A DNA stretch of 64,000 nt. Origin: Halpernia frigidisoli (lineage in GTDB: Bacteria; Bacteroidota; Bacteroidia; Flavobacteriales; Weeksellaceae). The stretch spans positions 972,411 through 1,036,410 of the forward strand of contig NZ_FOQT01000001.1 of NCBI RefSeq assembly GCF_900113805.1, given 5' to 3'. Positions 1 through 64,000 of the stretch are shown one piece after another (position 1 is the stretch's first letter; every line of letters begins with the position of its first letter). The translations under genes and the position numbers were made by a program. A model generated the notes under the pieces. The model was not told the origin of the DNA and did no database searches. It saw only the letters and a program-made list of their open reading frames with translations.

Positions 1-482
1 ATTTCATTGATCTTGCCTGTCAAACTATACATTTCATCTAATTCTTCTCTTGTTACCAAACCAAGAAAAAGGACATGAAAATCATTGATCAATGGATCTC
101 CTAAAGCGTCTTCTTTAAGACAAAGATCAAAAATTGTAATTGGTGATTTTATACCTTCTTCAATCCCCAAACGTTGCGACATACTTCCCGCAGAATAGTT
201 GCGAACTACCATTTCTATTGGAATTATAGAAACTTTTTTCACCAGTTGTTCACGATCATTTAGTTGTTTAATGAAATGCGTTTCAATACCTTTTTCATTT
301 AAATATTCAAAGATAAGCGTTGTAATTGCGTTGTTCATTTCACCTTTTCTGTCAAAACTTCCACGTTTTTGTGCGTTGAAAGCCGTTGCGTCATCTTTAA
401 ATTTTACAATAACTTCATCTGCTACTTCCGTTGCGAAGATCTGTTTTGCTTTTCCCTCATAAAGCATTTCCCCTTTTTGCAT
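1..482 (-). CDS. purC: SAICAR synthase (PurC), C-terminus cut off by the window edge
   Basis: Phosphoribosylaminoimidazole-succinocarboxamide synthase joins CAIR and aspartate with ATP in purine synthesis, in the cytoplasm. Reading the minus strand from the ATG at 482-480 gives about 160 residues starting MQKGEMLYEGKAKQIF; the EGKAKQI stretch is the typical N-terminal nucleotide-binding motif of PurC. The later stretch PIEMVVRNYSAGSM is also characteristic. The family is usually about 240 residues, so roughly the last third lies outside the window. The start lies only 18 bases after the stop of the DUF3307 gene, so purC is probably the third gene of a satD-DUF3307-purC transcript. purL and purB lie upstream on the same strand. 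Confidence 0.93.
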   Translation of the reverse strand, partial: MQKGEMLYEGKAKQIFATEVADEVIVKFKDDATAFNAQKRGSFDRKGEMNNAITTLIFEYLNEKGIETHFIKQLNDREQLVKKVSIIPIEMVVRNYSAGSMSQRLGIEEGIKSPITIFDLCLKEDALGDPLINDFHVLFLGLVTREELDEMYSLTGKINE

Positions 483-500
483 TTTTTTAATTTTATTTAT

Positions 501-1202
501 TTAAAAAATATTTACGATAATTCCTGTTATTACGGCGATTCCGAAACTTAGTAAAGTTCCTATTAAAACATATTCCGTGAGTTTTCTTTGTTTTGCTTCC
601 GCTAAATCACTAAATCTAAAAACGGATTTTGCAGCGATCATAAAACCGACGCCTTCCCAATGATTTATAATGATAAATGTGAAAACCAAAAGTCTTTCTA
701 AAATTCCGATATATTTCCCCGCATTTACGAGTGAATCAGTTTGTATTTTACTATGTTCAATGACTATTGGCGACCACGCAGCCAATAAGTTTTTAATAAA
801 AATAGAAGTTGGAACCGTTAGAAAAACCGCTGCAACAAGATATTTTAAGAAAATCGGATTATTTAAAAAATTGAAATCAATTTCTTTAAAATAAGTAGAA
901 ATTACAATTATTACTGATAAATGTAAAAACTGATCTATAAAAAACAACCATCTTTTGGTCTTTTTAGATTGAAAATATAATTTTGAAATATCAATCAGAT
1001 AGTGTGAAACACCTATTATCAAAGGAATATACCACAAACTTAAATCCCATAGAAATATAAAAACCAAGAAAACATGAAGTAAAATGTGAAAATATAAATA
1101 CTTGCTTTTAATTTTTTTCTGCTCCTTATCTAGCACCCATTTATCCGGCTGGAAAAGGAAATCTCCAAATAAATGTGCTAATATGAGTTTTAAAAAAATC
1201 AT
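501..1202 (-). CDS. DUF3307 family membrane protein
   Basis: This is a 233-residue integral membrane protein of unknown function. It resembles the DUF3307 family, with the N-terminal pattern LAHLFGDFLFQPDKW (residues 8-22) that is typical of it, followed by several hydrophobic segments (about 40-75, 90-105, 115-140, 165-190 and 205-230). Its ATG overlaps the stop of the SatD-like gene as ATGA (1199-1202), which indicates translational coupling. SatD-like and DUF3307 proteins often appear as neighbours in Bacteroidota, so the soluble protein may regulate or partner the membrane protein; that is inference. The role of the pair beside purC is unknown. Confidence 0.8.
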   Translation of the reverse strand: MIFLKLILAHLFGDFLFQPDKWVLDKEQKKIKSKYLYFHILLHVFLVFIFLWDLSLWYIPLIIGVSHYLIDISKLYFQSKKTKRWLFFIDQFLHLSVIIVISTYFKEIDFNFLNNPIFLKYLVAAVFLTVPTSIFIKNLLAAWSPIVIEHSKIQTDSLVNAGKYIGILERLLVFTFIIINHWEGVGFMIAAKSVFRFSDLAEAKQRKLTEYVLIGTLLSFGIAVITGIIVNIF

Positions 1203-1807
1203 AATTCTGCTAATTTCTTTCTAAAATAAATATCTGTTTCTGAGATTAAAGCATAGTTTGCTCTACTAAATCTCTGACTTATTGATGATTGTGTTATATT
1301 TAGTTTTTTTGCTAATTCTTCCTGAGTTAAATTTTTATCTGATAAAAGTTCAAAAACTGTTTCTGCAACGGCGACTGTCCAGTTGTCCATTGTTTCTGAA
1401 GCCCAGCGAAACATTAGATTTAAATCATAATCAATATTTTTATTTCCAGTATTAATTTTAAGATTTATCTTTTCTTTTTTAAGACTTTCAAAATTTCTAC
1501 CGGAATTTACGAATGCAGTTCCGCTGGAAATTGAAACTTTTTCCATCTCAACGTCTCTATTACCAATCCCAATCGACATTCTTACATCTATATTTTTTAT
1601 CATTTTTATCTGAGATTTTATTTTCAAACTTTTTAAAAATGCTTCGTTCGCATCTTCAATATAATATTGAAATTCATCACCTCTAAAAATTCCCCATTTC
1701 TGAGGATTTTCAAAATCTTCGCCAACCGCTTTATTTAAAGCCTTAAGCCAAATGTTTAAATCTATTTTTTGAGAATTTACTATATCTCCTGTTATTACCG
1801 CTCTCAT
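1199..1807 (-). CDS. SatD-like protein with C-terminal helix-turn-helix
   Basis: This 202-residue protein resembles the SatD family, named from a streptococcal secretion and acid tolerance locus. No biochemical role is established. The N-terminal half has TGDIVNS (6-12), FRGDEFQ (41-47) and RMSIGIG (76-82). The spacing recalls the metal-binding DI and GDxF motifs and the SIGIG strand of class III cyclases and GGDEF domains. The C-terminal part (about 155-190, LTQEELAKKLNITQSSISQR) reads as a DNA-binding helix-turn-helix. It overlaps the DUF3307 gene by four bases and sits behind an AT-rich tandem repeat. The fold comparison is my inference from motifs only. Family assignment is fairly secure; function is not known. 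Confidence 0.72.
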   Translation of the reverse strand: MRAVITGDIVNSQKIDLNIWLKALNKAVGEDFENPQKWGIFRGDEFQYYIEDANEAFLKSLKIKSQIKMIKNIDVRMSIGIGNRDVEMEKVSISSGTAFVNSGRNFESLKKEKINLKINTGNKNIDYDLNLMFRWASETMDNWTVAVAETVFELLSDKNLTQEELAKKLNITQSSISQRFSRANYALISETDIYFRKKLAEL

Positions 1808-1882
1808 ATAACAAACTTACAAAAATTATTATACAATTCTATTATAATTAGAATTATTATATATTAATACTATAATTATTAA

Positions 1883-1965
1883 TATCATATAATAATATTA
1901 TAATTTCAATTATCATATAATTATATTATAATTTAAATTATCATATAATTATATTATAATTAAAT
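1883..1965. repeat. Three AT-only 28-base tandem repeats upstream of the satD operon
   Basis: Units at 1883-1910, 1911-1938 and 1939-1965 (the last one base shorter) each begin TATCATATAAT and end in ATTATAATT followed by a short variable tail. The array fills much of the 207-base gap between the purL stop and the satD-like start (1808-2014). The remaining gap sequence is also almost only A and T, with more degenerate copies on both sides. No clear TAnnTTTG box is visible for satD, so the promoter probably lies within or beside these repeats. They could be operators, a UP-like element or simply a low-complexity expansion. Confidence 0.8.
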
Positions 1966-2014
1966 TTATTATAAAATAGTATTATAAATAGACATATAAT
2001 AAAATTTACTAATA

Positions 2015-5000
2015 TTATTTAAAGTAATCAACTCCATTTTTAAAAATATTATGATAATTAGCATTTGGAATATTTTTAAACAAACCTTCACTAAACCTTT
2101 CTGTATGTCCCATTCTTCCGTAAATTTTTCCACTTTCACTTGTAATTCCTTCAATTCCAAAAAGAGATTGATTTGGATTAAAAGGCATTCCATGGGCTAA
2201 ATTTCCCTCAAAATCAACATACTGCGTGGCAATTTGACCATTCTTATATAGTTGCTCAATAACATCTTTCGAGGCCATAAAACGACCTTCGCCGTGAGAA
2301 ACAGGAATAGTATAAATTTCATCTTTCAATCCCGACGACCAGGGTGATTTCTCATTAATCACTTTCACATTAACCATTTGAGAAACATGTCTTCCAATTG
2401 CATTATGCGCCAAAGTTGGGGCATTTTCATCTAAATTTTTAATTTCGCCAAAAGGCAACAATCCCGATTTTATCAAAGCCTGAAAACCGTTACAAATTCC
2501 TAAAATCAATCCATCTTTTTCTAAAAACTCATGAACAGCATCTTTCATCCGGCTATTCTTTAAAACATTTACCATAAATTTCGCTGAACCATCAGGCTCA
2601 TCACCAGCAGAAAAGCCGCCAGAAAAAACCAAAATTTGTGATTGTTTAATTTTTTTTATCCAATTTTCAATGGATTCATCCATGCTTTGATGGCTAAGAT
2701 TTACAAAGGGTAAACTATCTACATTTGCGCCTTCTTTTCTAAAAGCATTTTGGGTTTCGTATTCGCAATTTGTGCCTGGAAATAAAGGTGCAAAAACCTG
2801 CGGCGTTCCAATTTTATGTGAAATTATATTAATTGATTTTTGATTAATTCCCTCTAAATTTTTATCAAAATCAAAAACAATTTTCTCCTTTTCAACTGTT
2901 GGAAATAAGTTTTCAAATATCGAAGAATTTACTTCAAGTAATTTCTTAATATCAAATTCTAAATCATTGATTTTCAATATTAAAATATTTTTTACTTCAC
3001 CAATAAGTTTAAGTAGATTAAAATCTAATTTTTCACTGCTTTCAATTAAAAATCCACCAATATTTTTAGATAAAAGTAAGTCATTATCCAAATTAATTTC
3101 AGCACCTAAAAAATTACCAAAAGACATTTTTGCCAAGGCAACTGCAACTCCGCCTTCTTTGATTGTTTTAACTGAAACAATTTTTTTAGAAGAAATATTA
3201 GCATAAATAAAATCAAATATCTTAGTTAACTCATCATATTTTGGCAAACCATTTTCATCATTATTTGCTTTAAAATGATAGATAAAATTTCCAGCCTGTT
3301 TAAATTCTGGCGAAATAATATTATCATTAGTTCCATTAGCACAAGCGAAAGAAATCAAAGTTGGCGGCACATTGATATTTTGGAAAGTTCCGCTCATGGA
3401 ATCTTTTCCACCAATCGCAGCCAAACCTAATTTCGTTTGGGCATCATAAGCACCAAGTAAAGAAGACAAAGGTTTTCCCCATTTTTCAGGATCATTTCCT
3501 AACTTTTCAAAATATTCCTGAAAACTAAGTCGGATATTTTTATAATTTCCGCCCATTGCAACGATCTTGCAAACGCTTTCCACCACCGCTAAACTTGAAC
3601 CGATTAACGTGTTTTGCTCTGAAATTTCCGCGTCAAAACCCCAACTTGCCAGAGAAACTGTTTTTACATTTTTAGCGTTTAAAACAGGCAGAGTCTGCAC
3701 ACTTCCTTCCATTTCAGTATTCTGAAATTTCCCACCTAAAGGAAGCATCACTGTTGTTCCACCAACTGTAGAATCAAACATTTCCTGCAAACCTTTTTGA
3801 GAAGCGACATTTTTTTCGCTTAATTTTTTATAAAAATTATCTTCATTAAAAATCAAATTATTTTGGTTAACTTCCTTTAAATGAAAAACTTGTACATCTT
3901 GTTTCTTTGCACAGCCATTTGTTTCTAAAAATTCTCTGCTCAAATCAAAAATTTTATTATTTTGCCAAAAAATCTGCATTCTGCCACTGTCTGTTACTTT
4001 TGCAATTTCAACAGCGACAATATTTTCAGTGTTACAAAATTGAATAAATTTATTTTTATCTTTTGCTTCAATCACAACTGCCATTCTTTCCTGCGATTCG
4101 GAAATTGCGAGTTCGGTTCCATTTAAACCATCATATTTTAAATGTAAATTATCGAGGTTAATTTCCAGTGAATCAGCGATTTCCCCGATCGCTACAGAAA
4201 CACCGCCGGCGCCAAAATCGTTACATTTTTTAATCAATTTTGTGACTTCAGGATTACGAAATAAACGCTGAATTTTTCGTTCTTCTACCGCATTTCCTTT
4301 TTGAACTTCGGTAGAAAGTTGATGAATGGCGTTTTCATCCTGTTCTTTTGAACTTCCAGTTGCGCCTCCAACGCCGTCGCGACCAGTTGCGCCGCCTAAA
4401 ACTATTACCAAATCTCCATCTTCAGGTTTTTCTCTGCGAACCCAATCTTTTGGAACTGCACCAACTACAAAACCAACTTCCATTCTTTTGGCCTTGTAAC
4501 CTTCGTGGTAAATTTCATTAACAGAAGTTGTCGCCAAACCAATCTGATTTCCGTAAGAAGAATAGCCATTTGCCGCTTTTTTTGAAATAATTCTTTGCGG
4601 TAATTTTCCAGTTAAAGTTTCTGAAACAGGTTCTAAAATGTTTCCCGCTCCAGTTAAGCGCATCGCTTGGTAAACAAATGCTCTTCCAGACAAAGGATCA
4701 CGAATTGCGCCGCCAATACAAGTTGAAGCACCACCAAAGGGCTCTATTTCTGTCGGATGATTGTGTGTTTCATTTTTAAATAACAAATACCACGGCTCTT
4801 TTTTACCATCATATTCCACTTCAATTTCTATGGTACAGGCATTTATTTCATCGGTGATTACTAGATTATCTAATTTCCCCGTTTTATAAAAATATTTGCC
4901 GCAAACTGTAGCCAAATCCATTAAAGAAATTGGTTTTGATTCTCTTCCTAAAAATTTTCTTTTTTCTAAATAATCATTAAAAATAGAATTTAAAGTTTCA

Positions 5001-5704
5001 GAAAATTCGCCATTAAATTGAATATCAATCAGTTCCGTTTCAAAAGTAGTGTGACGACAATGATCACTCCAATAAGTATCTAAAACTTTCAGTTCTGTTT
5101 CTGTAGGATTTCTACTTTCAGATTTGAAATAATTTTGGATAAACTGCAGATCATCAAAACCGAAAGAAAAACCATGCGATTTATAAAACGTTTCTAATTC
5201 GGTTTCATTTAAACCGTTAAAAATTTCATAAACAGGAACTTGCGACGCTTTATTTTCTGTTGGAATTTGTAAAATTTGAAGATTTTTTTCCTGTGATTCT
5301 ACTTTATTAATGAAATTTTCCTTAATTAATTTTAAATCTTCTTCGCTAATTTTTGGAAGCACGATTAATTTTCCGCTACGGATTTTAACTGAATTATTTC
5401 CAGTCAATAAAGAGCTGCATTGCTCGGCAGAATCTGCTCTTTGGTCATATTGTCCGGGTAAATATTCAACTGCAAAAAAAGGATGCTTTCCAGGATTTTC
5501 CAGATGTAAAATATCAGTTACTGAATCGCACAAAGTATTTTGAACAAATTCATCAAAATATTTTTCCTCAATATTAAAGATATCGTAGATATTATAAACC
5601 TTTACATTTGAAATAGAAGGAACAATATCTTTTATCTCTTCAAAAATTGACGCACTTTCAACATCAAATAAACCTCTTTTTTCTACAAAAATTCTTTTAT
5701 TCAT
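2015..5704 (-). CDS. purL: Phosphoribosylformylglycinamidine synthase, large single-chain form
   Basis: FGAM synthase converts FGAR, glutamine and ATP to FGAM, the fourth step of purine synthesis. At 1229 residues it is the long single-chain type (E. coli about 1295), not the split PurS/PurQ/PurL form. The synthase half carries YWSDHCRHTTF (about 211-221) and the glycine-rich GGATGRDGVGGATGSS region. The C-terminal glutaminase starts near residue 970 and has FPGTNCE, the nucleophile in GICNGFQAL (Cys1071) and GHTERF (His1200, Glu1202), so the catalytic triad is complete. It lies 47 bases downstream of purB on the same strand, with a hairpin between, and upstream of the satD-purC operon. Confidence 0.97.
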   Translation of the reverse strand: MNKRIFVEKRGLFDVESASIFEEIKDIVPSISNVKVYNIYDIFNIEEKYFDEFVQNTLCDSVTDILHLENPGKHPFFAVEYLPGQYDQRADSAEQCSSLLTGNNSVKIRSGKLIVLPKISEEDLKLIKENFINKVESQEKNLQILQIPTENKASQVPVYEIFNGLNETELETFYKSHGFSFGFDDLQFIQNYFKSESRNPTETELKVLDTYWSDHCRHTTFETELIDIQFNGEFSETLNSIFNDYLEKRKFLGRESKPISLMDLATVCGKYFYKTGKLDNLVITDEINACTIEIEVEYDGKKEPWYLLFKNETHNHPTEIEPFGGASTCIGGAIRDPLSGRAFVYQAMRLTGAGNILEPVSETLTGKLPQRIISKKAANGYSSYGNQIGLATTSVNEIYHEGYKAKRMEVGFVVGAVPKDWVRREKPEDGDLVIVLGGATGRDGVGGATGSSKEQDENAIHQLSTEVQKGNAVEERKIQRLFRNPEVTKLIKKCNDFGAGGVSVAIGEIADSLEINLDNLHLKYDGLNGTELAISESQERMAVVIEAKDKNKFIQFCNTENIVAVEIAKVTDSGRMQIFWQNNKIFDLSREFLETNGCAKKQDVQVFHLKEVNQNNLIFNEDNFYKKLSEKNVASQKGLQEMFDSTVGGTTVMLPLGGKFQNTEMEGSVQTLPVLNAKNVKTVSLASWGFDAEISEQNTLIGSSLAVVESVCKIVAMGGNYKNIRLSFQEYFEKLGNDPEKWGKPLSSLLGAYDAQTKLGLAAIGGKDSMSGTFQNINVPPTLISFACANGTNDNIISPEFKQAGNFIYHFKANNDENGLPKYDELTKIFDFIYANISSKKIVSVKTIKEGGVAVALAKMSFGNFLGAEINLDNDLLLSKNIGGFLIESSEKLDFNLLKLIGEVKNILILKINDLEFDIKKLLEVNSSIFENLFPTVEKEKIVFDFDKNLEGINQKSINIISHKIGTPQVFAPLFPGTNCEYETQNAFRKEGANVDSLPFVNLSHQSMDESIENWIKKIKQSQILVFSGGFSAGDEPDGSAKFMVNVLKNSRMKDAVHEFLEKDGLILGICNGFQALIKSGLLPFGEIKNLDENAPTLAHNAIGRHVSQMVNVKVINEKSPWSSGLKDEIYTIPVSHGEGRFMASKDVIEQLYKNGQIATQYVDFEGNLAHGMPFNPNQSLFGIEGITSESGKIYGRMGHTERFSEGLFKNIPNANYHNIFKNGVDYFK

Positions 5705-5722
5705 TATAATATTTTAACTAAA

Positions 5723-5748
5723 AAATGCAGCCAAAAAAGACTGCATTT
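5723..5748 (-). terminator. Rho-independent-type terminator after purB
   Basis: The arms AAATGCAG (5723-5730) and CTGCATTT (5741-5748) are perfectly complementary around a 10-base loop. On the minus strand a short T run follows. It stands between the purB stop and the purL start, so it would reduce read-through from purB into purL. Confidence 0.7.
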
Positions 5749-5751
5749 ATT

Positions 5752-7179
5752 TTATACTTTAAGTTCTGATTTCGAATCAATTAAGTCGCGGTATTTGTCT
5801 AAGACAGGCGAAATTTCATTGGCTATAAATTCCTCAGTTTGTATCGGCGCAAAACCTATGAATTTATGTGGCTCTAAAACTTCTTTTAATTTTGATTTAT
5901 CCATTTTTAAAGAATTATCGTTCATAATTCTTTCAATTAAATCATTTTCTAAACCTTCTTCTTTTACCTTTTTACTGGCTTCCATTGAATGAACGCGGAT
6001 TATTTCATGGATTTCCTGCCGATTTCCACCTGCTTTCACTTCTTCCATAATAATATATTCCGTCGCCATAAAAGGCAATTCTTCCTGAATATGTTTATTA
6101 ATTCTGTTTGGATAAACCACCAAACCATTCATAATATTATTCCAGATCAACAAAATAGCGTCAACTGCTAAAAAAGCTTGCGGAATAGTTAATCGCTTGT
6201 TTGCAGAATCATCTAAAGTTCTTTCAAACCATTGAGTTGCTGCAACCATCGCCGAACTTGAAGATAAAGACATCACGAATTTTGCTAAAGCTCCAATTCT
6301 CTCACTACGCATCGGATTGCGTTTATAAGCCATTGCAGACGAGCCAATTTGATTTTTTTCAAACGGTTCTTCAATCTCTTTTAAATTTTGAAGTAATCTT
6401 AAATCGTTGCTGAATTTATGCGCAGATTGAGCAATATTAGATAAAAGCGAAACAACTTTTGCGTCAATTTTTCTATCATAAGTTTGCCCTGAAACACCGA
6501 AAACATTGGTAAAACCAAAACGATTTGATAATTCTTTATCTAAATGTTTTACTTTGGAATAATCGCCATCAAATAATTCTAAAAAACTTGCCGCCGTTCC
6601 CGTAGTTCCTTTTACGCCACGAAAACGCAGTGTATCAATAAAAAATTCTAATTCTTCAAAATCCAAAAGAAGACTTTGAAGCCATAAAGTCGCACGTTTT
6701 CCAACGGTAGTTAATTGTGCCGGTTGAAAGTGCGTAAAGCCAAGTGTTGGAAGATCTTTATATTCTAAAGCAAAATCTGAAAGTGATTTCATTGTAGAAA
6801 TTAACTTTGCTTTTAAGATCTTTAAACCATCACGAATTTGAATTAAGTCTGTATTATCCCCAACAAAAGCCGAAGTTGCGCCTAAATGTATAATGCCTTG
6901 CGCGGAAGGTGCAACATCGCCAAACGTGTGAACGTGCGCCATTACATCGTGTCGAAACTTTTTTTCATATGCAGCCGCAACTTCATAATCAATGTTTTCT
7001 ATGTTATTTTTAAGGTCAGAAATTTGTTCATCGGTAATATTTAAGCCTAAATCTTTTTCGATTTCGGCTAAAGCAACCCACAATTTGCGCCAAGTTTGAA
7101 ACTTGTTATCAGGTGAAAAATTAAAAAGCATTTCTTCACTTGAATATCGCTCTTCAAGTGGATTTTTGTAAGAATTCAT
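5752..7179 (-). CDS. purB: Adenylosuccinate lyase
   Basis: PurB removes fumarate from SAICAR and from adenylosuccinate, and so acts twice in AMP synthesis. The 475-residue protein has the fumarase/aspartase superfamily signature GSSAMAYKRNPMRSERI (279-295), whose first serine belongs to the catalytic mobile loop. It also has THFQPAQLTT (149-158) and the HDVMAHVH region near 77-84. Length and motifs match the bacterial-eukaryotic PurB type. It is the first gene of the minus-strand purine block, with a TACTTTTG -7 box 18 bases upstream of the ATG and a terminator after the stop. Confidence 0.97.
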   Translation of the reverse strand: MNSYKNPLEERYSSEEMLFNFSPDNKFQTWRKLWVALAEIEKDLGLNITDEQISDLKNNIENIDYEVAAAYEKKFRHDVMAHVHTFGDVAPSAQGIIHLGATSAFVGDNTDLIQIRDGLKILKAKLISTMKSLSDFALEYKDLPTLGFTHFQPAQLTTVGKRATLWLQSLLLDFEELEFFIDTLRFRGVKGTTGTAASFLELFDGDYSKVKHLDKELSNRFGFTNVFGVSGQTYDRKIDAKVVSLLSNIAQSAHKFSNDLRLLQNLKEIEEPFEKNQIGSSAMAYKRNPMRSERIGALAKFVMSLSSSSAMVAATQWFERTLDDSANKRLTIPQAFLAVDAILLIWNNIMNGLVVYPNRINKHIQEELPFMATEYIIMEEVKAGGNRQEIHEIIRVHSMEASKKVKEEGLENDLIERIMNDNSLKMDKSKLKEVLEPHKFIGFAPIQTEEFIANEISPVLDKYRDLIDSKSELKV

Positions 7180-7197
7180 TTTAAATTTTTAATGACA

Positions 7198-7205
7198 CAA
7201 AAGTA
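7198..7205 (-). promoter_or_regulatory. Putative -7 box for purB
   Basis: On the minus strand this reads TACTTTTG, matching the Bacteroidota -7 consensus TAnnTTTG, and ends 18 bases before the purB ATG. I see no good -33 TTG at 19-22 bases. The gap 7180-7362 holds only this box and the terminator of the next gene. Confidence 0.5.
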
Positions 7206-7326
7206 ATCGTTTAAAATCAAAAATAAAAGTGAATCAATCTTAAATAAAATTTATTTATCAACACCCAAACTAAAAATTTATTTTAGAAGCAATGCAAGAT
7301 TTATCACGATTAAAAAATGGATGTAA

Positions 7327-7358
7327 AAAAATCCCGAAAAATAATTTCCGGGATTTTT
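7327..7358 (-). terminator. Terminator after the thioredoxin lipoprotein gene
   Basis: AAAAATCCCG (7327-7336) and CGGGATTTTT (7349-7358) form a 10-bp stem with a 12-base loop. The minus-strand 3' arm ends in a run of T. It starts 5 bases after the stop of the gene at 7363-7947. Confidence 0.8.
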
Positions 7359-7362
7359 AATT

Positions 7363-7947
7363 TTATGATTTTGGAGCATAATCTGAAAAGAATTTCATCA
7401 CCTTTTCTAAACTGTAGCCTTTTCCATCTTCCAGCACTGAGCTGTCCTGAGTATGAATTTGTTTACCATTTTGATCTAAAACAATAAAAACCGGATAGCC
7501 GAATTTTTTACCCGGATCACCATATTTGGCAAAAACTTTATCATTTTTAACTTCGGGAGAATAATTTAAATGATAATAAACGTAATTTTTATCAACTAAA
7601 TTTTTTAATTTAGGCGTTGTCTGCACGTAATTATTAAATCTTAAACACCAGATGCACCAGTTTCCGCCAGCCTGAATCATCACATTTTTATTTTCTTTCT
7701 TTGCTAAAGCAACGGCTTCAGAAATTTTTTGCTCCGCATTATCTTCAGGGTTATAAATTTTTGGTAATGAGGCGATTTCGGCTTTTGCTGCAGCCTCTTT
7801 TTCAGCTATAATTGTAGCGCTATCTTTTATAACCTTTGAGCTGTCACTTTTGTTTTCTGTTATTACCTCTGTTTTATTCTTATTACAAGAAGAAAGAGCA
7901 AAGGCTGAGAAAATGAAACTATAAGTTAAAATTTTGAATTTATTCAT
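7363..7947 (-). CDS. Thioredoxin-fold lipoprotein
   Basis: This is a 194-residue exported lipoprotein. The N-terminus has a basic start and hydrophobic stretch ending in the lipobox ALSSC, with Cys21 as the likely lipidated residue, followed by an acidic/lysine-rich linker (22-60). The thioredoxin-like domain (about 65-190) has GNWCIWC with the redox pair Cys98 and Cys101, and later the cis-proline region GYPVFIVLD. It is probably a periplasmic thiol reductase or isomerase of the DsbD-gamma/thioredoxin_7 type; its substrate cannot be inferred. It is transcribed alone, divergently from the acyltransferase gene at 8024, with a TATATTTA-like box in the gap. Confidence 0.85.
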   Translation of the reverse strand: MNKFKILTYSFIFSAFALSSCNKNKTEVITENKSDSSKVIKDSATIIAEKEAAAKAEIASLPKIYNPEDNAEQKISEAVALAKKENKNVMIQAGGNWCIWCLRFNNYVQTTPKLKNLVDKNYVYYHLNYSPEVKNDKVFAKYGDPGKKFGYPVFIVLDQNGKQIHTQDSSVLEDGKGYSLEKVMKFFSDYAPKS

Positions 7948-8005
7948 TGTTTATTTTTTGTAAATATAAAGTTTTTAGGTTAATTATAATTTATAAGTAA
8001 TGATT

Positions 8006-8013
8006 AACTTTGC
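8006..8013 (+). promoter_or_regulatory. Putative -7 box for the acyltransferase operon
   Basis: TAACTTTG matches TAnnTTTG and ends 10 bases before the ATG at 8024, which leaves room for only a very short leader. No clear -33 TTG is seen. Confidence 0.5.
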
Positions 8014-8023
8014 AAACTGATCT

Positions 8024-8899
8024 ATGAAATTTTTATTTAAACTTATACTACATTTTTCACGTCTGCCACTGCAAATTCTTTATCTTTTTGCAGATTTTTT
8101 ATTTTTTGTAAGCTATTATATAATTAGTTACAGAAAAAAAGAGGTAACTGAAAATCTAAAAAAATCTTTTCCTGAAAAGTCAATTAGCGAAATAAGGAAA
8201 ATCAGAAAAACCTTTTATAAAAATTTTGCAGACTATATTGCAGAAACTGTAAAGTTATTTACAATTACAGAAACAGAGCTAAGAGTAAGAATTCAACATT
8301 TAAATCAAGATCTTTTTCATCAGTCGAAGAAAGATGGCAAAAATGTCATATTGCTAGCTGGCCATGTTTTTAATTGGGAATGGATTACCGTTTTGCCTGT
8401 CGTAATTTCGCAAAAACACTGTCATCCGGTTTATAGAAAGGTAAGTAATGATTTTTGGGAAGATAAACTAAAATTTATTCGTAACAGATTTGGTAACAGC
8501 GCACTAGAAGCGAAAGAAGTTATTCGGCAGATTTTACGCACTCCAAATGACGGAGATTCAGTTTATATGTTCGTGGCAGATCAAACGCCGCATTCCAGTG
8601 AGGTTAATTTTGGAATTAATTTTTTAAACCAACGCACGCCAGCTTTTATTGGTTACGATAAATTGGCAACGCGTTTGGATCTTGACTTTTTTTACTGTGA
8701 GATGAAGAAAGTAAAACGCGGATTTTATCAGGTTAATTATTATAAAATATTCCCAGATGGCGAAAAATTTGAAGAATTTGAAGTGGTGAAAAAATTTCAT
8801 CACAGGCTGGAAAATACTATTAATAAAAGGCCAGACAATTGGCTTTGGTCGCACAGAAGGTGGAAATATAGTGATTTGATCAAACGCTTTGAAGTTTAA
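8024..8899 (+). CDS. LpxL/HtrB-family lipid A acyltransferase
   Basis: This inner-membrane acyltransferase is predicted to add a secondary acyl chain to the lipid A precursor. The 291-residue protein has an N-terminal membrane anchor (about 8-35) and the catalytic H(X)4E motif as GHVFNWEW (His114, Glu119). Further typical stretches are FVADQTP (about 185-191) and the C-terminal WLWSHRRWK. Length is normal for the family (about 290-310). It is followed after 3 bases by a GT2 glycosyltransferase and then an exonuclease, so the three probably form one transcript. Flavobacteria usually have few LpxL/M homologues; which acyl position it modifies cannot be told from sequence. Confidence 0.9.
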   Translation: MKFLFKLILHFSRLPLQILYLFADFLFFVSYYIISYRKKEVTENLKKSFPEKSISEIRKIRKTFYKNFADYIAETVKLFTITETELRVRIQHLNQDLFHQSKKDGKNVILLAGHVFNWEWITVLPVVISQKHCHPVYRKVSNDFWEDKLKFIRNRFGNSALEAKEVIRQILRTPNDGDSVYMFVADQTPHSSEVNFGINFLNQRTPAFIGYDKLATRLDLDFFYCEMKKVKRGFYQVNYYKIFPDGEKFEEFEVVKKFHHRLENTINKRPDNWLWSHRRWKYSDLIKRFEV

Positions 8900-8902
8900 A
8901 AT

Positions 8903-9865
8903 ATGGAAATCAGCATTGTTATTTTAAACTGGAATGGACGATCGTGGCTTGAAAAATTTTTGCCAAACGTCATCGAAAATTCTAAGGAAGCGAAGATTTT
9001 TGTTATTGATAATGCGTCTACAGATGATTCTATCACTTATTTAAAACAAAATTTCCCAAGTGTAGCAATTGTAATAAATGCAGAAAATTTTGGTTTTGCA
9101 GAAGGTTACAATCAAGGTTTAAAGCAAATTTCAGGTGATATTTATTGTCTTTTAAATTCTGATGTTGAAGTAACTGAAAATTGGTTAAAACCTATTATCA
9201 ATTTATTCCTGAGCGATAAAAATATTTCAGCAATTCAACCAAAAATTTTAGATTACAACAATAAAAATTATTTTGAATTTGCCGGCGCAGGTGGCGGCTT
9301 GATTGATAATCTCGGCTACCCTTATTGCAGGGGAAGAATTTTCGAAGAAATTGAGGAAGACCAAGGTCAATACGATGATGAAACAGAAATTTTTTGGGCT
9401 ACTGGTTGTGCATTGTTTATCCGGGCAGAAGATTTTCAACGCATGAATGGTTTTGATGAACGATTTTTTGCACATCAGGAAGAAATAGACCTTTGCTGGA
9501 GGCTTAAAAATCAAGGTAAAAAAATATTGTATTGCGGAAAATCGACTGTTTATCATGTTGGAGGCGGCACTTTAAATAAACAATCTGCTCAAAAAACCTT
9601 TTTAAATATTAGAAATAATTTAAGTATGCTCTTAAAAAATTTACCTTTAAAATCTTTATTCTGGATTTTACCTTTGAGGCTAATTTTAGATGGTTTTGCT
9701 GGAATTTATTTTGGTTTAAAAAACGGATTTCCGCATTTTGAAGCTGTTTTAAAAGCACATTTTGGCTTTTATAAAGAATTTAATGAAACTTTAAAACGTC
9801 GCGGTAATTTTCAGATTAAAAATTACTATCAAAGTAAATGGCTTATTTTTAAACATTTTTTCTAA
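8903..9865 (+). CDS. Family 2 glycosyltransferase
   Basis: This 320-residue GT-A fold glycosyltransferase is predicted to transfer a sugar from a nucleotide-sugar donor. It starts with ISIVILNWNG (3-12) and has VIDNASTDDS (34-43), the metal-binding NSDVEV (85-90) and HQEEIDLCWR (191-200), which matches the ED-motif region with the catalytic acid in rhamnosyltransferase-like GT2 enzymes. A hydrophobic C-terminal segment (about 245-275) may associate with the membrane. It follows the acyltransferase gene by 3 bases, which suggests a role in the cell envelope; the sugar and acceptor are unknown. Confidence 0.9.
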   Translation: MEISIVILNWNGRSWLEKFLPNVIENSKEAKIFVIDNASTDDSITYLKQNFPSVAIVINAENFGFAEGYNQGLKQISGDIYCLLNSDVEVTENWLKPIINLFLSDKNISAIQPKILDYNNKNYFEFAGAGGGLIDNLGYPYCRGRIFEEIEEDQGQYDDETEIFWATGCALFIRAEDFQRMNGFDERFFAHQEEIDLCWRLKNQGKKILYCGKSTVYHVGGGTLNKQSAQKTFLNIRNNLSMLLKNLPLKSLFWILPLRLILDGFAGIYFGLKNGFPHFEAVLKAHFGFYKEFNETLKRRGNFQIKNYYQSKWLIFKHFF

Positions 9866-9873
9866 ATTAAAAT

Positions 9874-10431
9874 ATGATAGACTTTTGTGCCATTGATTTT
9901 GAAACAGCTACTAATGACAGAAATTCTGCTTGTGAATTGGGAATTTGCATTGTCGAAAACGGGCAGATCGTCGAGACAAAAAACTGGCTTTTGAAACCGC
10001 CAAGTTTTCCGTATTTTAATCCTTACAATATTGCTGTTCACGGTATTCAACCGCATGAAGTTGCGGATGCACCGACTTTTGCTGATATTTGGTACGAAGT
10101 TGAGGAATTGATGTACGGCAATTTAATGTTAGCGCATAATGCAAGTTTTGACGCTGGCGTATTGCGCAGCTGTATCGATCATTATGGTATTTTTAAACCA
10201 AAATTAAATTATCTCTGCAGCATATCAATTGCTAAAAAATCCTGGAAAAATCTTCCTAAATATGGATTAAAATCATTAGCTGATGTTCATAATATAAAAT
10301 TCACACACCACCGGGCTGGTGCAGACGCTGAAGTATGTGCAAAAATTGCACTTTTAGGCTTTGAACATTTATTTTTGACGAGAACTGAAGAGGTAAGTGA
10401 AAGTTTTAAAAAAAATCTAAAAGTTTTATAA
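9874..10431 (+). CDS. DnaQ-like 3'-5' exonuclease
   Basis: This 185-residue stand-alone exonuclease is of the DEDDh type. The metal-binding residues are visible as FCAIDFETA (Asp8, Glu10), HNASFDAGV (Asp93) and HHRAGADAE (His146, Asp151). It resembles the proofreading epsilon subunit and RNase T-like nucleases but carries no polymerase or BRCT domain. Substrate choice (DNA repair or RNA) is not resolved. It is third in the plus-strand run 8024-10431 and converges with apaG, with only 2 bases between the two stop codons. Confidence 0.9.
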   Translation: MIDFCAIDFETATNDRNSACELGICIVENGQIVETKNWLLKPPSFPYFNPYNIAVHGIQPHEVADAPTFADIWYEVEELMYGNLMLAHNASFDAGVLRSCIDHYGIFKPKLNYLCSISIAKKSWKNLPKYGLKSLADVHNIKFTHHRAGADAEVCAKIALLGFEHLFLTRTEEVSESFKKNLKVL

Positions 10432-10433
10432 AT

Positions 10434-10820
10434 TTAATTGCTTAAAACTTCTGCGAGCAGATTAAATTTTGGTATTTCAATATCCAAATCTTCATCAGAA
10501 TCGATATCGGTCATAAAGTACGTTCCTGCCATCGTACCAACGCCACTTCGCAAAGCTACATTAGAAAAATAGGAAAAACTGTCGTCAGGTAAAATTGTGG
10601 GAGTTAGTCCGATTACCCCATCACCGATTACTTCTGTAAAGCCGAAACCGACGTCATAAATAAGCCATTTTCTTCGGTTTAGTTTGATATTGAAGTCAGA
10701 GTTGTTGATGATCTCAATATTGTATTTGAACACAAATCTGTTCGCGGACGGAAAGCTGTTTAATGCATCATAAACAGGCTCAACATTGATCGTAATGCCA
10801 TTTGTAGTTTTGCTGTACAT
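10434..10820 (-). CDS. apaG: ApaG domain protein
   Basis: ApaG is a small beta-sandwich protein. In enterobacteria it is linked to Co2+/Mg2+ resistance and Ap4A metabolism, and the fold also occurs in F-box proteins, but the molecular function is not settled. The 128-residue product has the family pattern NRFVFKYNIEIINNS, then NRRKWLIYD, and GVGTMAGTYFM near the C-terminus. Length is normal (about 125). It is convergent with the exonuclease gene and separated from the sucB stop by a terminator. Confidence 0.93.
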   Translation of the reverse strand: MYSKTTNGITINVEPVYDALNSFPSANRFVFKYNIEIINNSDFNIKLNRRKWLIYDVGFGFTEVIGDGVIGLTPTILPDDSFSYFSNVALRSGVGTMAGTYFMTDIDSDEDLDIEIPKFNLLAEVLSN

Positions 10821-10867
10821 TTGTGTTTTTTCAAAATGTTAGCAAAAATCCCGCCTTTTTTGAAAAA

Positions 10868-10894
10868 AAAATCCTGACTTATTGCCAGGATTTT
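10868..10894 (-). terminator. Terminator after sucB
   Basis: AAAATCCTG (10868-10876) pairs with CAGGATTTT (10886-10894) across a 9-base loop. The surrounding A and T runs suit termination on either strand. It lies 20 bases after the sucB stop and ends the sucA-sucB transcript. Confidence 0.8.
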
Positions 10895-10914
10895 AATATT
10901 TAAAAAAAAACTTA

Positions 10915-12171
10915 TTAAAGTTCTAAAGCTTTTCTTTCATCGCCATTCATTAAAATTTCAACAGGATTGTCAATTCCTTCTTTTACCGCGACTAGAAAAC
11001 CAACTGATTCTTTACCGTCAATTATTCGATGATCATAAGACATCGCAACATACATCATCGGGCGAATAACAACCTGATTATCAATTGCCATTGGTCTTTG
11101 AAGAATATTGTGCATTCCTAAAATTGCAGATTGCGGTGGATTGATTATAGGCGTAGACATCATTGAGCCAAAAGTTCCGCCATTTGTAATAGTAAAGGTT
11201 CCGCCTGTCATTTCATCAACCGTAATATTCCCATCTCTTGCTTTTACAGCCAAATCTTTTATAGCAGATTCAATATTTCTAAATGACATATTTTCCGCAT
11301 TTCTTACAACCGGAACCATCAAACCTTTAGGTCCTGAAACCGCAATTGAAATATCACAGAAATCATAAGAAACCATTTGATTGCCGTCAATCATTGAGTT
11401 AACCTGAGGATACATTTGCAAAGCCCGAACAACTGCTTTAGTAAAGAATGACATGAATCCCAGACCAACACCATGTTTCGAAGAAAATTCTTCTTTGTAT
11501 TGTTTTCTGATTCTAAAAATTTCGCTCATGTCAACTTCGTTAAAAGTTGTCAGCATTGCAGTTTCATTTTTCACGGTAACTAATCTCTCAGCTACTTTTC
11601 TGCGTAACATTGATAGTCTTGACGTTGTTGAACCTCTTGATCCTGCATTATTTGAAGTTCCCATTGCGGCAACAGAAGATTTTTCTGCATCGTCTTTCGT
11701 AATTCTGCCGTCTCTTCCACTTCCTGATACCTGAGCAGGATTTACACCTTTTTCATCTAAAATTTTTCTTGCAGCTGGTGAAGGTGTATTTGATGCATAA
11801 CTTTTAGGAGTTTCTGCTTTTGGAGCTTCTACTTTTGGTGTTTCTACCTTTTTTTCTTCTTTTGGTGCTTCTTCTGTATCAGGTTCTACCTCAGATTTTT
11901 CTTCTGATTTAGCATCTCCACTAGGTTTTGCACCGTCACGATCAATCAAACAAACAACCTGACCTACTTCTACAACATCGCCTTCCTCCGCTTTTAAGGT
12001 AATTATACCGCTTTCTTCCGCAGGCAATTCTAAGGTAGCTTTATCTGAATCTACTTCAGCAATTGGTTGATCTTTTTCAACATAATCACCGTCTTTCACA
12101 AGCCAGCTTGCAATTTCAACTTCTGTGATAGACTCTCCCGGCGACGGAACTTTCATTTCTAATATAGACAT
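10915..12171 (-). CDS. sucB: 2-oxoglutarate dehydrogenase E2, dihydrolipoyl succinyltransferase
   Basis: E2 is the core of the 2-oxoglutarate dehydrogenase complex; it passes the succinyl group from E1 to CoA through a lipoyl arm. The 418-residue protein has an N-terminal lipoyl domain with the modified lysine in DSDKATLE (Lys44), then a mobile linker rich in Glu, Lys and Pro (about 85-125). An E3-binding domain with [12 protein letters not shown] follows near 131-142, and the catalytic domain ends in YDHRIIDGK (His380, Asp384). It follows sucA by 58 bases, so both are probably one operon. Confidence 0.96.
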
Positions 12172-12229
12172 TTGTTTATTTTTTAGATTTCGTTTTTAAT
12201 TTTTTAAAGCTAAAGCAAAAATAATAATA

Positions 12230-15019
12230 TTATGCAGTTAAGGGTTTGTTTGTTGGTTCATCATTCGTGGAAAAAACACGGTTGATGATATTATTTTGAA
12301 TAATTTCAAACTTTTTATGACTTCCAGGCGCCGGACTTCCGCTCGCAATTGGTGAGATAACTTGAATATTCTCATCTCTAAAATGTCTTAAAATAAAACT
12401 CCAGGCACCCATATTTTCCGGTTCTTCCTGTGCCCAAACCAATTCTTTTCGGTTTTTGTATTTATTTAAAATTTCTTCAATTTTATTCATCTGCAACGGA
12501 TATATTTGCTCGAAACGAACTAAAGCTATCTTTTCATCATTAATCAATTCTTTCTTCGCTAAAAGATCATAATAAATTTTTCCGGAGCAAAAAACCAGTT
12601 TTTCAATTTTATCTGCTTCAGCTGAAACATCATCTAAAATTGGCTGAAATTCACCATTTGCTAAATCTTCAAAACTAGAGATCACTTTAGGATGCCTCAA
12701 TAGAGATTTTGGTGTCATTACAATTAAAGGCTTTCTAAAAGGAAATTTTTGTTGACGTCTTAAAAGATGAAAATAATTTCCCGGCGTTGTACAGTTTGCA
12801 ACAATGATATTTTCATTTGCTGCCAAAGTCAAGAAACGTTCCAATCGTCCGGAAGAATGTTCCGCACCCTGACCTTCAGAACCGTGTGGTAAAAGCATTA
12901 CCAGACCGTTTTGAGATTTCCATTTGTCTTCTGCTGCAACTAAATACTGATCAATAATTATTTGCGCACCATTTACAAAATCACCGAATTGCGCTTCCCA
13001 AACTGTCAAAGTATTTGGCGAAACCATTGCGTAACCGTAATCAAAACCTAAAACGGCGTATTCTGAAAGATGAGAATTATAAATATCAAATTTTTGATTC
13101 TCATTGACTTGTTTTAATGGCGTGTAAGTTTCTTCCGCATCTTCAGTTTTTACAACTGCATGGCGGTGAGAAAAAGTACCGCGCTGAACATCTTCACCAG
13201 AAATTCTAATATTATTTCCTTCCGATAACAAACTTGCGTAAGCTAAAAGTTCGCCTTGAGCCCAATCTAAAGTATCAGTTTCAACTTGTTTTAAACGGTT
13301 ATCAAACAAACGGGAAATTTTCTTAATAAATTTTTTGTCGCCGGGTAAAGTTGCAATTTCTTTAGCTAAATTTTTTAATTTTTCAATGTCAAATTTAGTA
13401 TCGTAAACTTTCAAAACATCACCTGCTTTATCCATCGGAAAATCCTTCCAGTCTTCCTGCATGAAAATATCCATTGTATTTCTTTCGATCTGCTTTGAGG
13501 CATCAAAATTCTCATCCAAAAGCGCCTTAAATTCCTGGTCCATTTTTTCTAAAACCTCAGTCGAAAGCGTTTTATCCTCAAGAAGCTTTGTTTTATAAAT
13601 TTCTCTTGGGTTTTGATGTTTAGAAATTAAACTATAAAGATAAGGTTGTGTAAAACGTGGTTCATCTCCTTCGTTATGCCCATATTTTCTATAACCTAAA
13701 AGGTCAATGTAAACATCTTTTCCAAATTGCTTTCTAAAATCTGCTGCAAATCTCACCGCGTGAACTACAGCCTCTACATCATCTGCATTTACGTGCATCA
13801 CCGGAGAATCTGTCACTTTCGCAATATCAGTACAATATGTTGAAGAACGCGCATCTAAGTAGTTTGTGGTAAAAGAAACCTGATTATTAACCACAATATG
13901 AACAGTCCCGCCGGTTTTGTAACCCTCAAGTGTCATCATCTGAGCAACTTCATACACAATTCCCTGACCGGCAACTGCGCCGTCACCATGAATAATTATT
14001 GGTAAAATCTGATTATAATCGCCTTTAAATTCCTGGTCCACTTTCGCGCGGCAAATACCTTCCACCAAAGCTGAAACTGTTTCTAAATGAGAAGGATTCG
14101 GCACCAAATTGATACGCACTTCTTCTCCAGATTCTGTTTTTATTCTTTTTGAGGATCCTAAATGGTATTTTACATCACCGGAAAAAACATCTTCTTCAAA
14201 TTCTTTTCCTTCAAACTCAGAAAATATTTGTTTTGAAGATTTTTGGAAAATATTGGTCAAAACATTTAATCTTCCACGGTGCGCCATTCCTAAAACCACT
14301 TCATTAACACCTAATTTTGAAGCGCGGGAAATCAGCTGATCCAAAGCTGGAATTAAAGATTCTCCACCTTCCAGTGAAAATCTTTTTTGACCTACAAATT
14401 TTGTGTGAAGGTAATTTTCAAATGCAACCGCCTGATTTAATTTTTTTAAAATTTCAATCTTCTCGTCTTTTGAAAGCTGAGCCTGGTTTTCGTTTTGCTG
14501 AATCCAGTTTCTGATATATTGCTTTTCTTCAACATTATTGATGTGCATATATTCCACACCAATAGAATCACAGTATATTTTTTGCAAATGTGAGATTAAC
14601 TCTTTCAATGTAGAAGGTTTACTCATGCCAGTTTCAGTTGCAGAGTTAAAAACTTTCGACAGATCTGAAGAATTTAAACCAAAATTTTCTATATCTAGAG
14701 TAGGATGGTAAACCCGGCGTTCTCTTACCGGATTGGTTTTAGTAAATAAATGACCTCGGCTTCTGTAAGCTTCAATTAAATTAACAACCTGAAATTCTTT
14801 TAAAATATCATCAGGAATTTCTCCCGATTTATAATTTTCTGCTACATAATTTGCAGGCTGAGCATTATCTTCTTCACCATAATTTTCCAGTGCAAAGTCA
14901 AAACCCTGAAAGAATGACTTCCAGGAAGGTTCTAAAGAATCCGGAAAGGTGAGATATTGTTGATAAAGATCATCAATGAGTTGAGCGTGTGCAGCATTCA
15001 GGAATGAAAATTTGTCCAT
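12230..15019 (-). CDS. sucA: 2-oxoglutarate dehydrogenase E1
   Basis: E1 is the thiamine-diphosphate decarboxylase that starts the conversion of 2-oxoglutarate to succinyl-CoA in the TCA cycle. The 929-residue length fits the single-chain family (E. coli 933). Landmarks are the N-terminal FLNAAHAQLIDDLYQQY, the active-site region LGMAHRGRLNVL, the thiamine-binding GDGAVAGQG followed by VVNNQVSFTTN, and GSEGQGAEHSSGRLERF in the C-terminal half. It is first in the operon, with sucB downstream. A TAAATTTG box lies 45 bases upstream of its ATG. Confidence 0.97.
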   Translation of the reverse strand: MDKFSFLNAAHAQLIDDLYQQYLTFPDSLEPSWKSFFQGFDFALENYGEEDNAQPANYVAENYKSGEIPDDILKEFQVVNLIEAYRSRGHLFTKTNPVRERRVYHPTLDIENFGLNSSDLSKVFNSATETGMSKPSTLKELISHLQKIYCDSIGVEYMHINNVEEKQYIRNWIQQNENQAQLSKDEKIEILKKLNQAVAFENYLHTKFVGQKRFSLEGGESLIPALDQLISRASKLGVNEVVLGMAHRGRLNVLTNIFQKSSKQIFSEFEGKEFEEDVFSGDVKYHLGSSKRIKTESGEEVRINLVPNPSHLETVSALVEGICRAKVDQEFKGDYNQILPIIIHGDGAVAGQGIVYEVAQMMTLEGYKTGGTVHIVVNNQVSFTTNYLDARSSTYCTDIAKVTDSPVMHVNADDVEAVVHAVRFAADFRKQFGKDVYIDLLGYRKYGHNEGDEPRFTQPYLYSLISKHQNPREIYKTKLLEDKTLSTEVLEKMDQEFKALLDENFDASKQIERNTMDIFMQEDWKDFPMDKAGDVLKVYDTKFDIEKLKNLAKEIATLPGDKKFIKKISRLFDNRLKQVETDTLDWAQGELLAYASLLSEGNNIRISGEDVQRGTFSHRHAVVKTEDAEETYTPLKQVNENQKFDIYNSHLSEYAVLGFDYGYAMVSPNTLTVWEAQFGDFVNGAQIIIDQYLVAAEDKWKSQNGLVMLLPHGSEGQGAEHSSGRLERFLTLAANENIIVANCTTPGNYFHLLRRQQKFPFRKPLIVMTPKSLLRHPKVISSFEDLANGEFQPILDDVSAEADKIEKLVFCSGKIYYDLLAKKELINDEKIALVRFEQIYPLQMNKIEEILNKYKNRKELVWAQEEPENMGAWSFILRHFRDENIQVISPIASGSPAPGSHKKFEIIQNNIINRVFSTNDEPTNKPLTA

Positions 15020-15064
15020 TTAGTTACAGATTACCTGTTTTTTAATTGATACTTGTTTAATGTA

Positions 15065-15072
15065 CAAATTTA
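15065..15072 (-). promoter_or_regulatory. Putative -7 box for sucAB
   Basis: On the minus strand this reads TAAATTTG, matching TAnnTTTG, and lies 45 bases upstream of the sucA ATG. No -33 TTG is seen at the usual spacing. The gap 15020-15334 (315 bases) holds this box, repeat element copy A and otherwise AT-rich sequence in which I see nothing. Confidence 0.45.
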
Positions 15073-15217
15073 ATGAAAATATGTGAATATTGTCCCCTGC
15101 AAAAAGGTTAAAAATCCTTAAAAATAACGCTTTGCAATAAAATATTGAATTAAAAAGAGATTTTAGAATAAACAAAATGTTTATAATTTTGAAAAATAGA
15201 AAACAACTTTCTATTTA

Positions 15218-15298
15218 GCCCCGGGTGAAGCGGCATCCTTTTTATTGAGCGCTTTGCAAAAAGCGCTCAATAAAAAGATACAGCGGAAAACGGGAAGA
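15218..15298 (+). repeat. Dispersed intergenic repeat, copy A, with a perfect 16-bp hairpin
   Basis: This is one of four related elements in the window (others at 40095, 52751 and 55948). It begins AGCCCCGGGTGAAGCGGCAT and, after the hairpin, continues GATACAGCGGAAAACGGGAA. The hairpin arms are 15240-15255 and 15260-15275, fully complementary over 16 bases, closed by a GCAA loop. The outer stem seen in other copies is not evident here, so this may be a degenerate or shortened copy. It lies between two minus-strand genes (sucA and 15335-16369). Confidence 0.75.
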
Positions 15299-15334
15299 CT
15301 TTTTCTAAAGCGATAAAATGGTTTTGCTTCTAAT

Positions 15335-16369
15335 TTACAGTATTTCGAGTGCCATCTTTAAAGTAACTTCAATGGTTTCGGTTGGTTTTTCCAGAAAAGT
15401 TTCATAAAGCTGACCTGTTCTTAATTCCTGGGATTTTGCCTCGGAATTTAGTTTTTGTAAACTTTGCAATCTGCCCTGATAACTTCCTTTATAATAAATA
15501 ATTAAATATTTTTTTGGTGTTAAATATCTGTAAATGAAATTATTGTCACTCACATTTATTTTTTTAGATAAAGGAAAACCGTAATAATAAGAAATGTTTT
15601 TACTTTTTAGATCATTGGGATCAGTAATTAAAACTGGCGTTCCAAATTCATCTTCTTCTTTTTGAAGATCAGTCTGAAGGTAGTTTTTAACTTTACTATG
15701 ATTTAAAACTATATTTTTTATAAGATCATCTTTTTTATTGGAGGCGCTTACATTTACACCAAGAAGAATGCTGTTTTTACCATTTTCCACCATAACGCTA
15801 TCGAATTTCAGGCGCGCGATCTGATTGTCTTTGTCCACTTTATTGCTTAAAAGTCCCGATAAATTTTTCAAACTTGTGCTTAAATTTTCTTTGAAATCAT
15901 CTTCAGAAATAACGTGAAAGGGTCTGGCTAAAATAGGTATTTTCGGTGTTTTTAATGAATAGAAAACTTTAGTTTTTTCCGGCGAAATTTTCTTAAAAGT
16001 AATTTCGAAAATAAAAGGATTGCCGGTTGTTGAATCAAAAAGGTAATAGCGAACAGCTTTATCTTTCGCAGAAAATTTTATAAAAAGATCACCTTCCCGA
16101 ACATTATTTTCGTTGTAATAAGTGAGTCCGCTGTTTTGACCTTCATAAGGTATGAAATAGGCGTAGCGGTAATTTTTATGACCTTTAAAAAAACTATTCC
16201 ATTTTGTAAAATTCTGCAGATTATTAAACTGAGGAAATAATTTCTCAACGGAATAATTTAATTCTTTTTCTGCTTTAAAACTTTTGGTATCGTCCATCGT
16301 CGAAGCAAAAATATAAAAACCGGAAAAAGCCAGAATTCCAATAAAAATCAAAAATTTAAACCAACGCAT
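15335..16369 (-). CDS. Membrane-anchored SRPBCC-like protein
   Basis: I do not recognise a specific function for this 344-residue protein. It has one N-terminal hydrophobic segment (about 5-23) that could be an anchor or uncleaved signal. The next stretch, with a coil-length region around 35-160 (VEKLFPQFNNLQNFTKWNSF and GLTYYNENN), resembles the START/SRPBCC polyketide cyclase fold found in many hypothetical flavobacterial proteins. The second half may be a GyrI-like effector domain with YYGFPLSKK and YLIIYYKGSY near 255-305, as in a ligand-binding module. It is transcribed alone after glgC, separated by a terminator. Treat the domain names as tentative. Confidence 0.6.
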   Translation of the reverse strand: MRWFKFLIFIGILAFSGFYIFASTMDDTKSFKAEKELNYSVEKLFPQFNNLQNFTKWNSFFKGHKNYRYAYFIPYEGQNSGLTYYNENNVREGDLFIKFSAKDKAVRYYLFDSTTGNPFIFEITFKKISPEKTKVFYSLKTPKIPILARPFHVISEDDFKENLSTSLKNLSGLLSNKVDKDNQIARLKFDSVMVENGKNSILLGVNVSASNKKDDLIKNIVLNHSKVKNYLQTDLQKEEDEFGTPVLITDPNDLKSKNISYYYGFPLSKKINVSDNNFIYRYLTPKKYLIIYYKGSYQGRLQSLQKLNSEAKSQELRTGQLYETFLEKPTETIEVTLKMALEIL

Positions 16370-16438
16370 TGTATTTTTTTAATAAAAAACGGAAAAATAA
16401 CTCATTTTTAAGTTTCGGCAAAGGTATTATTTTTAAAA

Positions 16439-16468
16439 AAAATGAGCTTAAAAATTTAAGCTCATTTT
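16439..16468 (-). terminator. Terminator after glgC
   Basis: AAAATGAGCTTA (16439-16450) pairs with TAAGCTCATTTT (16457-16468), a 12-bp stem with a 6-base AT loop. It starts 20 bases after the glgC stop and closes the glgBAC transcript. Confidence 0.85.
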
Positions 16469-16488
16469 GAAATATTATCTGGTAAAGT

Positions 16489-17757
16489 TTAAAAAATTTG
16501 CGTTCCATCATGTATAATGGCGCCCTTTTTCACAACAACTATACCTTCTTTCACGGAATGGTTTTCATAGTCGCCATCCTGAAGATGTTTACCACCTATA
16601 ATTTTTACGTGATTCCCAATATGGCAGTTTTTATCTAAAATAGCCTGCTCGATCTGAGAATATTCGCCGATTCCCATATTTGGGATATTATTATTTCTGT
16701 TACCGACTTTTGTTTCTTCACTTTCATAATAGTCTGCGCCCATCATATAACAGTTTTTTAAGCTGGTACCTTTTTGTATTCTTGACCTGTTTCCAATAAT
16801 GGAATTTTCGATTTTATCTGCTAAAATTATACAGCCATCTGCGATTATCGCCTTGTTTATATATGAACCATTGACTTTCGACGGTGGTAACATTCTGGCT
16901 CTGGTGTAAATAGGACAGGCAGAAAATAAATTAAACTGAGGCAATTCTCTAGTTAAATCCATGTTGGCTTCGTAGAAAGATTCGATTGTACCGATGTCTG
17001 TCCAGTAACCGTCAAACTGATAGCTCAACATTTTGTAATTACCAAGACCATTTGGAATCAATTCTCCACCAAAATCATCGCCGGCATCTTCCTCAAACAT
17101 TTTCAACAAAGCGTTTTTTGAAAAAACATAAATCCCCATAGAGGCCAAATATTCTTTCCCGGAATTCATGCTCTTTTCTGAAACCTGACTTTTCCAATCA
17201 ACCAAAAGATCTTCTGTTGGCTTTTCGATAAATGAGGTGATATTTCCTTCTTCATCAGATTTTAATATTCCAAAACCCGTAGCATCTTTCGCCGTTACCG
17301 GAATTGTCGCGATGGTAATGTCACCACCATTTTTATTATGAAAATCGATCATTTCACGGAAATCCATTTGATAAAGCTGATCTCCCGAAAGTATTAAAAT
17401 ATAATCATAATCATATTTTTCCAAATGCTTCATGGACTGACGAACAGCATCGGCAGTTCCCTGATACCACTGGTCGTTTTCAACATTTTGCTCTGCGGCT
17501 AAAATATCCACAAAACCTTTGCTAAAAGTATCAAAATGATAGGAATTTTTTATGTGGGAATTCAAAGAAGCTGAGTTATACTGCGTTAAAACCAGTATTT
17601 TATTATATCCGGAGTTTAAGCAGTTTGAAATCGGAATGTCTACAAGCCGGTATTTTCCCGCAATTGGAACTGCAGGTTTTGAACGCGAATAAGTGAGTGG
17701 AAATAAGCGGCTTCCGCGGCCACCACCCAAGACAATTGATATAACGTTATGTTTCAT
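16489..17757 (-). CDS. glgC: Glucose-1-phosphate adenylyltransferase
   Basis: GlgC makes ADP-glucose from glucose-1-phosphate and ATP, the controlled first step of bacterial glycogen synthesis. The 422-residue protein has the nucleotidyltransferase signature GGGRGSRLFPLT (11-22), followed by SKPAVPIAGKYRLVDIPISN. It also has YQGTADAVRQ near 100 and FGGELIPNGL near 230. The C-terminal part (about 290-420) shows the left-handed beta-helix type repeats of the family. It is the last gene of glgB-glgA-glgC on the minus strand, 111 bases after glgA. Allosteric control by sugar phosphates is usual for the family; the effector here cannot be read. Confidence 0.96.
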   Translation of the reverse strand: MKHNVISIVLGGGRGSRLFPLTYSRSKPAVPIAGKYRLVDIPISNCLNSGYNKILVLTQYNSASLNSHIKNSYHFDTFSKGFVDILAAEQNVENDQWYQGTADAVRQSMKHLEKYDYDYILILSGDQLYQMDFREMIDFHNKNGGDITIATIPVTAKDATGFGILKSDEEGNITSFIEKPTEDLLVDWKSQVSEKSMNSGKEYLASMGIYVFSKNALLKMFEEDAGDDFGGELIPNGLGNYKMLSYQFDGYWTDIGTIESFYEANMDLTRELPQFNLFSACPIYTRARMLPPSKVNGSYINKAIIADGCIILADKIENSIIGNRSRIQKGTSLKNCYMMGADYYESEETKVGNRNNNIPNMGIGEYSQIEQAILDKNCHIGNHVKIIGGKHLQDGDYENHSVKEGIVVVKKGAIIHDGTQIF

Positions 17758-17868
17758 AATTTGTAATAATTTTCTGTTTAGTTTTTTCTTCGCATTTCTT
17801 CAACTGTTAGTAGTATTTCTTTTAACATAATTTATAAATCTCCGAATAAATTTAAGTGATCAAAGAAT

Positions 17869-19275
17869 TTAATTTTTATATAAATCTATGTAATTTTGCG
17901 CGGAAATTTCCCAGGAAAAATCTTTCTTCATATTGGCCTCAACAAGTGATTTTAAGTAATTTTTTTGGCTGTAAATATGCAATGCGCGGTCGATATTATG
18001 TATCACATCTTCGGATGTTGCATCAGCAAAATTTAAACCACAACCACCAGAAGATACATCTTCAACAGTATCTTTTAGACCTCCGATATAACGTACCAAG
18101 GGAATTGTTCCATACCTCATCGCATACATTTGGTTTAAACCACAAGGTTCTACGCGGGAAGGCATCAAAAGAAAATCTGCAGAAGCATAAATCTGATGTG
18201 AAAGATGTTCTTTATAACCAAGATCCAAAGCAAAATTTGTAAAAGTATTATTTAGATCTTGTAATTCGTTTTCAAGCTGTTTATTTCCTGAACCCAAAAT
18301 AATGATGTTAAAAGCACCATGCATTTTCTGAATTCCATTTTTTACAATTTCCGGTAAAAGATCTGCGCCTTTTTCTGTGGCAAATCTTCCAATAAATCCA
18401 AATAATGGTAAGTCGGGATTTAAGCCATAAGCTTCGCAAAGGGCTTTTTTATTTTTTAATTTTCCTTCCTGTGCATTTTTTACATCAAAATTAAAAGTGA
18501 GCATTTCATCCGTTTTAGGATTCCAAACTTCCGTGTCAATGCCATTAATAATGCCAAAAGCTTTCTTGTTTTCAGCCTGAATTAGACTTTCCAAACCGCG
18601 GAAACTTTGAAATAATTCATTTAAATACCCACCGGAAACCGCCGTAAAAGCGTGACAACATTTTATCATACAAGCGAGAGGATTTATGTAACCTTCCCAA
18701 TCTAAAAGTCCCCATTTCCAGCCATCAAAATGAGGAAAATAATTACTCATTTCCCATTTCATCTGGCCTTGATATTCTCCATTGTGAATTGTTCCAATTG
18801 TTTTTACACCTTTTAAAAATGTAAAATCCGGGCAATTTTCTACCATGAAAGGAACTAAACCGGTATGATAATCATGACAGTGCAAAACATCCGGAAGAAT
18901 TTGCATCGCGCTCAACCAATGTAAAACGCCGTGCTGAAAAGCCAAAAATTGCTGGCTTTCATCCCAATAACCATAAGGATTATCTCTGTCTAAAAGTCCG
19001 GGTATTTTTACTAAATATAACTCAAAACCTAAAGAATTACTTTTTTCCTTCATCACCTGAACTTGATAAGTATGAAAAGACTGGTGGATCCAGCCATCAA
19101 ATACGATTTCAAATTCATTTTCGTAAATAAAACTTTTATTATACCAAGGCATTACGACTTTTGCATCTATTCCATCAATTTTATTTTGATATTTTGGCAA
19201 AGCGCCCACAACATCAGCCAGTCCTCCCACTTTTGCGACAGGATAACATTCCATTGAAAGATGATAAATAGTCAT
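17869..19275 (-). CDS. glgA: Glycogen synthase, GT5 family
   Basis: GlgA extends alpha-1,4-glucan chains using ADP-glucose. The 468-residue protein has the ADP-glucose binding motif KVGGLADVVG (15-24), HNGEYQGQ in the N-terminal domain, and GRFATEKGADLL and SRVEPCGLNQMYAMRYGT in the C-terminal domain. Length matches the bacterial enzyme (E. coli 477). It starts 44 bases after glgB, so all three genes probably share a transcript. Confidence 0.95.
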   Translation of the reverse strand: MTIYHLSMECYPVAKVGGLADVVGALPKYQNKIDGIDAKVVMPWYNKSFIYENEFEIVFDGWIHQSFHTYQVQVMKEKSNSLGFELYLVKIPGLLDRDNPYGYWDESQQFLAFQHGVLHWLSAMQILPDVLHCHDYHTGLVPFMVENCPDFTFLKGVKTIGTIHNGEYQGQMKWEMSNYFPHFDGWKWGLLDWEGYINPLACMIKCCHAFTAVSGGYLNELFQSFRGLESLIQAENKKAFGIINGIDTEVWNPKTDEMLTFNFDVKNAQEGKLKNKKALCEAYGLNPDLPLFGFIGRFATEKGADLLPEIVKNGIQKMHGAFNIIILGSGNKQLENELQDLNNTFTNFALDLGYKEHLSHQIYASADFLLMPSRVEPCGLNQMYAMRYGTIPLVRYIGGLKDTVEDVSSGGCGLNFADATSEDVIHNIDRALHIYSQKNYLKSLVEANMKKDFSWEISAQNYIDLYKN

Positions 19276-19319
19276 AAATTAATTATTTTGAGTTTTTAAA
19301 GTTGCTTTTACCTTGGTTT

Positions 19320-21290
19320 TTACAACTTTCTTAATATCTGAACTTTTTTTTTAAGATTTTCAGTCTTTTTTATGGATTTTTTTAGTGCTTTTTTCTGTCT
19401 TAAAACCAATGCAGATAAAGGTGGTAAGTTTATAATAATGGCATTCTGGCGATTCATCCAAGGCTTTTTTTCTTCATCTAAAATTTCTGCTTTCATCCCA
19501 CTTCCGCCATATTTTTCATCGTCAGAATTTAAAATAACTTCCCAGGAAGTATCTTCGTTTACTCCAATTTTATAGTCAAATGTTTTTGGGGTTAAATTTA
19601 AAACCGTCATTAAAACATCTTTATCGTGCTTGGATTTTCTTAAATAAATAAAAATAGAATTGTCTACATCATCCGCTTCAACCCATTCGAAACCGTGCGG
19701 ATCAAATTGATTTTCATATAAAGCAGGTTCATTTTTATATAAAAAATTGAGTTCTTTTACAAAATCCTGAACGCCTTTATGAACTGGAAAATCCAACAGA
19801 TGCCAATCTAAAGAATTTCTAAATTTCCATTCACTAGTTTGTCCAAATTCATTGCCCATAAAAAGCAATTTTGCGCCCGGATGCGTAAACATGTAAGCAA
19901 ACATGGCACGCAGATTAGCAAATTTCTGCCATTCGTCGCCCGGCATTTTATAAATTAAACTGCTTTTTCCGTGAACGACTTCATCGTGAGAAAGTGGCAT
20001 CATGTAATTTTCATTGTACATATATGCAGACGCAAAAGTCAGTTTGTGGTGAAAATCTCTTCGGACAATTGGGTCTTGTTTAAAATATTTTAAAGTATCG
20101 TGCATCCAACCCATCATCCATTTCATACCAAAACCAATTCCGCCATCATGAACAGGTTTTGTGAGCAAAGGAAAATCTGAACTTTCTTCTGCAATAGTCA
20201 TTACATCTGGAAAATCTTTATAAACGGCTGTGTTAAAATCCTGAAGAAATTTTTTAGCCTCTAAATTTACGTTTCCACCGAGGATATTTGGTTCCCATTC
20301 GCCTTCATTTCTGGCGTAATCTAAATACAGCATTGACGTCACAGCATCAACTCTTAAACCATCCGCATGAAATCTATCCAACCAAAAAATGGCATTTGAA
20401 ATTAAAAAAGATTTAACTTCCGGTCTGCCATAATTAAAAATGTAAGATTTCCATTCGGGGTGAAAACCTTTTCTTGGATCTTCATGTTCATACAAATGTG
20501 TGCCGTCAAAAACGTGCAAACCATTGGCATCACGCGGAAAGTGTGAAGGAACCCAATCTAAATAAACGCCAATATTATTTTTATGTAACTCATTAATTAA
20601 ATACATCAAATCCTGTGGCGAACCAAAACGTGACGTTGCCGCAAAAAACCCGGTAATTTGATAACCCCAACTTGGATCGTAAGGATATTCCATCACAGGC
20701 ATAAATTCTACGTGCGTGAAATTCATTTCCTTTAAATAAGGAACCAATCGTTCGGCAATTTCCCGGTAATTGAAAAATTCCTCAGGATTATCTGTTCCGC
20801 GCATCCAGGAAGCTAAATGAACTTCATAAACGGAAATTGGTGCGTCAAGATCATTATATTTAAAACGGTTTTTAAGCCAATCTTCATCTTTCCATTCAAA
20901 CCAGGTGGAAGTTATTACAGATGCAGCCTGTACATTTTGTTCCCAACTAAAAGCGAAAGGATCGCCTTTTTCTAATAAAATATTTTCCTTTGTTAAAATG
21001 CCGTATTTATAAACTTCCTGCAGTGCTAATTCCGGAATAAAACCTTCCCAAATACCAGATTCATCCCATCTAGGAAAAAGCGGATGATTGTTGGAATTCC
21101 ATTGATTAAAATTTCCGATCACAGAAACACTTTTTGCAAAAGGTGCCCAAACAGAAAAATAAATTCCTTTTTCACCATTTACCTCCGCTTCGTGCGCACC
21201 AAATTTTTCATACAACCTAAAATGCTGCCCTTCTTTAAAAAGGTAAATATCATGTTCCGTAAAAAGTGAAAACGGCTTTACTTCGTGCAT
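19320..21290 (-). CDS. glgB: 1,4-alpha-glucan branching enzyme, GH13
   Basis: GlgB introduces alpha-1,6 branches into glycogen. The 656-residue protein has an N-terminal CBM48-type domain (about 25-110, with SVIGNFNQWN), then the catalytic barrel with the nucleophile in ADGLRVDAV (Asp315), the acid/base in AEESSDFP (Glu368) and LSHDEVVHGK (Asp436). A beta-sandwich C-terminal domain follows. The last 25 residues are unusually lysine-rich (KKALKKSIKKTENLKKK). It is the first gene of glgBAC and is divergent from a glycogen-binding esterase gene; a TTTG/TACTTTAG promoter candidate lies upstream. Confidence 0.96.
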   Translation of the reverse strand: MHEVKPFSLFTEHDIYLFKEGQHFRLYEKFGAHEAEVNGEKGIYFSVWAPFAKSVSVIGNFNQWNSNNHPLFPRWDESGIWEGFIPELALQEVYKYGILTKENILLEKGDPFAFSWEQNVQAASVITSTWFEWKDEDWLKNRFKYNDLDAPISVYEVHLASWMRGTDNPEEFFNYREIAERLVPYLKEMNFTHVEFMPVMEYPYDPSWGYQITGFFAATSRFGSPQDLMYLINELHKNNIGVYLDWVPSHFPRDANGLHVFDGTHLYEHEDPRKGFHPEWKSYIFNYGRPEVKSFLISNAIFWLDRFHADGLRVDAVTSMLYLDYARNEGEWEPNILGGNVNLEAKKFLQDFNTAVYKDFPDVMTIAEESSDFPLLTKPVHDGGIGFGMKWMMGWMHDTLKYFKQDPIVRRDFHHKLTFASAYMYNENYMMPLSHDEVVHGKSSLIYKMPGDEWQKFANLRAMFAYMFTHPGAKLLFMGNEFGQTSEWKFRNSLDWHLLDFPVHKGVQDFVKELNFLYKNEPALYENQFDPHGFEWVEADDVDNSIFIYLRKSKHDKDVLMTVLNLTPKTFDYKIGVNEDTSWEVILNSDDEKYGGSGMKAEILDEEKKPWMNRQNAIIINLPPLSALVLRQKKALKKSIKKTENLKKKVQILRKL

Positions 21291-21326
21291 TCTTGATTTT
21301 ATTGAATTTTATAATTTTCTGATAAA

Positions 21327-21360
21327 CTAAAGTAGGAATTATAATTCTTAATTCATCAAA
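21327..21360 (-). promoter_or_regulatory. Putative promoter of glgBAC
   Basis: On the minus strand TTTG (21360-21357) is followed by 22 bases and TACTTTAG (21334-21327), one mismatch from the TAnnTTTG -7 box. The -7 box ends 36 bases upstream of the glgB ATG. The rest of the 276-base gap 21291-21566 shows nothing recognisable. Confidence 0.45.
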
Positions 21361-21566
21361 AAGAGACAAAAAAATTGATTTTTTATTTTATACATAGGAT
21401 TATGAATTTTATTTAGCTAAAAACTTTTTAAGAGAAAGATATTTTTTTAAATTTAGCAAGTGAAATCTCCGACAACAAATTTTTAATATAAAAAGATAGG
21501 TTTTGGAGATAAAATATAATGATAAAAAGCTCACTGATAGAGTGAATACAATGAAATGTTTGAAGT

Positions 21567-22673
21567 ATGATATTTAAATTAGAAACGAATGATGAGGATG
21601 AACGCGCAATTTATATCACCGGAAATTTTAATAAATGGAATCCGAAAGAAGAGCAGTTTAAATTGTATAAAAACGAAGATTTTATTTATATCATTGAAAT
21701 TGAAAACCATCTTTTGCCAGAAAATATTGAATATAAATTTACAAAAGGAGGTTGGGAAAATGTAGAAATTGATAAGTTCGATAAAATTCATCCTAATAGA
21801 AAAATTCATAGATCTCTTGAACAAACGAAAGATTTTGTAGAAAAATGGCGTTACAACTGGGGACCTTTTAAAGAAGAATTTTTCCCCATCGTAGAAATTA
21901 TCTCTGAAGAATTTTATATTCCGCAGCTCGATAAATACCGAAAAATCTGGGCGCTTCTACCCCATGATTATTATAATTCTGAGAAAAACTATCCCGTTCT
22001 CTATCTTCAGGATGCACAAAATTTGTTTAATGAAGGCGCAGAGTTTGGAAATTGGGAGATTGATAAAAAATTATCACTTTTAGCAGAATATGGTCGCGGC
22101 GATCTCATTGTTATTGCCATTGAACACGGGAAAGAAGAAAGAATAAAAGAATATATTTTTGATAACGACGCCATAATAAAAAATGCAGAAGGCAAAAAAT
22201 ATATTCGTTTTATCACCGACACTTTAAAACCATTTGTTGATGCAAAATACCGAACCAAAAAAGACCGTGAAAATACCGGAATTGGCGGCAGTTCTTTAGG
22301 CGCATTAATAAGTATTTACAGCGGTTTTCTTTATCCCGAAGTCTATTCAAAACTGATGCTTTTTTCGCCTTCGCTTTGGGTAGAACCGCAGAATAATTTT
22401 CCGATGTTAAATTTTGGTAATCCCTACAAAATGAAAGTTTATCTTTATGGCGGTGATAAAGAAGGTTCAAAAATGGTCAACAGAATAAAGAAATTTTCAA
22501 AATCTTTAGAAAAATGGGAATTAGAAAAAATTTACGATTTTGAGACTATAGTTAGAATAAATCCGGAAGGTAAACACCAGGAATTTTTTTGGTCTCAGGA
22601 ATTCCCCCGCGCTGTAGAATGGTTGTATTATGACTCACTTGAAGACCCAACAAAAACAATAAAAAATGATTAA
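21567..22673 (+). CDS. Esterase with N-terminal glycogen-binding-like domain
   Basis: This 368-residue protein joins two domains. Residues 1-70 resemble the CBM48/AMPK-beta glycogen-binding fold (IYITGNFNKWNPKEEQF at 15-31, then YKFTKGGWENVE). Residues about 110-355 are an alpha/beta hydrolase of the putative esterase (esterase D) family with the nucleophile elbow GGSSLGA (Ser243), the VIAIEHG strand and a probable catalytic His337 in EGKHQEFF. There is no signal peptide, so it is likely cytoplasmic. It is divergent from glgB, which supports a link to glycogen, and overlaps the next gene by 8 bases. Substrate is unknown. Confidence 0.8.
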   Translation: MIFKLETNDEDERAIYITGNFNKWNPKEEQFKLYKNEDFIYIIEIENHLLPENIEYKFTKGGWENVEIDKFDKIHPNRKIHRSLEQTKDFVEKWRYNWGPFKEEFFPIVEIISEEFYIPQLDKYRKIWALLPHDYYNSEKNYPVLYLQDAQNLFNEGAEFGNWEIDKKLSLLAEYGRGDLIVIAIEHGKEERIKEYIFDNDAIIKNAEGKKYIRFITDTLKPFVDAKYRTKKDRENTGIGGSSLGALISIYSGFLYPEVYSKLMLFSPSLWVEPQNNFPMLNFGNPYKMKVYLYGGDKEGSKMVNRIKKFSKSLEKWELEKIYDFETIVRINPEGKHQEFFWSQEFPRAVEWLYYDSLEDPTKTIKND

Positions 22674-24084
22674 AATAAGTTCAGATTCAGATAACAGTTC
22701 TAACCAAATATTTCATTTTATTAATGAAAAATCTTGGGAAAGTGAGCAAAAAAATTATCCAAAAAAGACAAGCAATTTTTTTAATGGTAAGAAAAAAGAA
22801 GTTTTTGTAATCTCAAACGATGATTTTACAACTTATTTAATTGGTTTTGGTACAATCTCAGAAGATATCGATTTTCAGGAAATTGGAAATCATTTTGCAC
22901 AATCTCAAAAGAAAAATCTTCAATCGGTTTCGACAGAAATTGTTGTAGAAAATTTAAATTTTAACCAAATTTCAGAATTGGTTAAGGGATTATTTCTAGG
23001 GACTTACAATTATCCATTTGATTCATCTCACGCTTTTTGGCAGGAAGAATTTTCTTTAAATATTAAAAATTTAAATGAAAAAGAAATTGAAGAGCTAATA
23101 TCTAAAACTGATTCACTTTGCAACGGGCAATTTGCCTGCATGGACTGGCTGAATAAACCCGCGAATTATAAAAAAGCACCAATTATTTCAGATTTTCTTA
23201 GGAATTTAGCTAAAAAATACGATTTAGAATTAGAAATTTTAAATACTGAAGGTTGCGCAGAAAGAGGTCTAAACGCATATCTAGCCGTTAATCAAGGGAG
23301 TTCGGAAGAAGCTGCTTTTTGTATTTTAAAATATTCGGGTGAAAATGCCAAAAAGACAATTGGCCTGGTTGGAAAATGTGTCATTTTTGACACAGGTGGA
23401 ATTTCTATTAAAGGAAACGCAAATTTGCACTATATGAAAAGTGACATGGGTGGCGCAACTGCAGTTATCGGAACTTTAATAACAGCTGCAGAGAGAAAAT
23501 TACCGGTCAATATTATTGCGATTTTACCAATAACAGACAACGCAGTTTCGAACACTTCCTATTTGCCAAGTGACGTAATTACAGCTTATAACGGCAAAAC
23601 AATCGAAGTAATTGATACTGATGCAGAAGGCAGAATGACTTTGGCAGACGGACTTTCCTACTTGTCGAAAAATTTTAAAACTGATATTCTGATCGATTTG
23701 GCAACTCTTACAGGAAGTGCAGTGCGAATTCTCGGAAGTCACGCGGGCGCACTTTTTGGAAATAATGATGATTTAATTAAAAAATTAGAAATTTCTGGAA
23801 ATTTGACCAATCAAAAACTTTGGAATTTGCCAATGTGGGACGTTTGGAATGAAATGCTTACATCGGATGTTGCAGATTTAAAAAACCTTCCTGCTTCACC
23901 AGTTGGAGGTTGCATCACGGCAGCAAAATTTTTAGAACATTTTATTGAAGGTCATGAAACCTGGGCGCATCTCGATATTGCTGGCGTTGCTTTTGGAAAA
24001 GTCAATTATGCGAAAGAATATGCAGCAACCGGTTATGGCGTTCAACTAATTATTGATTTTTTAGAAAAGTATTGTAAAAATTAA
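22666..24084 (+). CDS. M17 leucyl aminopeptidase family protein
   Basis: This 472-residue cytosolic dimetal aminopeptidase removes N-terminal residues from peptides. The C-terminal catalytic domain has FDTGGISIKG (241-250, Lys249), MKSDMGGA (Asp260) and DTDAEGRMTLAD (317-328), all ligands and active-site residues of the M17 family. The N-terminal domain (1-140) is poorly conserved, as is usual. Its start overlaps the end of the esterase gene by 8 bases, so the two are translationally coupled. A 109-base gap follows before the ligase cluster. It may serve general peptide turnover or act on peptides made or degraded next door; the second idea is only positional. Confidence 0.9.
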   Translation: MIKISSDSDNSSNQIFHFINEKSWESEQKNYPKKTSNFFNGKKKEVFVISNDDFTTYLIGFGTISEDIDFQEIGNHFAQSQKKNLQSVSTEIVVENLNFNQISELVKGLFLGTYNYPFDSSHAFWQEEFSLNIKNLNEKEIEELISKTDSLCNGQFACMDWLNKPANYKKAPIISDFLRNLAKKYDLELEILNTEGCAERGLNAYLAVNQGSSEEAAFCILKYSGENAKKTIGLVGKCVIFDTGGISIKGNANLHYMKSDMGGATAVIGTLITAAERKLPVNIIAILPITDNAVSNTSYLPSDVITAYNGKTIEVIDTDAEGRMTLADGLSYLSKNFKTDILIDLATLTGSAVRILGSHAGALFGNNDDLIKKLEISGNLTNQKLWNLPMWDVWNEMLTSDVADLKNLPASPVGGCITAAKFLEHFIEGHETWAHLDIAGVAFGKVNYAKEYAATGYGVQLIIDFLEKYCKN

Positions 24085-24140
24085 CATTTTAATAAATCCT
24101 CATAAACATTGAATTTTCTTTAAATTTCACCTTCATTTAG

Positions 24141-24171
24141 TTGTTTTTTCAAATTAAAAACTCTAAAATTG
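24141..24171 (+). promoter_or_regulatory. Putative promoter of the ligase cluster
   Basis: TTG (24141-24143), a 20-base spacer and TAAAATTG (24164-24171), one mismatch from TAnnTTTG, lie just upstream of the ATG at 24194. The spacing fits the Bacteroidota consensus of 19-21 bases. Confidence 0.45.
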
Positions 24172-24193
24172 TAAAGGTTTAAAAATTGAGAGA

Positions 24194-25399
24194 ATGGAGA
24201 AGATTTTTGTATGCATTTCCTGCTACTATAAAGGCGGTGAATTTTTGGAGGAATTAAAAAGATTAGGAAATAAGGTAATATTAATTACATCAGATAATTT
24301 AAAAGATAAAAACTGGCCCTGGCAATCGATCGACGAGGTTTATTACATGTCGGAAACAAAAGCCGCAACCTGGAATTTAGAGCATCTTACCCAAGGTTTT
24401 AGTCACTTGATGAAAACCAGCCAAATTGACGCGGTTATTGCCTTGGATGATTATGATGTTGAAAAAGCGGCGATGCTTCGGGAAACGTTTAGAATTTCCG
24501 GAATGGGACAAACAACCCATCGTTATTTCCGCGATAAACTGGCGATGAGACAGAAAGCGAAAGATTCAAACATCAATGTTCCAGAGTTTTCTTCTGTTTT
24601 TAATGATCAAAAATTAGCAGATTTCTGCGATAATAATCCCGCACCTTGGGTTTTAAAACCACGTTCTGAAGCTTCTGCGAGCGGTATTCAAAAAATTAAT
24701 TCTAAACAGCAACTTTGGGAATCTTTAGAAAAATTAGGCGAAGAACGCTATTTATTTTTACTGGAAACCTTTAAACCTGGAAAAGTTTTCCACGTGGATA
24801 GTTTGGTTTACAACAAAGAAATAATTTTTACTTCCTGCGCTCAATACCTTTCTCCGCCAATGAATGTTGCTCATGAAGGCGGCGTTTTTCGAACCAAAAC
24901 TTTGGGTAGATATTCTGATATTTATAAGAAGCTGGAAGCAGAAAATAAAAAAGTTTTAGAGAGTTTTGGTTTAGTTTATGGTGCTACTCACACAGAATTT
25001 ATTTTGGGTGATGATGGCAAACTTTATTTCCTGGAAACTTCTTCCAGAGTTGGTGGCGCACATATTCCCGAATTGATAAAAGCCTCAAGTGGTATTAATA
25101 TTTGGGACGAATGGGCGAAAATAGAAACTTCACTTTTGCGAAATGAAAAATATGAATTACCCAAACCAACTGGTTTCTATTCAGGTTTATTAGTTTGTTT
25201 GGCTAAAGATAAACATCCGGACACCAAAGAATTTGAATGTGAAGAAGTTTACAAATTTGTAGATATTGATTACCACATCGCGATTGTTTATAAATCTGAC
25301 AAAGAGGAAATTATTCAACAGAAACTTGATGAAGCAACGGATAAAATAACACACTCTATTTTAAATATTATTCCGCCGCAAAACAGGCCAACAAGTTAG
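24194..25399 (+). CDS. ATP-grasp ligase 1
   Basis: This 401-residue protein is a predicted carboxylate-amine (or thiol) ligase of the ATP-grasp superfamily, which activates a carboxylate as an acyl-phosphate. The N-terminal part (1-110) is a Rossmann-like pre-ATP-grasp domain. WVLKPRSEASASGIQ (152-166) is the ATP-binding strand and loop. THTEFILGDDGKLYFLE (265-281) followed by RVGGAH supplies the usual acidic metal ligands, with Glu268 and Glu281 as candidates. It resembles carbamoyl phosphate synthase-like and biotin carboxylase-like ATP-grasps more than D-Ala ligases. It is first of six same-strand genes; its TAG stop is also the first unit of a heptamer repeat. Substrates are unknown. Confidence 0.85.
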   Translation: MEKIFVCISCYYKGGEFLEELKRLGNKVILITSDNLKDKNWPWQSIDEVYYMSETKAATWNLEHLTQGFSHLMKTSQIDAVIALDDYDVEKAAMLRETFRISGMGQTTHRYFRDKLAMRQKAKDSNINVPEFSSVFNDQKLADFCDNNPAPWVLKPRSEASASGIQKINSKQQLWESLEKLGEERYLFLLETFKPGKVFHVDSLVYNKEIIFTSCAQYLSPPMNVAHEGGVFRTKTLGRYSDIYKKLEAENKKVLESFGLVYGATHTEFILGDDGKLYFLETSSRVGGAHIPELIKASSGINIWDEWAKIETSLLRNEKYELPKPTGFYSGLLVCLAKDKHPDTKEFECEEVYKFVDIDYHIAIVYKSDKEEIIQQKLDEATDKITHSILNIIPPQNRPTS

Positions 25400-25448
25400 T
25401 TGATAGTTGATAGTTGATAGTTGATAGTTGATAGTTGATAGTTGATAG
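25397..25448. repeat. Heptamer microsatellite TAGTTGA, seven units
   Basis: Seven perfect TAGTTGA units occupy 25397-25445, with a partial TAG after them. The first TAG (25397-25399) is the stop codon of ATP-grasp ligase 1. On the plus strand each unit contains TAG and TGA and shifts frame by one, so all three frames close. The complementary strand is open in all frames. It lies in the 107-base gap inside the ligase cluster, the widest gap there. Two further units occur at 39998-40011. Confidence 0.95.
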
Positions 25449-25506
25449 AAATTACATTTTTTAACTGAATAATTCTTAGTTGAAATTTAAAAAAAATTAG
25501 AAAAAT

Positions 25507-26220
25507 ATGCCACAAATACAACATACAGATTATTATTCTCATGTTTTAGGTAAAAGTTTAAAACTGGAAGTCACTGGTCATTACGGTTATCCGATCATTA
25601 TGTTTCCAACTTCGAAGGGTTCTTACACTCAAAATGCCGATTTTCATTTAAATGGAAGCATCGCAAATTTAGTAGATCAAGGGAAAGTAAAACTTTACAA
25701 TATTGAAACTATTGATGAAATAAGCCTTTACAATAAATCCATTGGACCAGATGAAAGAATTAGAAGATATGAATTATATGTTCAGTTTTTGATTCAGGAA
25801 TTTGTTCCTTATATTCAAAAAGTTCATCAAACACATAGAGTTGCCGTTGCAGGCGCAAGTTTCGGCGGTTATCATGCTTCGAATTTTGCCTTTAGATTTC
25901 CCGATGTTGTCTCGCATTTACTCTGTCTTTCTGGTGCTTTTACGATCAGAAATTTTATGGACGGGTACGAAAGTGATAAAGTTTATTTCAACTGTCCGCG
26001 TGAGTTTGTTAAAAACGATGAAGCCTTTAAATACAAACACATGAATATTGTTTTAAGCACTTCCGATCAGGATATTTGCTTAGAACAAACCCGTGAAATG
26101 GCAGGAATTCTTGCCTCAAAAGGAATTTCTCACTGGTATGATGAACAAAAATGGATCAACCATGACTGGCCGCTTTGGCGTATGGTTTTCCCTAAATTTA
26201 TAGGAAGATTTTTTGGCTAA
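25507..26220 (+). CDS. Alpha/beta hydrolase, putative esterase family
   Basis: This 237-residue cytoplasmic protein is of the esterase D-like (PF00756) type. The nucleophile elbow is AVAGASFGGYHA (Ser118), the acid is in LSTSDQD (Asp187 or Asp189) and the base in INHDWPLW (His219). It has no signal peptide. It stands between two ATP-grasp genes in the cluster 24194-30451, so it may release, trim or acyl-transfer the product rather than act on general esters; that is inference from position. A second esterase-type gene (21567) lies nearby but is not closely similar outside the fold. Confidence 0.85.
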   Translation: MPQIQHTDYYSHVLGKSLKLEVTGHYGYPIIMFPTSKGSYTQNADFHLNGSIANLVDQGKVKLYNIETIDEISLYNKSIGPDERIRRYELYVQFLIQEFVPYIQKVHQTHRVAVAGASFGGYHASNFAFRFPDVVSHLLCLSGAFTIRNFMDGYESDKVYFNCPREFVKNDEAFKYKHMNIVLSTSDQDICLEQTREMAGILASKGISHWYDEQKWINHDWPLWRMVFPKFIGRFFG

Positions 26221-26258
26221 AATTTAAATAACATTAAACAAAAAAAATAAAACATATT

Positions 26259-27233
26259 ATGGCGAAAAAAGCAGATAAAACAGTAAAAAAAGTCGGAATT
26301 TTATTCGGAATGGAAGATACATTTCCCTGGGCTTTTATTGATAAAGTGAATGAAATGGGAAATGGCGAAATTATCGCAGAACCCGTTATGATCGATAAAT
26401 TGGAACAAGGTGCAGATTCCGGTTATGCTGTCATTATTGACAGGATTTCACAGGATGTTCCATTTTACCGTGCTTATTTAAAAAATGCAGCAGTTAGTGG
26501 AACTTACGTCATCAACAATCCATTTTGGTGGAGCGCAGATGAAAAATTTCTGAATAATGCTTTAATGACAAAACTTGGAATTCCACTTCCAAATACAGTT
26601 TTGTTGCCTTCAAATGATCGACCGACAAACACTACCGAAACGTCTTTTAGAAATTTAAAATTCCCACACGATTGGGATTATATTTTCGATTATATTGGTT
26701 TTCCAGCGTACATGAAACCACACGATGGCGGCGGTTGGAGAAATGTTTATCGCGTAACAAGTCCGGAAGATATGTGGGAAAAATTGCGCGAAACTGAGCA
26801 ATTAGTAATGATGCTTCAGGAAGAAATTATTTTTGATGATTATTACCGCGTTTATTGCTTAGGTAAAAAATATGTTCACATTATGCCTTATGAACCGAGA
26901 AATGCGCCGCATTTAAGATACGTAACAGAATCTAAATACGAAGGTGAAAAACTAGAAAGCATTTTAAAAGTCATTCATGATTACGCGATTAAAATGAATG
27001 AGGCTTTAGGTTATGATTTTAACACCGTAGAATTTGCCGTCAAAGATGGCATTCCTTATGCGATTGACTTTTGTAATCCTGCACCAGATGCAGACAGAAA
27101 TGCTGTTGGCGAAGAAAATTTTGCCTGGATCGTAGAGCATTCTGCAAAATTAGCCATAGAAAAAGCGAAAGAATATGTTCCTGGAAAAGTGAATATTTCC
27201 TGGGGAAATTTCGTGAAAGATTCTGCTATATAA
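26259..27233 (+). CDS. ATP-grasp ligase 2
   Basis: This 324-residue predicted ATP-grasp enzyme is preceded by a lysine-rich N-terminus. Residues 12-110 form a pre-ATP-grasp domain (VGILFGMEDTFPWAFIDKV). The ATP-binding strand and glycine-rich loop are PAYMKPHDGGGWRNVY (149-164). NTVEFAVKDGIPYAID (255-270) followed by FCNPAPDADRN carries the metal ligands, with Glu258 and Asp270 as candidates. The metal-site sequence is clearly different from ligase 1, so the two are not recent duplicates. It lies 38 bases after the esterase and 42 before the YbdK-type gene. Substrate unknown. Confidence 0.82.
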   Translation: MAKKADKTVKKVGILFGMEDTFPWAFIDKVNEMGNGEIIAEPVMIDKLEQGADSGYAVIIDRISQDVPFYRAYLKNAAVSGTYVINNPFWWSADEKFLNNALMTKLGIPLPNTVLLPSNDRPTNTTETSFRNLKFPHDWDYIFDYIGFPAYMKPHDGGGWRNVYRVTSPEDMWEKLRETEQLVMMLQEEIIFDDYYRVYCLGKKYVHIMPYEPRNAPHLRYVTESKYEGEKLESILKVIHDYAIKMNEALGYDFNTVEFAVKDGIPYAIDFCNPAPDADRNAVGEENFAWIVEHSAKLAIEKAKEYVPGKVNISWGNFVKDSAI

Positions 27234-27275
27234 TTTAGTGGAAAAATGCGGTAAATTAATTTAAATAGTACACAA

Positions 27276-28379
27276 ATGAGTCATACGTTCACAATCGGTA
27301 TTGAAGAGGAATATCAAATAATTGATGTTGAAAGCCGCGATCTGGTTTCGCACGTTTCAAAAATTATAGAAGGCGGAAAAGCAGTTCTCAGTGAAAACCT
27401 GAAACATGAAATGCATGAATCTATGGTGGAAATGGAAACCGGAATTTGTCAGAATATTAAAGAAGCACGCGCGGAATTAACAGATTTGCGTCGACATTTG
27501 ATTAAAACAGCGCACGATCAAAACCTTCGTGTTGCAGGTGGCGGAACACATCCTTTTTCTAACTGGGAAACCAACACAATCACAAAACAGGAACGCTATG
27601 ACAAAATTGTAGATGACATGGGCGATGTTGCGCGTGGAAATTTAATTTTCGGTCTCCATGTTCATATCGGTATTCCCAATCGTGAAGAAGGCGTAAAAAT
27701 ACAAAATGTAATGCGTTATTTTTTGCCTCACGTTTACGCTCTTTCTACAAATTCACCCTTTTGGATCGGTAGAAATACCGGTTTTAAATCTTATAGACAG
27801 GAAATTTTTGTTAAATTTCCACGTACTGGAATTCCAAGTTTTTTTAATAATGCACAGGAATTTGACAGTTATGTTGATCTTTTGGTTAAAACAGGAACAA
27901 TCGACAACGCGAAAAAAATATGGTGGGATCTTCGAGTTCACCCATTTTACCCAACGATTGAATTTAGAATTTGTGACATGCCAATGCGACTGGACGAAAC
28001 CGTTTGTCTTGCTGCAATTATGCAATGTTTAGTGGCAAAAATTTATAAACTTCATCAGCAAAATTTAAGTTTCAGATCATACAGAAGATTACTTTTAAAC
28101 GAAAATAAATGGCGCGCTGCAAAAGACGGTATTCATGCAAAATTAATTGATTTTGGTAAAGAAGAACAATTTCCTTTTGAACATTTACTCGAAGAATTAT
28201 TAGGATTTATTGATGATGTTGTGGATGATTTAGATTGTAGGAAAGAAGTGGAATATGCGTGGGAAATTATGAAAAATGGCAGTGGCGCAGATCGTCAACT
28301 GGCAGTTTATAAAGAAACAGAAAGTTTACAGGCCGTGGTAGATTACATGATCTCCGAGACAGAATACGGCATTTTTTAA
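27276..28379 (+). CDS. YbdK/GCS2-type carboxylate-amine ligase
   Basis: This 367-residue protein is of the glutamate-cysteine ligase 2 family (COG2170, YbdK), a glutamine-synthetase fold. In vitro YbdK has weak glutamate-cysteine ligase activity. It opens with TIGIEEEYQIID (6-17), where the glutamates are metal ligands, and has AGGGTHPF (87-94), GLHVHIG (126-132) and NSPFWIGRNTG (159-169). Length fits the family (about 370). Here it is embedded among ATP-grasp ligases and a glutaminase-type protein, which suggests a dedicated peptide or amide product rather than glutathione synthesis. Substrate specificity cannot be read from sequence. Confidence 0.9.
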   Translation: MSHTFTIGIEEEYQIIDVESRDLVSHVSKIIEGGKAVLSENLKHEMHESMVEMETGICQNIKEARAELTDLRRHLIKTAHDQNLRVAGGGTHPFSNWETNTITKQERYDKIVDDMGDVARGNLIFGLHVHIGIPNREEGVKIQNVMRYFLPHVYALSTNSPFWIGRNTGFKSYRQEIFVKFPRTGIPSFFNNAQEFDSYVDLLVKTGTIDNAKKIWWDLRVHPFYPTIEFRICDMPMRLDETVCLAAIMQCLVAKIYKLHQQNLSFRSYRRLLLNENKWRAAKDGIHAKLIDFGKEEQFPFEHLLEELLGFIDDVVDDLDCRKEVEYAWEIMKNGSGADRQLAVYKETESLQAVVDYMISETEYGIF

Positions 28380-28426
28380 ACAAAATTTTAAATTTTCGTA
28401 CTTTTACAGCCCAAAAATATGGAATT

Positions 28427-29263
28427 ATGAAAGAGATAAGAATTGCTTTGTTAGATATGAATTATAATCATATTAATCAAGGCATGAGAAATATTAGAGA
28501 AATTTCTAAGCGTTTCAAAGATAACAATGAAAACAGCGTTACTATACAATGCTTTGATGTACGTTATAAAAATGAGATACCAGATATTAATGATTTTGAT
28601 ATTTTTCTTTCCTCTGGCGGTCCGGGAAATCCACATAAAGAAGGTTACGATTGGGAACCGGTTTACGCTGATTTTTTAGATCAACTTTGGGAACATAACA
28701 AAAATAATTCTCAGAAAAAATTTGCTTTTTTAATTTGTCATTCCTTCCAAATTGCCAGTATTCATTGGGGTTTAGGAAATATTTGTAAAAGAAATTCATA
28801 CTCTTTTGGCGTGATGCCTATTCATAAGTCAGACGAGGGAAAAGATTATTATCTATTAGAAAATCTACCGGAACCGTTCTATGCCGTAGATTCCCGCGCT
28901 TACCAATTTATCGAACCAAATACGGACCGCATGGAAGAATTAGGAATGGAAATAATGGCTTTAGAAAAAATGCGACCACACATTCACAAAGAACGCGCTG
29001 TAATGGCAATTAAATTTTCAGAAGAGATTTTTGGTACGCAATTTCATCCGGAGGCAGATCCGTTTGGGATGATGGAAAATTTAAAAGATGAAACCAATCG
29101 AAAAGCCATGATCGATAATTACGGTATGGAAAAATATCTGGAAACCATCGACAGAATGAACGATGACGATAAAATTATTTTGACACAAGCACAAATTTTA
29201 CCAAGGTTTTTAAATTTTGCGGAATCTCAAATTTTAAAAGAAGTTCGACTAGTTAATCATTAA
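28427..29263 (+). CDS. Class I glutamine amidotransferase-like protein
   Basis: This 278-residue protein has the Cys-His-Glu triad of the class I GATase fold: SSGGPGNP (62-69, oxyanion region), LICHSFQIA (Cys104) and GTQFHPEADP (His207, Glu209). Such proteins either hydrolyse glutamine to feed ammonia to a synthase or hydrolyse gamma-glutamyl bonds (as PuuD does). No synthase domain is attached. It follows the YbdK-type gene by 47 bases and precedes the next gene by only 3, so those two are probably translationally coupled. Its partner might be the ligase at 29267; that is inference. Confidence 0.87.
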   Translation: MKEIRIALLDMNYNHINQGMRNIREISKRFKDNNENSVTIQCFDVRYKNEIPDINDFDIFLSSGGPGNPHKEGYDWEPVYADFLDQLWEHNKNNSQKKFAFLICHSFQIASIHWGLGNICKRNSYSFGVMPIHKSDEGKDYYLLENLPEPFYAVDSRAYQFIEPNTDRMEELGMEIMALEKMRPHIHKERAVMAIKFSEEIFGTQFHPEADPFGMMENLKDETNRKAMIDNYGMEKYLETIDRMNDDDKIILTQAQILPRFLNFAESQILKEVRLVNH

Positions 29264-29266
29264 ATT

Positions 29267-30451
29267 ATGATAAAAAAATACCGCGATTTATTTAATGATG
29301 ATTTTTCGTTTGATAAATATAAAGATGTCATTTCTGATCTAAAAGAAAAAAGTGGCATCGAACCACAATTTCGTGTATCTGAAAGTCCAATTTTTTTGAC
29401 AAAAGATTTTAAGGATAAATTAAAAGACGCTTGCGAAAGTATCATTACCCAAATAAAAGACATTCCTCAGGAAGAACTTTCTAAAGCTGTTCCGGCAAAT
29501 TGTAATGTTCCAAATGATACAAAACAACCACATTTTTTCACGATAGATTTTGGAATTTGCGAAAATAAAACTGGCGAAATAGAGCCTCAGCTTATTGAAC
29601 TACAAGCTTTCCCGACACTTTACACTTTTCAGAAAGAACTTGAAAATACACTTTGTGATGTTTATCCTTTTTTAAATGAATTAAAATCTAAATTATCTAA
29701 TGAAGATTATTACGCCCAATTAAAAAAATTAATAATTGGCGACGAAAATCCGGAAAATGTGGTCCTTTTAGAAATATATCCTGACAAACAAAAAACCAAT
29801 ATTGATTTTTATTTAACAGAAAAAAAATTAGGTGTAAAACCAGTTTGTATTACAAAGGTTAAGAAGCAGGGAAAAAAATTATATTACGAAAAAGATGGAA
29901 ATTTAGTTCAAATAAAAAGAATTTACAATCGTGTTATTTTTGATGAATTGGACCGTTTTCCTGATTTAAAATTAGAGTTTAATTTTCGGGAAGAATTGGA
30001 TGTAGAATGGGTGACGCACCCGAATTGGTTTTTTAAAATTTCAAAATATTTGTTGCCAAAACTGCAGCATGAATTTGTCCCAAAAAGTTACTTTTTAAAT
30101 GAATTTCCTGAAAGTGAAAATCTAAAAGATTTCGTTTTAAAACCTTTATTTTCTTTTGCAGGAAGTGGCGTAAATCTCGATCCAACTAAAGAAATTACTG
30201 GTGCGATTTTAGATAAAGAAAATTTTATTTTACAAAGAAAAGTCGTTTATGCGCCACTTTTTTTAGATCCAAATGGTGAATTCTCAAAGGCAGAAATTCG
30301 ATTACTTTACATTTGGCAGGAAGATGAAGAACGTCCGATTTTAATGGAATATTTGGTAAGAATGACAAAAGTAGCGATGGTAAATGTTGATTTTAATAAA
30401 AAAGACGCCATCTGGATCGGTGGATCTACAGCGTTTTTTGCTGAAGATTAG
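29267..30451 (+). CDS. Uncharacterised protein, probably ATP-grasp-like
   Basis: I do not recognise a named family for this 394-residue protein. The C-terminal half contains FVLKPLFSFAGSGVNLD (289-305), which looks like an ATP-grasp strand and glycine-rich loop, and ENFILQRKVVYAPLF (318-332) like the adenine-side hinge. The central part has IYNRVIFDELD (219-229). The N-terminal stretch FFTIDFGICENKTGEIEPQLIELQAFP (positions 90-116 in outline) resembles an acid-rich metal site, as in permuted glutathionylspermidine-synthase-type ATP-grasps. It ends the cluster and begins 3 bases after the GATase stop. It is predicted to be a ligase; structure prediction would settle the fold. Confidence 0.6.
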   Translation: MIKKYRDLFNDDFSFDKYKDVISDLKEKSGIEPQFRVSESPIFLTKDFKDKLKDACESIITQIKDIPQEELSKAVPANCNVPNDTKQPHFFTIDFGICENKTGEIEPQLIELQAFPTLYTFQKELENTLCDVYPFLNELKSKLSNEDYYAQLKKLIIGDENPENVVLLEIYPDKQKTNIDFYLTEKKLGVKPVCITKVKKQGKKLYYEKDGNLVQIKRIYNRVIFDELDRFPDLKLEFNFREELDVEWVTHPNWFFKISKYLLPKLQHEFVPKSYFLNEFPESENLKDFVLKPLFSFAGSGVNLDPTKEITGAILDKENFILQRKVVYAPLFLDPNGEFSKAEIRLLYIWQEDEERPILMEYLVRMTKVAMVNVDFNKKDAIWIGGSTAFFAED

Positions 30452-30493
30452 AATTAAAATTTTTTAATTAATTTTACAAGACATTATTTTATC

Positions 30494-30718
30494 ATGGAAA
30501 TATTAGTTCACCCGAGTTCTTCTGAAGAGCAAAATTTGCTTGAAAGTTTACTGAAGAAAATGAAAATTTCTTTTGAAAGAAAGGAAACAAGTCAAAAAAT
30601 AATAGTTTCGGACGCGGAAATGGAATCTATTTCAAGAGGCTTAGAACAAGCCAATAATGGTGGAATTGTATCAAGTGTTGATGTTCACAACAAAGCAAAA
30701 CTCTTGTGCGTAAAGTAA
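30494..30718 (+). CDS. Putative type II antitoxin
   Basis: This 74-residue acidic-to-neutral protein has a helix-rich central part (EEQNLLESLLKKMKISFE at 11-28) and a C-terminal VSSVDVHNKAKLLCVK. It overlaps the downstream RelE/ParE-like gene by 13 bases, the classic antitoxin-toxin arrangement. I do not recognise a specific antitoxin family, and no DNA-binding motif is clear. The call rests mainly on size, overlap and partner. Confidence 0.65.
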   Translation: MEILVHPSSSEEQNLLESLLKKMKISFERKETSQKIIVSDAEMESISRGLEQANNGGIVSSVDVHNKAKLLCVK

Positions 30719-31005
30719 ATTGGACGATTGAAGCAGAAGAACAATATTTGAAAACTATTGCTTTTTGGATAGAAAATAACAAATCGACTAGTTATTCTGA
30801 AAAAATAATTGAAGAAGTAATTTATACGGAATCTCTATTAATTGAAAATCCTTTGATTGGAATTATTGTTGAAAACACAAATAATGAAGTGCGAAGAGTT
30901 TTAGTCTTAAAAAACTATTCACTTTATTACCGTTTAGATTCAGATGTTATTGAAATTATTTCTTTTTGGGCAAATAAAATGAATCCTAAAGATTTAAACA
31001 TATAA
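30706..31005 (+). CDS. RelE/ParE-family toxin
   Basis: This 99-residue protein has the RelE/ParE layout: KVNWTIEAEEQYLKTIAFW at the N-terminus, a middle helix with the pattern SLLIENPLIG, and the C-terminal VRRVLVLKNYSLYYRL followed by IEIISFW. ParE-type members poison gyrase and RelE-type members cleave mRNA on the ribosome; the sequence does not separate these. The start is GTG (30706-30708) inside the antitoxin gene. The pair lies between the ligase cluster and cphA, followed by a strong hairpin. Confidence 0.82.
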   Translation: MRKVNWTIEAEEQYLKTIAFWIENNKSTSYSEKIIEEVIYTESLLIENPLIGIIVENTNNEVRRVLVLKNYSLYYRLDSDVIEIISFWANKMNPKDLNI

Positions 31006-31050
31006 AATTATCTGGAATTTCTAATTATTTATCGAATAGTAATAAAAAAT

Positions 31051-31072
31051 AAGCCGCTGTAATAAGCGGCTT
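31051..31072. terminator. Bidirectional terminator between the toxin gene and cphA
   Basis: AAGCCGCT (31051-31058) pairs with AGCGGCTT (31065-31072), a GC-rich stem with a 6-base loop and a T run on the plus strand. T-rich sequence also follows on the minus strand. It separates the convergent toxin-antitoxin genes and cphA. Confidence 0.85.
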
Positions 31073-31076
31073 TTTC

Positions 31077-33707
31077 TTAATTAATATTCTGAGTTTCCTG
31101 CATTTCCTTCAGTTGGTATTGTTGCACCAATTCAATTGCATTTGAAACTACATCACTTAAAGCGGTAATGTAAGTTCCTTCTTCTGCCATACTCATCGCG
31201 TGTTTCAGCGCTTCAATCTCTTTTGGAATGATCTCATAAGTGACGTCTTTATCCGCAGAGTTTATACCGTCAATGATCAATCCGTTAATTTCTTCCTCTG
31301 AACGTCCACGCAAATGTTTTTCATTTCTGATGATGATATAGTCAAACATTCTGCCTGCAATTTTTCCACATTCGCGAATATCTTCGTCTCTCCTATCGCC
31401 TACACCGGAAATAATTCCGATCTTTTTTGTGGCCTCTACATATTTTAAATAATCTTCAATGGCTTCATAGCCTGCAGGATTATGGGCGAAATCAATTAAA
31501 ACTTTAAATTTTTTGAAATTAAATACATTCAGTCTTCCGGGCGTAAGATCGGCACTTGGAATAAATGTTTTTAAAGCCAAAGAAATATCTTCTATTTTAA
31601 AACCATAAAGAAAACAAGACAAAGTCGCTGCTAAAACATTGGATATCATAAATTTAGCCTTTCCTTCCATCGTGATCGGCACTAAAATAGCACGCTCAAT
31701 TCTGATCTTCCAGTCGCCTTTTTTAATGGTAATAAAACCTTCTTCATAAACACAGGTTGTTCTTCCCTCTTTCGCCGCTTTTCTAATATGAGGATTTTTT
31801 TCATCTAAACTAAAAAGTGCTACTTTACAGTGAAGATCGGTCGCCAGCTTCATTGAATATTCATCGTCAGCGTTCAAAACTGCCCAGCCATTTTTCTTAA
31901 TACTGTCTAAAACCACGCGTTTTACTCGCGTCAGATCTTTTAGGGAATGAATATCATTTAAACCCAAATGATCTTCTTTGATATTCGTTAAAACACCAAT
32001 ATCACAAGAGTTAAAACCTAAACCTGATCGTAAAATTCCACCTCTTGCAGATTCTAAAACAGCAAATTCGACAGTTGGATCTTTTAGAACAAATTCTGCC
32101 GAAAGTGGACCTGTTGTGTCGCCTTTTGTCAGCATTGTATTTTGAATATAAATACCGTCAGACGTTGTAAAACCTACTCTGTAACCATTATTTTTGACGA
32201 TATGGGAGATAATTCTAGTCGTGGTGGTTTTTCCGTTTGTTCCGGTAACTGCAATAATTGGAATTCTGAATTCCTTGCCCTGCGGATAAAGCATGTCCAC
32301 AACCGGCGCTGCTACGTTTCTTGGCAATCCTTCGGACGGCGCCAAATGCATTCTAAATCCTGGAGCAGCATTTACTTCTAAAACCGCACCACCACTGTCT
32401 TTTAAAGGTTGAGTAAGATTTTCTGCCATAATATCAATTCCGCAAACATCCAGGCCGATAATTCTGGAAATTCTTTCCGCCATCATCACATTTTCCGGGT
32501 GAACCATTTCTGTTACATCAATGGAAGTTCCGCCTGTAGAAAGGTTTGCAGTCGATTTTAGGTAAACAATTTCACCTTTTTGAGGAATTGTGTCTAAAGT
32601 ATAGTTTAATTTTTCTAAAAGTTCATTGGTATCTTTATCAACCAGAATTTCAGTTAAAACATTTTCGTGACCGTAACCTCTTCGTGGATCGGTATTTTCC
32701 TGATCGATCAGCTGCTGAATATTTTTTTGTCCGTCACCTGCTACATGCGCTGGAACGCGTCTCGCAGCAGCAACCATTTTATGATCTATTACTAAAATTC
32801 TAAAATCGTAACCAGTAATATATTTTTCAACGATTACTTTTTTGCCGTATTGTTGAGCGTGTTCCAATCCTAATTTTGCAACTTCAAAGTCAGTTACATT
32901 TATGGATGAACCTTTTCCGTGATTTCCATCCAATGGTTTTAGAACAACTGGATAACCAATTTTTCTTATTACATCTGCTAAACCTTCTTCGTCAGTCACT
33001 AAGTCACCGGAAGGAACGGGAATTGCGGCGTCACCCAACATTATTTTGGTTAATTCTTTATTACATGCGATATCGACGGCAATTGAACTGGTTAAACCGG
33101 TAATGGTTGCCTGAAAACGCTGCTGATTTTTACCATAACCCAATTGTACTAAAGAATTTTTCCCAAGTCTGATCCATGGAATATTTCTTGAAACAGCTTC
33201 TTCAACGATGCTTCCGGTTGATGGACCAAGTCTTTCTTTTTCTCTTATTTCCCTTAATTTTTGAATGCACGCTTCAATATCGTAATATCTGTTTTCAATT
33301 AAAGCTCTGGCCATCTCAACAGATTCTTCCGCAGCAAAAACGCCGGCATTTGCTTCCAAATAACTAAAAACAACATTATAAACGCCTTTGGTTTTTGTTT
33401 CTCTGGTTCTTCCAAATCCGGTATCCATTCCCGCTAAAGTCTGAATTTCTAAAGCCACATGCTCAATTACATGTCCCATCCACGTTCCCATTTCGATACG
33501 GTGAAAAAGTCCGCCTTCAACACCTTCGGAACAACGATGTGATATCAGCGAAGGAATTAAAAGTTCAATTCTCTCGCGAAAACCTTCTATTTTATTTGTT
33601 GGAAGTTCTTCTAGCTCCTCAAGATCTAAACGCATCTGAATAAGTTTAGTTCTTCTTATACTCCAGATATTTGGTCCTTTTAAAACCTGTATTTTCTCAA
33701 TTTTCAT
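31077..33707 (-). CDS. cphA: Cyanophycin synthetase
   Basis: CphA polymerises aspartate and arginine into cyanophycin, a nitrogen reserve, using two ATP-dependent sites. The 876-residue length matches cyanobacterial CphA (about 870). An N-terminal domain (1-160) is followed by an ATP-grasp domain (about 165-475) with VLKPLDGNHGKGSSINV (255-271) and EVNAAPGFRMHLAPSEG (444-460). A Mur-ligase-like domain follows with the P-loop TGTNGKTTTTR (488-498) and later DFAHNPAGYEA. All motifs look intact. It is divergent from cphB across a 172-base promoter region. Whether the side chain is arginine only, or another basic residue, is not visible. Confidence 0.95.
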   Translation of the reverse strand: MKIEKIQVLKGPNIWSIRRTKLIQMRLDLEELEELPTNKIEGFRERIELLIPSLISHRCSEGVEGGLFHRIEMGTWMGHVIEHVALEIQTLAGMDTGFGRTRETKTKGVYNVVFSYLEANAGVFAAEESVEMARALIENRYYDIEACIQKLREIREKERLGPSTGSIVEEAVSRNIPWIRLGKNSLVQLGYGKNQQRFQATITGLTSSIAVDIACNKELTKIMLGDAAIPVPSGDLVTDEEGLADVIRKIGYPVVLKPLDGNHGKGSSINVTDFEVAKLGLEHAQQYGKKVIVEKYITGYDFRILVIDHKMVAAARRVPAHVAGDGQKNIQQLIDQENTDPRRGYGHENVLTEILVDKDTNELLEKLNYTLDTIPQKGEIVYLKSTANLSTGGTSIDVTEMVHPENVMMAERISRIIGLDVCGIDIMAENLTQPLKDSGGAVLEVNAAPGFRMHLAPSEGLPRNVAAPVVDMLYPQGKEFRIPIIAVTGTNGKTTTTRIISHIVKNNGYRVGFTTSDGIYIQNTMLTKGDTTGPLSAEFVLKDPTVEFAVLESARGGILRSGLGFNSCDIGVLTNIKEDHLGLNDIHSLKDLTRVKRVVLDSIKKNGWAVLNADDEYSMKLATDLHCKVALFSLDEKNPHIRKAAKEGRTTCVYEEGFITIKKGDWKIRIERAILVPITMEGKAKFMISNVLAATLSCFLYGFKIEDISLALKTFIPSADLTPGRLNVFNFKKFKVLIDFAHNPAGYEAIEDYLKYVEATKKIGIISGVGDRRDEDIRECGKIAGRMFDYIIIRNEKHLRGRSEEEINGLIIDGINSADKDVTYEIIPKEIEALKHAMSMAEEGTYITALSDVVSNAIELVQQYQLKEMQETQNIN

Positions 33708-33750
33708 ATGTTATAGATCTTTATTAATGTGTGCAAAAGCGAATATTAGT

Positions 33751-33758
33751 CAAATATA
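33751..33758 (-). promoter_or_regulatory. Putative -7 box for cphA
   Basis: On the minus strand this reads TATATTTG, matching TAnnTTTG, 43 bases upstream of the cphA ATG. It shares the 172-base region 33708-33879 with the cphB promoter, so both directions may be co-regulated. Confidence 0.5.
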
Positions 33759-33866
33759 GTATAAAGATGTAAATAATTAAATAGTATAGATTTAAAATTA
33801 ATGGTAAAAGATCAAATTATCTAAAAATATCTCCTTTTAAAAATTAAGCCTTTATCTTATTTTAAT

Positions 33867-33874
33867 TAAATTTG
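33867..33874 (+). promoter_or_regulatory. Putative -7 box for cphB, suggesting a leaderless transcript
   Basis: TAAATTTG matches TAnnTTTG and ends only 5 bases before the cphB ATG at 33880. With transcription starting about 5-7 bases after the box, the mRNA would begin at or next to the start codon. Confidence 0.5.
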
Positions 33875-33879
33875 CACCC

Positions 33880-34767
33880 ATGGATCCAAAGGGAAAATTA
33901 ATTGTAATCGGTGGTGCTGTTAACAAAGGTAGTTTTGCCGAGACAGATTTCGATCAAAATGTAGAAAAAAACCTTAATTTTTTCGAACGTGGTATTTTAA
34001 GAAAGATCATTGACGAATCGAAATCAAAAAATGATTCCGTAATTGAAATCCTCGCTACAGCTTCACAAATCCCACAAATTGTTGGCCCGGAGTACAAAAA
34101 AGCCTTTGAATATCTTGGCGCTAAAAATGTCAATATTTTAGATATTATCAACCGCGAACAAGCAAACAGCGATGACGTAGTTGAACGAATAAAAAAAGCC
34201 GATGTCGTGATGTTTACTGGCGGCGATCAGTTGAGGCTAACTTCCATTTTAGGCGGAACACGTTTTCACGAGGCTTTACTTGATAAATACGAAAATGAAG
34301 ATTTTATTTATGCCGGAACTTCTGCAGGAGCAGCGGCTGCTTCCGAAAATATGATTTATCAGGGCTCCAGTCAGGAAGCGCTTTTAAAAGGGGAAATAAA
34401 AACTACACAAGGTTTAGGTTTTATTGATGATGTAATTATTGACACGCATTTTGTGCAGCGTGGAAGGATCGGCAGATTATTTCAATCTGTGGTCAATAAT
34501 CCACGTACTTTGGGAATTGGCTTAGGGGAAGATACTGGCTTATTTATTTTTAATGGAATTATGACAACAGTTGGTTCCGGTTTGGTAATTATTGTGGATG
34601 GAAGATTTATTAAGGATACTAACTTAACAAATATCGAGCTTGGACAACCAATTTCTATTGATAATTTAACTGTCCATGTTATGTCTATGAACGATACATT
34701 TGATCTTAAGACAAAAGATTTGACAATTAATAATTCTCAGTATTCACCAATTCCACAGGTTAGATAA
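33880..34767 (+). CDS. cphB: Cyanophycinase
   Basis: CphB is a peptidase of family S51 that cuts cyanophycin to beta-Asp-Arg dipeptides. The 295-residue protein has the nucleophile motif GTSAGAAAAS (146-155, Ser148), VMFTGGDQLRLTS (110-122) and IDTHFVQRGRIGRL, which are hallmarks of CphB rather than the related dipeptidase E. There is no signal peptide, consistent with internal mobilisation of the polymer. It is divergent from cphA and followed by an SDR-like gene and isoaspartyl peptidase, giving a degradation pathway to free amino acids. Confidence 0.94.
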   Translation: MDPKGKLIVIGGAVNKGSFAETDFDQNVEKNLNFFERGILRKIIDESKSKNDSVIEILATASQIPQIVGPEYKKAFEYLGAKNVNILDIINREQANSDDVVERIKKADVVMFTGGDQLRLTSILGGTRFHEALLDKYENEDFIYAGTSAGAAAASENMIYQGSSQEALLKGEIKTTQGLGFIDDVIIDTHFVQRGRIGRLFQSVVNNPRTLGIGLGEDTGLFIFNGIMTTVGSGLVIIVDGRFIKDTNLTNIELGQPISIDNLTVHVMSMNDTFDLKTKDLTINNSQYSPIPQVR

Positions 34768-34798
34768 TCTTTTCCTTTAAATTTTCTATCTTAGAACC

Positions 34799-35572
34799 AT
34801 GGAAAAACTAGGTATAATTGGCTGCGGTTGGCTCGGAGAAAAAATTGCAAAATCTGCCATTTACAAGTATAAAATCTTTTCTACCACAACTTCCGAAGAA
34901 AAATTAACCACTTTAAAAAATCAAAATTTTAATCCTTATTTGGTTAAATTTTCTGATCATGAAGACTTAGATTATGAAAATCTATTTTCTAATGTTGACA
35001 TTATAATAATTACAATTCCTTTTTCTCAACGAACGCCAGTTACAGTTTTGAAACAAAGATTTAAAAATATTATCAAGTTTATTGGTGATTTTAAAGGTCA
35101 GCTTTTTCTTTGCAGTTCCACAGGAATTTATCCGCAAGTTGACGAAATAGTTACAGAAAATTCCATCGATGAAAATTTATTAAATCAAAATATCTGGACC
35201 ATTGAAAAATTAATGAAAAGTACATTTCCACAGATCAATATTTTAAGATTTGGCGGATTAATGGGGGCTGACAGATTTTTTTCTAAATATTACCAAAATA
35301 AAGAAATTGCCGAACCTAATCAAGTCGTCAATCACACGCATTTTGAAGATATTTGTAAAGTTTTTTTAAAATTAATTGATTTAAAAATTAATGGTGAACC
35401 TTTTAATATTGTCTCGCCCGAACATCCTACAAAAATTGAAGTTTTTAATTGTCAAACAAAAAATATTTGCAAAAAATCTGATGGAGAAAAATCTGGAAAA
35501 TGTGTTTCTTCTGAAAAATTGATCAACAAAATAAATTATAAATTCATTCATCCAAATCCAGCAAAATTTTAA
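34799..35572 (+). CDS. Rossmann-fold NAD(P)-binding protein, YeeZ-like
   Basis: This 257-residue protein resembles the extended/atypical SDR family seen in YeeZ. It has the nucleotide-binding motif IIGCGWLGEKIA (6-17), a VDIIIITIPF strand near 70-79, and LFLCSSTGIYPQ (about 102-113) with the SSTGIY motif typical of this group. The classical active-site YxxxK is not evident. A role in cyanophycin use is not suggested by the sequence; it is placed between cphB and the isoaspartyl peptidase, 7 bases from the latter, so it is cotranscribed. A near-consensus box TATCTTAG precedes its ATG. Confidence 0.78.
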   Translation: MEKLGIIGCGWLGEKIAKSAIYKYKIFSTTTSEEKLTTLKNQNFNPYLVKFSDHEDLDYENLFSNVDIIIITIPFSQRTPVTVLKQRFKNIIKFIGDFKGQLFLCSSTGIYPQVDEIVTENSIDENLLNQNIWTIEKLMKSTFPQINILRFGGLMGADRFFSKYYQNKEIAEPNQVVNHTHFEDICKVFLKLIDLKINGEPFNIVSPEHPTKIEVFNCQTKNICKKSDGEKSGKCVSSEKLINKINYKFIHPNPAKF

Positions 35573-35579
35573 AATATTT

Positions 35580-36425
35580 ATGAGTAAAATAATTATTCAC
35601 GGCGGTTTCTTTTCTGAAAGCGACCAAAGCCATGAAATAAAAGAAGCAAAACAGGAATCTTTAAAGAAAAATGCCAAACTTGCCTATGAATTTTTAGAAA
35701 ATCACACAGCGGCAGAAACAGTTGTTTACGCAGTTTCACTTCTTGAAAATGATGAACTTTATAATGCAGGAACCGGTTCGCAGATTCAAAGTGATGGCGT
35801 GATCAGAATGAGCGCTTCTATAATGGATGGCGATTCTCAAAAATTTTCAGGTGTTATTAATATTGAAAATGTAAAAAATCCAATTTTAGTTGCTGAGAAA
35901 TTAATGGCAACCAACGACCGTGTTTTGGGAGATATTGGTGCAAAAAAATACGCTGCAGAGAATGGTTTTAAAGACTACTCCACCGAAATTCCGCAGCGTA
36001 GAAAAGAATATCTGGCAAAAGTTGAAAGTTTGGGAAAAGGAACTGTTGGTTGCGTAGCTTTAGATAAAAATGGAAAAATTGCTGCGGCAACTTCCACCGG
36101 CGGAAAAGGATTTGAAATTCCCGGACGAATTTCTGATTCTGCAACAGTGGCAGGAAATTTTGCCAATGAATTTTGTGGTGTGAGTTGCACCGGCGTGGGC
36201 GAAGATATTGTTAGCAATGCAACTGCGACTAAAATTGTAACGCGTGTTTCTGACGGTTTTAAAATAAATGAAGCATTTGACAAAACATTTACCGAGTTAA
36301 AAAAAATCGATGGTTTTGCCGGCGCGATAGCGATTGATTCAAAAGGAAATATCTTTCATCAAAATTCTCATCCGACAATGGTATTTGCCAGTTTTGATGG
36401 GGAAAATTTTGAAGTTTTCAATTAA
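35580..36425 (+). CDS. iaaA: Isoaspartyl peptidase/L-asparaginase
   Basis: This is an N-terminal-nucleophile hydrolase of the plant-type asparaginase family, which cleaves beta-aspartyl dipeptides and is known to hydrolyse the beta-Asp-Arg products of cyanophycinase. The 281-residue precursor is expected to self-cleave before Thr155 in GKGTVGCVALD (152-162). PGRISDSAT (181-189) is the conserved substrate-binding stretch, and AGTGSQIQSDG (63-73) lies in the alpha chain. Its position 7 bases after the SDR-like gene and downstream of cphB supports the cyanophycin role. Confidence 0.93.
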   Translation: MSKIIIHGGFFSESDQSHEIKEAKQESLKKNAKLAYEFLENHTAAETVVYAVSLLENDELYNAGTGSQIQSDGVIRMSASIMDGDSQKFSGVINIENVKNPILVAEKLMATNDRVLGDIGAKKYAAENGFKDYSTEIPQRRKEYLAKVESLGKGTVGCVALDKNGKIAAATSTGGKGFEIPGRISDSATVAGNFANEFCGVSCTGVGEDIVSNATATKIVTRVSDGFKINEAFDKTFTELKKIDGFAGAIAIDSKGNIFHQNSHPTMVFASFDGENFEVFN

Positions 36426-36464
36426 AAAACTGTAAATTAGCTTATAAATTTTAAAACAATAATT

Positions 36465-36668
36465 ATGAAATATTTAATAAAACTAAGTCTGGCAATTCTT
36501 GTATTTTCCGCTGTAAGTTGTGCTCAAAATAAAGAGAAAAGAGAAGAATTTAAAGAAGAACATTCTGTTGAAGAAAAAAGAGTTGACGGAACTGCGCCTG
36601 CGGCTGCAAGTAGTGAAGGTGTGCCAGTTGACAGCACAAAAATTGAAAAAATGGACGAAACAAAATAA
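36465..36668 (+). CDS. Small putative lipoprotein
   Basis: This 67-residue protein has a signal peptide with lipobox SAVSC (lipidated Cys19) and then a short, highly charged, low-complexity tail rich in Glu and Lys (KEKREEFKEEHSVEEKR). I recognise no domain. It follows the isoaspartyl peptidase gene by 39 bases and is followed by a strong bidirectional terminator. It may be a surface- or periplasm-exposed tether; function unknown. Confidence 0.7.
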   Translation: MKYLIKLSLAILVFSAVSCAQNKEKREEFKEEHSVEEKRVDGTAPAAASSEGVPVDSTKIEKMDETK

Positions 36669-36692
36669 TTTTTCATCCTCATTTTAATTAAA

Positions 36693-36720
36693 AAAAACTT
36701 CAAAATTATTTGAAGTTTTT
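36693..36720. terminator. Bidirectional terminator between the lipoprotein gene and pheS
   Basis: AAAAACTTCAAA (36693-36704) pairs with TTTGAAGTTTTT (36709-36720), a 12-bp stem with ATTA loop and T runs on both strands. It ends both convergent genes. Confidence 0.85.
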
Positions 36721-36726
36721 TTCGCT

Positions 36727-37737
36727 TTATAGACTTTTAAATTGTTCTAACATTCGTTTATCGTTCTCGAAAAACATTCTGATATCACCCATTTGATGAA
36801 GCAGCATTACGATCCTTTCGATTCCCATTCCGAAAGCAAATCCGCTGAATTCGTCTGGATTGATGTTGACATTTTGCAAAACTGCAGGATCGACCATTCC
36901 GCAACCCATAATTTCCAGCCAACCTGTTCCTTTCGTAATTCTGTAATCTGTTTCTGAGTTCAAACCCCAGTAAACATCAACTTCCGCACTTGGTTCGGTG
37001 AAAGGAAAGTAAGAAGGGCGTAATCTAATTTTAGATTTTCCAAACAATTCTTTTGTGAAAAACTGTAAAGTTTGTTTCAGATCTGCATAACTCACGTTTT
37101 TATCAATATAAAGACCTTCGATCTGGTGAAAAATACAATGAGAACGGGAAGAAATCGCTTCATTCCGGAAAACTCTTCCTGGTGCTAAAATTCGAATCGG
37201 CGGTTTATTTTCTTCCATGTAACGAATTTGTACGGAAGAAGTATGCGTTCTCAGCAAAACATCCGGATCTTTTTCTATGAAAAAAGTATCCTGCATATCT
37301 CTAGCCGGATGGTATTCCGGTAAATTTAAAGCGGTGAAATTATGCCAGTCGTCTTCAATTTCCGGTCCGTCTGCAACTGCAAAACCGATTGATTTAAAAA
37401 TATCACTAATTCTGTTTTTAACCAAACTTATCGGATGACGCGTTCCTAATTCCAAAGGAAAACCCGGTCTCGTAAGATCTTCTTTTACGGAAATTGTTTC
37501 GGTTTTTGTAGCCGTTTTTAGTTCATCCAGTTTCTGCTGAAAAGCTTGTTTTAAAGCATTTACTTTTTGTCCGGCATCTTTTTTATTCTCGTTTGGTACT
37601 TTTTTAAATTCCTCAAACAGATCATTTAAAATACCTTTTTTTCCATTAAATTTTAGTCGGAATGTTTCAATTTCATCTTTATTGGTCGAAGTAAATTTGT
37701 TCACTTCTTCTATCATCGCCGCAATATTCTCTAACAT
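36727..37737 (-). CDS. pheS: Phenylalanyl-tRNA synthetase alpha chain
   Basis: PheS is the catalytic subunit that charges tRNA-Phe together with PheT, which is not in this window. The protein is 336 residues from the ATG at 37737, with an N-terminal coiled coil (about 1-90), motif 2 region [22 protein letters not shown] (in outline, near 180-200) and motif 3 [15 protein letters not shown] near the C-terminus. I chose this ATG over the upstream TTG at 37758, because that TTG overlaps a TATTTTTG -7 box and the family begins with the MLENIA-like stretch. It is convergent with the small lipoprotein gene. Confidence 0.96.
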
Positions 37738-37755
37738 ATCAAATTTTAGTAAGCA

Positions 37756-37763
37756 CAAAAATA
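37756..37763 (-). promoter_or_regulatory. Putative -7 box for pheS
   Basis: On the minus strand TATTTTTG ends 18 bases before the pheS ATG. It supports the start at 37737, since an upstream TTG start would lie inside the promoter. Confidence 0.5.
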
Positions 37764-37794
37764 CAATTTTTCCTTTAAAAATTTAAGCAAAAAA

Positions 37795-37821
37795 AATCTG
37801 CTTCAAAGTTTGAAGCAGATT
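37795..37821 (-). terminator. Terminator after the YceI-like gene
   Basis: AATCTGCTTCA and TGAAGCAGATT (within 37795-37821) form an 11-bp stem closed by AAGTT. It lies about 20 bases after the stop of the gene at 37840-38499, with T-rich sequence following on the minus strand. Confidence 0.82.
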
Positions 37822-37839
37822 ACTATTTAATGTAAAATA

Positions 37840-38499
37840 TTACTTTTTCGCAGAAGCATTTGCTACGATTTGAAGCGTCATTTCATCTTTGATCAATCCG
37901 TTTGCAGCAGGCATTTGAAAAACAATCCCAAATTGCTCTCGTGAAATATCTTTCGGCTGAGTTGCAATTTTTATAGTTTCGCCTTCCATGGAAACATTTG
38001 CATTAAACTGGACTGGTTTTGTAATGCCTTTTATCGTTAAATTTCCGTCTAAAATAGTATTGTAATCACTTCCTGCGGGCGCTTCCGACACTTTTGTAAT
38101 TTCGTAAGTTGTAGTTGGATATTTCTCAACATCAAAGAAATCGGCACTTTTTAAATGGCCATTTAGTTTTGCTAAGTTTTCTGGGTCGTTTTTTAGATCT
38201 TCGCTTGTCAGGGTTGTCATATCTGCCACAAATTTGCCGCTTTCCAGTTTACCATTATTTACAGTTACTTCACCACTTTTCATTGATATATTACCAATGT
38301 GTCCGGCGTTTTCACTTTTTACAATTTTGTATCCTTTCCACTCGATCTTACTTGTTACGGTATTTACTTCATATACTTTTCCATTTTTTGAAGTCGTAAC
38401 GGCAGTAGTTTCGCTTTCTACTTTTTTATCTTTTGTGCAATTTGTTAAAATAATTAATGTTAAAGCGCTAAAAATCAAAGGTAATTTTATAAATTTCAT
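37840..38499 (-). CDS. YceI-domain lipoprotein
   Basis: This 219-residue exported protein has lipobox LTNC (lipidated Cys21) and a serine/threonine/lysine-rich linker. Residues about 42-215 form the YceI lipocalin-like domain with SKIEWKGYKI, HLKSADFFDVEKYPTTTYEI and LTIKGITKPV, which are typical family motifs. YceI proteins bind long isoprenoid-type lipids; the ligand here is not known. It is divergent from an ABC ATPase gene, with -7 boxes for both directions in the 76-base gap. Confidence 0.92.
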   Translation of the reverse strand: MKFIKLPLIFSALTLIILTNCTKDKKVESETTAVTTSKNGKVYEVNTVTSKIEWKGYKIVKSENAGHIGNISMKSGEVTVNNGKLESGKFVADMTTLTSEDLKNDPENLAKLNGHLKSADFFDVEKYPTTTYEITKVSEAPAGSDYNTILDGNLTIKGITKPVQFNANVSMEGETIKIATQPKDISREQFGIVFQMPAANGLIKDEMTLQIVANASAKK

Positions 38500-38526
38500 A
38501 GTTTAGTATTATGTTGTTTGTGGGTG

Positions 38527-38534
38527 CAAAAATA
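38527..38534 (-). promoter_or_regulatory. Putative -7 box for the YceI gene
   Basis: TATTTTTG on the minus strand, ending 27 bases before the ATG at 38499. It sits back to back with the plus-strand box at 38564-38571. Confidence 0.5.
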
Positions 38535-38563
38535 AGTTTATTTTATTTCATTGACAAAATTGT

Positions 38564-38571
38564 TAAATTTG
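38564..38571 (+). promoter_or_regulatory. Putative -7 box for the ABC ATPase gene, leaderless type
   Basis: TAAATTTG matches TAnnTTTG and ends 4 bases before the ATG at 38576, so the transcript would start at the start codon. Confidence 0.5.
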
Positions 38572-38575
38572 CATT

Positions 38576-39511
38576 ATGCTTTTAGAAATCAAAAATTTAC
38601 ACTTCTCCCACAACGAAAATCAAAAACTTTTTCAAAATTTTAATTTAAAAATTGATGAAGGTAGAATTGTCGCATTGGCGGGTGAAAGTGGTTGCGGAAA
38701 ATCAACTTTATTGAATTTGATTTACGGGCTTTTGCAATGGGAATCTGGCGAAATTATTTTAGATAATGAAAATCTTTATGGTCCAAAAAAGAATATTGTC
38801 CCCGGGGAAACAGACATCAAAATGGTGGCGCAAACTTATGATTTAATGCCTTATGCAACTGTCGCAGAAAACGTTGGGAAATTTCTTTCTAATATAAACT
38901 TAGAAAAGAAAAAAGAAAAAGTAATCCAACTTTTGGAAGTTGTAGGAATGGAGAATTTCGCAGATATTTTACCTAAAAATTTAAGTGGCGGTCAACAACA
39001 ACGCGTTGCGATTGCAAGATCGCTTTCTCAAATGCCAAAATTGTTACTTTTAGATGAACCTTTTAGTAGTTTAGATTATTCAAGAAAGATAGAATTGCGC
39101 GAAAGATTGTTTAAATATGTGAAAGAAAATGGACTTTCTTTGATCATTTCAACGCACGATATTCAGGAAATCATGCCGTGGACGGATCGATTGATTATTT
39201 TAAAAGATGGTCGCTTGATTCAAAGTGATTCCATTAAAGAAACTTATGAAAACCCTTACACAGATTATGTGGCGAAACTTTTTGGTGAAGTGAATATTTT
39301 CTCAGATGAAGAAAAAAATCATTTAAATTTATCTAAAAACTTCTATTTTCCGCATCAAATAAATATTACAGAAAGTGGTTTGGAAGCGAAGGTTTTGGAA
39401 AGCCGTTTTGCGGGAAGTTATTTTTGGAATAAAATTAATTTCAAAGGGAAAAACTTAGTAGTTTATTCCGAACAGGAATTGAGCGGTAATGTTTATTTGG
39501 AATTTGTTTAA
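38576..39511 (+). CDS. ABC transporter ATP-binding protein, no permease nearby
   Basis: This 311-residue ATPase has Walker A GESGCGKST (36-44), the signature LSGGQQQRVAIARSL (near 135-149), Walker B LLLLDEPFSSLD and the H-loop ISTHD. About 80 residues after the ATPase domain (230-311) could be a small regulatory or TOBE-like domain. Its closest general type is the nitrate/sulfonate or Fe3+/polyamine importer ATPases. No permease or binding protein gene lies beside it, so its transport partner is elsewhere in the genome or it works alone. It is divergent from the YceI lipoprotein gene. Confidence 0.9.
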   Translation: MLLEIKNLHFSHNENQKLFQNFNLKIDEGRIVALAGESGCGKSTLLNLIYGLLQWESGEIILDNENLYGPKKNIVPGETDIKMVAQTYDLMPYATVAENVGKFLSNINLEKKKEKVIQLLEVVGMENFADILPKNLSGGQQQRVAIARSLSQMPKLLLLDEPFSSLDYSRKIELRERLFKYVKENGLSLIISTHDIQEIMPWTDRLIILKDGRLIQSDSIKETYENPYTDYVAKLFGEVNIFSDEEKNHLNLSKNFYFPHQINITESGLEAKVLESRFAGSYFWNKINFKGKNLVVYSEQELSGNVYLEFV

Positions 39512-39530
39512 TAAGTTTTTGATTTTTTTA

Positions 39531-39653
39531 CCACAAAGTCACAAAACATTTTTAAAAAATCTATAAGAAAAGTTCATAAAGATTTTATGTGCCTTATGTT
39601 TTTTTTAAATTATACTTTTCATACTCACGCATTTGGCTTTGTGCCTTTGTGAT
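39531..39653. repeat. Small element with imperfect terminal inverted repeats
   Basis: The left end CCACAAAGTCACAAA (39531-39545) and the right end TTTGTGCCTTTGTGAT (39638-39653) are inverted copies matching at about 13 of 15 positions. The interior is AT-rich with GTGCCTTATG-type sequence and no open reading frame. Similar CTTTGTGCCTTTGTG sequences are familiar between genes of flavobacteria. It fills the gap between the ABC ATPase (+) and PhnA-like (-) genes. Confidence 0.6.
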
Positions 39654-39660
39654 TAAGTAT

Positions 39661-39993
39661 TTAAACTTTTTTCAAAAACTCAGATTTCAAAGCCATTGCG
39701 CCAAAACCATCCACTTTGCAATCAATATTATGATCAGAATCTGGTCTTAATCTGACATTTTTAATCTTTGTACCGGCTTTTATGGATTTCGGAAAACCTT
39801 TTACAGGAAGATCTTTAATCACCTGAACGGTATCGCCATTATTTAATACAGCGCCGTTTGAATCCAAAATTTCATTTTCAACCCATTCTTCATTTGGATC
39901 CCATTGGTGAAAACATTGCGAACAAAACATCTCGCCGTCCATATTGAAAGTAAGTTCTGATTTGCATTTCGGACAGATAATTGGTTCGCTCAT
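39661..39993 (-). CDS. PhnA/YjdM-family zinc-ribbon protein
   Basis: This 110-residue cytoplasmic protein has an N-terminal zinc ribbon with CPKC (Cys7, Cys10) and CSQC (Cys24, Cys27). It is followed by the PhnA domain with DSNGAVLNNGDTVQVIKDL and LRPDSDHNIDCKVDG. The name comes from the E. coli phn region, but the protein is not an essential part of phosphonate breakdown and its role is unsettled. It is a single-gene unit read away from the RsmB-like gene; two copies of the heptamer TAGTTGA lie just upstream of its start. Confidence 0.9.
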   Translation of the reverse strand: MSEPIICPKCKSELTFNMDGEMFCSQCFHQWDPNEEWVENEILDSNGAVLNNGDTVQVIKDLPVKGFPKSIKAGTKIKNVRLRPDSDHNIDCKVDGFGAMALKSEFLKKV

Positions 39994-39997
39994 GATT

Positions 39998-40011
39998 TAG
40001 TTGATAGTTGA
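39998..40011. repeat. Two heptamer units TAGTTGA
   Basis: Two perfect units, identical to those at 25397-25445, begin 5 bases upstream of the PhnA-like start codon. The gap 39994-40313 (320 bases) holds these, repeat element copy B and the promoter box of the RsmB-like gene. Confidence 0.8.
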
Positions 40012-40094
40012 TTCTTAAAAGCAAAAGTAAAGATTTAATTTTTAAAATGTTAATTTTCTTATTTATAAATAATTTTGAAGATGGATACGTTCTT

Positions 40095-40179
40095 GCGCCC
40101 CGGCTTGAGTGAAGCTCTTTTTATATGAAACGGAGTGGAATATAAAAAAGCGGGAACGGAAGACGGAAATAGGCGCCCA
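40095..40179 (+). repeat. Dispersed intergenic repeat, copy B
   Basis: The outer stem is GCGCC (40095-40099) with GGCGC (40172-40176). The conserved 5' block CCCCGGCTTGAGTGAAG and the 3' block GCGGGAACGGAAGACGG enclose an inner hairpin TTTTTATAT (40118-40126) with ATATAAAAA (40140-40148). The element ends GCGCCCAAAA like copies C and D. It lies between divergent genes. Confidence 0.8.
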
Positions 40180-40243
40180 AAAAAATTTGTAAACATATAT
40201 TCTATAATATCAAAAACTGATTTAACGATAAAAATTAAAGCCG

Positions 40244-40251
40244 TATTTTTG
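40244..40251 (+). promoter_or_regulatory. Putative -7 box for the RsmB-like gene
   Basis: TATTTTTG matches TAnnTTTG and lies 62 bases upstream of the chosen ATG at 40314. A TTG at 40260 in the same frame would start close to the expected transcription start, which argues against it. Confidence 0.45.
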
Positions 40252-40313
40252 CAAAAATTTTGTCCGGAATAATTGAGATAAAATTAATAATCTTAAATAA
40301 AAAAATCCATTGT

Positions 40314-41516
40314 ATGGAACTGATACACAGAAATTTACTGATAGGAATTCACGATGCGCTGCAGGAAACGTTTTTCGGCGAAAGAAAATATGCCGATAAA
40401 GTGATCGAAAGACTGCTGAAAGCGCACAGACAATGGGGAAGCGCGGATCGGAAAGTGGTTTCAGAAATTTTCTACAACATTATCCGCTGGAAAAAACGCC
40501 TGGAATATTACATGGGCGAAAATGCCAAGCCGGATAATATCTACAAAATGATCATTTCCTATTGCCTTTGGACAAAAACGCACTATAAAAAATTTGAGGA
40601 ATTTGACGGCGTAAAAGTCGCAGATGTTTTGGTTAAATTAAAGAAAAACAAAGTGCCGTCTAAAGCCTTTGAATATTCAATTCCTGATTGGTTGGTTGAA
40701 ACTTTTGAACGCGAATTGGGCGCAAATTGGGAAAAAGAAATGATTGCGCTAAATGAGCAGGCGCCGACAGTTTTGCGCGCAAATACTTTAAAAACCTCAA
40801 CAAAAGAATTGATTTCAGATTTGCGTGATGAAGATGTGACTGCTTTTCCGATAAAAAATTATCCGGATGCCGTTCAACTGGAAGAAAAGAAAAATGTTTT
40901 TTTGACGACTGCTTTTAAAGATGGTTTGTTTGAAGTTCAGGATGCAAGTTCACAGAAAATTGGTGAATTTCTGGACGTTAAAGAAGGACAAAGAGTTGTA
41001 GATGTTTGCGCCGGAGCGGGCGGAAAAACCTTGCATTTGGCTTCTTTAATGAATAATAAAGGTCAGATTATCGCTTTGGATATCTATGCCTGGAAACTGG
41101 CAGAATTGAAAAGAAGAGCCAGAAGAGCCGGCGCGCAAAATATAGAAACACGTTTGATTGAAGACACGAAAGTAATCAAAAGATTGCACGAAAAAGCCGA
41201 TAGATTGCTTATTGATGCACCTTGCAGCGGTCTCGGCGTTTTAAAAAGAAATCCTGATTCTAAGTGGAAAATTGACCAACAATTTCTTGATAGAATAAAA
41301 ATTGAACAACAAAAAATATTGCAGGATTATTCTAAAATCATCAAAGTGGGCGGAAAAATGATTTATGCGACCTGCTCAATTTTACCTTCTGAAAACCGCG
41401 AACAGGTTGATCTTTTCTTAAAAAATAATGCAAATTATGCTTTATTGGAAGAGAAAAAAGTAATGCCGAGTGAAGGTTATGATGGGTTTTATATGGCTTT
41501 GATAGAGAGAAAATAA
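40314..41516 (+). CDS. RsmB/NOP-family RNA cytosine-C5 methyltransferase
   Basis: This 400-residue SAM-dependent methyltransferase is predicted to make 5-methylcytosine in rRNA or tRNA. The SAM site is VVDVCAGAGGKTLHLA (228-243). Both catalytic cysteines are present: Cys304 in DAPCSGLGVLKRNPD and Cys354 in YATCSILPSENR. The N-terminal part (1-145) resembles the NusB-like region of RsmB. The ATG at 40314 starts MELIHRNLLIGIHDAL; an in-frame TTG 54 bases upstream would add 18 residues of poor coding look. A strong terminator follows. Confidence 0.92.
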   Translation: MELIHRNLLIGIHDALQETFFGERKYADKVIERLLKAHRQWGSADRKVVSEIFYNIIRWKKRLEYYMGENAKPDNIYKMIISYCLWTKTHYKKFEEFDGVKVADVLVKLKKNKVPSKAFEYSIPDWLVETFERELGANWEKEMIALNEQAPTVLRANTLKTSTKELISDLRDEDVTAFPIKNYPDAVQLEEKKNVFLTTAFKDGLFEVQDASSQKIGEFLDVKEGQRVVDVCAGAGGKTLHLASLMNNKGQIIALDIYAWKLAELKRRARRAGAQNIETRLIEDTKVIKRLHEKADRLLIDAPCSGLGVLKRNPDSKWKIDQQFLDRIKIEQQKILQDYSKIIKVGGKMIYATCSILPSENREQVDLFLKNNANYALLEEKKVMPSEGYDGFYMALIERK

Positions 41517-41536
41517 AATCAATTATTATATAATAG

Positions 41537-41564
41537 AAAAGCACTTCAAATTTGAAGTGCTTTT
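41537..41564 (+). terminator. Terminator after the RsmB-like gene
   Basis: AAAAGCACTTCAAA (41537-41550) is complementary to TTTGAAGTGCTTTT (41551-41564), followed by more T. The stem is palindromic, so about the central four to six bases form the loop. Confidence 0.85.
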
Positions 41565-41601
41565 TTTGTTTTAAATATTTTAAGGGAAATAAAAAAGTAT
41601 G

Positions 41602-42489
41602 CTATTGAAATTCTGTTGCCAACATTATCTTTTCATCGATAATATTTTCCCATAATTTATCATTTGAAATTGCATAATAATCAATACTTGAATTCTTTGG
41701 TTTTAATCTAAAATAAAAATCATAAGAACCACCAACAATGCCTTTTTCAGGTATGTATAAAAAACGGTCAATTCCTCTGTATTCGTTGTAACCATCGTGC
41801 TCCCACCAGCCATCAAACGTCCAAAACTGAAATGCAGTTTGATCTTTGATTTTAAACTTTTTTGATAAATAAATTTTAAAAATATATGGATTATCTATAT
41901 TTCTATGGAAATTATTAGTCCGAACATCCATAATAAATTCTTCGCCAAGCATCTGTTTTTTAAAACTTTTTTCAAATTCTTCAATTGTTGTTTTGTTCTC
42001 AGCAGTGTTTATAGTACCATAAGACGTAATGATTGGTAGTTTTAAATTCGAAACAACGAAAAATTCTGTTAGGCAAAGTTTAGAAACATAATATTTTCCG
42101 TTAGCTTTTTTAATCAGTTTATATTTTAAAGTTTTATTTTCAGGCTTATTATCAGATTTCCAACCGAAAATTAGACTTCGCAACTTGTTGTTTGATATGA
42201 TTTTATTTCTAAAAACGGCAGAATCTACCGGCATCCAATTGTAGCCTTTTTCATCAAAACCTGAGAGAATCTTTTCATCTAAATCAGGCAATACAGATAA
42301 AAGTAAAATTTCATTTTTGGATGTAAAGACATTGTAAACTTCAATATTTTTATTGATTTTATAGATGTCTTTTGTTTCTAAATTGTATTTATTAATTTTA
42401 AATTCAGATTTCAAACTATCCAAAAAAAAATATTCCTGGGAAAAGTATAAATTAGAAATTAGAATGAACAATAAATATGCTTTTTTCAT
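41602..42489 (-). CDS. Exported protein of unknown function
   Basis: I do not recognise this 295-residue protein. It begins with a signal peptide (MKKAYLLFILISNLYFSQ, cleavage near residue 18) and is otherwise rich in Lys, Asn and aromatic residues. Mixed strand-like stretches such as FKIYLSKKFKIKDQTAFQFW and GIVGGSYDFYFRLKPK suggest a beta-rich periplasmic or outer-membrane-associated protein. No catalytic motif is visible. It is a single transcription unit facing the RsmB-like gene and divergent from asnB. Confidence 0.65.
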   Translation of the reverse strand: MKKAYLLFILISNLYFSQEYFFLDSLKSEFKINKYNLETKDIYKINKNIEVYNVFTSKNEILLLSVLPDLDEKILSGFDEKGYNWMPVDSAVFRNKIISNNKLRSLIFGWKSDNKPENKTLKYKLIKKANGKYYVSKLCLTEFFVVSNLKLPIITSYGTINTAENKTTIEEFEKSFKKQMLGEEFIMDVRTNNFHRNIDNPYIFKIYLSKKFKIKDQTAFQFWTFDGWWEHDGYNEYRGIDRFLYIPEKGIVGGSYDFYFRLKPKNSSIDYYAISNDKLWENIIDEKIMLATEFQ

Positions 42490-42827
42490 TTTTTTGGAAG
42501 ATTAACTTTTCTGTTATGGACAATTTAAAATCTTAATTTAGTTTTTACGGGCAACTGTTTCAAATATTTCTTTGTCACTTTAAATTTATTTTTTCTTATT
42601 TAAATTTTGCCAAATTTTATACAATGAACTGCGAATTTAAAATATAATTAAAAGTTTTAAATTGATATTTTTGGTAATATATCACCATTAAATGTATAAC
42701 TATTTTTCTGATTGCTTATTTATTTGAAATTCAATTTATCCTCCACTTACTTTCACTAAAGTTTTTTACTTAAATTTGTGTATTAATTCACATTTAAACT
42801 AACAACTACCTATAACTTTATTAACAT
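42490..42827. other. Intergenic region upstream of asnB
   Basis: These 338 bases between two divergent genes are AT-rich and without a credible reading frame. The only element I can support is the asnB -7 box at 42771-42778, which leaves a leader of about 43 bases. I see no riboswitch-like structure or repeat. Confidence 0.6.
42771..42778 (+). promoter_or_regulatory. Putative -7 box for asnB
   Basis: TAAATTTG matches TAnnTTTG, 49 bases upstream of the asnB ATG. No -33 TTG at the usual distance is clear. Confidence 0.45.
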
Positions 42828-44498
42828 ATGTGCGGAATTGTATGCCTTTTTGACGCCAAACAAAAAACTGAAATGCTAAGACCTCAGGTTTTAGAAATGT
42901 CGAAGAAAATCAGACACCGTGGCCCGGACTGGAGCGGTATTTTTCAAAACGAAAAAACTATTTTTTCCCACGAAAGATTGGCAATTGTCGATCCAACTTC
43001 AGGGAAACAACCTTTATTTACAAAAGATGGCAACATCGTTTTAGCCGTAAATGGTGAGATTTATAACCATAAAGAATTGCGTAAAGAATTCCCTGATTAT
43101 GAATTTTTAACCGAATCTGATTGTGAAGTTATTTTGGCTTTATACAAAAGAGACGGCAAAGATTTTTTAGACAAATTAAATGGAATTTTCGCTTTCGCAC
43201 TTTACGATATTGAAAAAGATATTTTCTTGATAGCGAGAGATCACATGGGAATTTGCCCGCTTTATCAAGGTTGGGACAAAAATGGAAATTATTTCGTGGC
43301 TTCAGAATTAAAAGCGTTAGAAGGTGTTTGCAAAACAATAGAAACATTTTTACCGGGAAGTTTACTTTACAGCCCAGATGGTTTTGAGTTGCAACAATGG
43401 TACACAAGAGATTGGGATAATTACGAAAACGTAAAAGATAATGTAACGGATATTTCTGCGATCAGAAAATCCCTCGAAGACGCGGTTCACAGACAATTAA
43501 TGAGTGATGTTCCTTATGGCGTTTTACTTTCCGGCGGTTTAGATTCTTCAATAATTGCCGCAGTTACTGCAAAATATTCCAGAAACAGAATTGAAAGTGG
43601 CGACACACAAGAAGCCTGGTATCCAAGATTGCACAGTTTTGCGGTTGGTTTGGAAGGTTCACCGGATTTAATTGCCGCACAAAAAGCGGCGGATCATATT
43701 GGTTCCGTTCACCATGAAGTTCATTTCACCGTTCAGGAAGGTTTAGATGCGGTAAAAGATGTTGTTTATTATTTGGAAACTTATGATGTAACAACCATTC
43801 GTGCTTCTACTCCGATGTATTTATTGGCTCGTGTCATTAAGTCAATGGGAATTAAAATGGTACTTTCCGGCGAAGGTTCTGACGAACTTTTTGGTGGTTA
43901 TTTATATTTCCACAAAGCACCAAATCCGGAAGCGTTTCACGAAGAAACGGTAAGAAAATTAGGAAAGTTGCATCTCTACGATTGTTTAAGAGCCAACAAA
44001 TCTTTAATGAGCTGGGGAATTGAAGGTCGCGTTCCTTTTTTGGATAAAGAGTTTATGGATGTCGCGATGAATGTAAATCCAAAAGATAAAATGATCAGTA
44101 AAGGCGAAGGTAAAATGGAGAAATGGGTTTTGAGAAAAGCCTTTGAAGATCTTTTACCGGAAAGTATTGCGTGGCGACAAAAAGAACAATTTTCTGATGG
44201 CGTTGGTTATTCGTGGATTGATTCCTTAAAAGAAGTGGCAGAAAATGAAGTAACGGATGAAATGTTTGCCAATGCAAAATTCCGTTTTCCTTTAAATACG
44301 CCTCAAAATAAAGAAGAATACAGATACCGAACTATTTTTGAAGAGCATTTCCCAAGTGAAACTGCGGCCGCAACTGTTCCTTCTGTTCCTTCCGTGGCTT
44401 GTTCTACGCCGATTGCTTTAGAATGGGATGAAGCATTTAAAAATGCAAATGATCCAAGTGGACGCGCAGTAAAGTCTGTGCATGAAGATTCCTACTAA
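42828..44498 (+). CDS. asnB: Asparagine synthase B, glutamine-hydrolysing
   Basis: AsnB makes asparagine from aspartate, glutamine and ATP. The 556-residue protein starts MCGIVCLFD, so Cys2 becomes the N-terminal nucleophile of the class II glutaminase domain (1-200, with RHRGPDWSG and NGEIYNHKEL). The synthetase domain has the pyrophosphate loop VLLSGGLDSSI (about 229-239) and SGEGSDELFGGY. Length equals E. coli AsnB (554). It is transcribed alone and followed by a terminator. It ties to the nearby nitrogen-storage genes only through aspartate metabolism. Confidence 0.96.
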   Translation: MCGIVCLFDAKQKTEMLRPQVLEMSKKIRHRGPDWSGIFQNEKTIFSHERLAIVDPTSGKQPLFTKDGNIVLAVNGEIYNHKELRKEFPDYEFLTESDCEVILALYKRDGKDFLDKLNGIFAFALYDIEKDIFLIARDHMGICPLYQGWDKNGNYFVASELKALEGVCKTIETFLPGSLLYSPDGFELQQWYTRDWDNYENVKDNVTDISAIRKSLEDAVHRQLMSDVPYGVLLSGGLDSSIIAAVTAKYSRNRIESGDTQEAWYPRLHSFAVGLEGSPDLIAAQKAADHIGSVHHEVHFTVQEGLDAVKDVVYYLETYDVTTIRASTPMYLLARVIKSMGIKMVLSGEGSDELFGGYLYFHKAPNPEAFHEETVRKLGKLHLYDCLRANKSLMSWGIEGRVPFLDKEFMDVAMNVNPKDKMISKGEGKMEKWVLRKAFEDLLPESIAWRQKEQFSDGVGYSWIDSLKEVAENEVTDEMFANAKFRFPLNTPQNKEEYRYRTIFEEHFPSETAAATVPSVPSVACSTPIALEWDEAFKNANDPSGRAVKSVHEDSY

Positions 44499-44533
44499 AT
44501 TATTAGTAATGAAAAATTTGTTATAAATAATAT

Positions 44534-44557
44534 AAACCCGCTTTTTAAAGTGGGTTT
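44534..44557 (+). terminator. Terminator after asnB
   Basis: AAACCCGCTTT (44534-44544) pairs with AAAGTGGGTTT (44547-44557) with one G-U pair, followed by T residues. Confidence 0.8.
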
Positions 44558-44624
44558 TTTGTTTTAACTATAATGTGAAATCTATTTATCTAAATGATTT
44601 CACAGAAGATTTTAACAAAAATCT

Positions 44625-44632
44625 TATTTTTG
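44625..44632 (+). promoter_or_regulatory. Putative -7 box for the MFS gene, leaderless type
   Basis: TATTTTTG matches TAnnTTTG and ends 4 bases before the ATG at 44637, so the mRNA would start at the start codon. Confidence 0.5.
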
Positions 44633-44636
44633 CAAT

Positions 44637-46028
44637 ATGATCACATCTAATTTAGACCCCAACGTTAAAAAATATCTACCCTGGATTTTGGCGACTGCAT
44701 TTTTCATGCAAATGCTTGATTCCACGGTTCTAAATACTGCACTGCCTTCTATCGCTTTAGATTTTAAAGAATCGCTGCTAAATATGCAAAATGCCATCAT
44801 TAGTTATGTTCTGACTTTGGCTTTGTTTATGCCGGTCAGCGGATTTTTAGCTGATAAATTCGGAACAAGAAAAATATTTATCTGGTCCCTTATTTTATTC
44901 AGCATCGGTTCTCTGTTCTGCGCACTTTCTCAGGATCTTAATCAATTGGTGATTTCGCGTGTCATTCAGGGTTTGGGTGGTGCTTTAATGACGCCAGTTG
45001 GAAAGCTGGCCTTGATAAAAGCTTTTGATAAATCTGAACTATTAAAAGCGATGAACTATGCCACAATTCCTGCTTTAATTGGACCAGTCTTGGGTCCTTT
45101 AGTTGGTGGTTACTTGGTAGATTATCTAAGCTGGCATTGGATCTTTATAATCAATTTACCGATCGGACTTTTGGGTATCTTTTTAGGTTTAAAATTTATG
45201 CCTAATTATTTTTCAAAGGTCACACATTTTGATTTCAAAGGATTTTCAATTTTTGCAGGCGCAGCACTTTTACTGTCAGTTTCATTAGAATTAATGGGGC
45301 AAACCAAAAGTTTGAGTTTTATTTTAATGCTTTTTTTACTGGGCTTTTTGCTGCTTTACTATTATTATACTTACGCTAAAAAAACGGCAGACGTTATATT
45401 TCCTCTAAAATTATTTTTAGTAAGAACTTTTCGCGTTGGGATTTTTGGAAATTTAGCGTGTCGTCTAGGTATCAGTTCTATTCCGCTCCTAATTCCTTTT
45501 ATGATTCAGATTGCCTACGGAGAATCTGCTGTCATTTCCGGCTGGATCGTTGCTCCGATGGCATTAACGGCAATGTTTGGTAAATCTGCTGTCATTTCTG
45601 TTTTAAATTATTTTGGCTACAGAAATACTTTGATGTACAATACTTTTATTATTGGTGTTTTAATTACGTGTTTGGCAATACCGGGAATTAACACAAATAT
45701 CTACTGGTTCATACCGCTTTTAGCCTCACTTGGATTTTTTAATTCCATCCATTTCACAGCAATGAATACTATCGCCATTGCTGACCTCAGAAATGATCAA
45801 ACCAGCAGTGGAAATTCCTTACTTTCTGTAAATCAACAAATTGCAATTGGTTTTGGTATTGCAATTGGTTTAGCAGTTTTAAGATTTTACCAAAATTTAG
45901 CACCCGTTCACATTCATGATGCTTTTAGAAATACGTTTTTAACAATTGGAATTCTGACCGTTTTTTCAGGCTTTGTATTTAGAAGGTTGCATTTTCGGGA
46001 TGGAGATAATTTAAAAACTAAAGATTAA
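44637..46028 (+). CDS. MFS transporter, DHA2 (EmrB/QacA-like) drug:proton antiporter
   Basis: This 463-residue polytopic inner-membrane protein is predicted to export drugs or other small compounds. The first segment has FFMQMLDSTVLNTALPSIA (near 22-40), the DHA2 motif. Motif A appears as GFLADKFGTRKIF (about 68-80) and motif C-like sequence as GPVLGPLVGGYLVDYLSW. Hydrophobic segments run through the whole length, with 14 expected for the family. It may share a transcript with the TMEM175-family pseudogene 25 bases downstream. Substrate not inferable. Confidence 0.92.
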   Translation: MITSNLDPNVKKYLPWILATAFFMQMLDSTVLNTALPSIALDFKESLLNMQNAIISYVLTLALFMPVSGFLADKFGTRKIFIWSLILFSIGSLFCALSQDLNQLVISRVIQGLGGALMTPVGKLALIKAFDKSELLKAMNYATIPALIGPVLGPLVGGYLVDYLSWHWIFIINLPIGLLGIFLGLKFMPNYFSKVTHFDFKGFSIFAGAALLLSVSLELMGQTKSLSFILMLFLLGFLLLYYYYTYAKKTADVIFPLKLFLVRTFRVGIFGNLACRLGISSIPLLIPFMIQIAYGESAVISGWIVAPMALTAMFGKSAVISVLNYFGYRNTLMYNTFIIGVLITCLAIPGINTNIYWFIPLLASLGFFNSIHFTAMNTIAIADLRNDQTSSGNSLLSVNQQIAIGFGIAIGLAVLRFYQNLAPVHIHDAFRNTFLTIGILTVFSGFVFRRLHFRDGDNLKTKD

Positions 46029-46053
46029 ATTAGATTAATAAATAAAATTTAAG

Positions 46054-46623
46054 ATGAAAACCAACCGGCTTGAGGCTTTTAGTGACGGCGTTTTAGCTGT
46101 AATAATTACTATTATGGTTTTGGAATTTAAAATACCGGAAGAAGGAAATTTTTAAGCGTTAAAACCTTTAATCCCACAAATCATTTCCTGTATTTTAAGT
46201 TTTCTTTATATAGGAATTTATTGGAATAATCACCACCATTTATTTCAGATCGTAGAAAAAGTAAATGGTAAAATTTTGTGGGCTAATTTGCTGTTGCTAT
46301 TTTGGCTGTCAGTTTTTCCATTTGCAACCGGTTGAATGGGTGAAAATCATTTCTCTAAAAACACGGTCGCGGCATATGGTTTTGTACTTTTTATGTGCGC
46401 AGTTTCATTTAACATTCTGCAAATTGCATCTTTAAAAAGTGAAGGTTCTGATTCGGCCTTGGGAAAAGTATTAAAGAATGTTTTAAAGGAAAAATTATCT
46501 ACAGGATTTTATTTAATATCTATTATTCCCTCTTTTTTTTATCCGATAATTTCCTTAATTTTAATTTTTGTTGTGGCAATGCTTTGGTTGATCCCCGATA
46601 AAAGAATAGAAAAAAATATTTAA
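46054..46623 (+). pseudogene. TMEM175-family (DUF1211) channel gene with two in-frame stops
   Basis: One continuous frame from the ATG at 46054 to 46623 (189 residues plus stop) reads as a bacterial TMEM175-type potassium channel protein: MKTNRLEAFSDGVLAVIITI, later IGIYWNNHHHLFQ and LFWLSVFPFATG. It is broken by TAA at 46153-46155 (between GNF and ALKPL) and TGA at 46333-46335 (between FATG and MGENHF). From my memory of the family these positions are usually Glu (GAA) and Trp (TGG), so each is one base change. No frameshift is present. The ATG at 46336 could start a C-terminal fragment, but it would lack the FSDGV filter motif. It is probably a recent pseudogene. Confidence 0.85.
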
Positions 46624-46633
46624 ATAAAATAAT

Positions 46634-46921
46634 ATGGTAGAAATAGAACAAAAAAATAATTTGAATTTTGGTGAATTTTTTATAGTGAAACAAGGAAAAA
46701 ACGTGGGAAAAATGCAGTACGAATGGTCTAATCCTTTGACATTTAATATCGTTCACACAGAAGTAGATCCGGAATTTGAAGGACAGGGATTTGGCAAAAA
46801 ACTGGTAAATGCAGCCGTAGATTTTGCAAGAAAAGAAGGTAAAACTATTAAAGCTACTTGCAGTTATGCCCATTCCGTTTTGTCAAAAGACGATTCTGTA
46901 GAAGATGTTTTTACAAAATAA
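46634..46921 (+). CDS. Small GNAT-like N-acetyltransferase, YjdJ type
   Basis: This 95-residue protein belongs to the short GNAT-like family (PF14542), which keeps only the acetyl-CoA binding core. The key stretch is VDPEFEGQGFGKKLVNAAVD (42-61), with the GQGFGKKL pyrophosphate-binding loop, preceded by IVHTEV. The end TCSYAHSVL is also typical. Substrate is unknown. It lies 10 bases after the TMEM175-family pseudogene and 22 before a lipoprotein gene, so these probably share a transcript. Confidence 0.87.
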   Translation: MVEIEQKNNLNFGEFFIVKQGKNVGKMQYEWSNPLTFNIVHTEVDPEFEGQGFGKKLVNAAVDFARKEGKTIKATCSYAHSVLSKDDSVEDVFTK

Positions 46922-46943
46922 TAACTTTTAAAAAATTGAAATT

Positions 46944-47402
46944 ATGAAAGGATATTCCATTTTCATCACTCTTCTATTTCTGTTAATTACCTCTTGCGAC
47001 AAGGAGAAAATAAAAAAATCTGAGAACGACACGGACAGTATTGTGAAAAATGATTCAGCAGTAATAAATCCCATGGCGCACGTTATGGATGCTGCAAATG
47101 TAATTCAAATGCAAAAATTTTCTATTCTAAAAAACAGGGAATTTCCCGTTCGTGACAGTGCAATTGTATTAAAATCAGTTTCAGAATTAACAAAAGAAAG
47201 CGCTTATTTGCTATTTAATAATGACCAATCCAAAGCGGAATTATTTTTACCAAACGCCGTAAAAAGTAAAGTTATGGAACGCAAAGGCACTGAGGGAAAT
47301 TACGTCTGGACTGACGGAACCTACGAACTTTTCCAATGGAAAGGTTATACTTTGCGAACTGTAAAGGATAAAAACGCCATATTTAACGGAGATTCTATGT
47401 GA
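46944..47402 (+). CDS. Lipoprotein of unknown function
   Basis: This 152-residue protein has a signal peptide with lipobox LITSC (lipidated Cys18), a charged linker (DKEKIKKSENDTDSIVKND) and no domain that I recognise. The C-terminal part (about 85-150) with GNYVWTDGTYELFQWKGYTL may form a small beta domain. It is followed by a hairpin terminator and then a strong promoter for the symporter gene. Confidence 0.72.
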   Translation: MKGYSIFITLLFLLITSCDKEKIKKSENDTDSIVKNDSAVINPMAHVMDAANVIQMQKFSILKNREFPVRDSAIVLKSVSELTKESAYLLFNNDQSKAELFLPNAVKSKVMERKGTEGNYVWTDGTYELFQWKGYTLRTVKDKNAIFNGDSM

Positions 47403-47422
47403 TTATTTTCAAAAAAAAAATT

Positions 47423-47448
47423 AAGCCTTTCATTTTTTTGCAAGGCTT
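47423..47448 (+). terminator. Terminator after the lipoprotein gene
   Basis: AAGCCTT (47423-47429) pairs with AAGGCTT (47442-47448), followed by a T run. The start of the symporter promoter (TTTG at 47451) is part of this T-rich tail. Confidence 0.75.
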
Positions 47449-47450
47449 TT

Positions 47451-47480
47451 TTTGTGACATAATTTTAAAAACTATATTTG
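47451..47480 (+). promoter_or_regulatory. Consensus Bacteroidota promoter for the symporter gene
   Basis: TTTG (47451-47454), an 18-base spacer and TATATTTG (47473-47480) match the -33/-7 consensus fully. The -7 box ends 22 bases before the ATG at 47503. This is the best two-part promoter in the window. Confidence 0.7.
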
Positions 47481-47502
47481 TGAAAATTTAATTCTTAAAT
47501 CT

Positions 47503-49071
47503 ATGAGCACCGCTACTCTATTGCTGTCATTCGTTTTCGTTTATTTTATTGGACTTTTGATCATTTCATATTTTACTAGTAGAAATGCAGATAACCAATC
47601 CTTTTTTATCGGCAACAGAAAAAGTAAATGGTGGCTCGTGGCTTTTGGAATGATCGGAACTTCGCTTTCCGGCGTCACCTTTATTTCTGTTCCGGGAACT
47701 GTTGGTAAAATGACAGAAGGCGCTTATAAATTCGGTGGTTTTGAATATTACATGCTCGTGATCGGCTTTTTCATTGGTTATTTTATTGTGGCATTTGTCC
47801 TTTTGCCGCTTTATTATAAGATGAATCTGACTTCAATTTATACTTATTTGGGTAAAAGATTCAATGTCGAAGCACATAAAATTGGTTCTTTGTTTTTCAT
47901 TGTTTCCCGTTCGATTGGCGCAACTGCGAGATTATTTTTAGTCGTAAATGTGTTGCAAATTTTTCTTCTATCAGATTTAGGCGTTCCATTTTGGGTCACT
48001 TCTGCCGTCATTTTAATTATGGTTTTGCTTTACACTTATGAAGGTGGCGTGAAAACGATTGTTATAACGGACACTTTGCAAACGTCTTTTATGATCTTAA
48101 GTTTGATCGCCTGTATCACTTATATTTTAATGCATCTCAATCTTTCTGCTGGACAAGCCTATGATATTTTGGCTAAAAAAGATTACACCCATATTTTAAA
48201 TATCGATTTTCATTCAAAAACTTTTTTCCTGAAAACGATTTTTGGAGGAATGTTCATTACAATCGCCATGACAGGTTTAGATCAGGAAATGATGCAGAAA
48301 AACATCTCTGTTGACAATCTTCATAATTCCAAAAAAAACATGCTCACTTTCGCCGGAACTTTACTTTTGGTGAACTTTGCATTCTTATTTTTAGGCGGTT
48401 TGCTGTATTTATTTGCCCAAAGTAACGGCGCAGAATACGGACAAATTGCCGATGCAGTTTCCGGAAAAGCAAGTAACATTTTCGGTTTTAAAGATGCTGC
48501 AGGAAATATTTCGAACATGATGGGCGACGATCTTTTTCCCGCACTTTCATTGAATGGATATTTCCCAATTTTCATCGCCGTAATTTTTATTATCGGTTTA
48601 ATTTCCGCTTTATTTCCGTCTGCTGATGGTGCTTTAACGGCAGTTACCAGTTCAACCTGCGTTGATCTTTTAAATTTAAACGATGATACGATAAGAACAG
48701 AAAAGCAAAAGAAATCTTTAAGAATGAAAATTCATTTGGGTTTCACAATTTTGTTTTTCGTGCTAATTATGATTTTTAAAGCCATCGATGATAAATCCAT
48801 TGTTTACTTAATTATGGAAATTGCGGGTTACACTTACGGACCACTTTTAGGTTTATTTGCCTTTGGAATTTTAACAAAATTTAAAATAAACAAAAAATAC
48901 GGAATTCTTGCGGTGACCATTTTAGCACCGGTTTTAACGTATTTAATTAACTATTTCGTCACGCAAAACTCCACTTACAAAATTGGTGTAGAATTAATTA
49001 TTATCGACGGATTATTGACGTTTATTGGTTTGTGGTTGATTCGGGAAAAGGATAAATTTAAGATTGGGTAA
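47503..49071 (+). CDS. Sodium:solute symporter (SSS family)
   Basis: This 522-residue polytopic membrane protein is predicted to import a solute with Na+. It has the typical N-terminal TM1 (VYFIGLLIISYFTSRNADNQ) followed by SFFIGNRKSKWWLVAFGMIGTSLSG in outline, with the TSLSG core motif. GGVKTIVITDTLQ lies near 180 and the family signature region with GLISALFPSADGALTAVTS near 365-383, where the serines contribute to sodium binding. Thirteen membrane segments are expected. Substrate (sugar, sialic acid, proline or other) cannot be told. It has its own strong promoter and is followed by the GIY-YIG gene. Confidence 0.93.
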   Translation: MSTATLLLSFVFVYFIGLLIISYFTSRNADNQSFFIGNRKSKWWLVAFGMIGTSLSGVTFISVPGTVGKMTEGAYKFGGFEYYMLVIGFFIGYFIVAFVLLPLYYKMNLTSIYTYLGKRFNVEAHKIGSLFFIVSRSIGATARLFLVVNVLQIFLLSDLGVPFWVTSAVILIMVLLYTYEGGVKTIVITDTLQTSFMILSLIACITYILMHLNLSAGQAYDILAKKDYTHILNIDFHSKTFFLKTIFGGMFITIAMTGLDQEMMQKNISVDNLHNSKKNMLTFAGTLLLVNFAFLFLGGLLYLFAQSNGAEYGQIADAVSGKASNIFGFKDAAGNISNMMGDDLFPALSLNGYFPIFIAVIFIIGLISALFPSADGALTAVTSSTCVDLLNLNDDTIRTEKQKKSLRMKIHLGFTILFFVLIMIFKAIDDKSIVYLIMEIAGYTYGPLLGLFAFGILTKFKINKKYGILAVTILAPVLTYLINYFVTQNSTYKIGVELIIIDGLLTFIGLWLIREKDKFKIG

Positions 49072-49100
49072 AAAGATTTAAAATTAAAATCACTAAAATT

Positions 49101-49937
49101 ATGGCTTTTGGAAAAACTATAAAAATATTTTTAATCGATGGCGACCCTAATGGAAGAATGTCATGTGAAATATCTAATTGGACGGGCAAAGCATATAAAG
49201 TTCCAAGGATTAAAGTAAAAGATTGTTTTGATAGAATTGATTTAAATACGACTGGTGTCTATCTTCTTTTCGGTAAAAATGAGGAAAATGAAGATTTAGT
49301 ATATATTGGCGAAGCAGAAAATGTTTTGGTTCGCATAAATCAACATTTATCAACAAAAGATTTCTGGAAAGAAGCAATTGTTTTCATTAGTAAAGATGAT
49401 AATTTAAATAAAGCACACATCAAATATTTAGAAAATAGACTTCATAATATTGGTACTTTAACAAAACGGTATTTAATTGAAAATAGTTGTATACCGACTT
49501 TATCTTCAATTTCAGAATCAGACAGAGCGGAAATGGAAGAATTTTTGGAAAATATTAAGATAATTGTAAATACTTTAGGCCATAAAGTTTTTGAGGATAA
49601 ACGGGAAACTTCAAAATCAGTTTTGCCTAAAGAATTATTATTTTTAAAAGCAACCCGTGGTTGCAATTCAACCGGTGAACAAACTTCTGAAGGATTCTTA
49701 GTATTAAAAGGGTCAAAGATTGCTGATTCAGTGACAACTTCAATGTCTTCATCAATAAAAAAGTTTAGAGAAAATTTAATTTTTAAAAATGTAATTACTG
49801 ACTTTGAATTTAATGAAGATTTCATTTTCTCAAGTCCTTCATTTGCTGCAACACTTGTAATGGGAAGAAGTGCAAATGGACTCACAGAATGGAAAACAAT
49901 CGATGGAAGAATTTTAAAGAGTCTAGAAAACTCTTAA
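49101..49937 (+). CDS. GIY-YIG nuclease-domain protein with DUF4357
   Basis: This 278-residue protein has an N-terminal GIY-YIG domain with GVYLLFG (52-58), YIGEAENVLVR (68-78) and a probable catalytic Glu in KYLENRLHN (near 110-118). The C-terminal region (about 195-275) with LKGSKIADSVTTSMS and LVMGRSANGLTEWK matches DUF4357. Proteins of this layout are usually chromosomal, stand alone and have unknown targets; a role in nucleic-acid processing or defence is possible. It follows the symporter gene by 29 bases. Confidence 0.88.
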   Translation: MAFGKTIKIFLIDGDPNGRMSCEISNWTGKAYKVPRIKVKDCFDRIDLNTTGVYLLFGKNEENEDLVYIGEAENVLVRINQHLSTKDFWKEAIVFISKDDNLNKAHIKYLENRLHNIGTLTKRYLIENSCIPTLSSISESDRAEMEEFLENIKIIVNTLGHKVFEDKRETSKSVLPKELLFLKATRGCNSTGEQTSEGFLVLKGSKIADSVTTSMSSSIKKFRENLIFKNVITDFEFNEDFIFSSPSFAATLVMGRSANGLTEWKTIDGRILKSLENS

Positions 49938-50033
49938 TAGCCGAGGTTGCTTCATATTCTAAATACTTTAAAATATAATTGCTTTCAAAATAGCAAATTT
50001 GAATATTTTTTATATTTCTTTAAAAAAACTTCC

Positions 50034-51140
50034 ATGAAAAAACATTTCCTGATTACTTTCTTAGTAATAATTTCCACTACTTTCTTAAACACTTCAAAAG
50101 CCCAAACTTTCCATTTTGAAGCAATAAACGCCTACTGGAAAATGATAGAACCCTTGAAAAAAGGCGATTCACTTTCCCACGAAACATTTGAAAAATTTTT
50201 AAGTCTGGAACCAAATCAAATTTATATCAAAAATCAGGGTTTTATTAAAGATTACTTAAAGCGTTTGCGGAAAGCAATTGAAGTGGTTTACATGCCTCAA
50301 AATTCTGAAATTTTGAAGACAAGAGTTGCGGCAATTGAAAAAGATCCTGCTTCATTTTGGCTGACTTACAAAGTTTATGTTTACAAACAAAATGAGAAAG
50401 TATTGAGAGATTTTCAGTCAAAATTAGGTTCACAGGAATATATTGAGACCAGTTATCAAAATACGTTCAGCATGCTTCCAAAATATCTGCAGGTAAAAGA
50501 TAAAAACATCAATATTTATCCACTCGGAATTGAGAACGACGCCATTGCCGGAAGTGGAACTGTGATCGCCACTTTGTGGACTTTATATAACGCAGACAAA
50601 ATTCAGAAAGGCGCACTTTTGGGTCATGAGATGCACCACGTTCTTCGCAAACCTCTGGATTTTAAAAATGTTGAAAAAAAGGATGAAGGCTTGATGTATT
50701 TTCTAAATGTGGTTTTAAATGAAGGTTCAGCGGATATGATCGACAAACCTACAAATCTGGCCAATGAAGATGTTTTACCTTACGGGTTAAGTTTGAGAGA
50801 TTTTTTGATACCTCAAGCTGACAGTATTATTTCTGTAGTCAATAATAATATCATTGAATTAAAAAACTCCGGCGACAAAATTATCAAAACTGAGAAAGAC
50901 TACAGAAATCTTATCCAATGGACAAGTGGACATAAACCGGGATATTTTATGGCAGACATTATTTTAAGAAATGGCTACAAAAATCAATTACTAAAAAACA
51001 TTCAAAATCCTTTTCAATTTATTTATCTCTATAATAAAGCCGCAAAAAAGGACAAAAAAAATCCACCACTTTTTGCCGATGAATCCATAAAATATATCCA
51101 GATTATGGAAAAGAAATATTGGCCGACCAGATATAATTAA
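50034..51140 (+). CDS. DUF5700-type putative zinc protease, exported
   Basis: This 368-residue protein is counted from the ATG at 50034, which begins a good signal peptide (MKKHFLITFLVIISTTFLN, cleavage after SKA near residue 23). An in-frame TTG at 49947 would put 29 poor residues before it. The mature part carries GALLGHEMHHVLRK with the zinc motif HEMHH (198-202) and a third ligand candidate Glu230 in LNEGSADMID, as in gluzincins and in the DUF5700 family. It is likely a periplasmic or lipid-anchored metallopeptidase; substrate unknown. It is followed by HicAB. Confidence 0.82.
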   Translation: MKKHFLITFLVIISTTFLNTSKAQTFHFEAINAYWKMIEPLKKGDSLSHETFEKFLSLEPNQIYIKNQGFIKDYLKRLRKAIEVVYMPQNSEILKTRVAAIEKDPASFWLTYKVYVYKQNEKVLRDFQSKLGSQEYIETSYQNTFSMLPKYLQVKDKNINIYPLGIENDAIAGSGTVIATLWTLYNADKIQKGALLGHEMHHVLRKPLDFKNVEKKDEGLMYFLNVVLNEGSADMIDKPTNLANEDVLPYGLSLRDFLIPQADSIISVVNNNIIELKNSGDKIIKTEKDYRNLIQWTSGHKPGYFMADIILRNGYKNQLLKNIQNPFQFIYLYNKAAKKDKKNPPLFADESIKYIQIMEKKYWPTRYN

Positions 51141-51173
51141 ATATAATAAAATAATAATTGTTAGTATTTTTAC

Positions 51174-51181
51174 TATCTTTG
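51174..51181 (+). promoter_or_regulatory. Putative -7 box for hicAB
   Basis: TATCTTTG matches TAnnTTTG and ends 18 bases before the hicA ATG. A TTG at 51158 is too close to be the -33. Confidence 0.5.
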
Positions 51182-51199
51182 TAAGACCTTTTTAAAAAT

Positions 51200-51394
51200 A
51201 TGAAAAGAATAAAAGTTGGCGAAATTATCAAAATGCTTGAAAATGATGCTTGGTTTTTGCACAGACAAAAAGGAAGTCATCGCCAATATAAAAATTCTAC
51301 TAAAAAAGGAACTGTAACTGTAAATGGCAAACCGAGCGAAGTTTTATCGCAAATGCTTTTAAACAGCATCTTCAAACAAGCCGGTTGGAAATAA
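51200..51394 (+). CDS. hicA: HicA mRNA-interferase toxin
   Basis: HicA is a small double-stranded-RNA-binding fold ribonuclease that cuts mRNA; the partner HicB blocks it. The 64-residue protein has the hallmark KGSHRQYKN (24-32) with the catalytic His27, followed by TVTVNGKPSEVL and the C-terminal FKQAGW. It precedes hicB by 15 bases, the usual toxin-first order. Confidence 0.92.
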   Translation: MKRIKVGEIIKMLENDAWFLHRQKGSHRQYKNSTKKGTVTVNGKPSEVLSQMLLNSIFKQAGWK

Positions 51395-51409
51395 TTTTAA
51401 AATTAAACA

Positions 51410-51802
51410 ATGCAAAAAATAAAAGTTTTTATAGATTGGGACGAAAATTTTGGCGCAGTTTCAGAATTAGTTGATGGTTGCGTTGCTACAGGAAAAACAT
51501 TTGAACAAGTACAGGAAAATTATAAATCTGTACTTGAATTTCATCTTGAAGGATTAGAAAAAGACGAAATACCAAAAGAATTATCTAAGGAATATGAGTT
51601 GCAATTTGAGTTTACTGCACAAGCATTACTGCATCGTTTTGATAAAATCTTAACCCGCGCTGCAATTTCTAGAATAACGGGAATTAACGAAAGACAATTA
51701 GGGCATTACGTTTCGGGGTATAGAAATCCAAAATCTGAACAAAGAAAAAAAATTGTGGACGGTTTCCATCAATTAGGAAGAGAATTCCTTTCAGTTTCTT
51801 AA
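51410..51802 (+). CDS. hicB: HicB antitoxin with C-terminal helix-turn-helix
   Basis: This 130-residue antitoxin neutralises HicA and probably represses the operon. The N-terminal partial RNase H-like fold (1-70) has FIDWDENFGAVSELVDGCVA and GKTFEQVQENYKSVLEFHLEG (given in outline). The C-terminal part (about 85-128) with LTRAAISRITGINERQLGHY is a Cro/XRE-like helix-turn-helix. Together with hicA and the box at 51174 it forms a complete toxin-antitoxin unit. Confidence 0.9.
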   Translation: MQKIKVFIDWDENFGAVSELVDGCVATGKTFEQVQENYKSVLEFHLEGLEKDEIPKELSKEYELQFEFTAQALLHRFDKILTRAAISRITGINERQLGHYVSGYRNPKSEQRKKIVDGFHQLGREFLSVS

Positions 51803-51806
51803 TTCA

Positions 51807-51831
51807 AAATCCTGCTAAAATAGCAGGATTT
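51807..51831 (+). terminator. Terminator after hicB
   Basis: AAATCCTGCTA (51807-51817) pairs with TAGCAGGATTT (51821-51831) around an AAA loop. The T run is short. Confidence 0.7.
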
Positions 51832-51859
51832 CCCATTTCCAAATCCCACTCAAAATCCT

Positions 51860-51867
51860 TACTTTTG
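51860..51867 (+). promoter_or_regulatory. Putative -7 box for the transketolase genes
   Basis: TACTTTTG matches TAnnTTTG and ends 23 bases before the ATG at 51891. Confidence 0.5.
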
Positions 51868-51890
51868 GGCAACTTAATATTTTACAAACA

Positions 51891-52742
51891 ATGAGTCACA
51901 CTATTGAAGAATTAAAAAAAACCGCCACACAGATCAGACGCGATATTTTGCGCATGGTAAATGCCGTAAATTCCGGGCATCCCGGCGGAAGTTTGGGCTG
52001 CACAGAATTTTTCACCGCGCTTTACGGTAAAGTGATGAATTACAGCACAAATTTCACAATGGCAGGAAAAAACGAAGATCTTTTCTTCCTTTCCAACGGA
52101 CATATTTCTCCCGTATTCTACTCTACTTTGGCGAGATTTAGTTTTTTCGAAGTTTCAGAACTGGCAACATTTAGAAAATTAAATTCCCGTTTGCAAGGTC
52201 ACCCAACAACGCATGAAGGTTTGCCGGGGATCAGAATTGCTTCCGGTTCACTTGGTCAGGGACTTTCTGTCGCGATTGGCGCGGCTTTAGGTAAAAAAAT
52301 GGACGGCGATAAAAGTTTAGTTTACACAATGCAGGGCGATGGCGAATTGCAGGAAGGTTCCAATTGGGAAGCCTTTATGTTTGCTTCAGCGAAAAAAATT
52401 GATAATTTAATTGCAACAATTGATTACAACGGCCGTCAAATTGATGGCGACACCGATGATATTGTTAGTTTGGGCGATTTATACGCTAAATTAGAAGCAT
52501 TTGGATGGATCGTTTTAGAAGAAAAAAACGGCAACGATTTGGAAGCTGTCATTGGGATTTTGGAGAAAGCAAAAAGTGAAACCGGTAACGGAAAACCAGT
52601 CGCCATTTTGTTGCACACAGAAATGGGATTTGGCGTAGATTATATGATCGGTTCTCACGCGTGGCACGGAAAAGCGCCTAATGCAGAACAGCTGGAAAAC
52701 GCGATGGGTCAACTAAGTTTAGACGAAATCACGGATTATTAA
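51891..52742 (+). CDS. Transketolase, N-terminal subunit
   Basis: This 283-residue protein carries the pyrophosphate-binding half of a split transketolase, which moves two-carbon units between sugar phosphates in the pentose phosphate pathway. It has NSGHPGGSLGCTEF (27-40), the TPP motif GDGELQEGSNWEA (near 145-157) and IDYNGRQIDG. Split transketolases occur in many Bacteroidota and archaea. The C-terminal subunit is 185 bases downstream, with repeat element copy C between them. Confidence 0.94.
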   Translation: MSHTIEELKKTATQIRRDILRMVNAVNSGHPGGSLGCTEFFTALYGKVMNYSTNFTMAGKNEDLFFLSNGHISPVFYSTLARFSFFEVSELATFRKLNSRLQGHPTTHEGLPGIRIASGSLGQGLSVAIGAALGKKMDGDKSLVYTMQGDGELQEGSNWEAFMFASAKKIDNLIATIDYNGRQIDGDTDDIVSLGDLYAKLEAFGWIVLEEKNGNDLEAVIGILEKAKSETGNGKPVAILLHTEMGFGVDYMIGSHAWHGKAPNAEQLENAMGQLSLDEITDY

Positions 52743-52750
52743 AATTATTT

Positions 52751-52855
52751 GGGCAGACAATTCCGCCTTCCGTTCCCAATCTTTTTGCTTTCAAAATTTA
52801 TCGAAAAAAGAAAAGTTTTTTTAGGCAAAAAGGATTTCCACTCAAGTCGGGCTGC
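52751..52855 (-). repeat. Dispersed intergenic repeat, copy C, between the two transketolase genes
   Basis: Read on the minus strand it starts GCAGCCCGACTTGAGTGG (from 52855) and ends CTGCCC (52751). The first 29 bases (52855-52827) are identical to copy D (55948-55976), and 23 bases near the 3' end (52785-52763) are identical to 55997-56019. The inner stem is CTTTTTGC with GCAAAAAG, and the outer stem is GCAG with CTGC. It sits in the 185-base gap of the split transketolase operon in the opposite orientation to the genes. Confidence 0.85.
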
Positions 52856-52927
52856 AACTAATTTATAATTTAGACATTAACTTTTAAATTCGAATAATTC
52901 GTTAAAATTCGAACAATTCAAAAAATT

Positions 52928-53878
52928 ATGAAATTTACATATACAGAAAAAAAAGATACAAGAAGTGGTTTTGGTGCAGGTTTGGCCGAGTTGGCTGACA
53001 AAAACCAAAACGTAGTTGCCCTTTGCGCCGATTTAATTGGTTCCCTTAAAATGGAAAAATTTATCGAAAAAGCGCCAGAAAGATTTATTCAGGTTGGGAT
53101 TGCTGAAGCCAATATGATGTGCATCGCTGCAGGTTTAACGATCAGTGGAAAAATTCCTTTCACAGGAACTTTCGCTAATTTTTCTACTTCCAGGGTTTAC
53201 GATCAAATACGTCAATCCATTGCTTATTCCAATAAAAATGTGAAAATTTGTGCATCTCACGCAGGTTTAACTTTAGGCGAAGATGGCGCAACACACCAGG
53301 TTTTAGAAGACATTGGAATGATGAAAATGCTTCCCGGAATGACCGTTATAAATACCTGTGATTACAACCAGACAAAAGCCGCAACTTTAGCAATTGCTGA
53401 TTTTGAAGGACCGGTTTATTTAAGATTTGGTCGTCCGGTTGTACCAGTTTTTATGCCGGAAGATATGCCGTTTGAAATTGGAAAAGGCATTCTTTTGCAG
53501 GAAGGAACTGACGTAACCATCGTTGCAACCGGACATTTAGTTTGGGAAAGTTTAGTTGCCGCAGAAGAACTGGAAAAAGAAGGAATTTCTTGTGAGGTTA
53601 TAAATATTCACACGATCAAACCTTTAGACAACGACATCATTTTAAAATCTGTCAAAAAAACGGGAAAAATTGTAACCTGTGAAGAACACAATTATCTTGG
53701 TGGTTTAGGAGAATCCATCGCTGGAATGCTCGCAAAAAATCATCCAACAAGACAGGAATTTGTGGCGGTTAATGATACTTTCGGGGAATCTGCAACACCG
53801 GAACAATTAATGCATAAATATGGAATTGATTCTGAAGCCGTTGTAAAAGCGGTAAAAAGAATTATGGAAAAATCTTAA
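52928..53878 (+). CDS. Transketolase, C-terminal subunit
   Basis: This 316-residue protein has the pyrimidine-binding and C-terminal domains of transketolase: GFGAGLAELADKNQNVVALCADL at the start (in outline), the catalytic-glutamate stretch VGIAEANMMCIAAG (57-70), and CDYNQTKAATLA. It later has INIHTIKPLD and CEEHNYLGGLGE. It pairs with the subunit at 51891 and is followed by a terminator. Confidence 0.94.
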   Translation: MKFTYTEKKDTRSGFGAGLAELADKNQNVVALCADLIGSLKMEKFIEKAPERFIQVGIAEANMMCIAAGLTISGKIPFTGTFANFSTSRVYDQIRQSIAYSNKNVKICASHAGLTLGEDGATHQVLEDIGMMKMLPGMTVINTCDYNQTKAATLAIADFEGPVYLRFGRPVVPVFMPEDMPFEIGKGILLQEGTDVTIVATGHLVWESLVAAEELEKEGISCEVINIHTIKPLDNDIILKSVKKTGKIVTCEEHNYLGGLGESIAGMLAKNHPTRQEFVAVNDTFGESATPEQLMHKYGIDSEAVVKAVKRIMEKS

Positions 53879-53895
53879 AACGTTTTTAGCAATAA

Positions 53896-53930
53896 AAAAA
53901 TCCACATCTTTTTATAAGTTGTGGATTTTT
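53896..53930 (+). terminator. Terminator after the transketolase C subunit
   Basis: AAAAATCCACA (53896-53906) pairs with TGTGGATTTTT (53920-53930), followed by T residues. The rest of the gap to 54160 is AT-rich; only the next promoter box is seen in it. Confidence 0.82.
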
Positions 53931-54124
53931 TTATTGTTAAATTTTTTGATTATCACGTTTAAATAATTTGGAGTTACTAACGCGTATTTTGAACTTCTAA
54001 ATTCCCGTATTTTTCAATTATTAAACTTCCTATTTTTGTATATTACTTATAATACATAATACAACATTTTGATAATTTGCAGTTCACAAAAATGCAATTT
54101 TATTACTATTTTTTAAAACTTGCG

Positions 54125-54132
54125 TATATTTG
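54125..54132 (+). promoter_or_regulatory. Putative -7 box for the Crp/Fnr-like gene
   Basis: TATATTTG matches TAnnTTTG, 28 bases upstream of the ATG at 54161. Confidence 0.5.
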
Positions 54133-54160
54133 AGAGTTGTGTTTAACTGAAAAAAAACAA

Positions 54161-54742
54161 ATGTGTAAATTAATTCTAAATAATTATTTTCATTCATTAT
54201 TTCCTATTCAAAAAGAAATTGTTGAAAAAATCACAGAATCATTTTGTGGTTTTACGTTAAATAAAAACACTATTTTAATTAACAGAGAAACAATCAGCAT
54301 TAAAACATATTTTTTACAAAAAGGATATGTACGGTCCTATATTTTAAATGAAAATAATGAAGAAGTTACAACAAACATTTATTCAGCACCATGTTTTGTA
54401 AACGACTTTTTATCATTTTTTAAAAAACAACCAACAAAAGAAATTTATCAAACTATAACAGATTGTTATTTTTGGGAAACAGATTTAGAAAATGTACAAT
54501 CAAATTTTCATAATATCGCAGAATTCAGAGAGTTTAGTAGGCTTTTATTTGTTATAAATTATTCTAAATTAAACGATAGGTTAATTGAAATGGTAAGTCA
54601 AAAAGCAGAAACAAGGTATTTAAATCTTTTAAATCATCAGTCTCATATATTTCAACAGGTTTCTCTTAAAATTATAGCATCTTATTTGGGAGTAACAGAT
54701 AGCACATTGAGTAGGATTAGAAAAGAAATTAGCAAAATATGA
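54161..54742 (+). CDS. Crp/Fnr-family transcription regulator
   Basis: This 193-residue protein is counted from the ATG at 54161; an in-frame GTG at 54137 lies close behind the -7 box and is less likely. The N-terminal part (about 20-125) is a cyclic-nucleotide-binding-like beta-barrel (INRETISIKTYFLQKGYVRSY), and the C-terminal part (about 145-192) a winged helix with VSLKIIASYLGVTDSTLSRIRKE. It is shorter and more divergent than classical Crp, as is common for flavobacterial Crp-like regulators, and the effector cannot be told. It stands next to the reductase gene at 54804. Confidence 0.85.
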   Translation: MCKLILNNYFHSLFPIQKEIVEKITESFCGFTLNKNTILINRETISIKTYFLQKGYVRSYILNENNEEVTTNIYSAPCFVNDFLSFFKKQPTKEIYQTITDCYFWETDLENVQSNFHNIAEFREFSRLLFVINYSKLNDRLIEMVSQKAETRYLNLLNHQSHIFQQVSLKIIASYLGVTDSTLSRIRKEISKI

Positions 54743-54783
54743 TTTCTTGTCATTTATCAAGTTCTTATTCGTCAGCTCATTTG

Positions 54784-54791
54784 TATTTTTG
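54784..54791 (+). promoter_or_regulatory. Putative -7 box for the reductase gene
   Basis: TATTTTTG matches TAnnTTTG, ending 12 bases before the ATG at 54804. Confidence 0.5.
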
Positions 54792-54803
54792 TAAAAAATA
54801 AAA

Positions 54804-55757
54804 ATGAATAAAAATAATATCATAATCGTTGGTCTTGGTGGGGTTGGTGGTTATTTTGGCTTTAAAATTAACCAAATCAATGAAATAGATAAACAAAACC
54901 ACATATCATTTATTGCAAGAAATGATACCTATAAAATAGTCAAAGAACAAGGACTAACACTACTTTCAGAAGAACATAAAAATAGCGTAACTAAACCCGA
55001 TGCTATTTATCAAAATATTTCAGATGTCGAAAACCCTGATTTAATATTTATTTGTGTGAAAGAATATGATTTGGAGAATGTGTGTAGCCAATTAGCCAAA
55101 ATTATCACAAAAAATACAGTTTTATTTCCGATGATGAATGGCGCAGATATTTACGATAGAATTCGTGAAATCATACCTAACAACACTATTTTACCTTCTT
55201 GTGTTTATGTAGCATCGCACATAAAAGAAAAAGGAATTGTTGAACATAAAGGAAAACCAGGTAAACTAATATTTGGTAAAGATCCAGCACATAATTCTGA
55301 AGATATTAATTGGATCATTGATTTAATAGAAAAAAGCAAGATTAATTTTGAATTTAAAGAAAACTCTTTAGTTGATATCTGGACAAAATTTATTTTTATA
55401 GCAAGTTTTGGTTTAGTTACTGCAAAATATAATTCTTCTATAGGAACAGTTTGTTCAATTAAATCTCAAAGAAAAGAAGCAATAAAAATAATAGAAGAAA
55501 TAAAATCAATTGCTGATAAAAAAGGTATTTATTTACAAGATGATATTATTTCTAAAACATTTGAAAATGCAAGCAAATTTCCTGTAGGAACACCAACTTC
55601 CTTGCAGCTTGATGTAAACTCTGGTAAAGAAAACAATGAATTGGAATTATTTGCAGGTGCAATAATTAAATATGGAAAAGAAATGAATGTAAGAACAATT
55701 TTTACTGAATGTTTGTATCAAGAAATTAAAGCTACACACAATAAGATGTTTCTATAG
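54804..55757 (+). CDS. Ketopantoate reductase-family protein
   Basis: This 317-residue Rossmann-fold protein is of the PanE/ApbA family, which reduces 2-dehydropantoate to pantoate with NADPH in coenzyme A synthesis. It has the nucleotide motif VGLGGVGGYFG (9-19), FICVKEYDLENV and MMNGADIYDRI (with the catalytic-region Asn), then VDIWTKFIFIASFGLVTA in the C-terminal helical domain. Many members outside the true PanE branch act on other keto acids, so I do not give a gene symbol. It follows the Crp/Fnr-like gene and may be its target. Confidence 0.83.
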   Translation: MNKNNIIIVGLGGVGGYFGFKINQINEIDKQNHISFIARNDTYKIVKEQGLTLLSEEHKNSVTKPDAIYQNISDVENPDLIFICVKEYDLENVCSQLAKIITKNTVLFPMMNGADIYDRIREIIPNNTILPSCVYVASHIKEKGIVEHKGKPGKLIFGKDPAHNSEDINWIIDLIEKSKINFEFKENSLVDIWTKFIFIASFGLVTAKYNSSIGTVCSIKSQRKEAIKIIEEIKSIADKKGIYLQDDIISKTFENASKFPVGTPTSLQLDVNSGKENNELELFAGAIIKYGKEMNVRTIFTECLYQEIKATHNKMFL

Positions 55758-55947
55758 GCGGGCCGGAAGTTCCTGTCGTCAAAATTTTCGCTTAATGTTC
55801 AATTTGTCATGTTTAGAAAAGCTTTTCATAAAAAGTCCCCGCCAACAGAAATACCTAACACCTAAATTTAGTTTATAAAATCTTACGTTTTCTAAAAAAA
55901 AATTAAAGAACTTAAGTGTAAGAAAATCTTGAATATCGCGGAAATCT
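55758..55947. other. Intergenic sequence before repeat copy D
   Basis: This 190-base stretch between the convergent reductase gene and the small membrane protein gene begins with a GC-richer piece (GCGGGCCGGAAGTTCCTG) unlike its surroundings, then turns AT-rich. A 69-codon minus-strand frame crosses it and copy D but shows no protein-like composition. I see no other feature. Confidence 0.4.
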
Positions 55948-56031
55948 GCAGCCCGACTTGAGTGGAAATCCTTTTTATTTTTTCTCAAAAAAAATTAAAA
56001 GATTGGGAACGGAAGGCGGTAATTGCTGCCC
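55948..56031 (+). repeat. Dispersed intergenic repeat, copy D
   Basis: The outer stem is GCAGC (55948-55952) with GCTGC (56025-56029). The conserved 5' block CCCGACTTGAGTGGAAATCC (from 55952) and the 3' block GATTGGGAACGGAAGGCGG (56001-56019) enclose an A/T hairpin. It ends GCTGCCCAAAA. It is nearly identical to copy C and lies between convergent genes. Confidence 0.85.
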
Positions 56032-56059
56032 AAAAAAATAAGAAATAAGAACCTGATTT

Positions 56060-56431
56060 CTATTCAAAATATTTCCACTTCGGTATAATAACCAGCAAAC
56101 CAACGCCGACGTAAAGGAAAATATTGGTGACATCGGTATAAAGGAAAGTTTCCAAATAAAACTGATGCAAATAAAAATGCATTAAAACAAAAACCGGAAA
56201 GCTGATGACCGCAAACTTCCTGAAAAAAGCGATTCCCAAAATTGATAAAAGCGACATTGCATCGACAAAGAAGATCATGAAAAAATACCAAATAGGAATT
56301 TGAAGTGTATCGCGCTGCAGAAATTCATCCCCATCAATCCCCAATCCCATCAGCGTAAAAAGAGCGAGCGCGCCTAATGCCAGATAAAATGGTGTTGTTT
56401 TTTTGGGCTCATTATCAAAGTAATTATCCAT
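56060..56431 (-). CDS. Small membrane protein of unknown function
   Basis: This 123-residue protein has four hydrophobic segments (about 15-32, 46-66, 70-92 and 98-117) and a short charged N-terminus (MDNYFDNEPKKT). I recognise no family. It is 68 bases downstream of the Lrp/AsnC-type gene on the same strand with a strong terminator between, so it has its own promoter or depends on read-through. Confidence 0.68.
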   Translation of the reverse strand: MDNYFDNEPKKTTPFYLALGALALFTLMGLGIDGDEFLQRDTLQIPIWYFFMIFFVDAMSLLSILGIAFFRKFAVISFPVFVLMHFYLHQFYLETFLYTDVTNIFLYVGVGLLVIIPKWKYFE

Positions 56432-56445
56432 AGTGTAAAACTAAA

Positions 56446-56477
56446 AAAAACTTTTGAAACGGGTTTCAAAAGTTTTT
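56446..56477 (-). terminator. Terminator after the Lrp/AsnC-type gene
   Basis: AAAAACTTTTGAAAC (56446-56460) pairs with GTTTCAAAAGTTTTT (56463-56477), a 15-bp stem. The two-base centre means the innermost pairs open to form the loop. It lies just before the start of the small membrane protein gene. Confidence 0.82.
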
Positions 56478-56499
56478 ATGATTAAATTCAGAAAATGAA

Positions 56500-56970
56500 T
56501 TATATGTGGATCGCTTTTATCAAACGGTTTTTGTCGCTGATGTATTCCTCCATTGAGATCATACTTTCAGTTCTCATTACATCTTCGATATCGTCGATCT
56601 GGTAAATGATTTCTTTTGCATTCTCGGTATTTTTTGCTTTTACTTTGCAAAAAATATTGTATTTACCGGAAATAACGCTGGTTTCGATCACATTTGGAAT
56701 TTCACCCAATTTTCTTAAAACATCCTGTGTTTTATTTGATTTGGTTAAAAGAATACCGATAAACGCCGTGAAATGGTAGTTTAATTTCGTGTAATCTATA
56801 TTTAATGAAGATCCCAGGATGATACCTGCATCTTCCATTTTTTTAACTCTCACGTGGATCGTTCCTGCGGAAACATCCATTTGTTTTGCGATCTCCGTAA
56901 AAGGCATTCTGGTGTTTTCTACCAAAAAGTCTAATATCTTCTTATCTATTTCATCTAACTGATAATTCAT
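56500..56970 (-). CDS. Lrp/AsnC-family transcription regulator
   Basis: This 156-residue regulator has an N-terminal winged helix (about 5-60, LDEIDKKILDFLVENTRMPF and EIAKQMDVSAGTIHVRV) and a C-terminal RAM ligand-binding domain (about 70-150) with FTAFIGILLTK and SGKYNIFCKVKA. Such proteins usually sense an amino acid and form octamers. The ligand is not visible. It is a single gene with a TAAATTTG box upstream, and may repress itself as Lrp-family members often do. Confidence 0.93.
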   Translation of the reverse strand: MNYQLDEIDKKILDFLVENTRMPFTEIAKQMDVSAGTIHVRVKKMEDAGIILGSSLNIDYTKLNYHFTAFIGILLTKSNKTQDVLRKLGEIPNVIETSVISGKYNIFCKVKAKNTENAKEIIYQIDDIEDVMRTESMISMEEYISDKNRLIKAIHI

Positions 56971-57014
56971 AATTTTTACTTTAAAGAATATGTAATTTTT
57001 GCTCTATTTTGTTG

Positions 57015-57022
57015 CAAATTTA
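57015..57022 (-). promoter_or_regulatory. Putative -7 box for the Lrp/AsnC-type gene
   Basis: On the minus strand this reads TAAATTTG, 44 bases upstream of the ATG at 56970. Confidence 0.5.
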
Positions 57023-57100
57023 AGAAAAATTATTTATTATAAAAAATTGAGGGAAAAATTAACAATATTTAACTTAATAGCGAATTATGTTTATTATTTT

Positions 57101-60100
57101 CTATTTTAAAGTATCAATTTTAATAGAATCTTTTTTTATTTCAGCATTTTCTGATTGATTATTTTTATTTTTTCTGTTTCTTTTAAAGATTGTATTGAAA
57201 CTTTTGCTATAAACAACACCAGCGCCGTAACTTTGATTTGCACCGGAATTTCCTGTGGTGCCGCCACCAACAAGACCGATATTACTTGGTTTTGAATAAA
57301 ACCTCACAATTCTACTGCCGTCATTTTTCTTCGAAAAATCATATTCTACAATACCTTCGCCGGAAAGATAATTGACATTGGCGTCACTACTTTTAGAAAG
57401 TGGAATTCCCAATCCAGTTTTTAAAGTTACACGTGGTGATAAAACAATACTAACTCCAGCATTGGCTCTGTCGCCAGTATTCGACGCCTGATCGCCTTGG
57501 ATATAATCTAAGTTGACCTGAAATTCATTACTAATGGAATTTAAAACCGAACCAAGTTGTTTAAGTAAAATAGCGTAGCCTGTGTTTTCCGCAGTTTTCC
57601 CTACATTAAAATTAATCCCACCAGAATTTTGAACATTAAAACTATTCAACACCAAAATAGATCCGAACTGCAAAACTTTCTCATCTTCCTGACTCATTTT
57701 TGCCGCCAAAGTTTCCTTTATCTGACTTGAAACATCTGGTGCGGAAACGTCCAACGCGATTTTCGGATTATTGAGCGTCTGCGTAATTTTTGTTGTTAAA
57801 ACAACGGTGATCGGCTGTAGCAATCCAACATTTAGATATTCTCCCGCGTTTGTAACTGTTCTTAAATAATTAGCGTTAATATCCAAAACCGGTGCAAGTG
57901 CATTTCCGTCCCATTCTATACTACTATTTTTAGCGATCTGAAAGGTTCTGTTAAGAATTGACTTTGAGACGAAAGTTCCATTATCAACCAAATATTTGCC
58001 ATTCATGGCGATATTTCCATTTCGGCCAAGATTAAATTTTAAATTTGTAGCATCACCGCGCACACTGATATCACCGACATCGTCTCCGACCAAAACATTA
58101 ACCGTCGTTCCTTTGTCCACATCTAAAGTGAAATCCACATTCATATTAGCACCATATTTTTTACGATCCTGAACTGTTACTGTTCCGGCTTTATCTTTCT
58201 CTAAAAATCTCAACATTTTGAATTCCTCCACATTGGCCGTAGAATTACTGTTAAAGGTGAAAATACTGTTATTAAGTGCTTTCATATTAGGTGTGGAAAT
58301 ATTTAGCGCAGAAACAGGTCCATCCACAAAAAGATCGCCTTTTCCATAAACGCGGCCCCAAAAAAGATCAAAATCCTTTTGCTGCGTATCTAAAAGCAGC
58401 AGATTATCAGCTCTCATAACAAGATTGACGCCCAATGAAGCCAGACTTTCAAATTGTATTGCACCGGAAATACTTCCTTTTGAATTTGTTCTGCCATCTT
58501 TAATACCAATGTCATTCAATACAGCCAAACCCTTACTGAGCGGAATTACAGTGTCGTCAAAAGAATAATCAACTCCTGTGAAAAGTAATTTCAAACCAAA
58601 TTTTTTCATGGCAATATCACCGCTGTAATCAATATTCGCTAAAGTCCCGGAAATTTTTAGATTTCCACTCGCTTTTCCACGAACATTGCCAAAAACCGTT
58701 TTTACAAATTCCTGCGTGAAAGCCAGATCAAACTGATCCATCGCCGCAGTAAGATCCAAAGTTGGCGATTTTGTATTATTATTTACCGTTCCTGTCAGGT
58801 TCAAAGTATTATTTCCGAAAGTATCTGAAGAAAGAACTTTAGCAGAAATATCAAAAATATTTGGCGACGAACTGTTCTTGGCTTCTATCAGAATATTACC
58901 CATCTTTTGACCATTTAAAACAATATTTTCAATGTTAAAATCGATGATCGGTTTCAGATTGCTTTTGTCCATTTCCAACTGGAAAGTGCCATTTGCGACA
59001 CCAGTAATATCCATACTATTTTCAGATTTAGAAAGAGCCAGTATTTTCGAAAGCTGGAAGTTTTTCACCTCGCCTTCCGCTGTAAAATCTTTGGCAGATT
59101 TAAATACGGCGTTTCTTAAAAGTAACTCACTTTCATCAGAATATATCCAAAAATTTTCTATAAGGAAATCCTTGGTTTTTTTTCGGTAAGTGATTGACTC
59201 ATTAAGTTCAGGACTCGTATCAATGGACCAAATCACATTTTTCAGTTTTATTTGAGTGGGTTCAAATCTCACGACATAATCACCTTCGGCATTTGTAGTT
59301 TGATTTAAATTTATGGCATAATCGTTTAGTTTTTCATCAATTTCTTCCTGTGGACTTCCTAATTTAAAGTTGGCTGCTAAATGTAAAATTTTATCGCCTT
59401 CATTTCTTCCTTTTAAACTTATATCTTTTAGAATATTACTGTTGTATGCGATGCGACCAATATTTGCCTGAAGCTGACCATCCAGATTGGCTGTATTAAT
59501 TTTAATTGAAATTTGATCTACCATCGCAGAATCCTTCGCTACCAAAGCTCTTTCTTGAATTCTATAAGAGGGATTTGCCAAAGCCAACGCTTTATCCGCC
59601 TCAGAAATTTCTTCTGTTTTGGTCATTAAATATTTTAAACTTGAAGCATCTGCATTTAATACCAAATTATTTGAATTTCCATCAAAAGATCCTTCTACTT
59701 TTAAGCCATTCGGAATGCTAACGTTTGGCTGAAAATAACTTATCAAAGCCTGCTGAACGTCGAAATTGTATTTAAAATCCTGTCCTCTGAAAGATTTTTG
59801 AACGCCGCTACCAGCAAGAATTTTATTTAAACCATTTTGAACCATTCCAGCAAGATCTCCTAAATTAAATTTACCGGCGATTTCACCATTAACCACATCA
59901 GGAATTGCTACATTAACTATTCTGGAGCCATTTTCAAAGTAAGTTTTAATATCTCCGTTCGGAATATTGAATCTTTGATTGGCCGTCGAAAAATCAACAT
60001 TTTGCAGATTCGCATCCAAAATAAGATCATTTAGACTGGTCATCGCAATTTTTGCGTTTATTTTTCCACTAAAATTCTGAAGTGAAGGACTGTTTGAAAA

Positions 60101-61885
60101 ATAATTTAAATTTAAACTCGAAACATCTGCTAAAAAATCACCTTTTAAATTATTTGTACTAAAATCAAAAAAACCGTTGACATTTGCTTTTACCTGTTCA
60201 TCATTAATATTGGCGATGCCGCGGTAAGTTTTATGATCTAAAATACCGTCTAAATAAATATTATTGATTTCTTTACCTAAAATTTCTACCCGTGAGATCT
60301 GAGATTTGGTTTTTAAAACAATTTTGTTGACATCCAGACTTTGACCATTTAAGTTAAATTTCCCTGAAAGCAAACCAACCTGCTGATTTTTTGTGATCAC
60401 GGAGGTATTTAAATTATTGACTTCCGCGTAACCCCGAAATTTTGGGAGATCTGTGCTAAAATCTTCTAGATAAAAACTCGAAATTTTTGCCTGTCCTATT
60501 CCCGTGATCAAACTTCCTGCCGGCACGAATATCTGCTTAGGTGTTACTCTCACTGCGCCAGCATATTTTAAACGACCAAATTCATCCGCAAAATTTTTCA
60601 TTTTTGACGAAATAAATGTTGGCAACATTGCCTTCAGATCGATGTAAGTTAAATCCGTCGAAAGACGATTGGTCTCGATCTGAAAGTTTCCTTTTAAAAG
60701 ATTTGTGGCTTTTAACGTAGAAGTATTAATTGCCACCTGTTTATTACCAACCTGAAAATTTTCCAGATAAAATTTATTTAAAGCACCATTCATCTTTCCA
60801 GAGACAGAAAAAGGTTTGTAATTATCCCATCTTGTCATAAAATAACTGAGATCATAACCAGAAAGTTGACTTCCTTTTTTAAGATTAAAGTCTAATTTAA
60901 CTTTGTCTGCAAAATCCTGCCAGCCGGTTTTTGGGTCCAGATTAAAAACAATATCGCCAATAAGTAAACTGTGGTCGGTATTAAAAGTGAGATCTTTCAG
61001 AATAAGAGACTTTGGAGTATAGGAAAAATCGGTTGAAAAAGTTTCTACCTGTGTCGTTTTGCCCCAACGCTTTGTATTAAAGGAAAAATTATTGATCTGT
61101 GCTGATACATTTGCGCCATTTACTTTTAAAACAGGTACTTTTAAATTAACATTGTCTGCGATAACCCATCTTCCGGCATCTCCTTCATGATTTTGATTGA
61201 TGATCGAAACTTTACTGTTTAAAATATACAACCGCGTATTCATTTGAAAAACACCGGTTTTTTTCTTTTTATCTGAAGAAAATTTATCAATAAAAGAGAT
61301 AAAATTAGCTTTATTTTCTCCCTTGTAAGTCACCACTTTAATATCTGCATTGCTTAAAGTAAGCGAGCGGAACTTAATATCATTTGGATTACTGATAATG
61401 GAAAACCAATCTGAACTGGCCGTAAAATCCCGAACTTTTATAAAATCAAGACCTTTATCATCCTGAATTTTTAAACCCTGAATACGAACAACTCCAAAAA
61501 TATCCACATCCACATTTTGAGTGGTCATTTTTGCTTTAAAATCACTATTCAGCAATTTAATTGCCTGATTTGCAACGTATCGTTTCGTTACCGGCAAATT
61601 GATTGCGATAAAAATCAAGATCACCAAGCTTAAAACTGACCAAAAAAGAATCAGTAACAATTTTGCCCACCAAGTGTAGCTCGTCACATCTTTTACAGCC
61701 TGATTTCCAAATTCTTTTGCAGTTTCAATCGGATGCTCAACTGTATCTTTAAGCAAATTTTTGGCATCTTCAACCGTTTTTACAACGTTGTCTTCAATAT
61801 CAGAAACCTTTTGACCGACTTGCTCCGAGAGGGTTTTTTTTTCGTGATCCGAATTATTATTTTTATTATTTTCTATCTTTGCCAT
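57101..61885 (-). CDS. TamB-like translocation and assembly module protein
   Basis: This 1594-residue protein is counted from the ATG at 61885-61883, beginning MAKIENNKNNNSDHEKK; an in-frame codon 15 bases upstream is less likely. Residues 73-97 form a single inner-membrane segment (WWAKLLLILFWSVLSLVILI). The rest is a long periplasmic beta-rich region (AsmA-like at the N-terminus) and a C-terminal TamB/DUF490 domain (about 1150-1560) that ends in a charged, Lys/Asn-rich tail. TamB-type proteins bridge inner and outer membrane, in outer-membrane protein assembly or lipid transport. Its start codon lies two bases from that of tsaD on the other strand. Confidence 0.88.
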   Translation of the reverse strand: MAKIENNKNNNSDHEKKTLSEQVGQKVSDIEDNVVKTVEDAKNLLKDTVEHPIETAKEFGNQAVKDVTSYTWWAKLLLILFWSVLSLVILIFIAINLPVTKRYVANQAIKLLNSDFKAKMTTQNVDVDIFGVVRIQGLKIQDDKGLDFIKVRDFTASSDWFSIISNPNDIKFRSLTLSNADIKVVTYKGENKANFISFIDKFSSDKKKKTGVFQMNTRLYILNSKVSIINQNHEGDAGRWVIADNVNLKVPVLKVNGANVSAQINNFSFNTKRWGKTTQVETFSTDFSYTPKSLILKDLTFNTDHSLLIGDIVFNLDPKTGWQDFADKVKLDFNLKKGSQLSGYDLSYFMTRWDNYKPFSVSGKMNGALNKFYLENFQVGNKQVAINTSTLKATNLLKGNFQIETNRLSTDLTYIDLKAMLPTFISSKMKNFADEFGRLKYAGAVRVTPKQIFVPAGSLITGIGQAKISSFYLEDFSTDLPKFRGYAEVNNLNTSVITKNQQVGLLSGKFNLNGQSLDVNKIVLKTKSQISRVEILGKEINNIYLDGILDHKTYRGIANINDEQVKANVNGFFDFSTNNLKGDFLADVSSLNLNYFSNSPSLQNFSGKINAKIAMTSLNDLILDANLQNVDFSTANQRFNIPNGDIKTYFENGSRIVNVAIPDVVNGEIAGKFNLGDLAGMVQNGLNKILAGSGVQKSFRGQDFKYNFDVQQALISYFQPNVSIPNGLKVEGSFDGNSNNLVLNADASSLKYLMTKTEEISEADKALALANPSYRIQERALVAKDSAMVDQISIKINTANLDGQLQANIGRIAYNSNILKDISLKGRNEGDKILHLAANFKLGSPQEEIDEKLNDYAINLNQTTNAEGDYVVRFEPTQIKLKNVIWSIDTSPELNESITYRKKTKDFLIENFWIYSDESELLLRNAVFKSAKDFTAEGEVKNFQLSKILALSKSENSMDITGVANGTFQLEMDKSNLKPIIDFNIENIVLNGQKMGNILIEAKNSSSPNIFDISAKVLSSDTFGNNTLNLTGTVNNNTKSPTLDLTAAMDQFDLAFTQEFVKTVFGNVRGKASGNLKISGTLANIDYSGDIAMKKFGLKLLFTGVDYSFDDTVIPLSKGLAVLNDIGIKDGRTNSKGSISGAIQFESLASLGVNLVMRADNLLLLDTQQKDFDLFWGRVYGKGDLFVDGPVSALNISTPNMKALNNSIFTFNSNSTANVEEFKMLRFLEKDKAGTVTVQDRKKYGANMNVDFTLDVDKGTTVNVLVGDDVGDISVRGDATNLKFNLGRNGNIAMNGKYLVDNGTFVSKSILNRTFQIAKNSSIEWDGNALAPVLDINANYLRTVTNAGEYLNVGLLQPITVVLTTKITQTLNNPKIALDVSAPDVSSQIKETLAAKMSQEDEKVLQFGSILVLNSFNVQNSGGINFNVGKTAENTGYAILLKQLGSVLNSISNEFQVNLDYIQGDQASNTGDRANAGVSIVLSPRVTLKTGLGIPLSKSSDANVNYLSGEGIVEYDFSKKNDGSRIVRFYSKPSNIGLVGGGTTGNSGANQSYGAGVVYSKSFNTIFKRNRKNKNNQSENAEIKKDSIKIDTLK
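61874..61881 (+). promoter_or_regulatory. Putative -7 box for tsaD inside the first codons of the TamB gene
   Basis: TATCTTTG matches TAnnTTTG, spans the tamB start region (its first codons run 61885 downward on the minus strand) and ends 6 bases before the tsaD ATG. The tsaD mRNA would be leaderless. Confidence 0.45.
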
Positions 61886-61887
61886 AT

Positions 61888-62904
61888 ATGAGCGACACAA
61901 TTATTTTAGGTATAGAATCTTCTTGCGACGATACTTCTGCGGCGGTTATTAAAAATAATACAATATTATCCAATATCGCTGCAACTCAAAAAGTACACAT
62001 AGAATATGGTGGCGTGGTTCCGGAATTGGCTTCCAGAGCGCATCAGCAAAACATTATTCCTGTTGTACAAAAAAGTCTGTCAGTAGCAAATATACAACAA
62101 AAAGATATTTCTGCGATCGGTTTTACACGCGGTCCAGGACTTTTGGGTTCGCTCCTGGTTGGGACGTCTTTTGCTAAATCTTTGGCGATGAGTTTAGATG
62201 TTCCGTTGATTGAAGTTAATCATTTGCAAGCGCATATTTTAGCCCATTTTATTGATGACGCCAATCCAAAACCACCAAAATTTCCTTTTTTATGTTTAAC
62301 TGTAAGTGGCGGTCACACGATGATTGTCTTGGTTAAAGATTATTTTGAAATGGAAATTATCGGCAAAACTTCTGATGACGCCGCAGGTGAAGCCTTTGAT
62401 AAAATTGGGAAAATTTTCGATCTGGATTATCCAGCAGGTCCGATTGTTGATAAATTAGCGAAATTGGGCGATGGAAATAAGTTTAAATTCAACAAGCCAA
62501 AAATTGATAATTACGATTATTCTTTCAGCGGTATAAAAACTTCGGTTTTATATTTTATCCAAAAACAGGAAAAAGAAAATCCGGATTTTGTTAAAGAAAA
62601 TTTGAATGATTTATGCGCTTCTGTTCAAAAAGCAATTGTTGAAATTTTGATGGACAAATTAGAAAAAGCGGCGAAAGATTTAAAAATTAATGAAGTTGCA
62701 ATTGCCGGCGGCGTTTCGGCCAATTCTGGTTTAAGAGAAGCCTTGAAACAAAATGAAGAAAAATTAAACTGGCAAACGTACATTCCCAAATTCGAATACA
62801 CGACAGATAACGCAGCAATGATTGCAATGGTCGCAAAATTAAAATTTGAAAAAGGTGAATTTACTGATATTACTGCGGTTGCAACTTCACGATATGAAAT
62901 TTAA
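61888..62904 (+). CDS. tsaD: tRNA N6-threonylcarbamoyladenosine transferase subunit TsaD
   Basis: TsaD transfers the threonylcarbamoyl group from TC-AMP to A37 of ANN-decoding tRNAs, with TsaB and TsaE. The 338-residue protein has ILGIESSCDDTS (6-17), VVPELASRAHQQN (43-55) and the metal-binding NHLQAHILAH (His112, His116). SGGHTMIV lies near 140-147, then the C-terminal AIAGGVSANS and TDNAAMIAM. I use the ATG at 61888 (MSDTIILG); a TTG 9 bases upstream lies inside the -7 box. It is followed by rsmE after 3 bases. Confidence 0.96.
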   Translation: MSDTIILGIESSCDDTSAAVIKNNTILSNIAATQKVHIEYGGVVPELASRAHQQNIIPVVQKSLSVANIQQKDISAIGFTRGPGLLGSLLVGTSFAKSLAMSLDVPLIEVNHLQAHILAHFIDDANPKPPKFPFLCLTVSGGHTMIVLVKDYFEMEIIGKTSDDAAGEAFDKIGKIFDLDYPAGPIVDKLAKLGDGNKFKFNKPKIDNYDYSFSGIKTSVLYFIQKQEKENPDFVKENLNDLCASVQKAIVEILMDKLEKAAKDLKINEVAIAGGVSANSGLREALKQNEEKLNWQTYIPKFEYTTDNAAMIAMVAKLKFEKGEFTDITAVATSRYEI

Positions 62905-62907
62905 ATT

Positions 62908-63600
62908 ATGAAACTATTTTTTGGTGATATTTTTCCTGAAGTTAAAATTAACGAAGATGAGCAGACGCACATTTTAAAAGTTTTGCGGATGAAATCTGGC
63001 GAAGAACTTTTTGTAACTGACGGGAAAGGAAATTTAGCGCAGGGAAATTTAGTTTTAGAAGGAAAAAAAGCAATTTTAAACGTTCTAAGTATCAAAGAAA
63101 ATTTACCACAATTTTCTCCAAAACTTCATATTGCGATTGCGCCAACAAAAAATTTAGATCGGATAGAATTTTTTGTTGAAAAAGCCACAGAAATGGGAAT
63201 TTCAGAGATCACTTTTTTGCAGACGGAAAAAACAGAACGAAAATTTTTAAATCTTGATAAAATTGAGAAAAAGATGATTTCGGCGGGCAAACAAAGTTTA
63301 AGATTTCATTTTCCTAAAATAAATGAAATGGTTAAACTTTCAGAATTTTTGCAAAATGTCGATTCTGATAGTACATTTGTGGCGCACTGCAATGAAAATT
63401 TAAAAAGAATTAATTTGAAGGAGATTAATTTATTAGAAAACTATACTTTTCTAATCGGCCCGGAAGGCGATTTTTCTGATAAAGAAATCGAACTTTTAGC
63501 ATCAATAAATATTAAAGCAGTCTCACTTGGTGATCAACGATTACGTACAGAAACTGCAGGCATTTTTGTTGCTGCGTGGAATTATTACAAAATGATTTGA
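62908..63600 (+). CDS. rsmE: 16S rRNA uridine-1498 N3-methyltransferase
   Basis: RsmE methylates U1498 in 16S rRNA. The 230-residue protein has an N-terminal PUA-like domain (1-70, HILKVLRMKSGEELFVTDGKG) and a SPOUT knot with LIGPEGDFSDKEIE (near 188-201) and LGDQRLRTETAG (about 210-221), which bind SAM. Length is normal. It is cotranscribed with tsaD. Confidence 0.95.
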   Translation: MKLFFGDIFPEVKINEDEQTHILKVLRMKSGEELFVTDGKGNLAQGNLVLEGKKAILNVLSIKENLPQFSPKLHIAIAPTKNLDRIEFFVEKATEMGISEITFLQTEKTERKFLNLDKIEKKMISAGKQSLRFHFPKINEMVKLSEFLQNVDSDSTFVAHCNENLKRINLKEINLLENYTFLIGPEGDFSDKEIELLASINIKAVSLGDQRLRTETAGIFVAAWNYYKMI

Positions 63601-63638
63601 AAAAACTCTGTATATAAAATTTTACAGCGTATTTGTTT

Positions 63639-63646
63639 TATTTTTG
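63639..63646 (+). promoter_or_regulatory. Putative -7 box for the last gene
   Basis: TATTTTTG matches TAnnTTTG, ending 12 bases before the ATG at 63659. Confidence 0.45.
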
Positions 63647-63658
63647 CAAAAAAAACAA

Positions 63659-64000
63659 ATGCCAAAAATTTCCTTCTACTCAAAGATTTTTCTATTCACA
63701 ATTCTACTTGTGTTCACCGTTTTTTCAGGTCAAAAATTGATCAATCATACCACCAATTATTTTGGCCCGAACGCCAATCCTGTTCCTGATTTTACGGATG
63801 CAACCATTCCAAAATTTACAGAATTTTCAGTTTATGGCGATTATTATTTTGGCAAAGGTGATGAAACTGTAAATCCTTATTTAAAAGCAGAAATTCCATT
63901 AATTTCGGAAAAAATTTCTGTCAAAGTTTGGGCAGTTCCTTTTGAATATTACAATGTGACCGATGCTGTAAAGGAACGCCGCGGAATGCAGAAAAATTCA
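63659..64000 (+). CDS. Start of an exported protein of unknown function
   Basis: The ATG at 63659 opens a frame that runs to the window end (114 residues so far). The N-terminus is a signal peptide (MPKISFYSKIFLFTILLVF, then TVFSG). The mature part begins QKLINHTTNYFGPNANPVPD and continues with strand-like stretches such as FSVYGDYYFGKGDETV, consistent with an outer-membrane or cell-surface protein. I cannot name a family from this fragment. Confidence 0.72.
   Translation, partial: MPKISFYSKIFLFTILLVFTVFSGQKLINHTTNYFGPNANPVPDFTDATIPKFTEFSVYGDYYFGKGDETVNPYLKAEIPLISEKISVKVWAVPFEYYNVTDAVKERRGMQKNS

Follow-up and report, generated by a model that had tools for sequence, protein, structure and literature searches.

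The window analysed here, a stretch of 64,000 nucleotides from Halpernia frigidisoli, carries six adjacent genes on the forward strand, which we call G1 to G6. The open reading frames bear out the layout given in the initial annotation, six same-strand genes with gaps of 3-107 bases: every frame was confirmed at its ends, and the gaps from G1 to G6 measure 107, 38, 42, 47 and 3 bases. Two genes omitted from that annotation lie just upstream on the same strand. They are EstA, a PF00756 esterase (21567..22673; Pfam Esterase, 78.6 bits), and a peptidase of the M17, leucyl aminopeptidase type (22666..24084; PF00883, 338 bits) whose first 8 bases lie inside EstA. Among 84,980 species scanned, 214 close relatives were detected; in 78 of the best 80, all Weeksellaceae loci, the genes EstA-M17-G1-G2-G3-G4-G5-G6 keep their order and strand. 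Such an arrangement is not due to chance. In one of the two exceptions EstA was not found; in the other the contig is cut. With EstA in 78 and M17 in 79 of these best 80 loci, both genes are part of the conserved block in this family. Among the operons around G6 in 40 loci, EstA was seen only in two, both from Weeksellaceae, and in none outside the family. Between positions 21200 and 31200, promoter-like sites (53, versus 38.8 ± 6.7 in shuffles) and terminator-like sites (13, versus 6.3 ± 2.4) give little information on operon structure. A terminator-like stem is found at 31051-31072, between a ParE-like ORF and the gene for CphA.

A cyanophycin locus, absent from the initial annotation, starts about 0.6 kb 3' of G6. 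Outside the system proper, it consists of CphA, cyanophycin synthetase (31077..33707, reverse strand; TIGR02068, 1245.9 bits, cut-off 850), CphB, cyanophycinase (33880..34767, forward strand; TIGR02069, 221.5 bits, cut-off 126.6), and an asparaginase_2 or isoaspartyl-peptidase-like gene (35580..36425, forward strand; PF01112, 254.8 bits, cut-off 27). The last of these is present in 68 of 72 CphB-bearing Weeksellaceae loci, and three of the four misses have fewer than 600 bases after CphB. Could the cluster be an accessory to cyanophycin metabolism that supplies or recycles primers or dipeptides of the Asp-Arg type? In Weeksellaceae, CphA and G6 do lie close together: 73 of the 80 loci have them no more than 5.8 kb apart, at a median distance of 687 bases, these family counts being drawn from the best 80 of the 214 close relatives. 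The M17 peptidase and the ligases could handle dipeptides, and across 198 Bacteroidota genomes, the source of all counts outside the close-relative scan, CphA co-occurs slightly with G5 (10 shared, p=0.016). In these same genomes, however, CphA (above cut-off in 21) shows no association with G3 (10 shared, p=0.18), G6 (9, p=0.14) or G1 (4, p=0.71), and the cyanophycin locus carries its own degradation genes. We consider an accessory role most improbable, and reject it because CphA does not track the set across genomes.

Four of the six gene products can be placed by curated profiles, and the scores of G1, G2 and G4, all above cut-off, uphold the ATP-grasp, alpha/beta hydrolase and YbdK/GCS2 assignments made earlier. 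G1 (24194..25399) matches ATP-grasp_3 (31 bits, cut-off 23.2) and ATP-grasp_4 (27.1 bits, cut-off 27). By sequence it is related to solved L-amino acid ligases of the dipeptide-forming type: PDB entry 4wd3 (E 1.4e-16), of the RizA type, and 3vot (E 7.9e-9), of the BL00235 type, in alignments that cover the ATP-grasp core. G2 (25507..26220) is a PF00756-type hydrolase (36.9 bits, cut-off 22) in which Ser118, Asp189 and His219, conserved in 92%, 100% and 92% of 25 sequences, are the putative catalytic residues. G4 (27276..28379) scores 223 bits against GCS2 (cut-off 21), 313 against TIGR02050 (cut-off 176.4) and 538 against PRK13515 (cut-off 371), with E-values of 4.5e-53 to structure 1tt4 and 4.4e-51 to YbdK itself (1r8g). 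Having passed both curated cut-offs, it is classed by its sequence as a YbdK-family carboxylate-amine ligase. G5 (28427..29263) matches GATase PF00117 (36.7 bits, cut-off 22.8). The complete Cys-His-Glu triad already attributed to it, Cys104-His207-Glu209, is invariant in 28 sequences. This triad places it by sequence among the class I glutamine amidotransferases; any supply of ammonia to a synthetase is only putative.

The remaining two proteins are harder to classify. G3 (26259..27233) has no Pfam match at E 0.01. It is detected by the rimK_fam profile (TIGR00768) at E 1.5e-7, with 31.1 bits against a cut-off of 143.4, so the curated RimK threshold is not reached. Its structural model, predicted with moderate confidence (pLDDT 72.8), aligns with RimK 5zct at Z 17.9 over 257 residues; scores against RimK, LysX, ArgX and Ddl structures range over Z 14.6-17.9, RimK and LysX/ArgX being best. 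Profile match and fold together agree with the earlier view of G3 as an ATP-grasp protein. While the fold resembles that of RimK, LysX, ArgX and Ddl, the lack of a Pfam match at this threshold and scores far under the NCBIfam cut-offs set it apart: G3 is a family of its own, its members about 320 aa long, and keeps company with a ligase of the glutathionylspermidine synthetase (GspS) type. HutH-type genes lie near G3 in six loci of one family; they may be chance neighbours, because those four of their G3 rows that the tree includes form one clade.

The kinship with RimK raises a different prospect, in which the ligases modify a protein or a ribosomal peptide, by RimK-like tagging or as in graspetide-like RiPPs, and no free metabolite is made. 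RimK and LysX/ArgX are the nearest structures to G3, and graspetide ligases, one of them from Chryseobacterium (7mgv, Z 15.3), are also among its matches. Yet PurK and D-Ala-D-Ala ligases match almost equally well (Z about 15-16), and among ORFs of 70-150 aa, the size range covered, in the operons around G6 in 40 loci, none belongs to a family that recurs in more than two loci. GCS2 and GspS-type ligases, moreover, usually act on small molecules. We regard modification of a protein or ribosomal peptide as quite improbable.

G6 (29267..30451; 394 aa) has neither a Pfam match at E 0.01 nor an NCBIfam match. Its AlphaFold2 model (pLDDT 85.6) finds 3n6x in a Foldseek search at E 1.2e-12 and aligns with YgiC (7uk8) at Z 21.8 over 341 residues (model residues 1-393). 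Further full-length matches are YjfC (Z 21.2), GspS (about 20-21.1) and glutathione synthetases (up to 20.0); Cp1B (9cjn) follows at Z 19.4. The earlier suspicion that G6 is ATP-grasp-like is thus confirmed by structure prediction, and on the predicted fold G6 is an ATP-grasp ligase of the GspS / YgiC / eukaryotic glutathione synthetase superfamily. At the level of sequence the relationship is distant: identity to the best structural matches is 9-16% only, and the sole superfamily match of the G6 profile is a weak one to YgiC (E 0.014). Across 39 relatives, D94, E111 and further polar residues never vary. G6 aligns only with residues 211-618 of GspS and lacks its N-terminal amidase domain, and so it is not a bifunctional GspS proper. 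Some of the best structural matches attach glycine or beta-alanine; together with the low identity, this means that the fold does not fix the acid or the amine that G6 uses. The initial annotation's statement that no transporter is present holds for the ten genes scanned between 21567 and 34767 but not for all relatives: in one locus G6 and a sodium:solute symporter are encoded in a single open frame, and in another the symporter gene lies 18 bases upstream of G6. Searches of 72,556 plasmids with G6 and G3 gave no match at E 1e-5.

In 11 genomes that carry G3, all from one clade, another ATP-grasp ligase stands in for G6. Direct comparison of the two profiles gives a weak score (probability 17%, E 0.0014). 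The probable kinship of the replacement with G6 is suggested by separate matches to GspS-like structures and to CP_ATPgrasp models, the latter from a Pfam scan of one of its rows.

Do these genes belong together? Among the 198 Bacteroidota genomes, a G3 orthologue is found in 69, and all 69 have either G6 (58) or the replacement ligase (11). This count excludes three weak G3 matches (32-41% identity, E 4.6e-45 to 1.1e-81), with which it becomes 69/72; the exclusion threshold was chosen after the data had been seen. G6 occurs without G3 in only two genomes, so that 71 of 198 have the system, defined as G3 or G6. Fisher's test for the pairing of G3 with G6 or its replacement yields p of about 1e-51, a value that, like our other p-values, ignores the kinship of the genomes. 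At the E-value limits used, G1 (43/43) and G5 (50/50) are confined to system genomes, as is G4 in 60 of 62 cases. The system is patchy, since 12 of the 24 families that have it also contain genomes without it. In 46 of the 69 genomes G3 and its partner, G6 or the replacement, share a strand and lie no more than 4 kb apart; in the other 23 they do not, and the genes of the set co-occur even where scattered. Although G1 resembles 4wd3 and 3vot in its ATP-grasp core, it follows G3 genome-wide: all 43 genomes with G1 (E <= 1e-40) have G3, only 10 of them within 30 kb. Of the 71 system genomes, 11 lack G4 and 21 lack G5.

The near-obligate core is therefore G3 plus a GspS-type ligase, and the six genes are not of equal weight. 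The initial annotation had proposed that the ligases serve one amide-forming pathway. Folds and co-occurrence favour that proposal; its equal treatment of six genes does not stand, G4, G5 and G1 being less constant or distant. Gene order is conserved across many families rather than dissolving outside the home genome, and the alternative that each gene is a separate housekeeping enzyme is rejected on the strength of co-occurrence across the 198 genomes.

What G5 does bears directly on the nature of the product. At a limit of 500 bases, it is a neighbour of G6 in 26 of 39 genomes and of the replacement in all 11 genomes concerned. With its triad intact, it could form a two-subunit glutamine-dependent amidotransferase with G6, in which ammonia released by G5 would let G6 amidate a carboxylate to a primary amide; class I GATases do partner ATP-grasp domains in carbamoyl-phosphate synthetase. 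The absence of G5 from the 21 system genomes speaks against such a complex. So do two genomes without G5 in which an M29-peptidase-like gene takes its usual place between G4 and G6. The structural relatives of G6 act on amines or amino acids and are not known to use ammonia. We judge the amidotransferase unlikely, though hardly far-fetched, and think that G5 probably reverses or trims the ligase product. In another genome an M42 peptidase gene sits just ahead of G5 and G6.

A glutathione-like, low-molecular-weight thiol also has to be weighed, in whose metabolism G4 would be the gamma-glutamylcysteine ligase, G6 a glutathione-synthetase-like enzyme and G2 an S-acyl-thiol hydrolase. The resemblance of G6 to eukaryotic glutathione synthetase, the GCS2 assignment of G4 and the PF00756 family of G2, which includes S-formylglutathione hydrolase, all fit. 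But G4 is dispensable, we know of no place for G3 and G5 in glutathione synthesis, and BshC, whose gene we used as the bacillithiol marker, is found in 196 of 198 genomes. Because 70 of the 71 system genomes keep bshC, replacement of bacillithiol is unlikely, and on this ground we reject a replacement thiol, leaving room for an additional one. Overall, a thiol product appears very improbable.

We are left, at about even odds, with a conserved Bacteroidota pathway in which stand-alone ligases, instead of a nonribosomal peptide synthetase (NRPS), would make a small peptide-amide. The product is most likely a short, perhaps gamma-glutamyl, peptide capped with an amine by G6, by analogy with what YgiC and GspS do with spermidine. 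Folds, gene order and the co-occurrence of G3 with G6-type ligases are observed; the sequence of reactions and every substrate we infer. In the first step G4 would link a glutamate-like carboxylate with an amine or amino acid, and G3, with G1 where present, would add amino acids. G6 would then activate the peptide carboxylate as an acyl phosphate and cap it with an amine; if YgiC/YjfC and GspS are a guide, a polyamine is the most plausible choice. G5 would hydrolyse an amide bond, so that the product is trimmed or recycled, a role that M29-, M42- or amidohydrolase-type enzymes perhaps share in some lineages, and G2 may take off an ester or acyl group. Because G4 and G5 are each missing from some system genomes (11 and 21 of 71), neither the gamma-glutamyl start nor the amidase step is universal.

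The ligase-plus-amidase logic would be that of glutathionylspermidine. GspS and YgiC/YjfC of E. coli share the ATP-grasp fold of G6 over its full length, at a sequence identity of 10-16%, and there too a ligase joining carboxylate to amine is paired with a hydrolase. The hydrolase here, in contrast to that of GspS, is a separate protein of class I GATase fold, and RimK- and YbdK-type ligases stand alongside. G4, likewise, belongs to the YbdK family (TIGR02050, PRK13515), yet it is tied into a multi-ligase system. We found no description of the cluster in the literature, at the level of titles and abstract openings, with subscription papers thinly covered. Iyer and colleagues are said to have surveyed amidoligase neighbourhoods in 2009, Bacteroidetes ATP-grasp/GCS2 ones included, and may list this one.

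Parallels also come from a paper in Nat Chem Biol 2025 (PMC12568646), which terms YgiC and YjfC 'peptidylpolyamine synthetases' and refers to Pederick 2023 for a peptide-spermidine ligase activity. A table in another paper (PMC12506659), which counts against our model, gives YgiC as lacking glutathionylspermidine synthase activity. The NRPS-independent cp1 cluster for E-64, like the dapdiamide pathway, also uses stand-alone ligases in series, and its Cp1B, which has the fold of G6, condenses epoxysuccinate with amino acids (PMC12568646). Unlike the present set, the cp1 cluster as described there includes an oxygenase, a decarboxylase and an ANL-type amide synthetase, and E-64 is a specialised fungal product, whereas the genes studied here occur in 71 of 198 Bacteroidota sampled.

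Tentatively, and with less confidence than for the pathway as such, we propose that the product is a new peptidyl-amine metabolite, possibly a gamma-glutamyl-peptide-polyamine, that is widespread in Bacteroidota. A near-obligate pair of RimK-type and GspS-type ligases would make it, and a dedicated amidase of GATase fold would recycle it, in an independently arisen functional parallel to glutathionylspermidine in which the GspS-type ligase was once swapped for a similar ATP-grasp enzyme. The pairing rule suggests what the G3 and G6 families, neither of which is matched by Pfam, are likely to do, and makes the question of the product directly testable. Roughly one in three of the sampled Bacteroidota may contain a metabolite that is new.

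Six plus-strand genes (G1 to G6) lie at 24194-30451 of the window, in the 3.02 Mb genome of Halpernia frigidisoli, exactly where the initial annotation placed its proposed amide or peptide pathway. G1, of the ATP-grasp type, has its solved relatives among the L-amino acid ligases (4wd3, E 1.4e-16). G2 belongs to the alpha/beta hydrolases of PF00756, and its Ser118, Asp189 and His219 are conserved. G3 has no Pfam match; its NCBIfam hit, rimK_fam (E 1.5e-7), falls under the cut-off, and its predicted structure (pLDDT 72.8) scores Z 17.9 against RimK over 257 aligned residues. G4 is a YbdK-family ligase that exceeds both curated cut-offs. G5 has the class I GATase fold, and the triad that the initial annotation described as complete is invariant in the 28 sequences compared. 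In the G1-G2 gap, at 25400-25445, an apparent 7-base tandem repeat gives the same promoter-like match at 25400, 25407 and 25414.

G6 matches nothing in Pfam or NCBIfam. The sole PDB match to a profile of 39 relatives is YgiC (E 0.014). In Foldseek, the AlphaFold2 model (pLDDT 85.6) matches a putative glutathionylspermidine synthase (E 1.2e-12). The Z scores are 21.8 for YgiC, 21.2 for YjfC, up to 21.1 for GspS and 15.2-20.0 for eukaryotic glutathione synthetases, all in alignments that span most or all of the model; a single gamma-glutamylcysteine-synthetase-like entry reaches 9.8, and the rest stay at or below 5.3. The structure predicted for 29267-30451 thereby places G6 with the YgiC, GspS and glutathione synthetase folds, which bears out the suggestion that the sixth gene is ATP-grasp-like. 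The amidase domain is missing from G6, which therefore does not count as a true glutathionylspermidine synthetase. It is 64 and 71% identical to its counterparts in two genomes of the same family, and the nearest named relatives (among the best 80 of 214 confirmed) are from Chryseobacterium and other Weeksellaceae.

What holds these genes together across the phylum? Among 198 Bacteroidota genomes, G3 was found in 72 (E <= 1e-30), G4 in 62 (E <= 1e-60), G6 in 60 (E <= 1e-3), G5 in 50 (E <= 1e-20), G1 in 43 (E <= 1e-40) and cyanophycin synthetase, CphA, in 21 (over cut-off). With three weak G3 matches left out, all 69 G3 genomes carry a partner, either G6 or another ATP-grasp ligase replacing it; G6 occurs without G3 in genomes G144 and G154. 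Under the E-value limits above, none of the 43 G1-bearing genomes lacks G3. The commonest core order in 80 inspected stretches (L111-L190, from 61 of the genomes) is G2-G3-G4-(G5)-G6. In 46 of the 69 genomes, G3 and its partner share a strand and lie less than 4 kb apart; in the other 23 the two are farther apart or on different contigs, yet both are present. G1 is within 30 kb of G3 in just 10 of its 43 genomes. Such scattered but co-occurring genes are stronger support for a single pathway than gene order alone. Of the 24 families with the system, 12 also contain genomes without it, so the pattern is not just a single ancestral block; the Fisher p-values for this co-occurrence, however, take no account of kinship between genomes.

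The replacement ligase, of about 450 amino acids, stands in for G6 in 11 genomes without it, less than 500 bases from both G3 and G5 in every case. One member passes the CP_ATPgrasp_2 cut-off of 32 with 37.3 bits, and a profile built from four members matches 3n6x (E 7.6e-8). G2 lies upstream at some of these loci, and an extra esterase-like gene lies downstream in L167, L168 and L170. A twelfth genome, G137, also has G6, and neither ligase adjoins G3. The four G3 sequences from swapped genomes in the G3 tree form one clade (support 100/99); one swap therefore accounts for those four.

Other genes near the core vary. Of the 71 genomes with a G3 orthologue or G6 (system genomes), 11 lack G4 and 21 lack G5. 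Two genomes, G093 and G055, have an M29-peptidase-like gene in the usual G5 place between G4 (GCS2) and G6, at L123:8796-9824 and as a 339-aa ORF of L140 (the Pfam scan covered one of the two); G5 was not found in either genome (E <= 1e-20). G150 has an M42 peptidase gene upstream of G5 and G6. Three f23 loci and one f26 locus have an amidohydrolase_3 gene ahead of G6 (one gene in the Pfam scan), and its relative in L138 sits between G4 and G5. Six loci of family f23 (L162, L163, L165, L179, L188 and L189) have a histidine-ammonia-lyase-type gene of about 500-525 aa 3' of G3 (Pfam scan: L163 only). One open frame of G125 encodes both a sodium:solute symporter and G6 (L137:8137-10740), and in G133 (L190:8984-10369) a symporter 53% identical to that one lies 18 bases upstream of G6, which hints at substrate or product uptake.

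In Weeksellaceae, the cluster proposed from one genome proved to be a conserved arrangement: the order EstA-M17-G1-G2-G3-G4-G5-G6 is kept in 78 of 80 loci, which are the top 80 among 214 confirmed relatives. The esterase and M17 aminopeptidase at 21567-24084 are fixed members of this block (78 and 79 of these 80 loci); among 40 loci with operon lists, they appear at just the two that come from this family. CphA lies 60-5772 bases downstream of G6 in 73 of the 80. Of the other seven, five are covered for less than 1.4 kb past G6, whereas at L034 and L103 CphA is missing from 10 kb of sequence. Across the 198 genomes, Fisher p-values, which ignore kinship, do not tie CphA to G3 (p=0.18), G6 (p=0.14) or G1 (p=0.71), the exception being G5 with CphA (p=0.016); a role for the system in cyanophycin metabolism is thus unlikely.

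The cyanophycin locus itself (31077-36425) comprises CphA and cyanophycinase (CphB), along with a Rossmann-like gene at 34799-35572 and, at 35580-36425, an asparaginase_2/isoaspartyl-peptidase-like gene. This fourth gene is divergent (PRK10226, 114 bits against a cut-off of 567) and is kept in 68 of 72 CphB-bearing Weeksellaceae loci. Excerpts of one study report IadA/IaaA in just 22.1% of 86 CphA1-bearing Bacteroidota genomes and call the Bacteroidota cyanophycin dipeptidase still undiscovered (PMC10206079). Judged by its sequence, the gene at 35580-36425 is a candidate for this missing enzyme. Between G6 and CphA, at 30706-31005, is a ParE-toxin-like ORF with a GTG start (PF05016, 27.7 bits, cut-off 23); tblastn at E 1e-20 found no counterpart among the 80 Weeksellaceae loci.

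ATP-grasp and GCS2 enzymes activate a carboxylate with ATP and then join it to an amine. In the best-supported scheme, G4 would perform the first ligation, G3 and also G1 would extend the product and G6 would cap it with an amine, while G5 would serve in trimming or recycling and G2 in de-esterification. An excerpt of PMC12568646 terms YgiC and YjfC peptidylpolyamine synthetases, with Pederick 2023 as its source on peptide-spermidine ligase activity; it also shows that Cp1B, of G6-like fold, joins epoxysuccinate to amino acids; a table in PMC12506659 lists YgiC as without glutathionylspermidine synthase activity. The fold of G6 thus does not by itself identify its acid and amine. A replacement thiol is disfavoured: the bacillithiol-synthesis enzyme BshC is present in 196 of 198 genomes and retained in 70 of the 71 system genomes, so the system is probably not such a pathway.

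A literature search, with most subscription papers outside its coverage, found no paper on this cluster. The amidoligase survey of Iyer and colleagues in 2009, cited in PMC4431377, reportedly includes such neighbourhoods; the initial annotation likewise pointed to amidoligase surveys. We accordingly place the proposed pathway with amide biosynthesis by stand-alone ligases, a kind already known, in which the pairing rule appears to be new.
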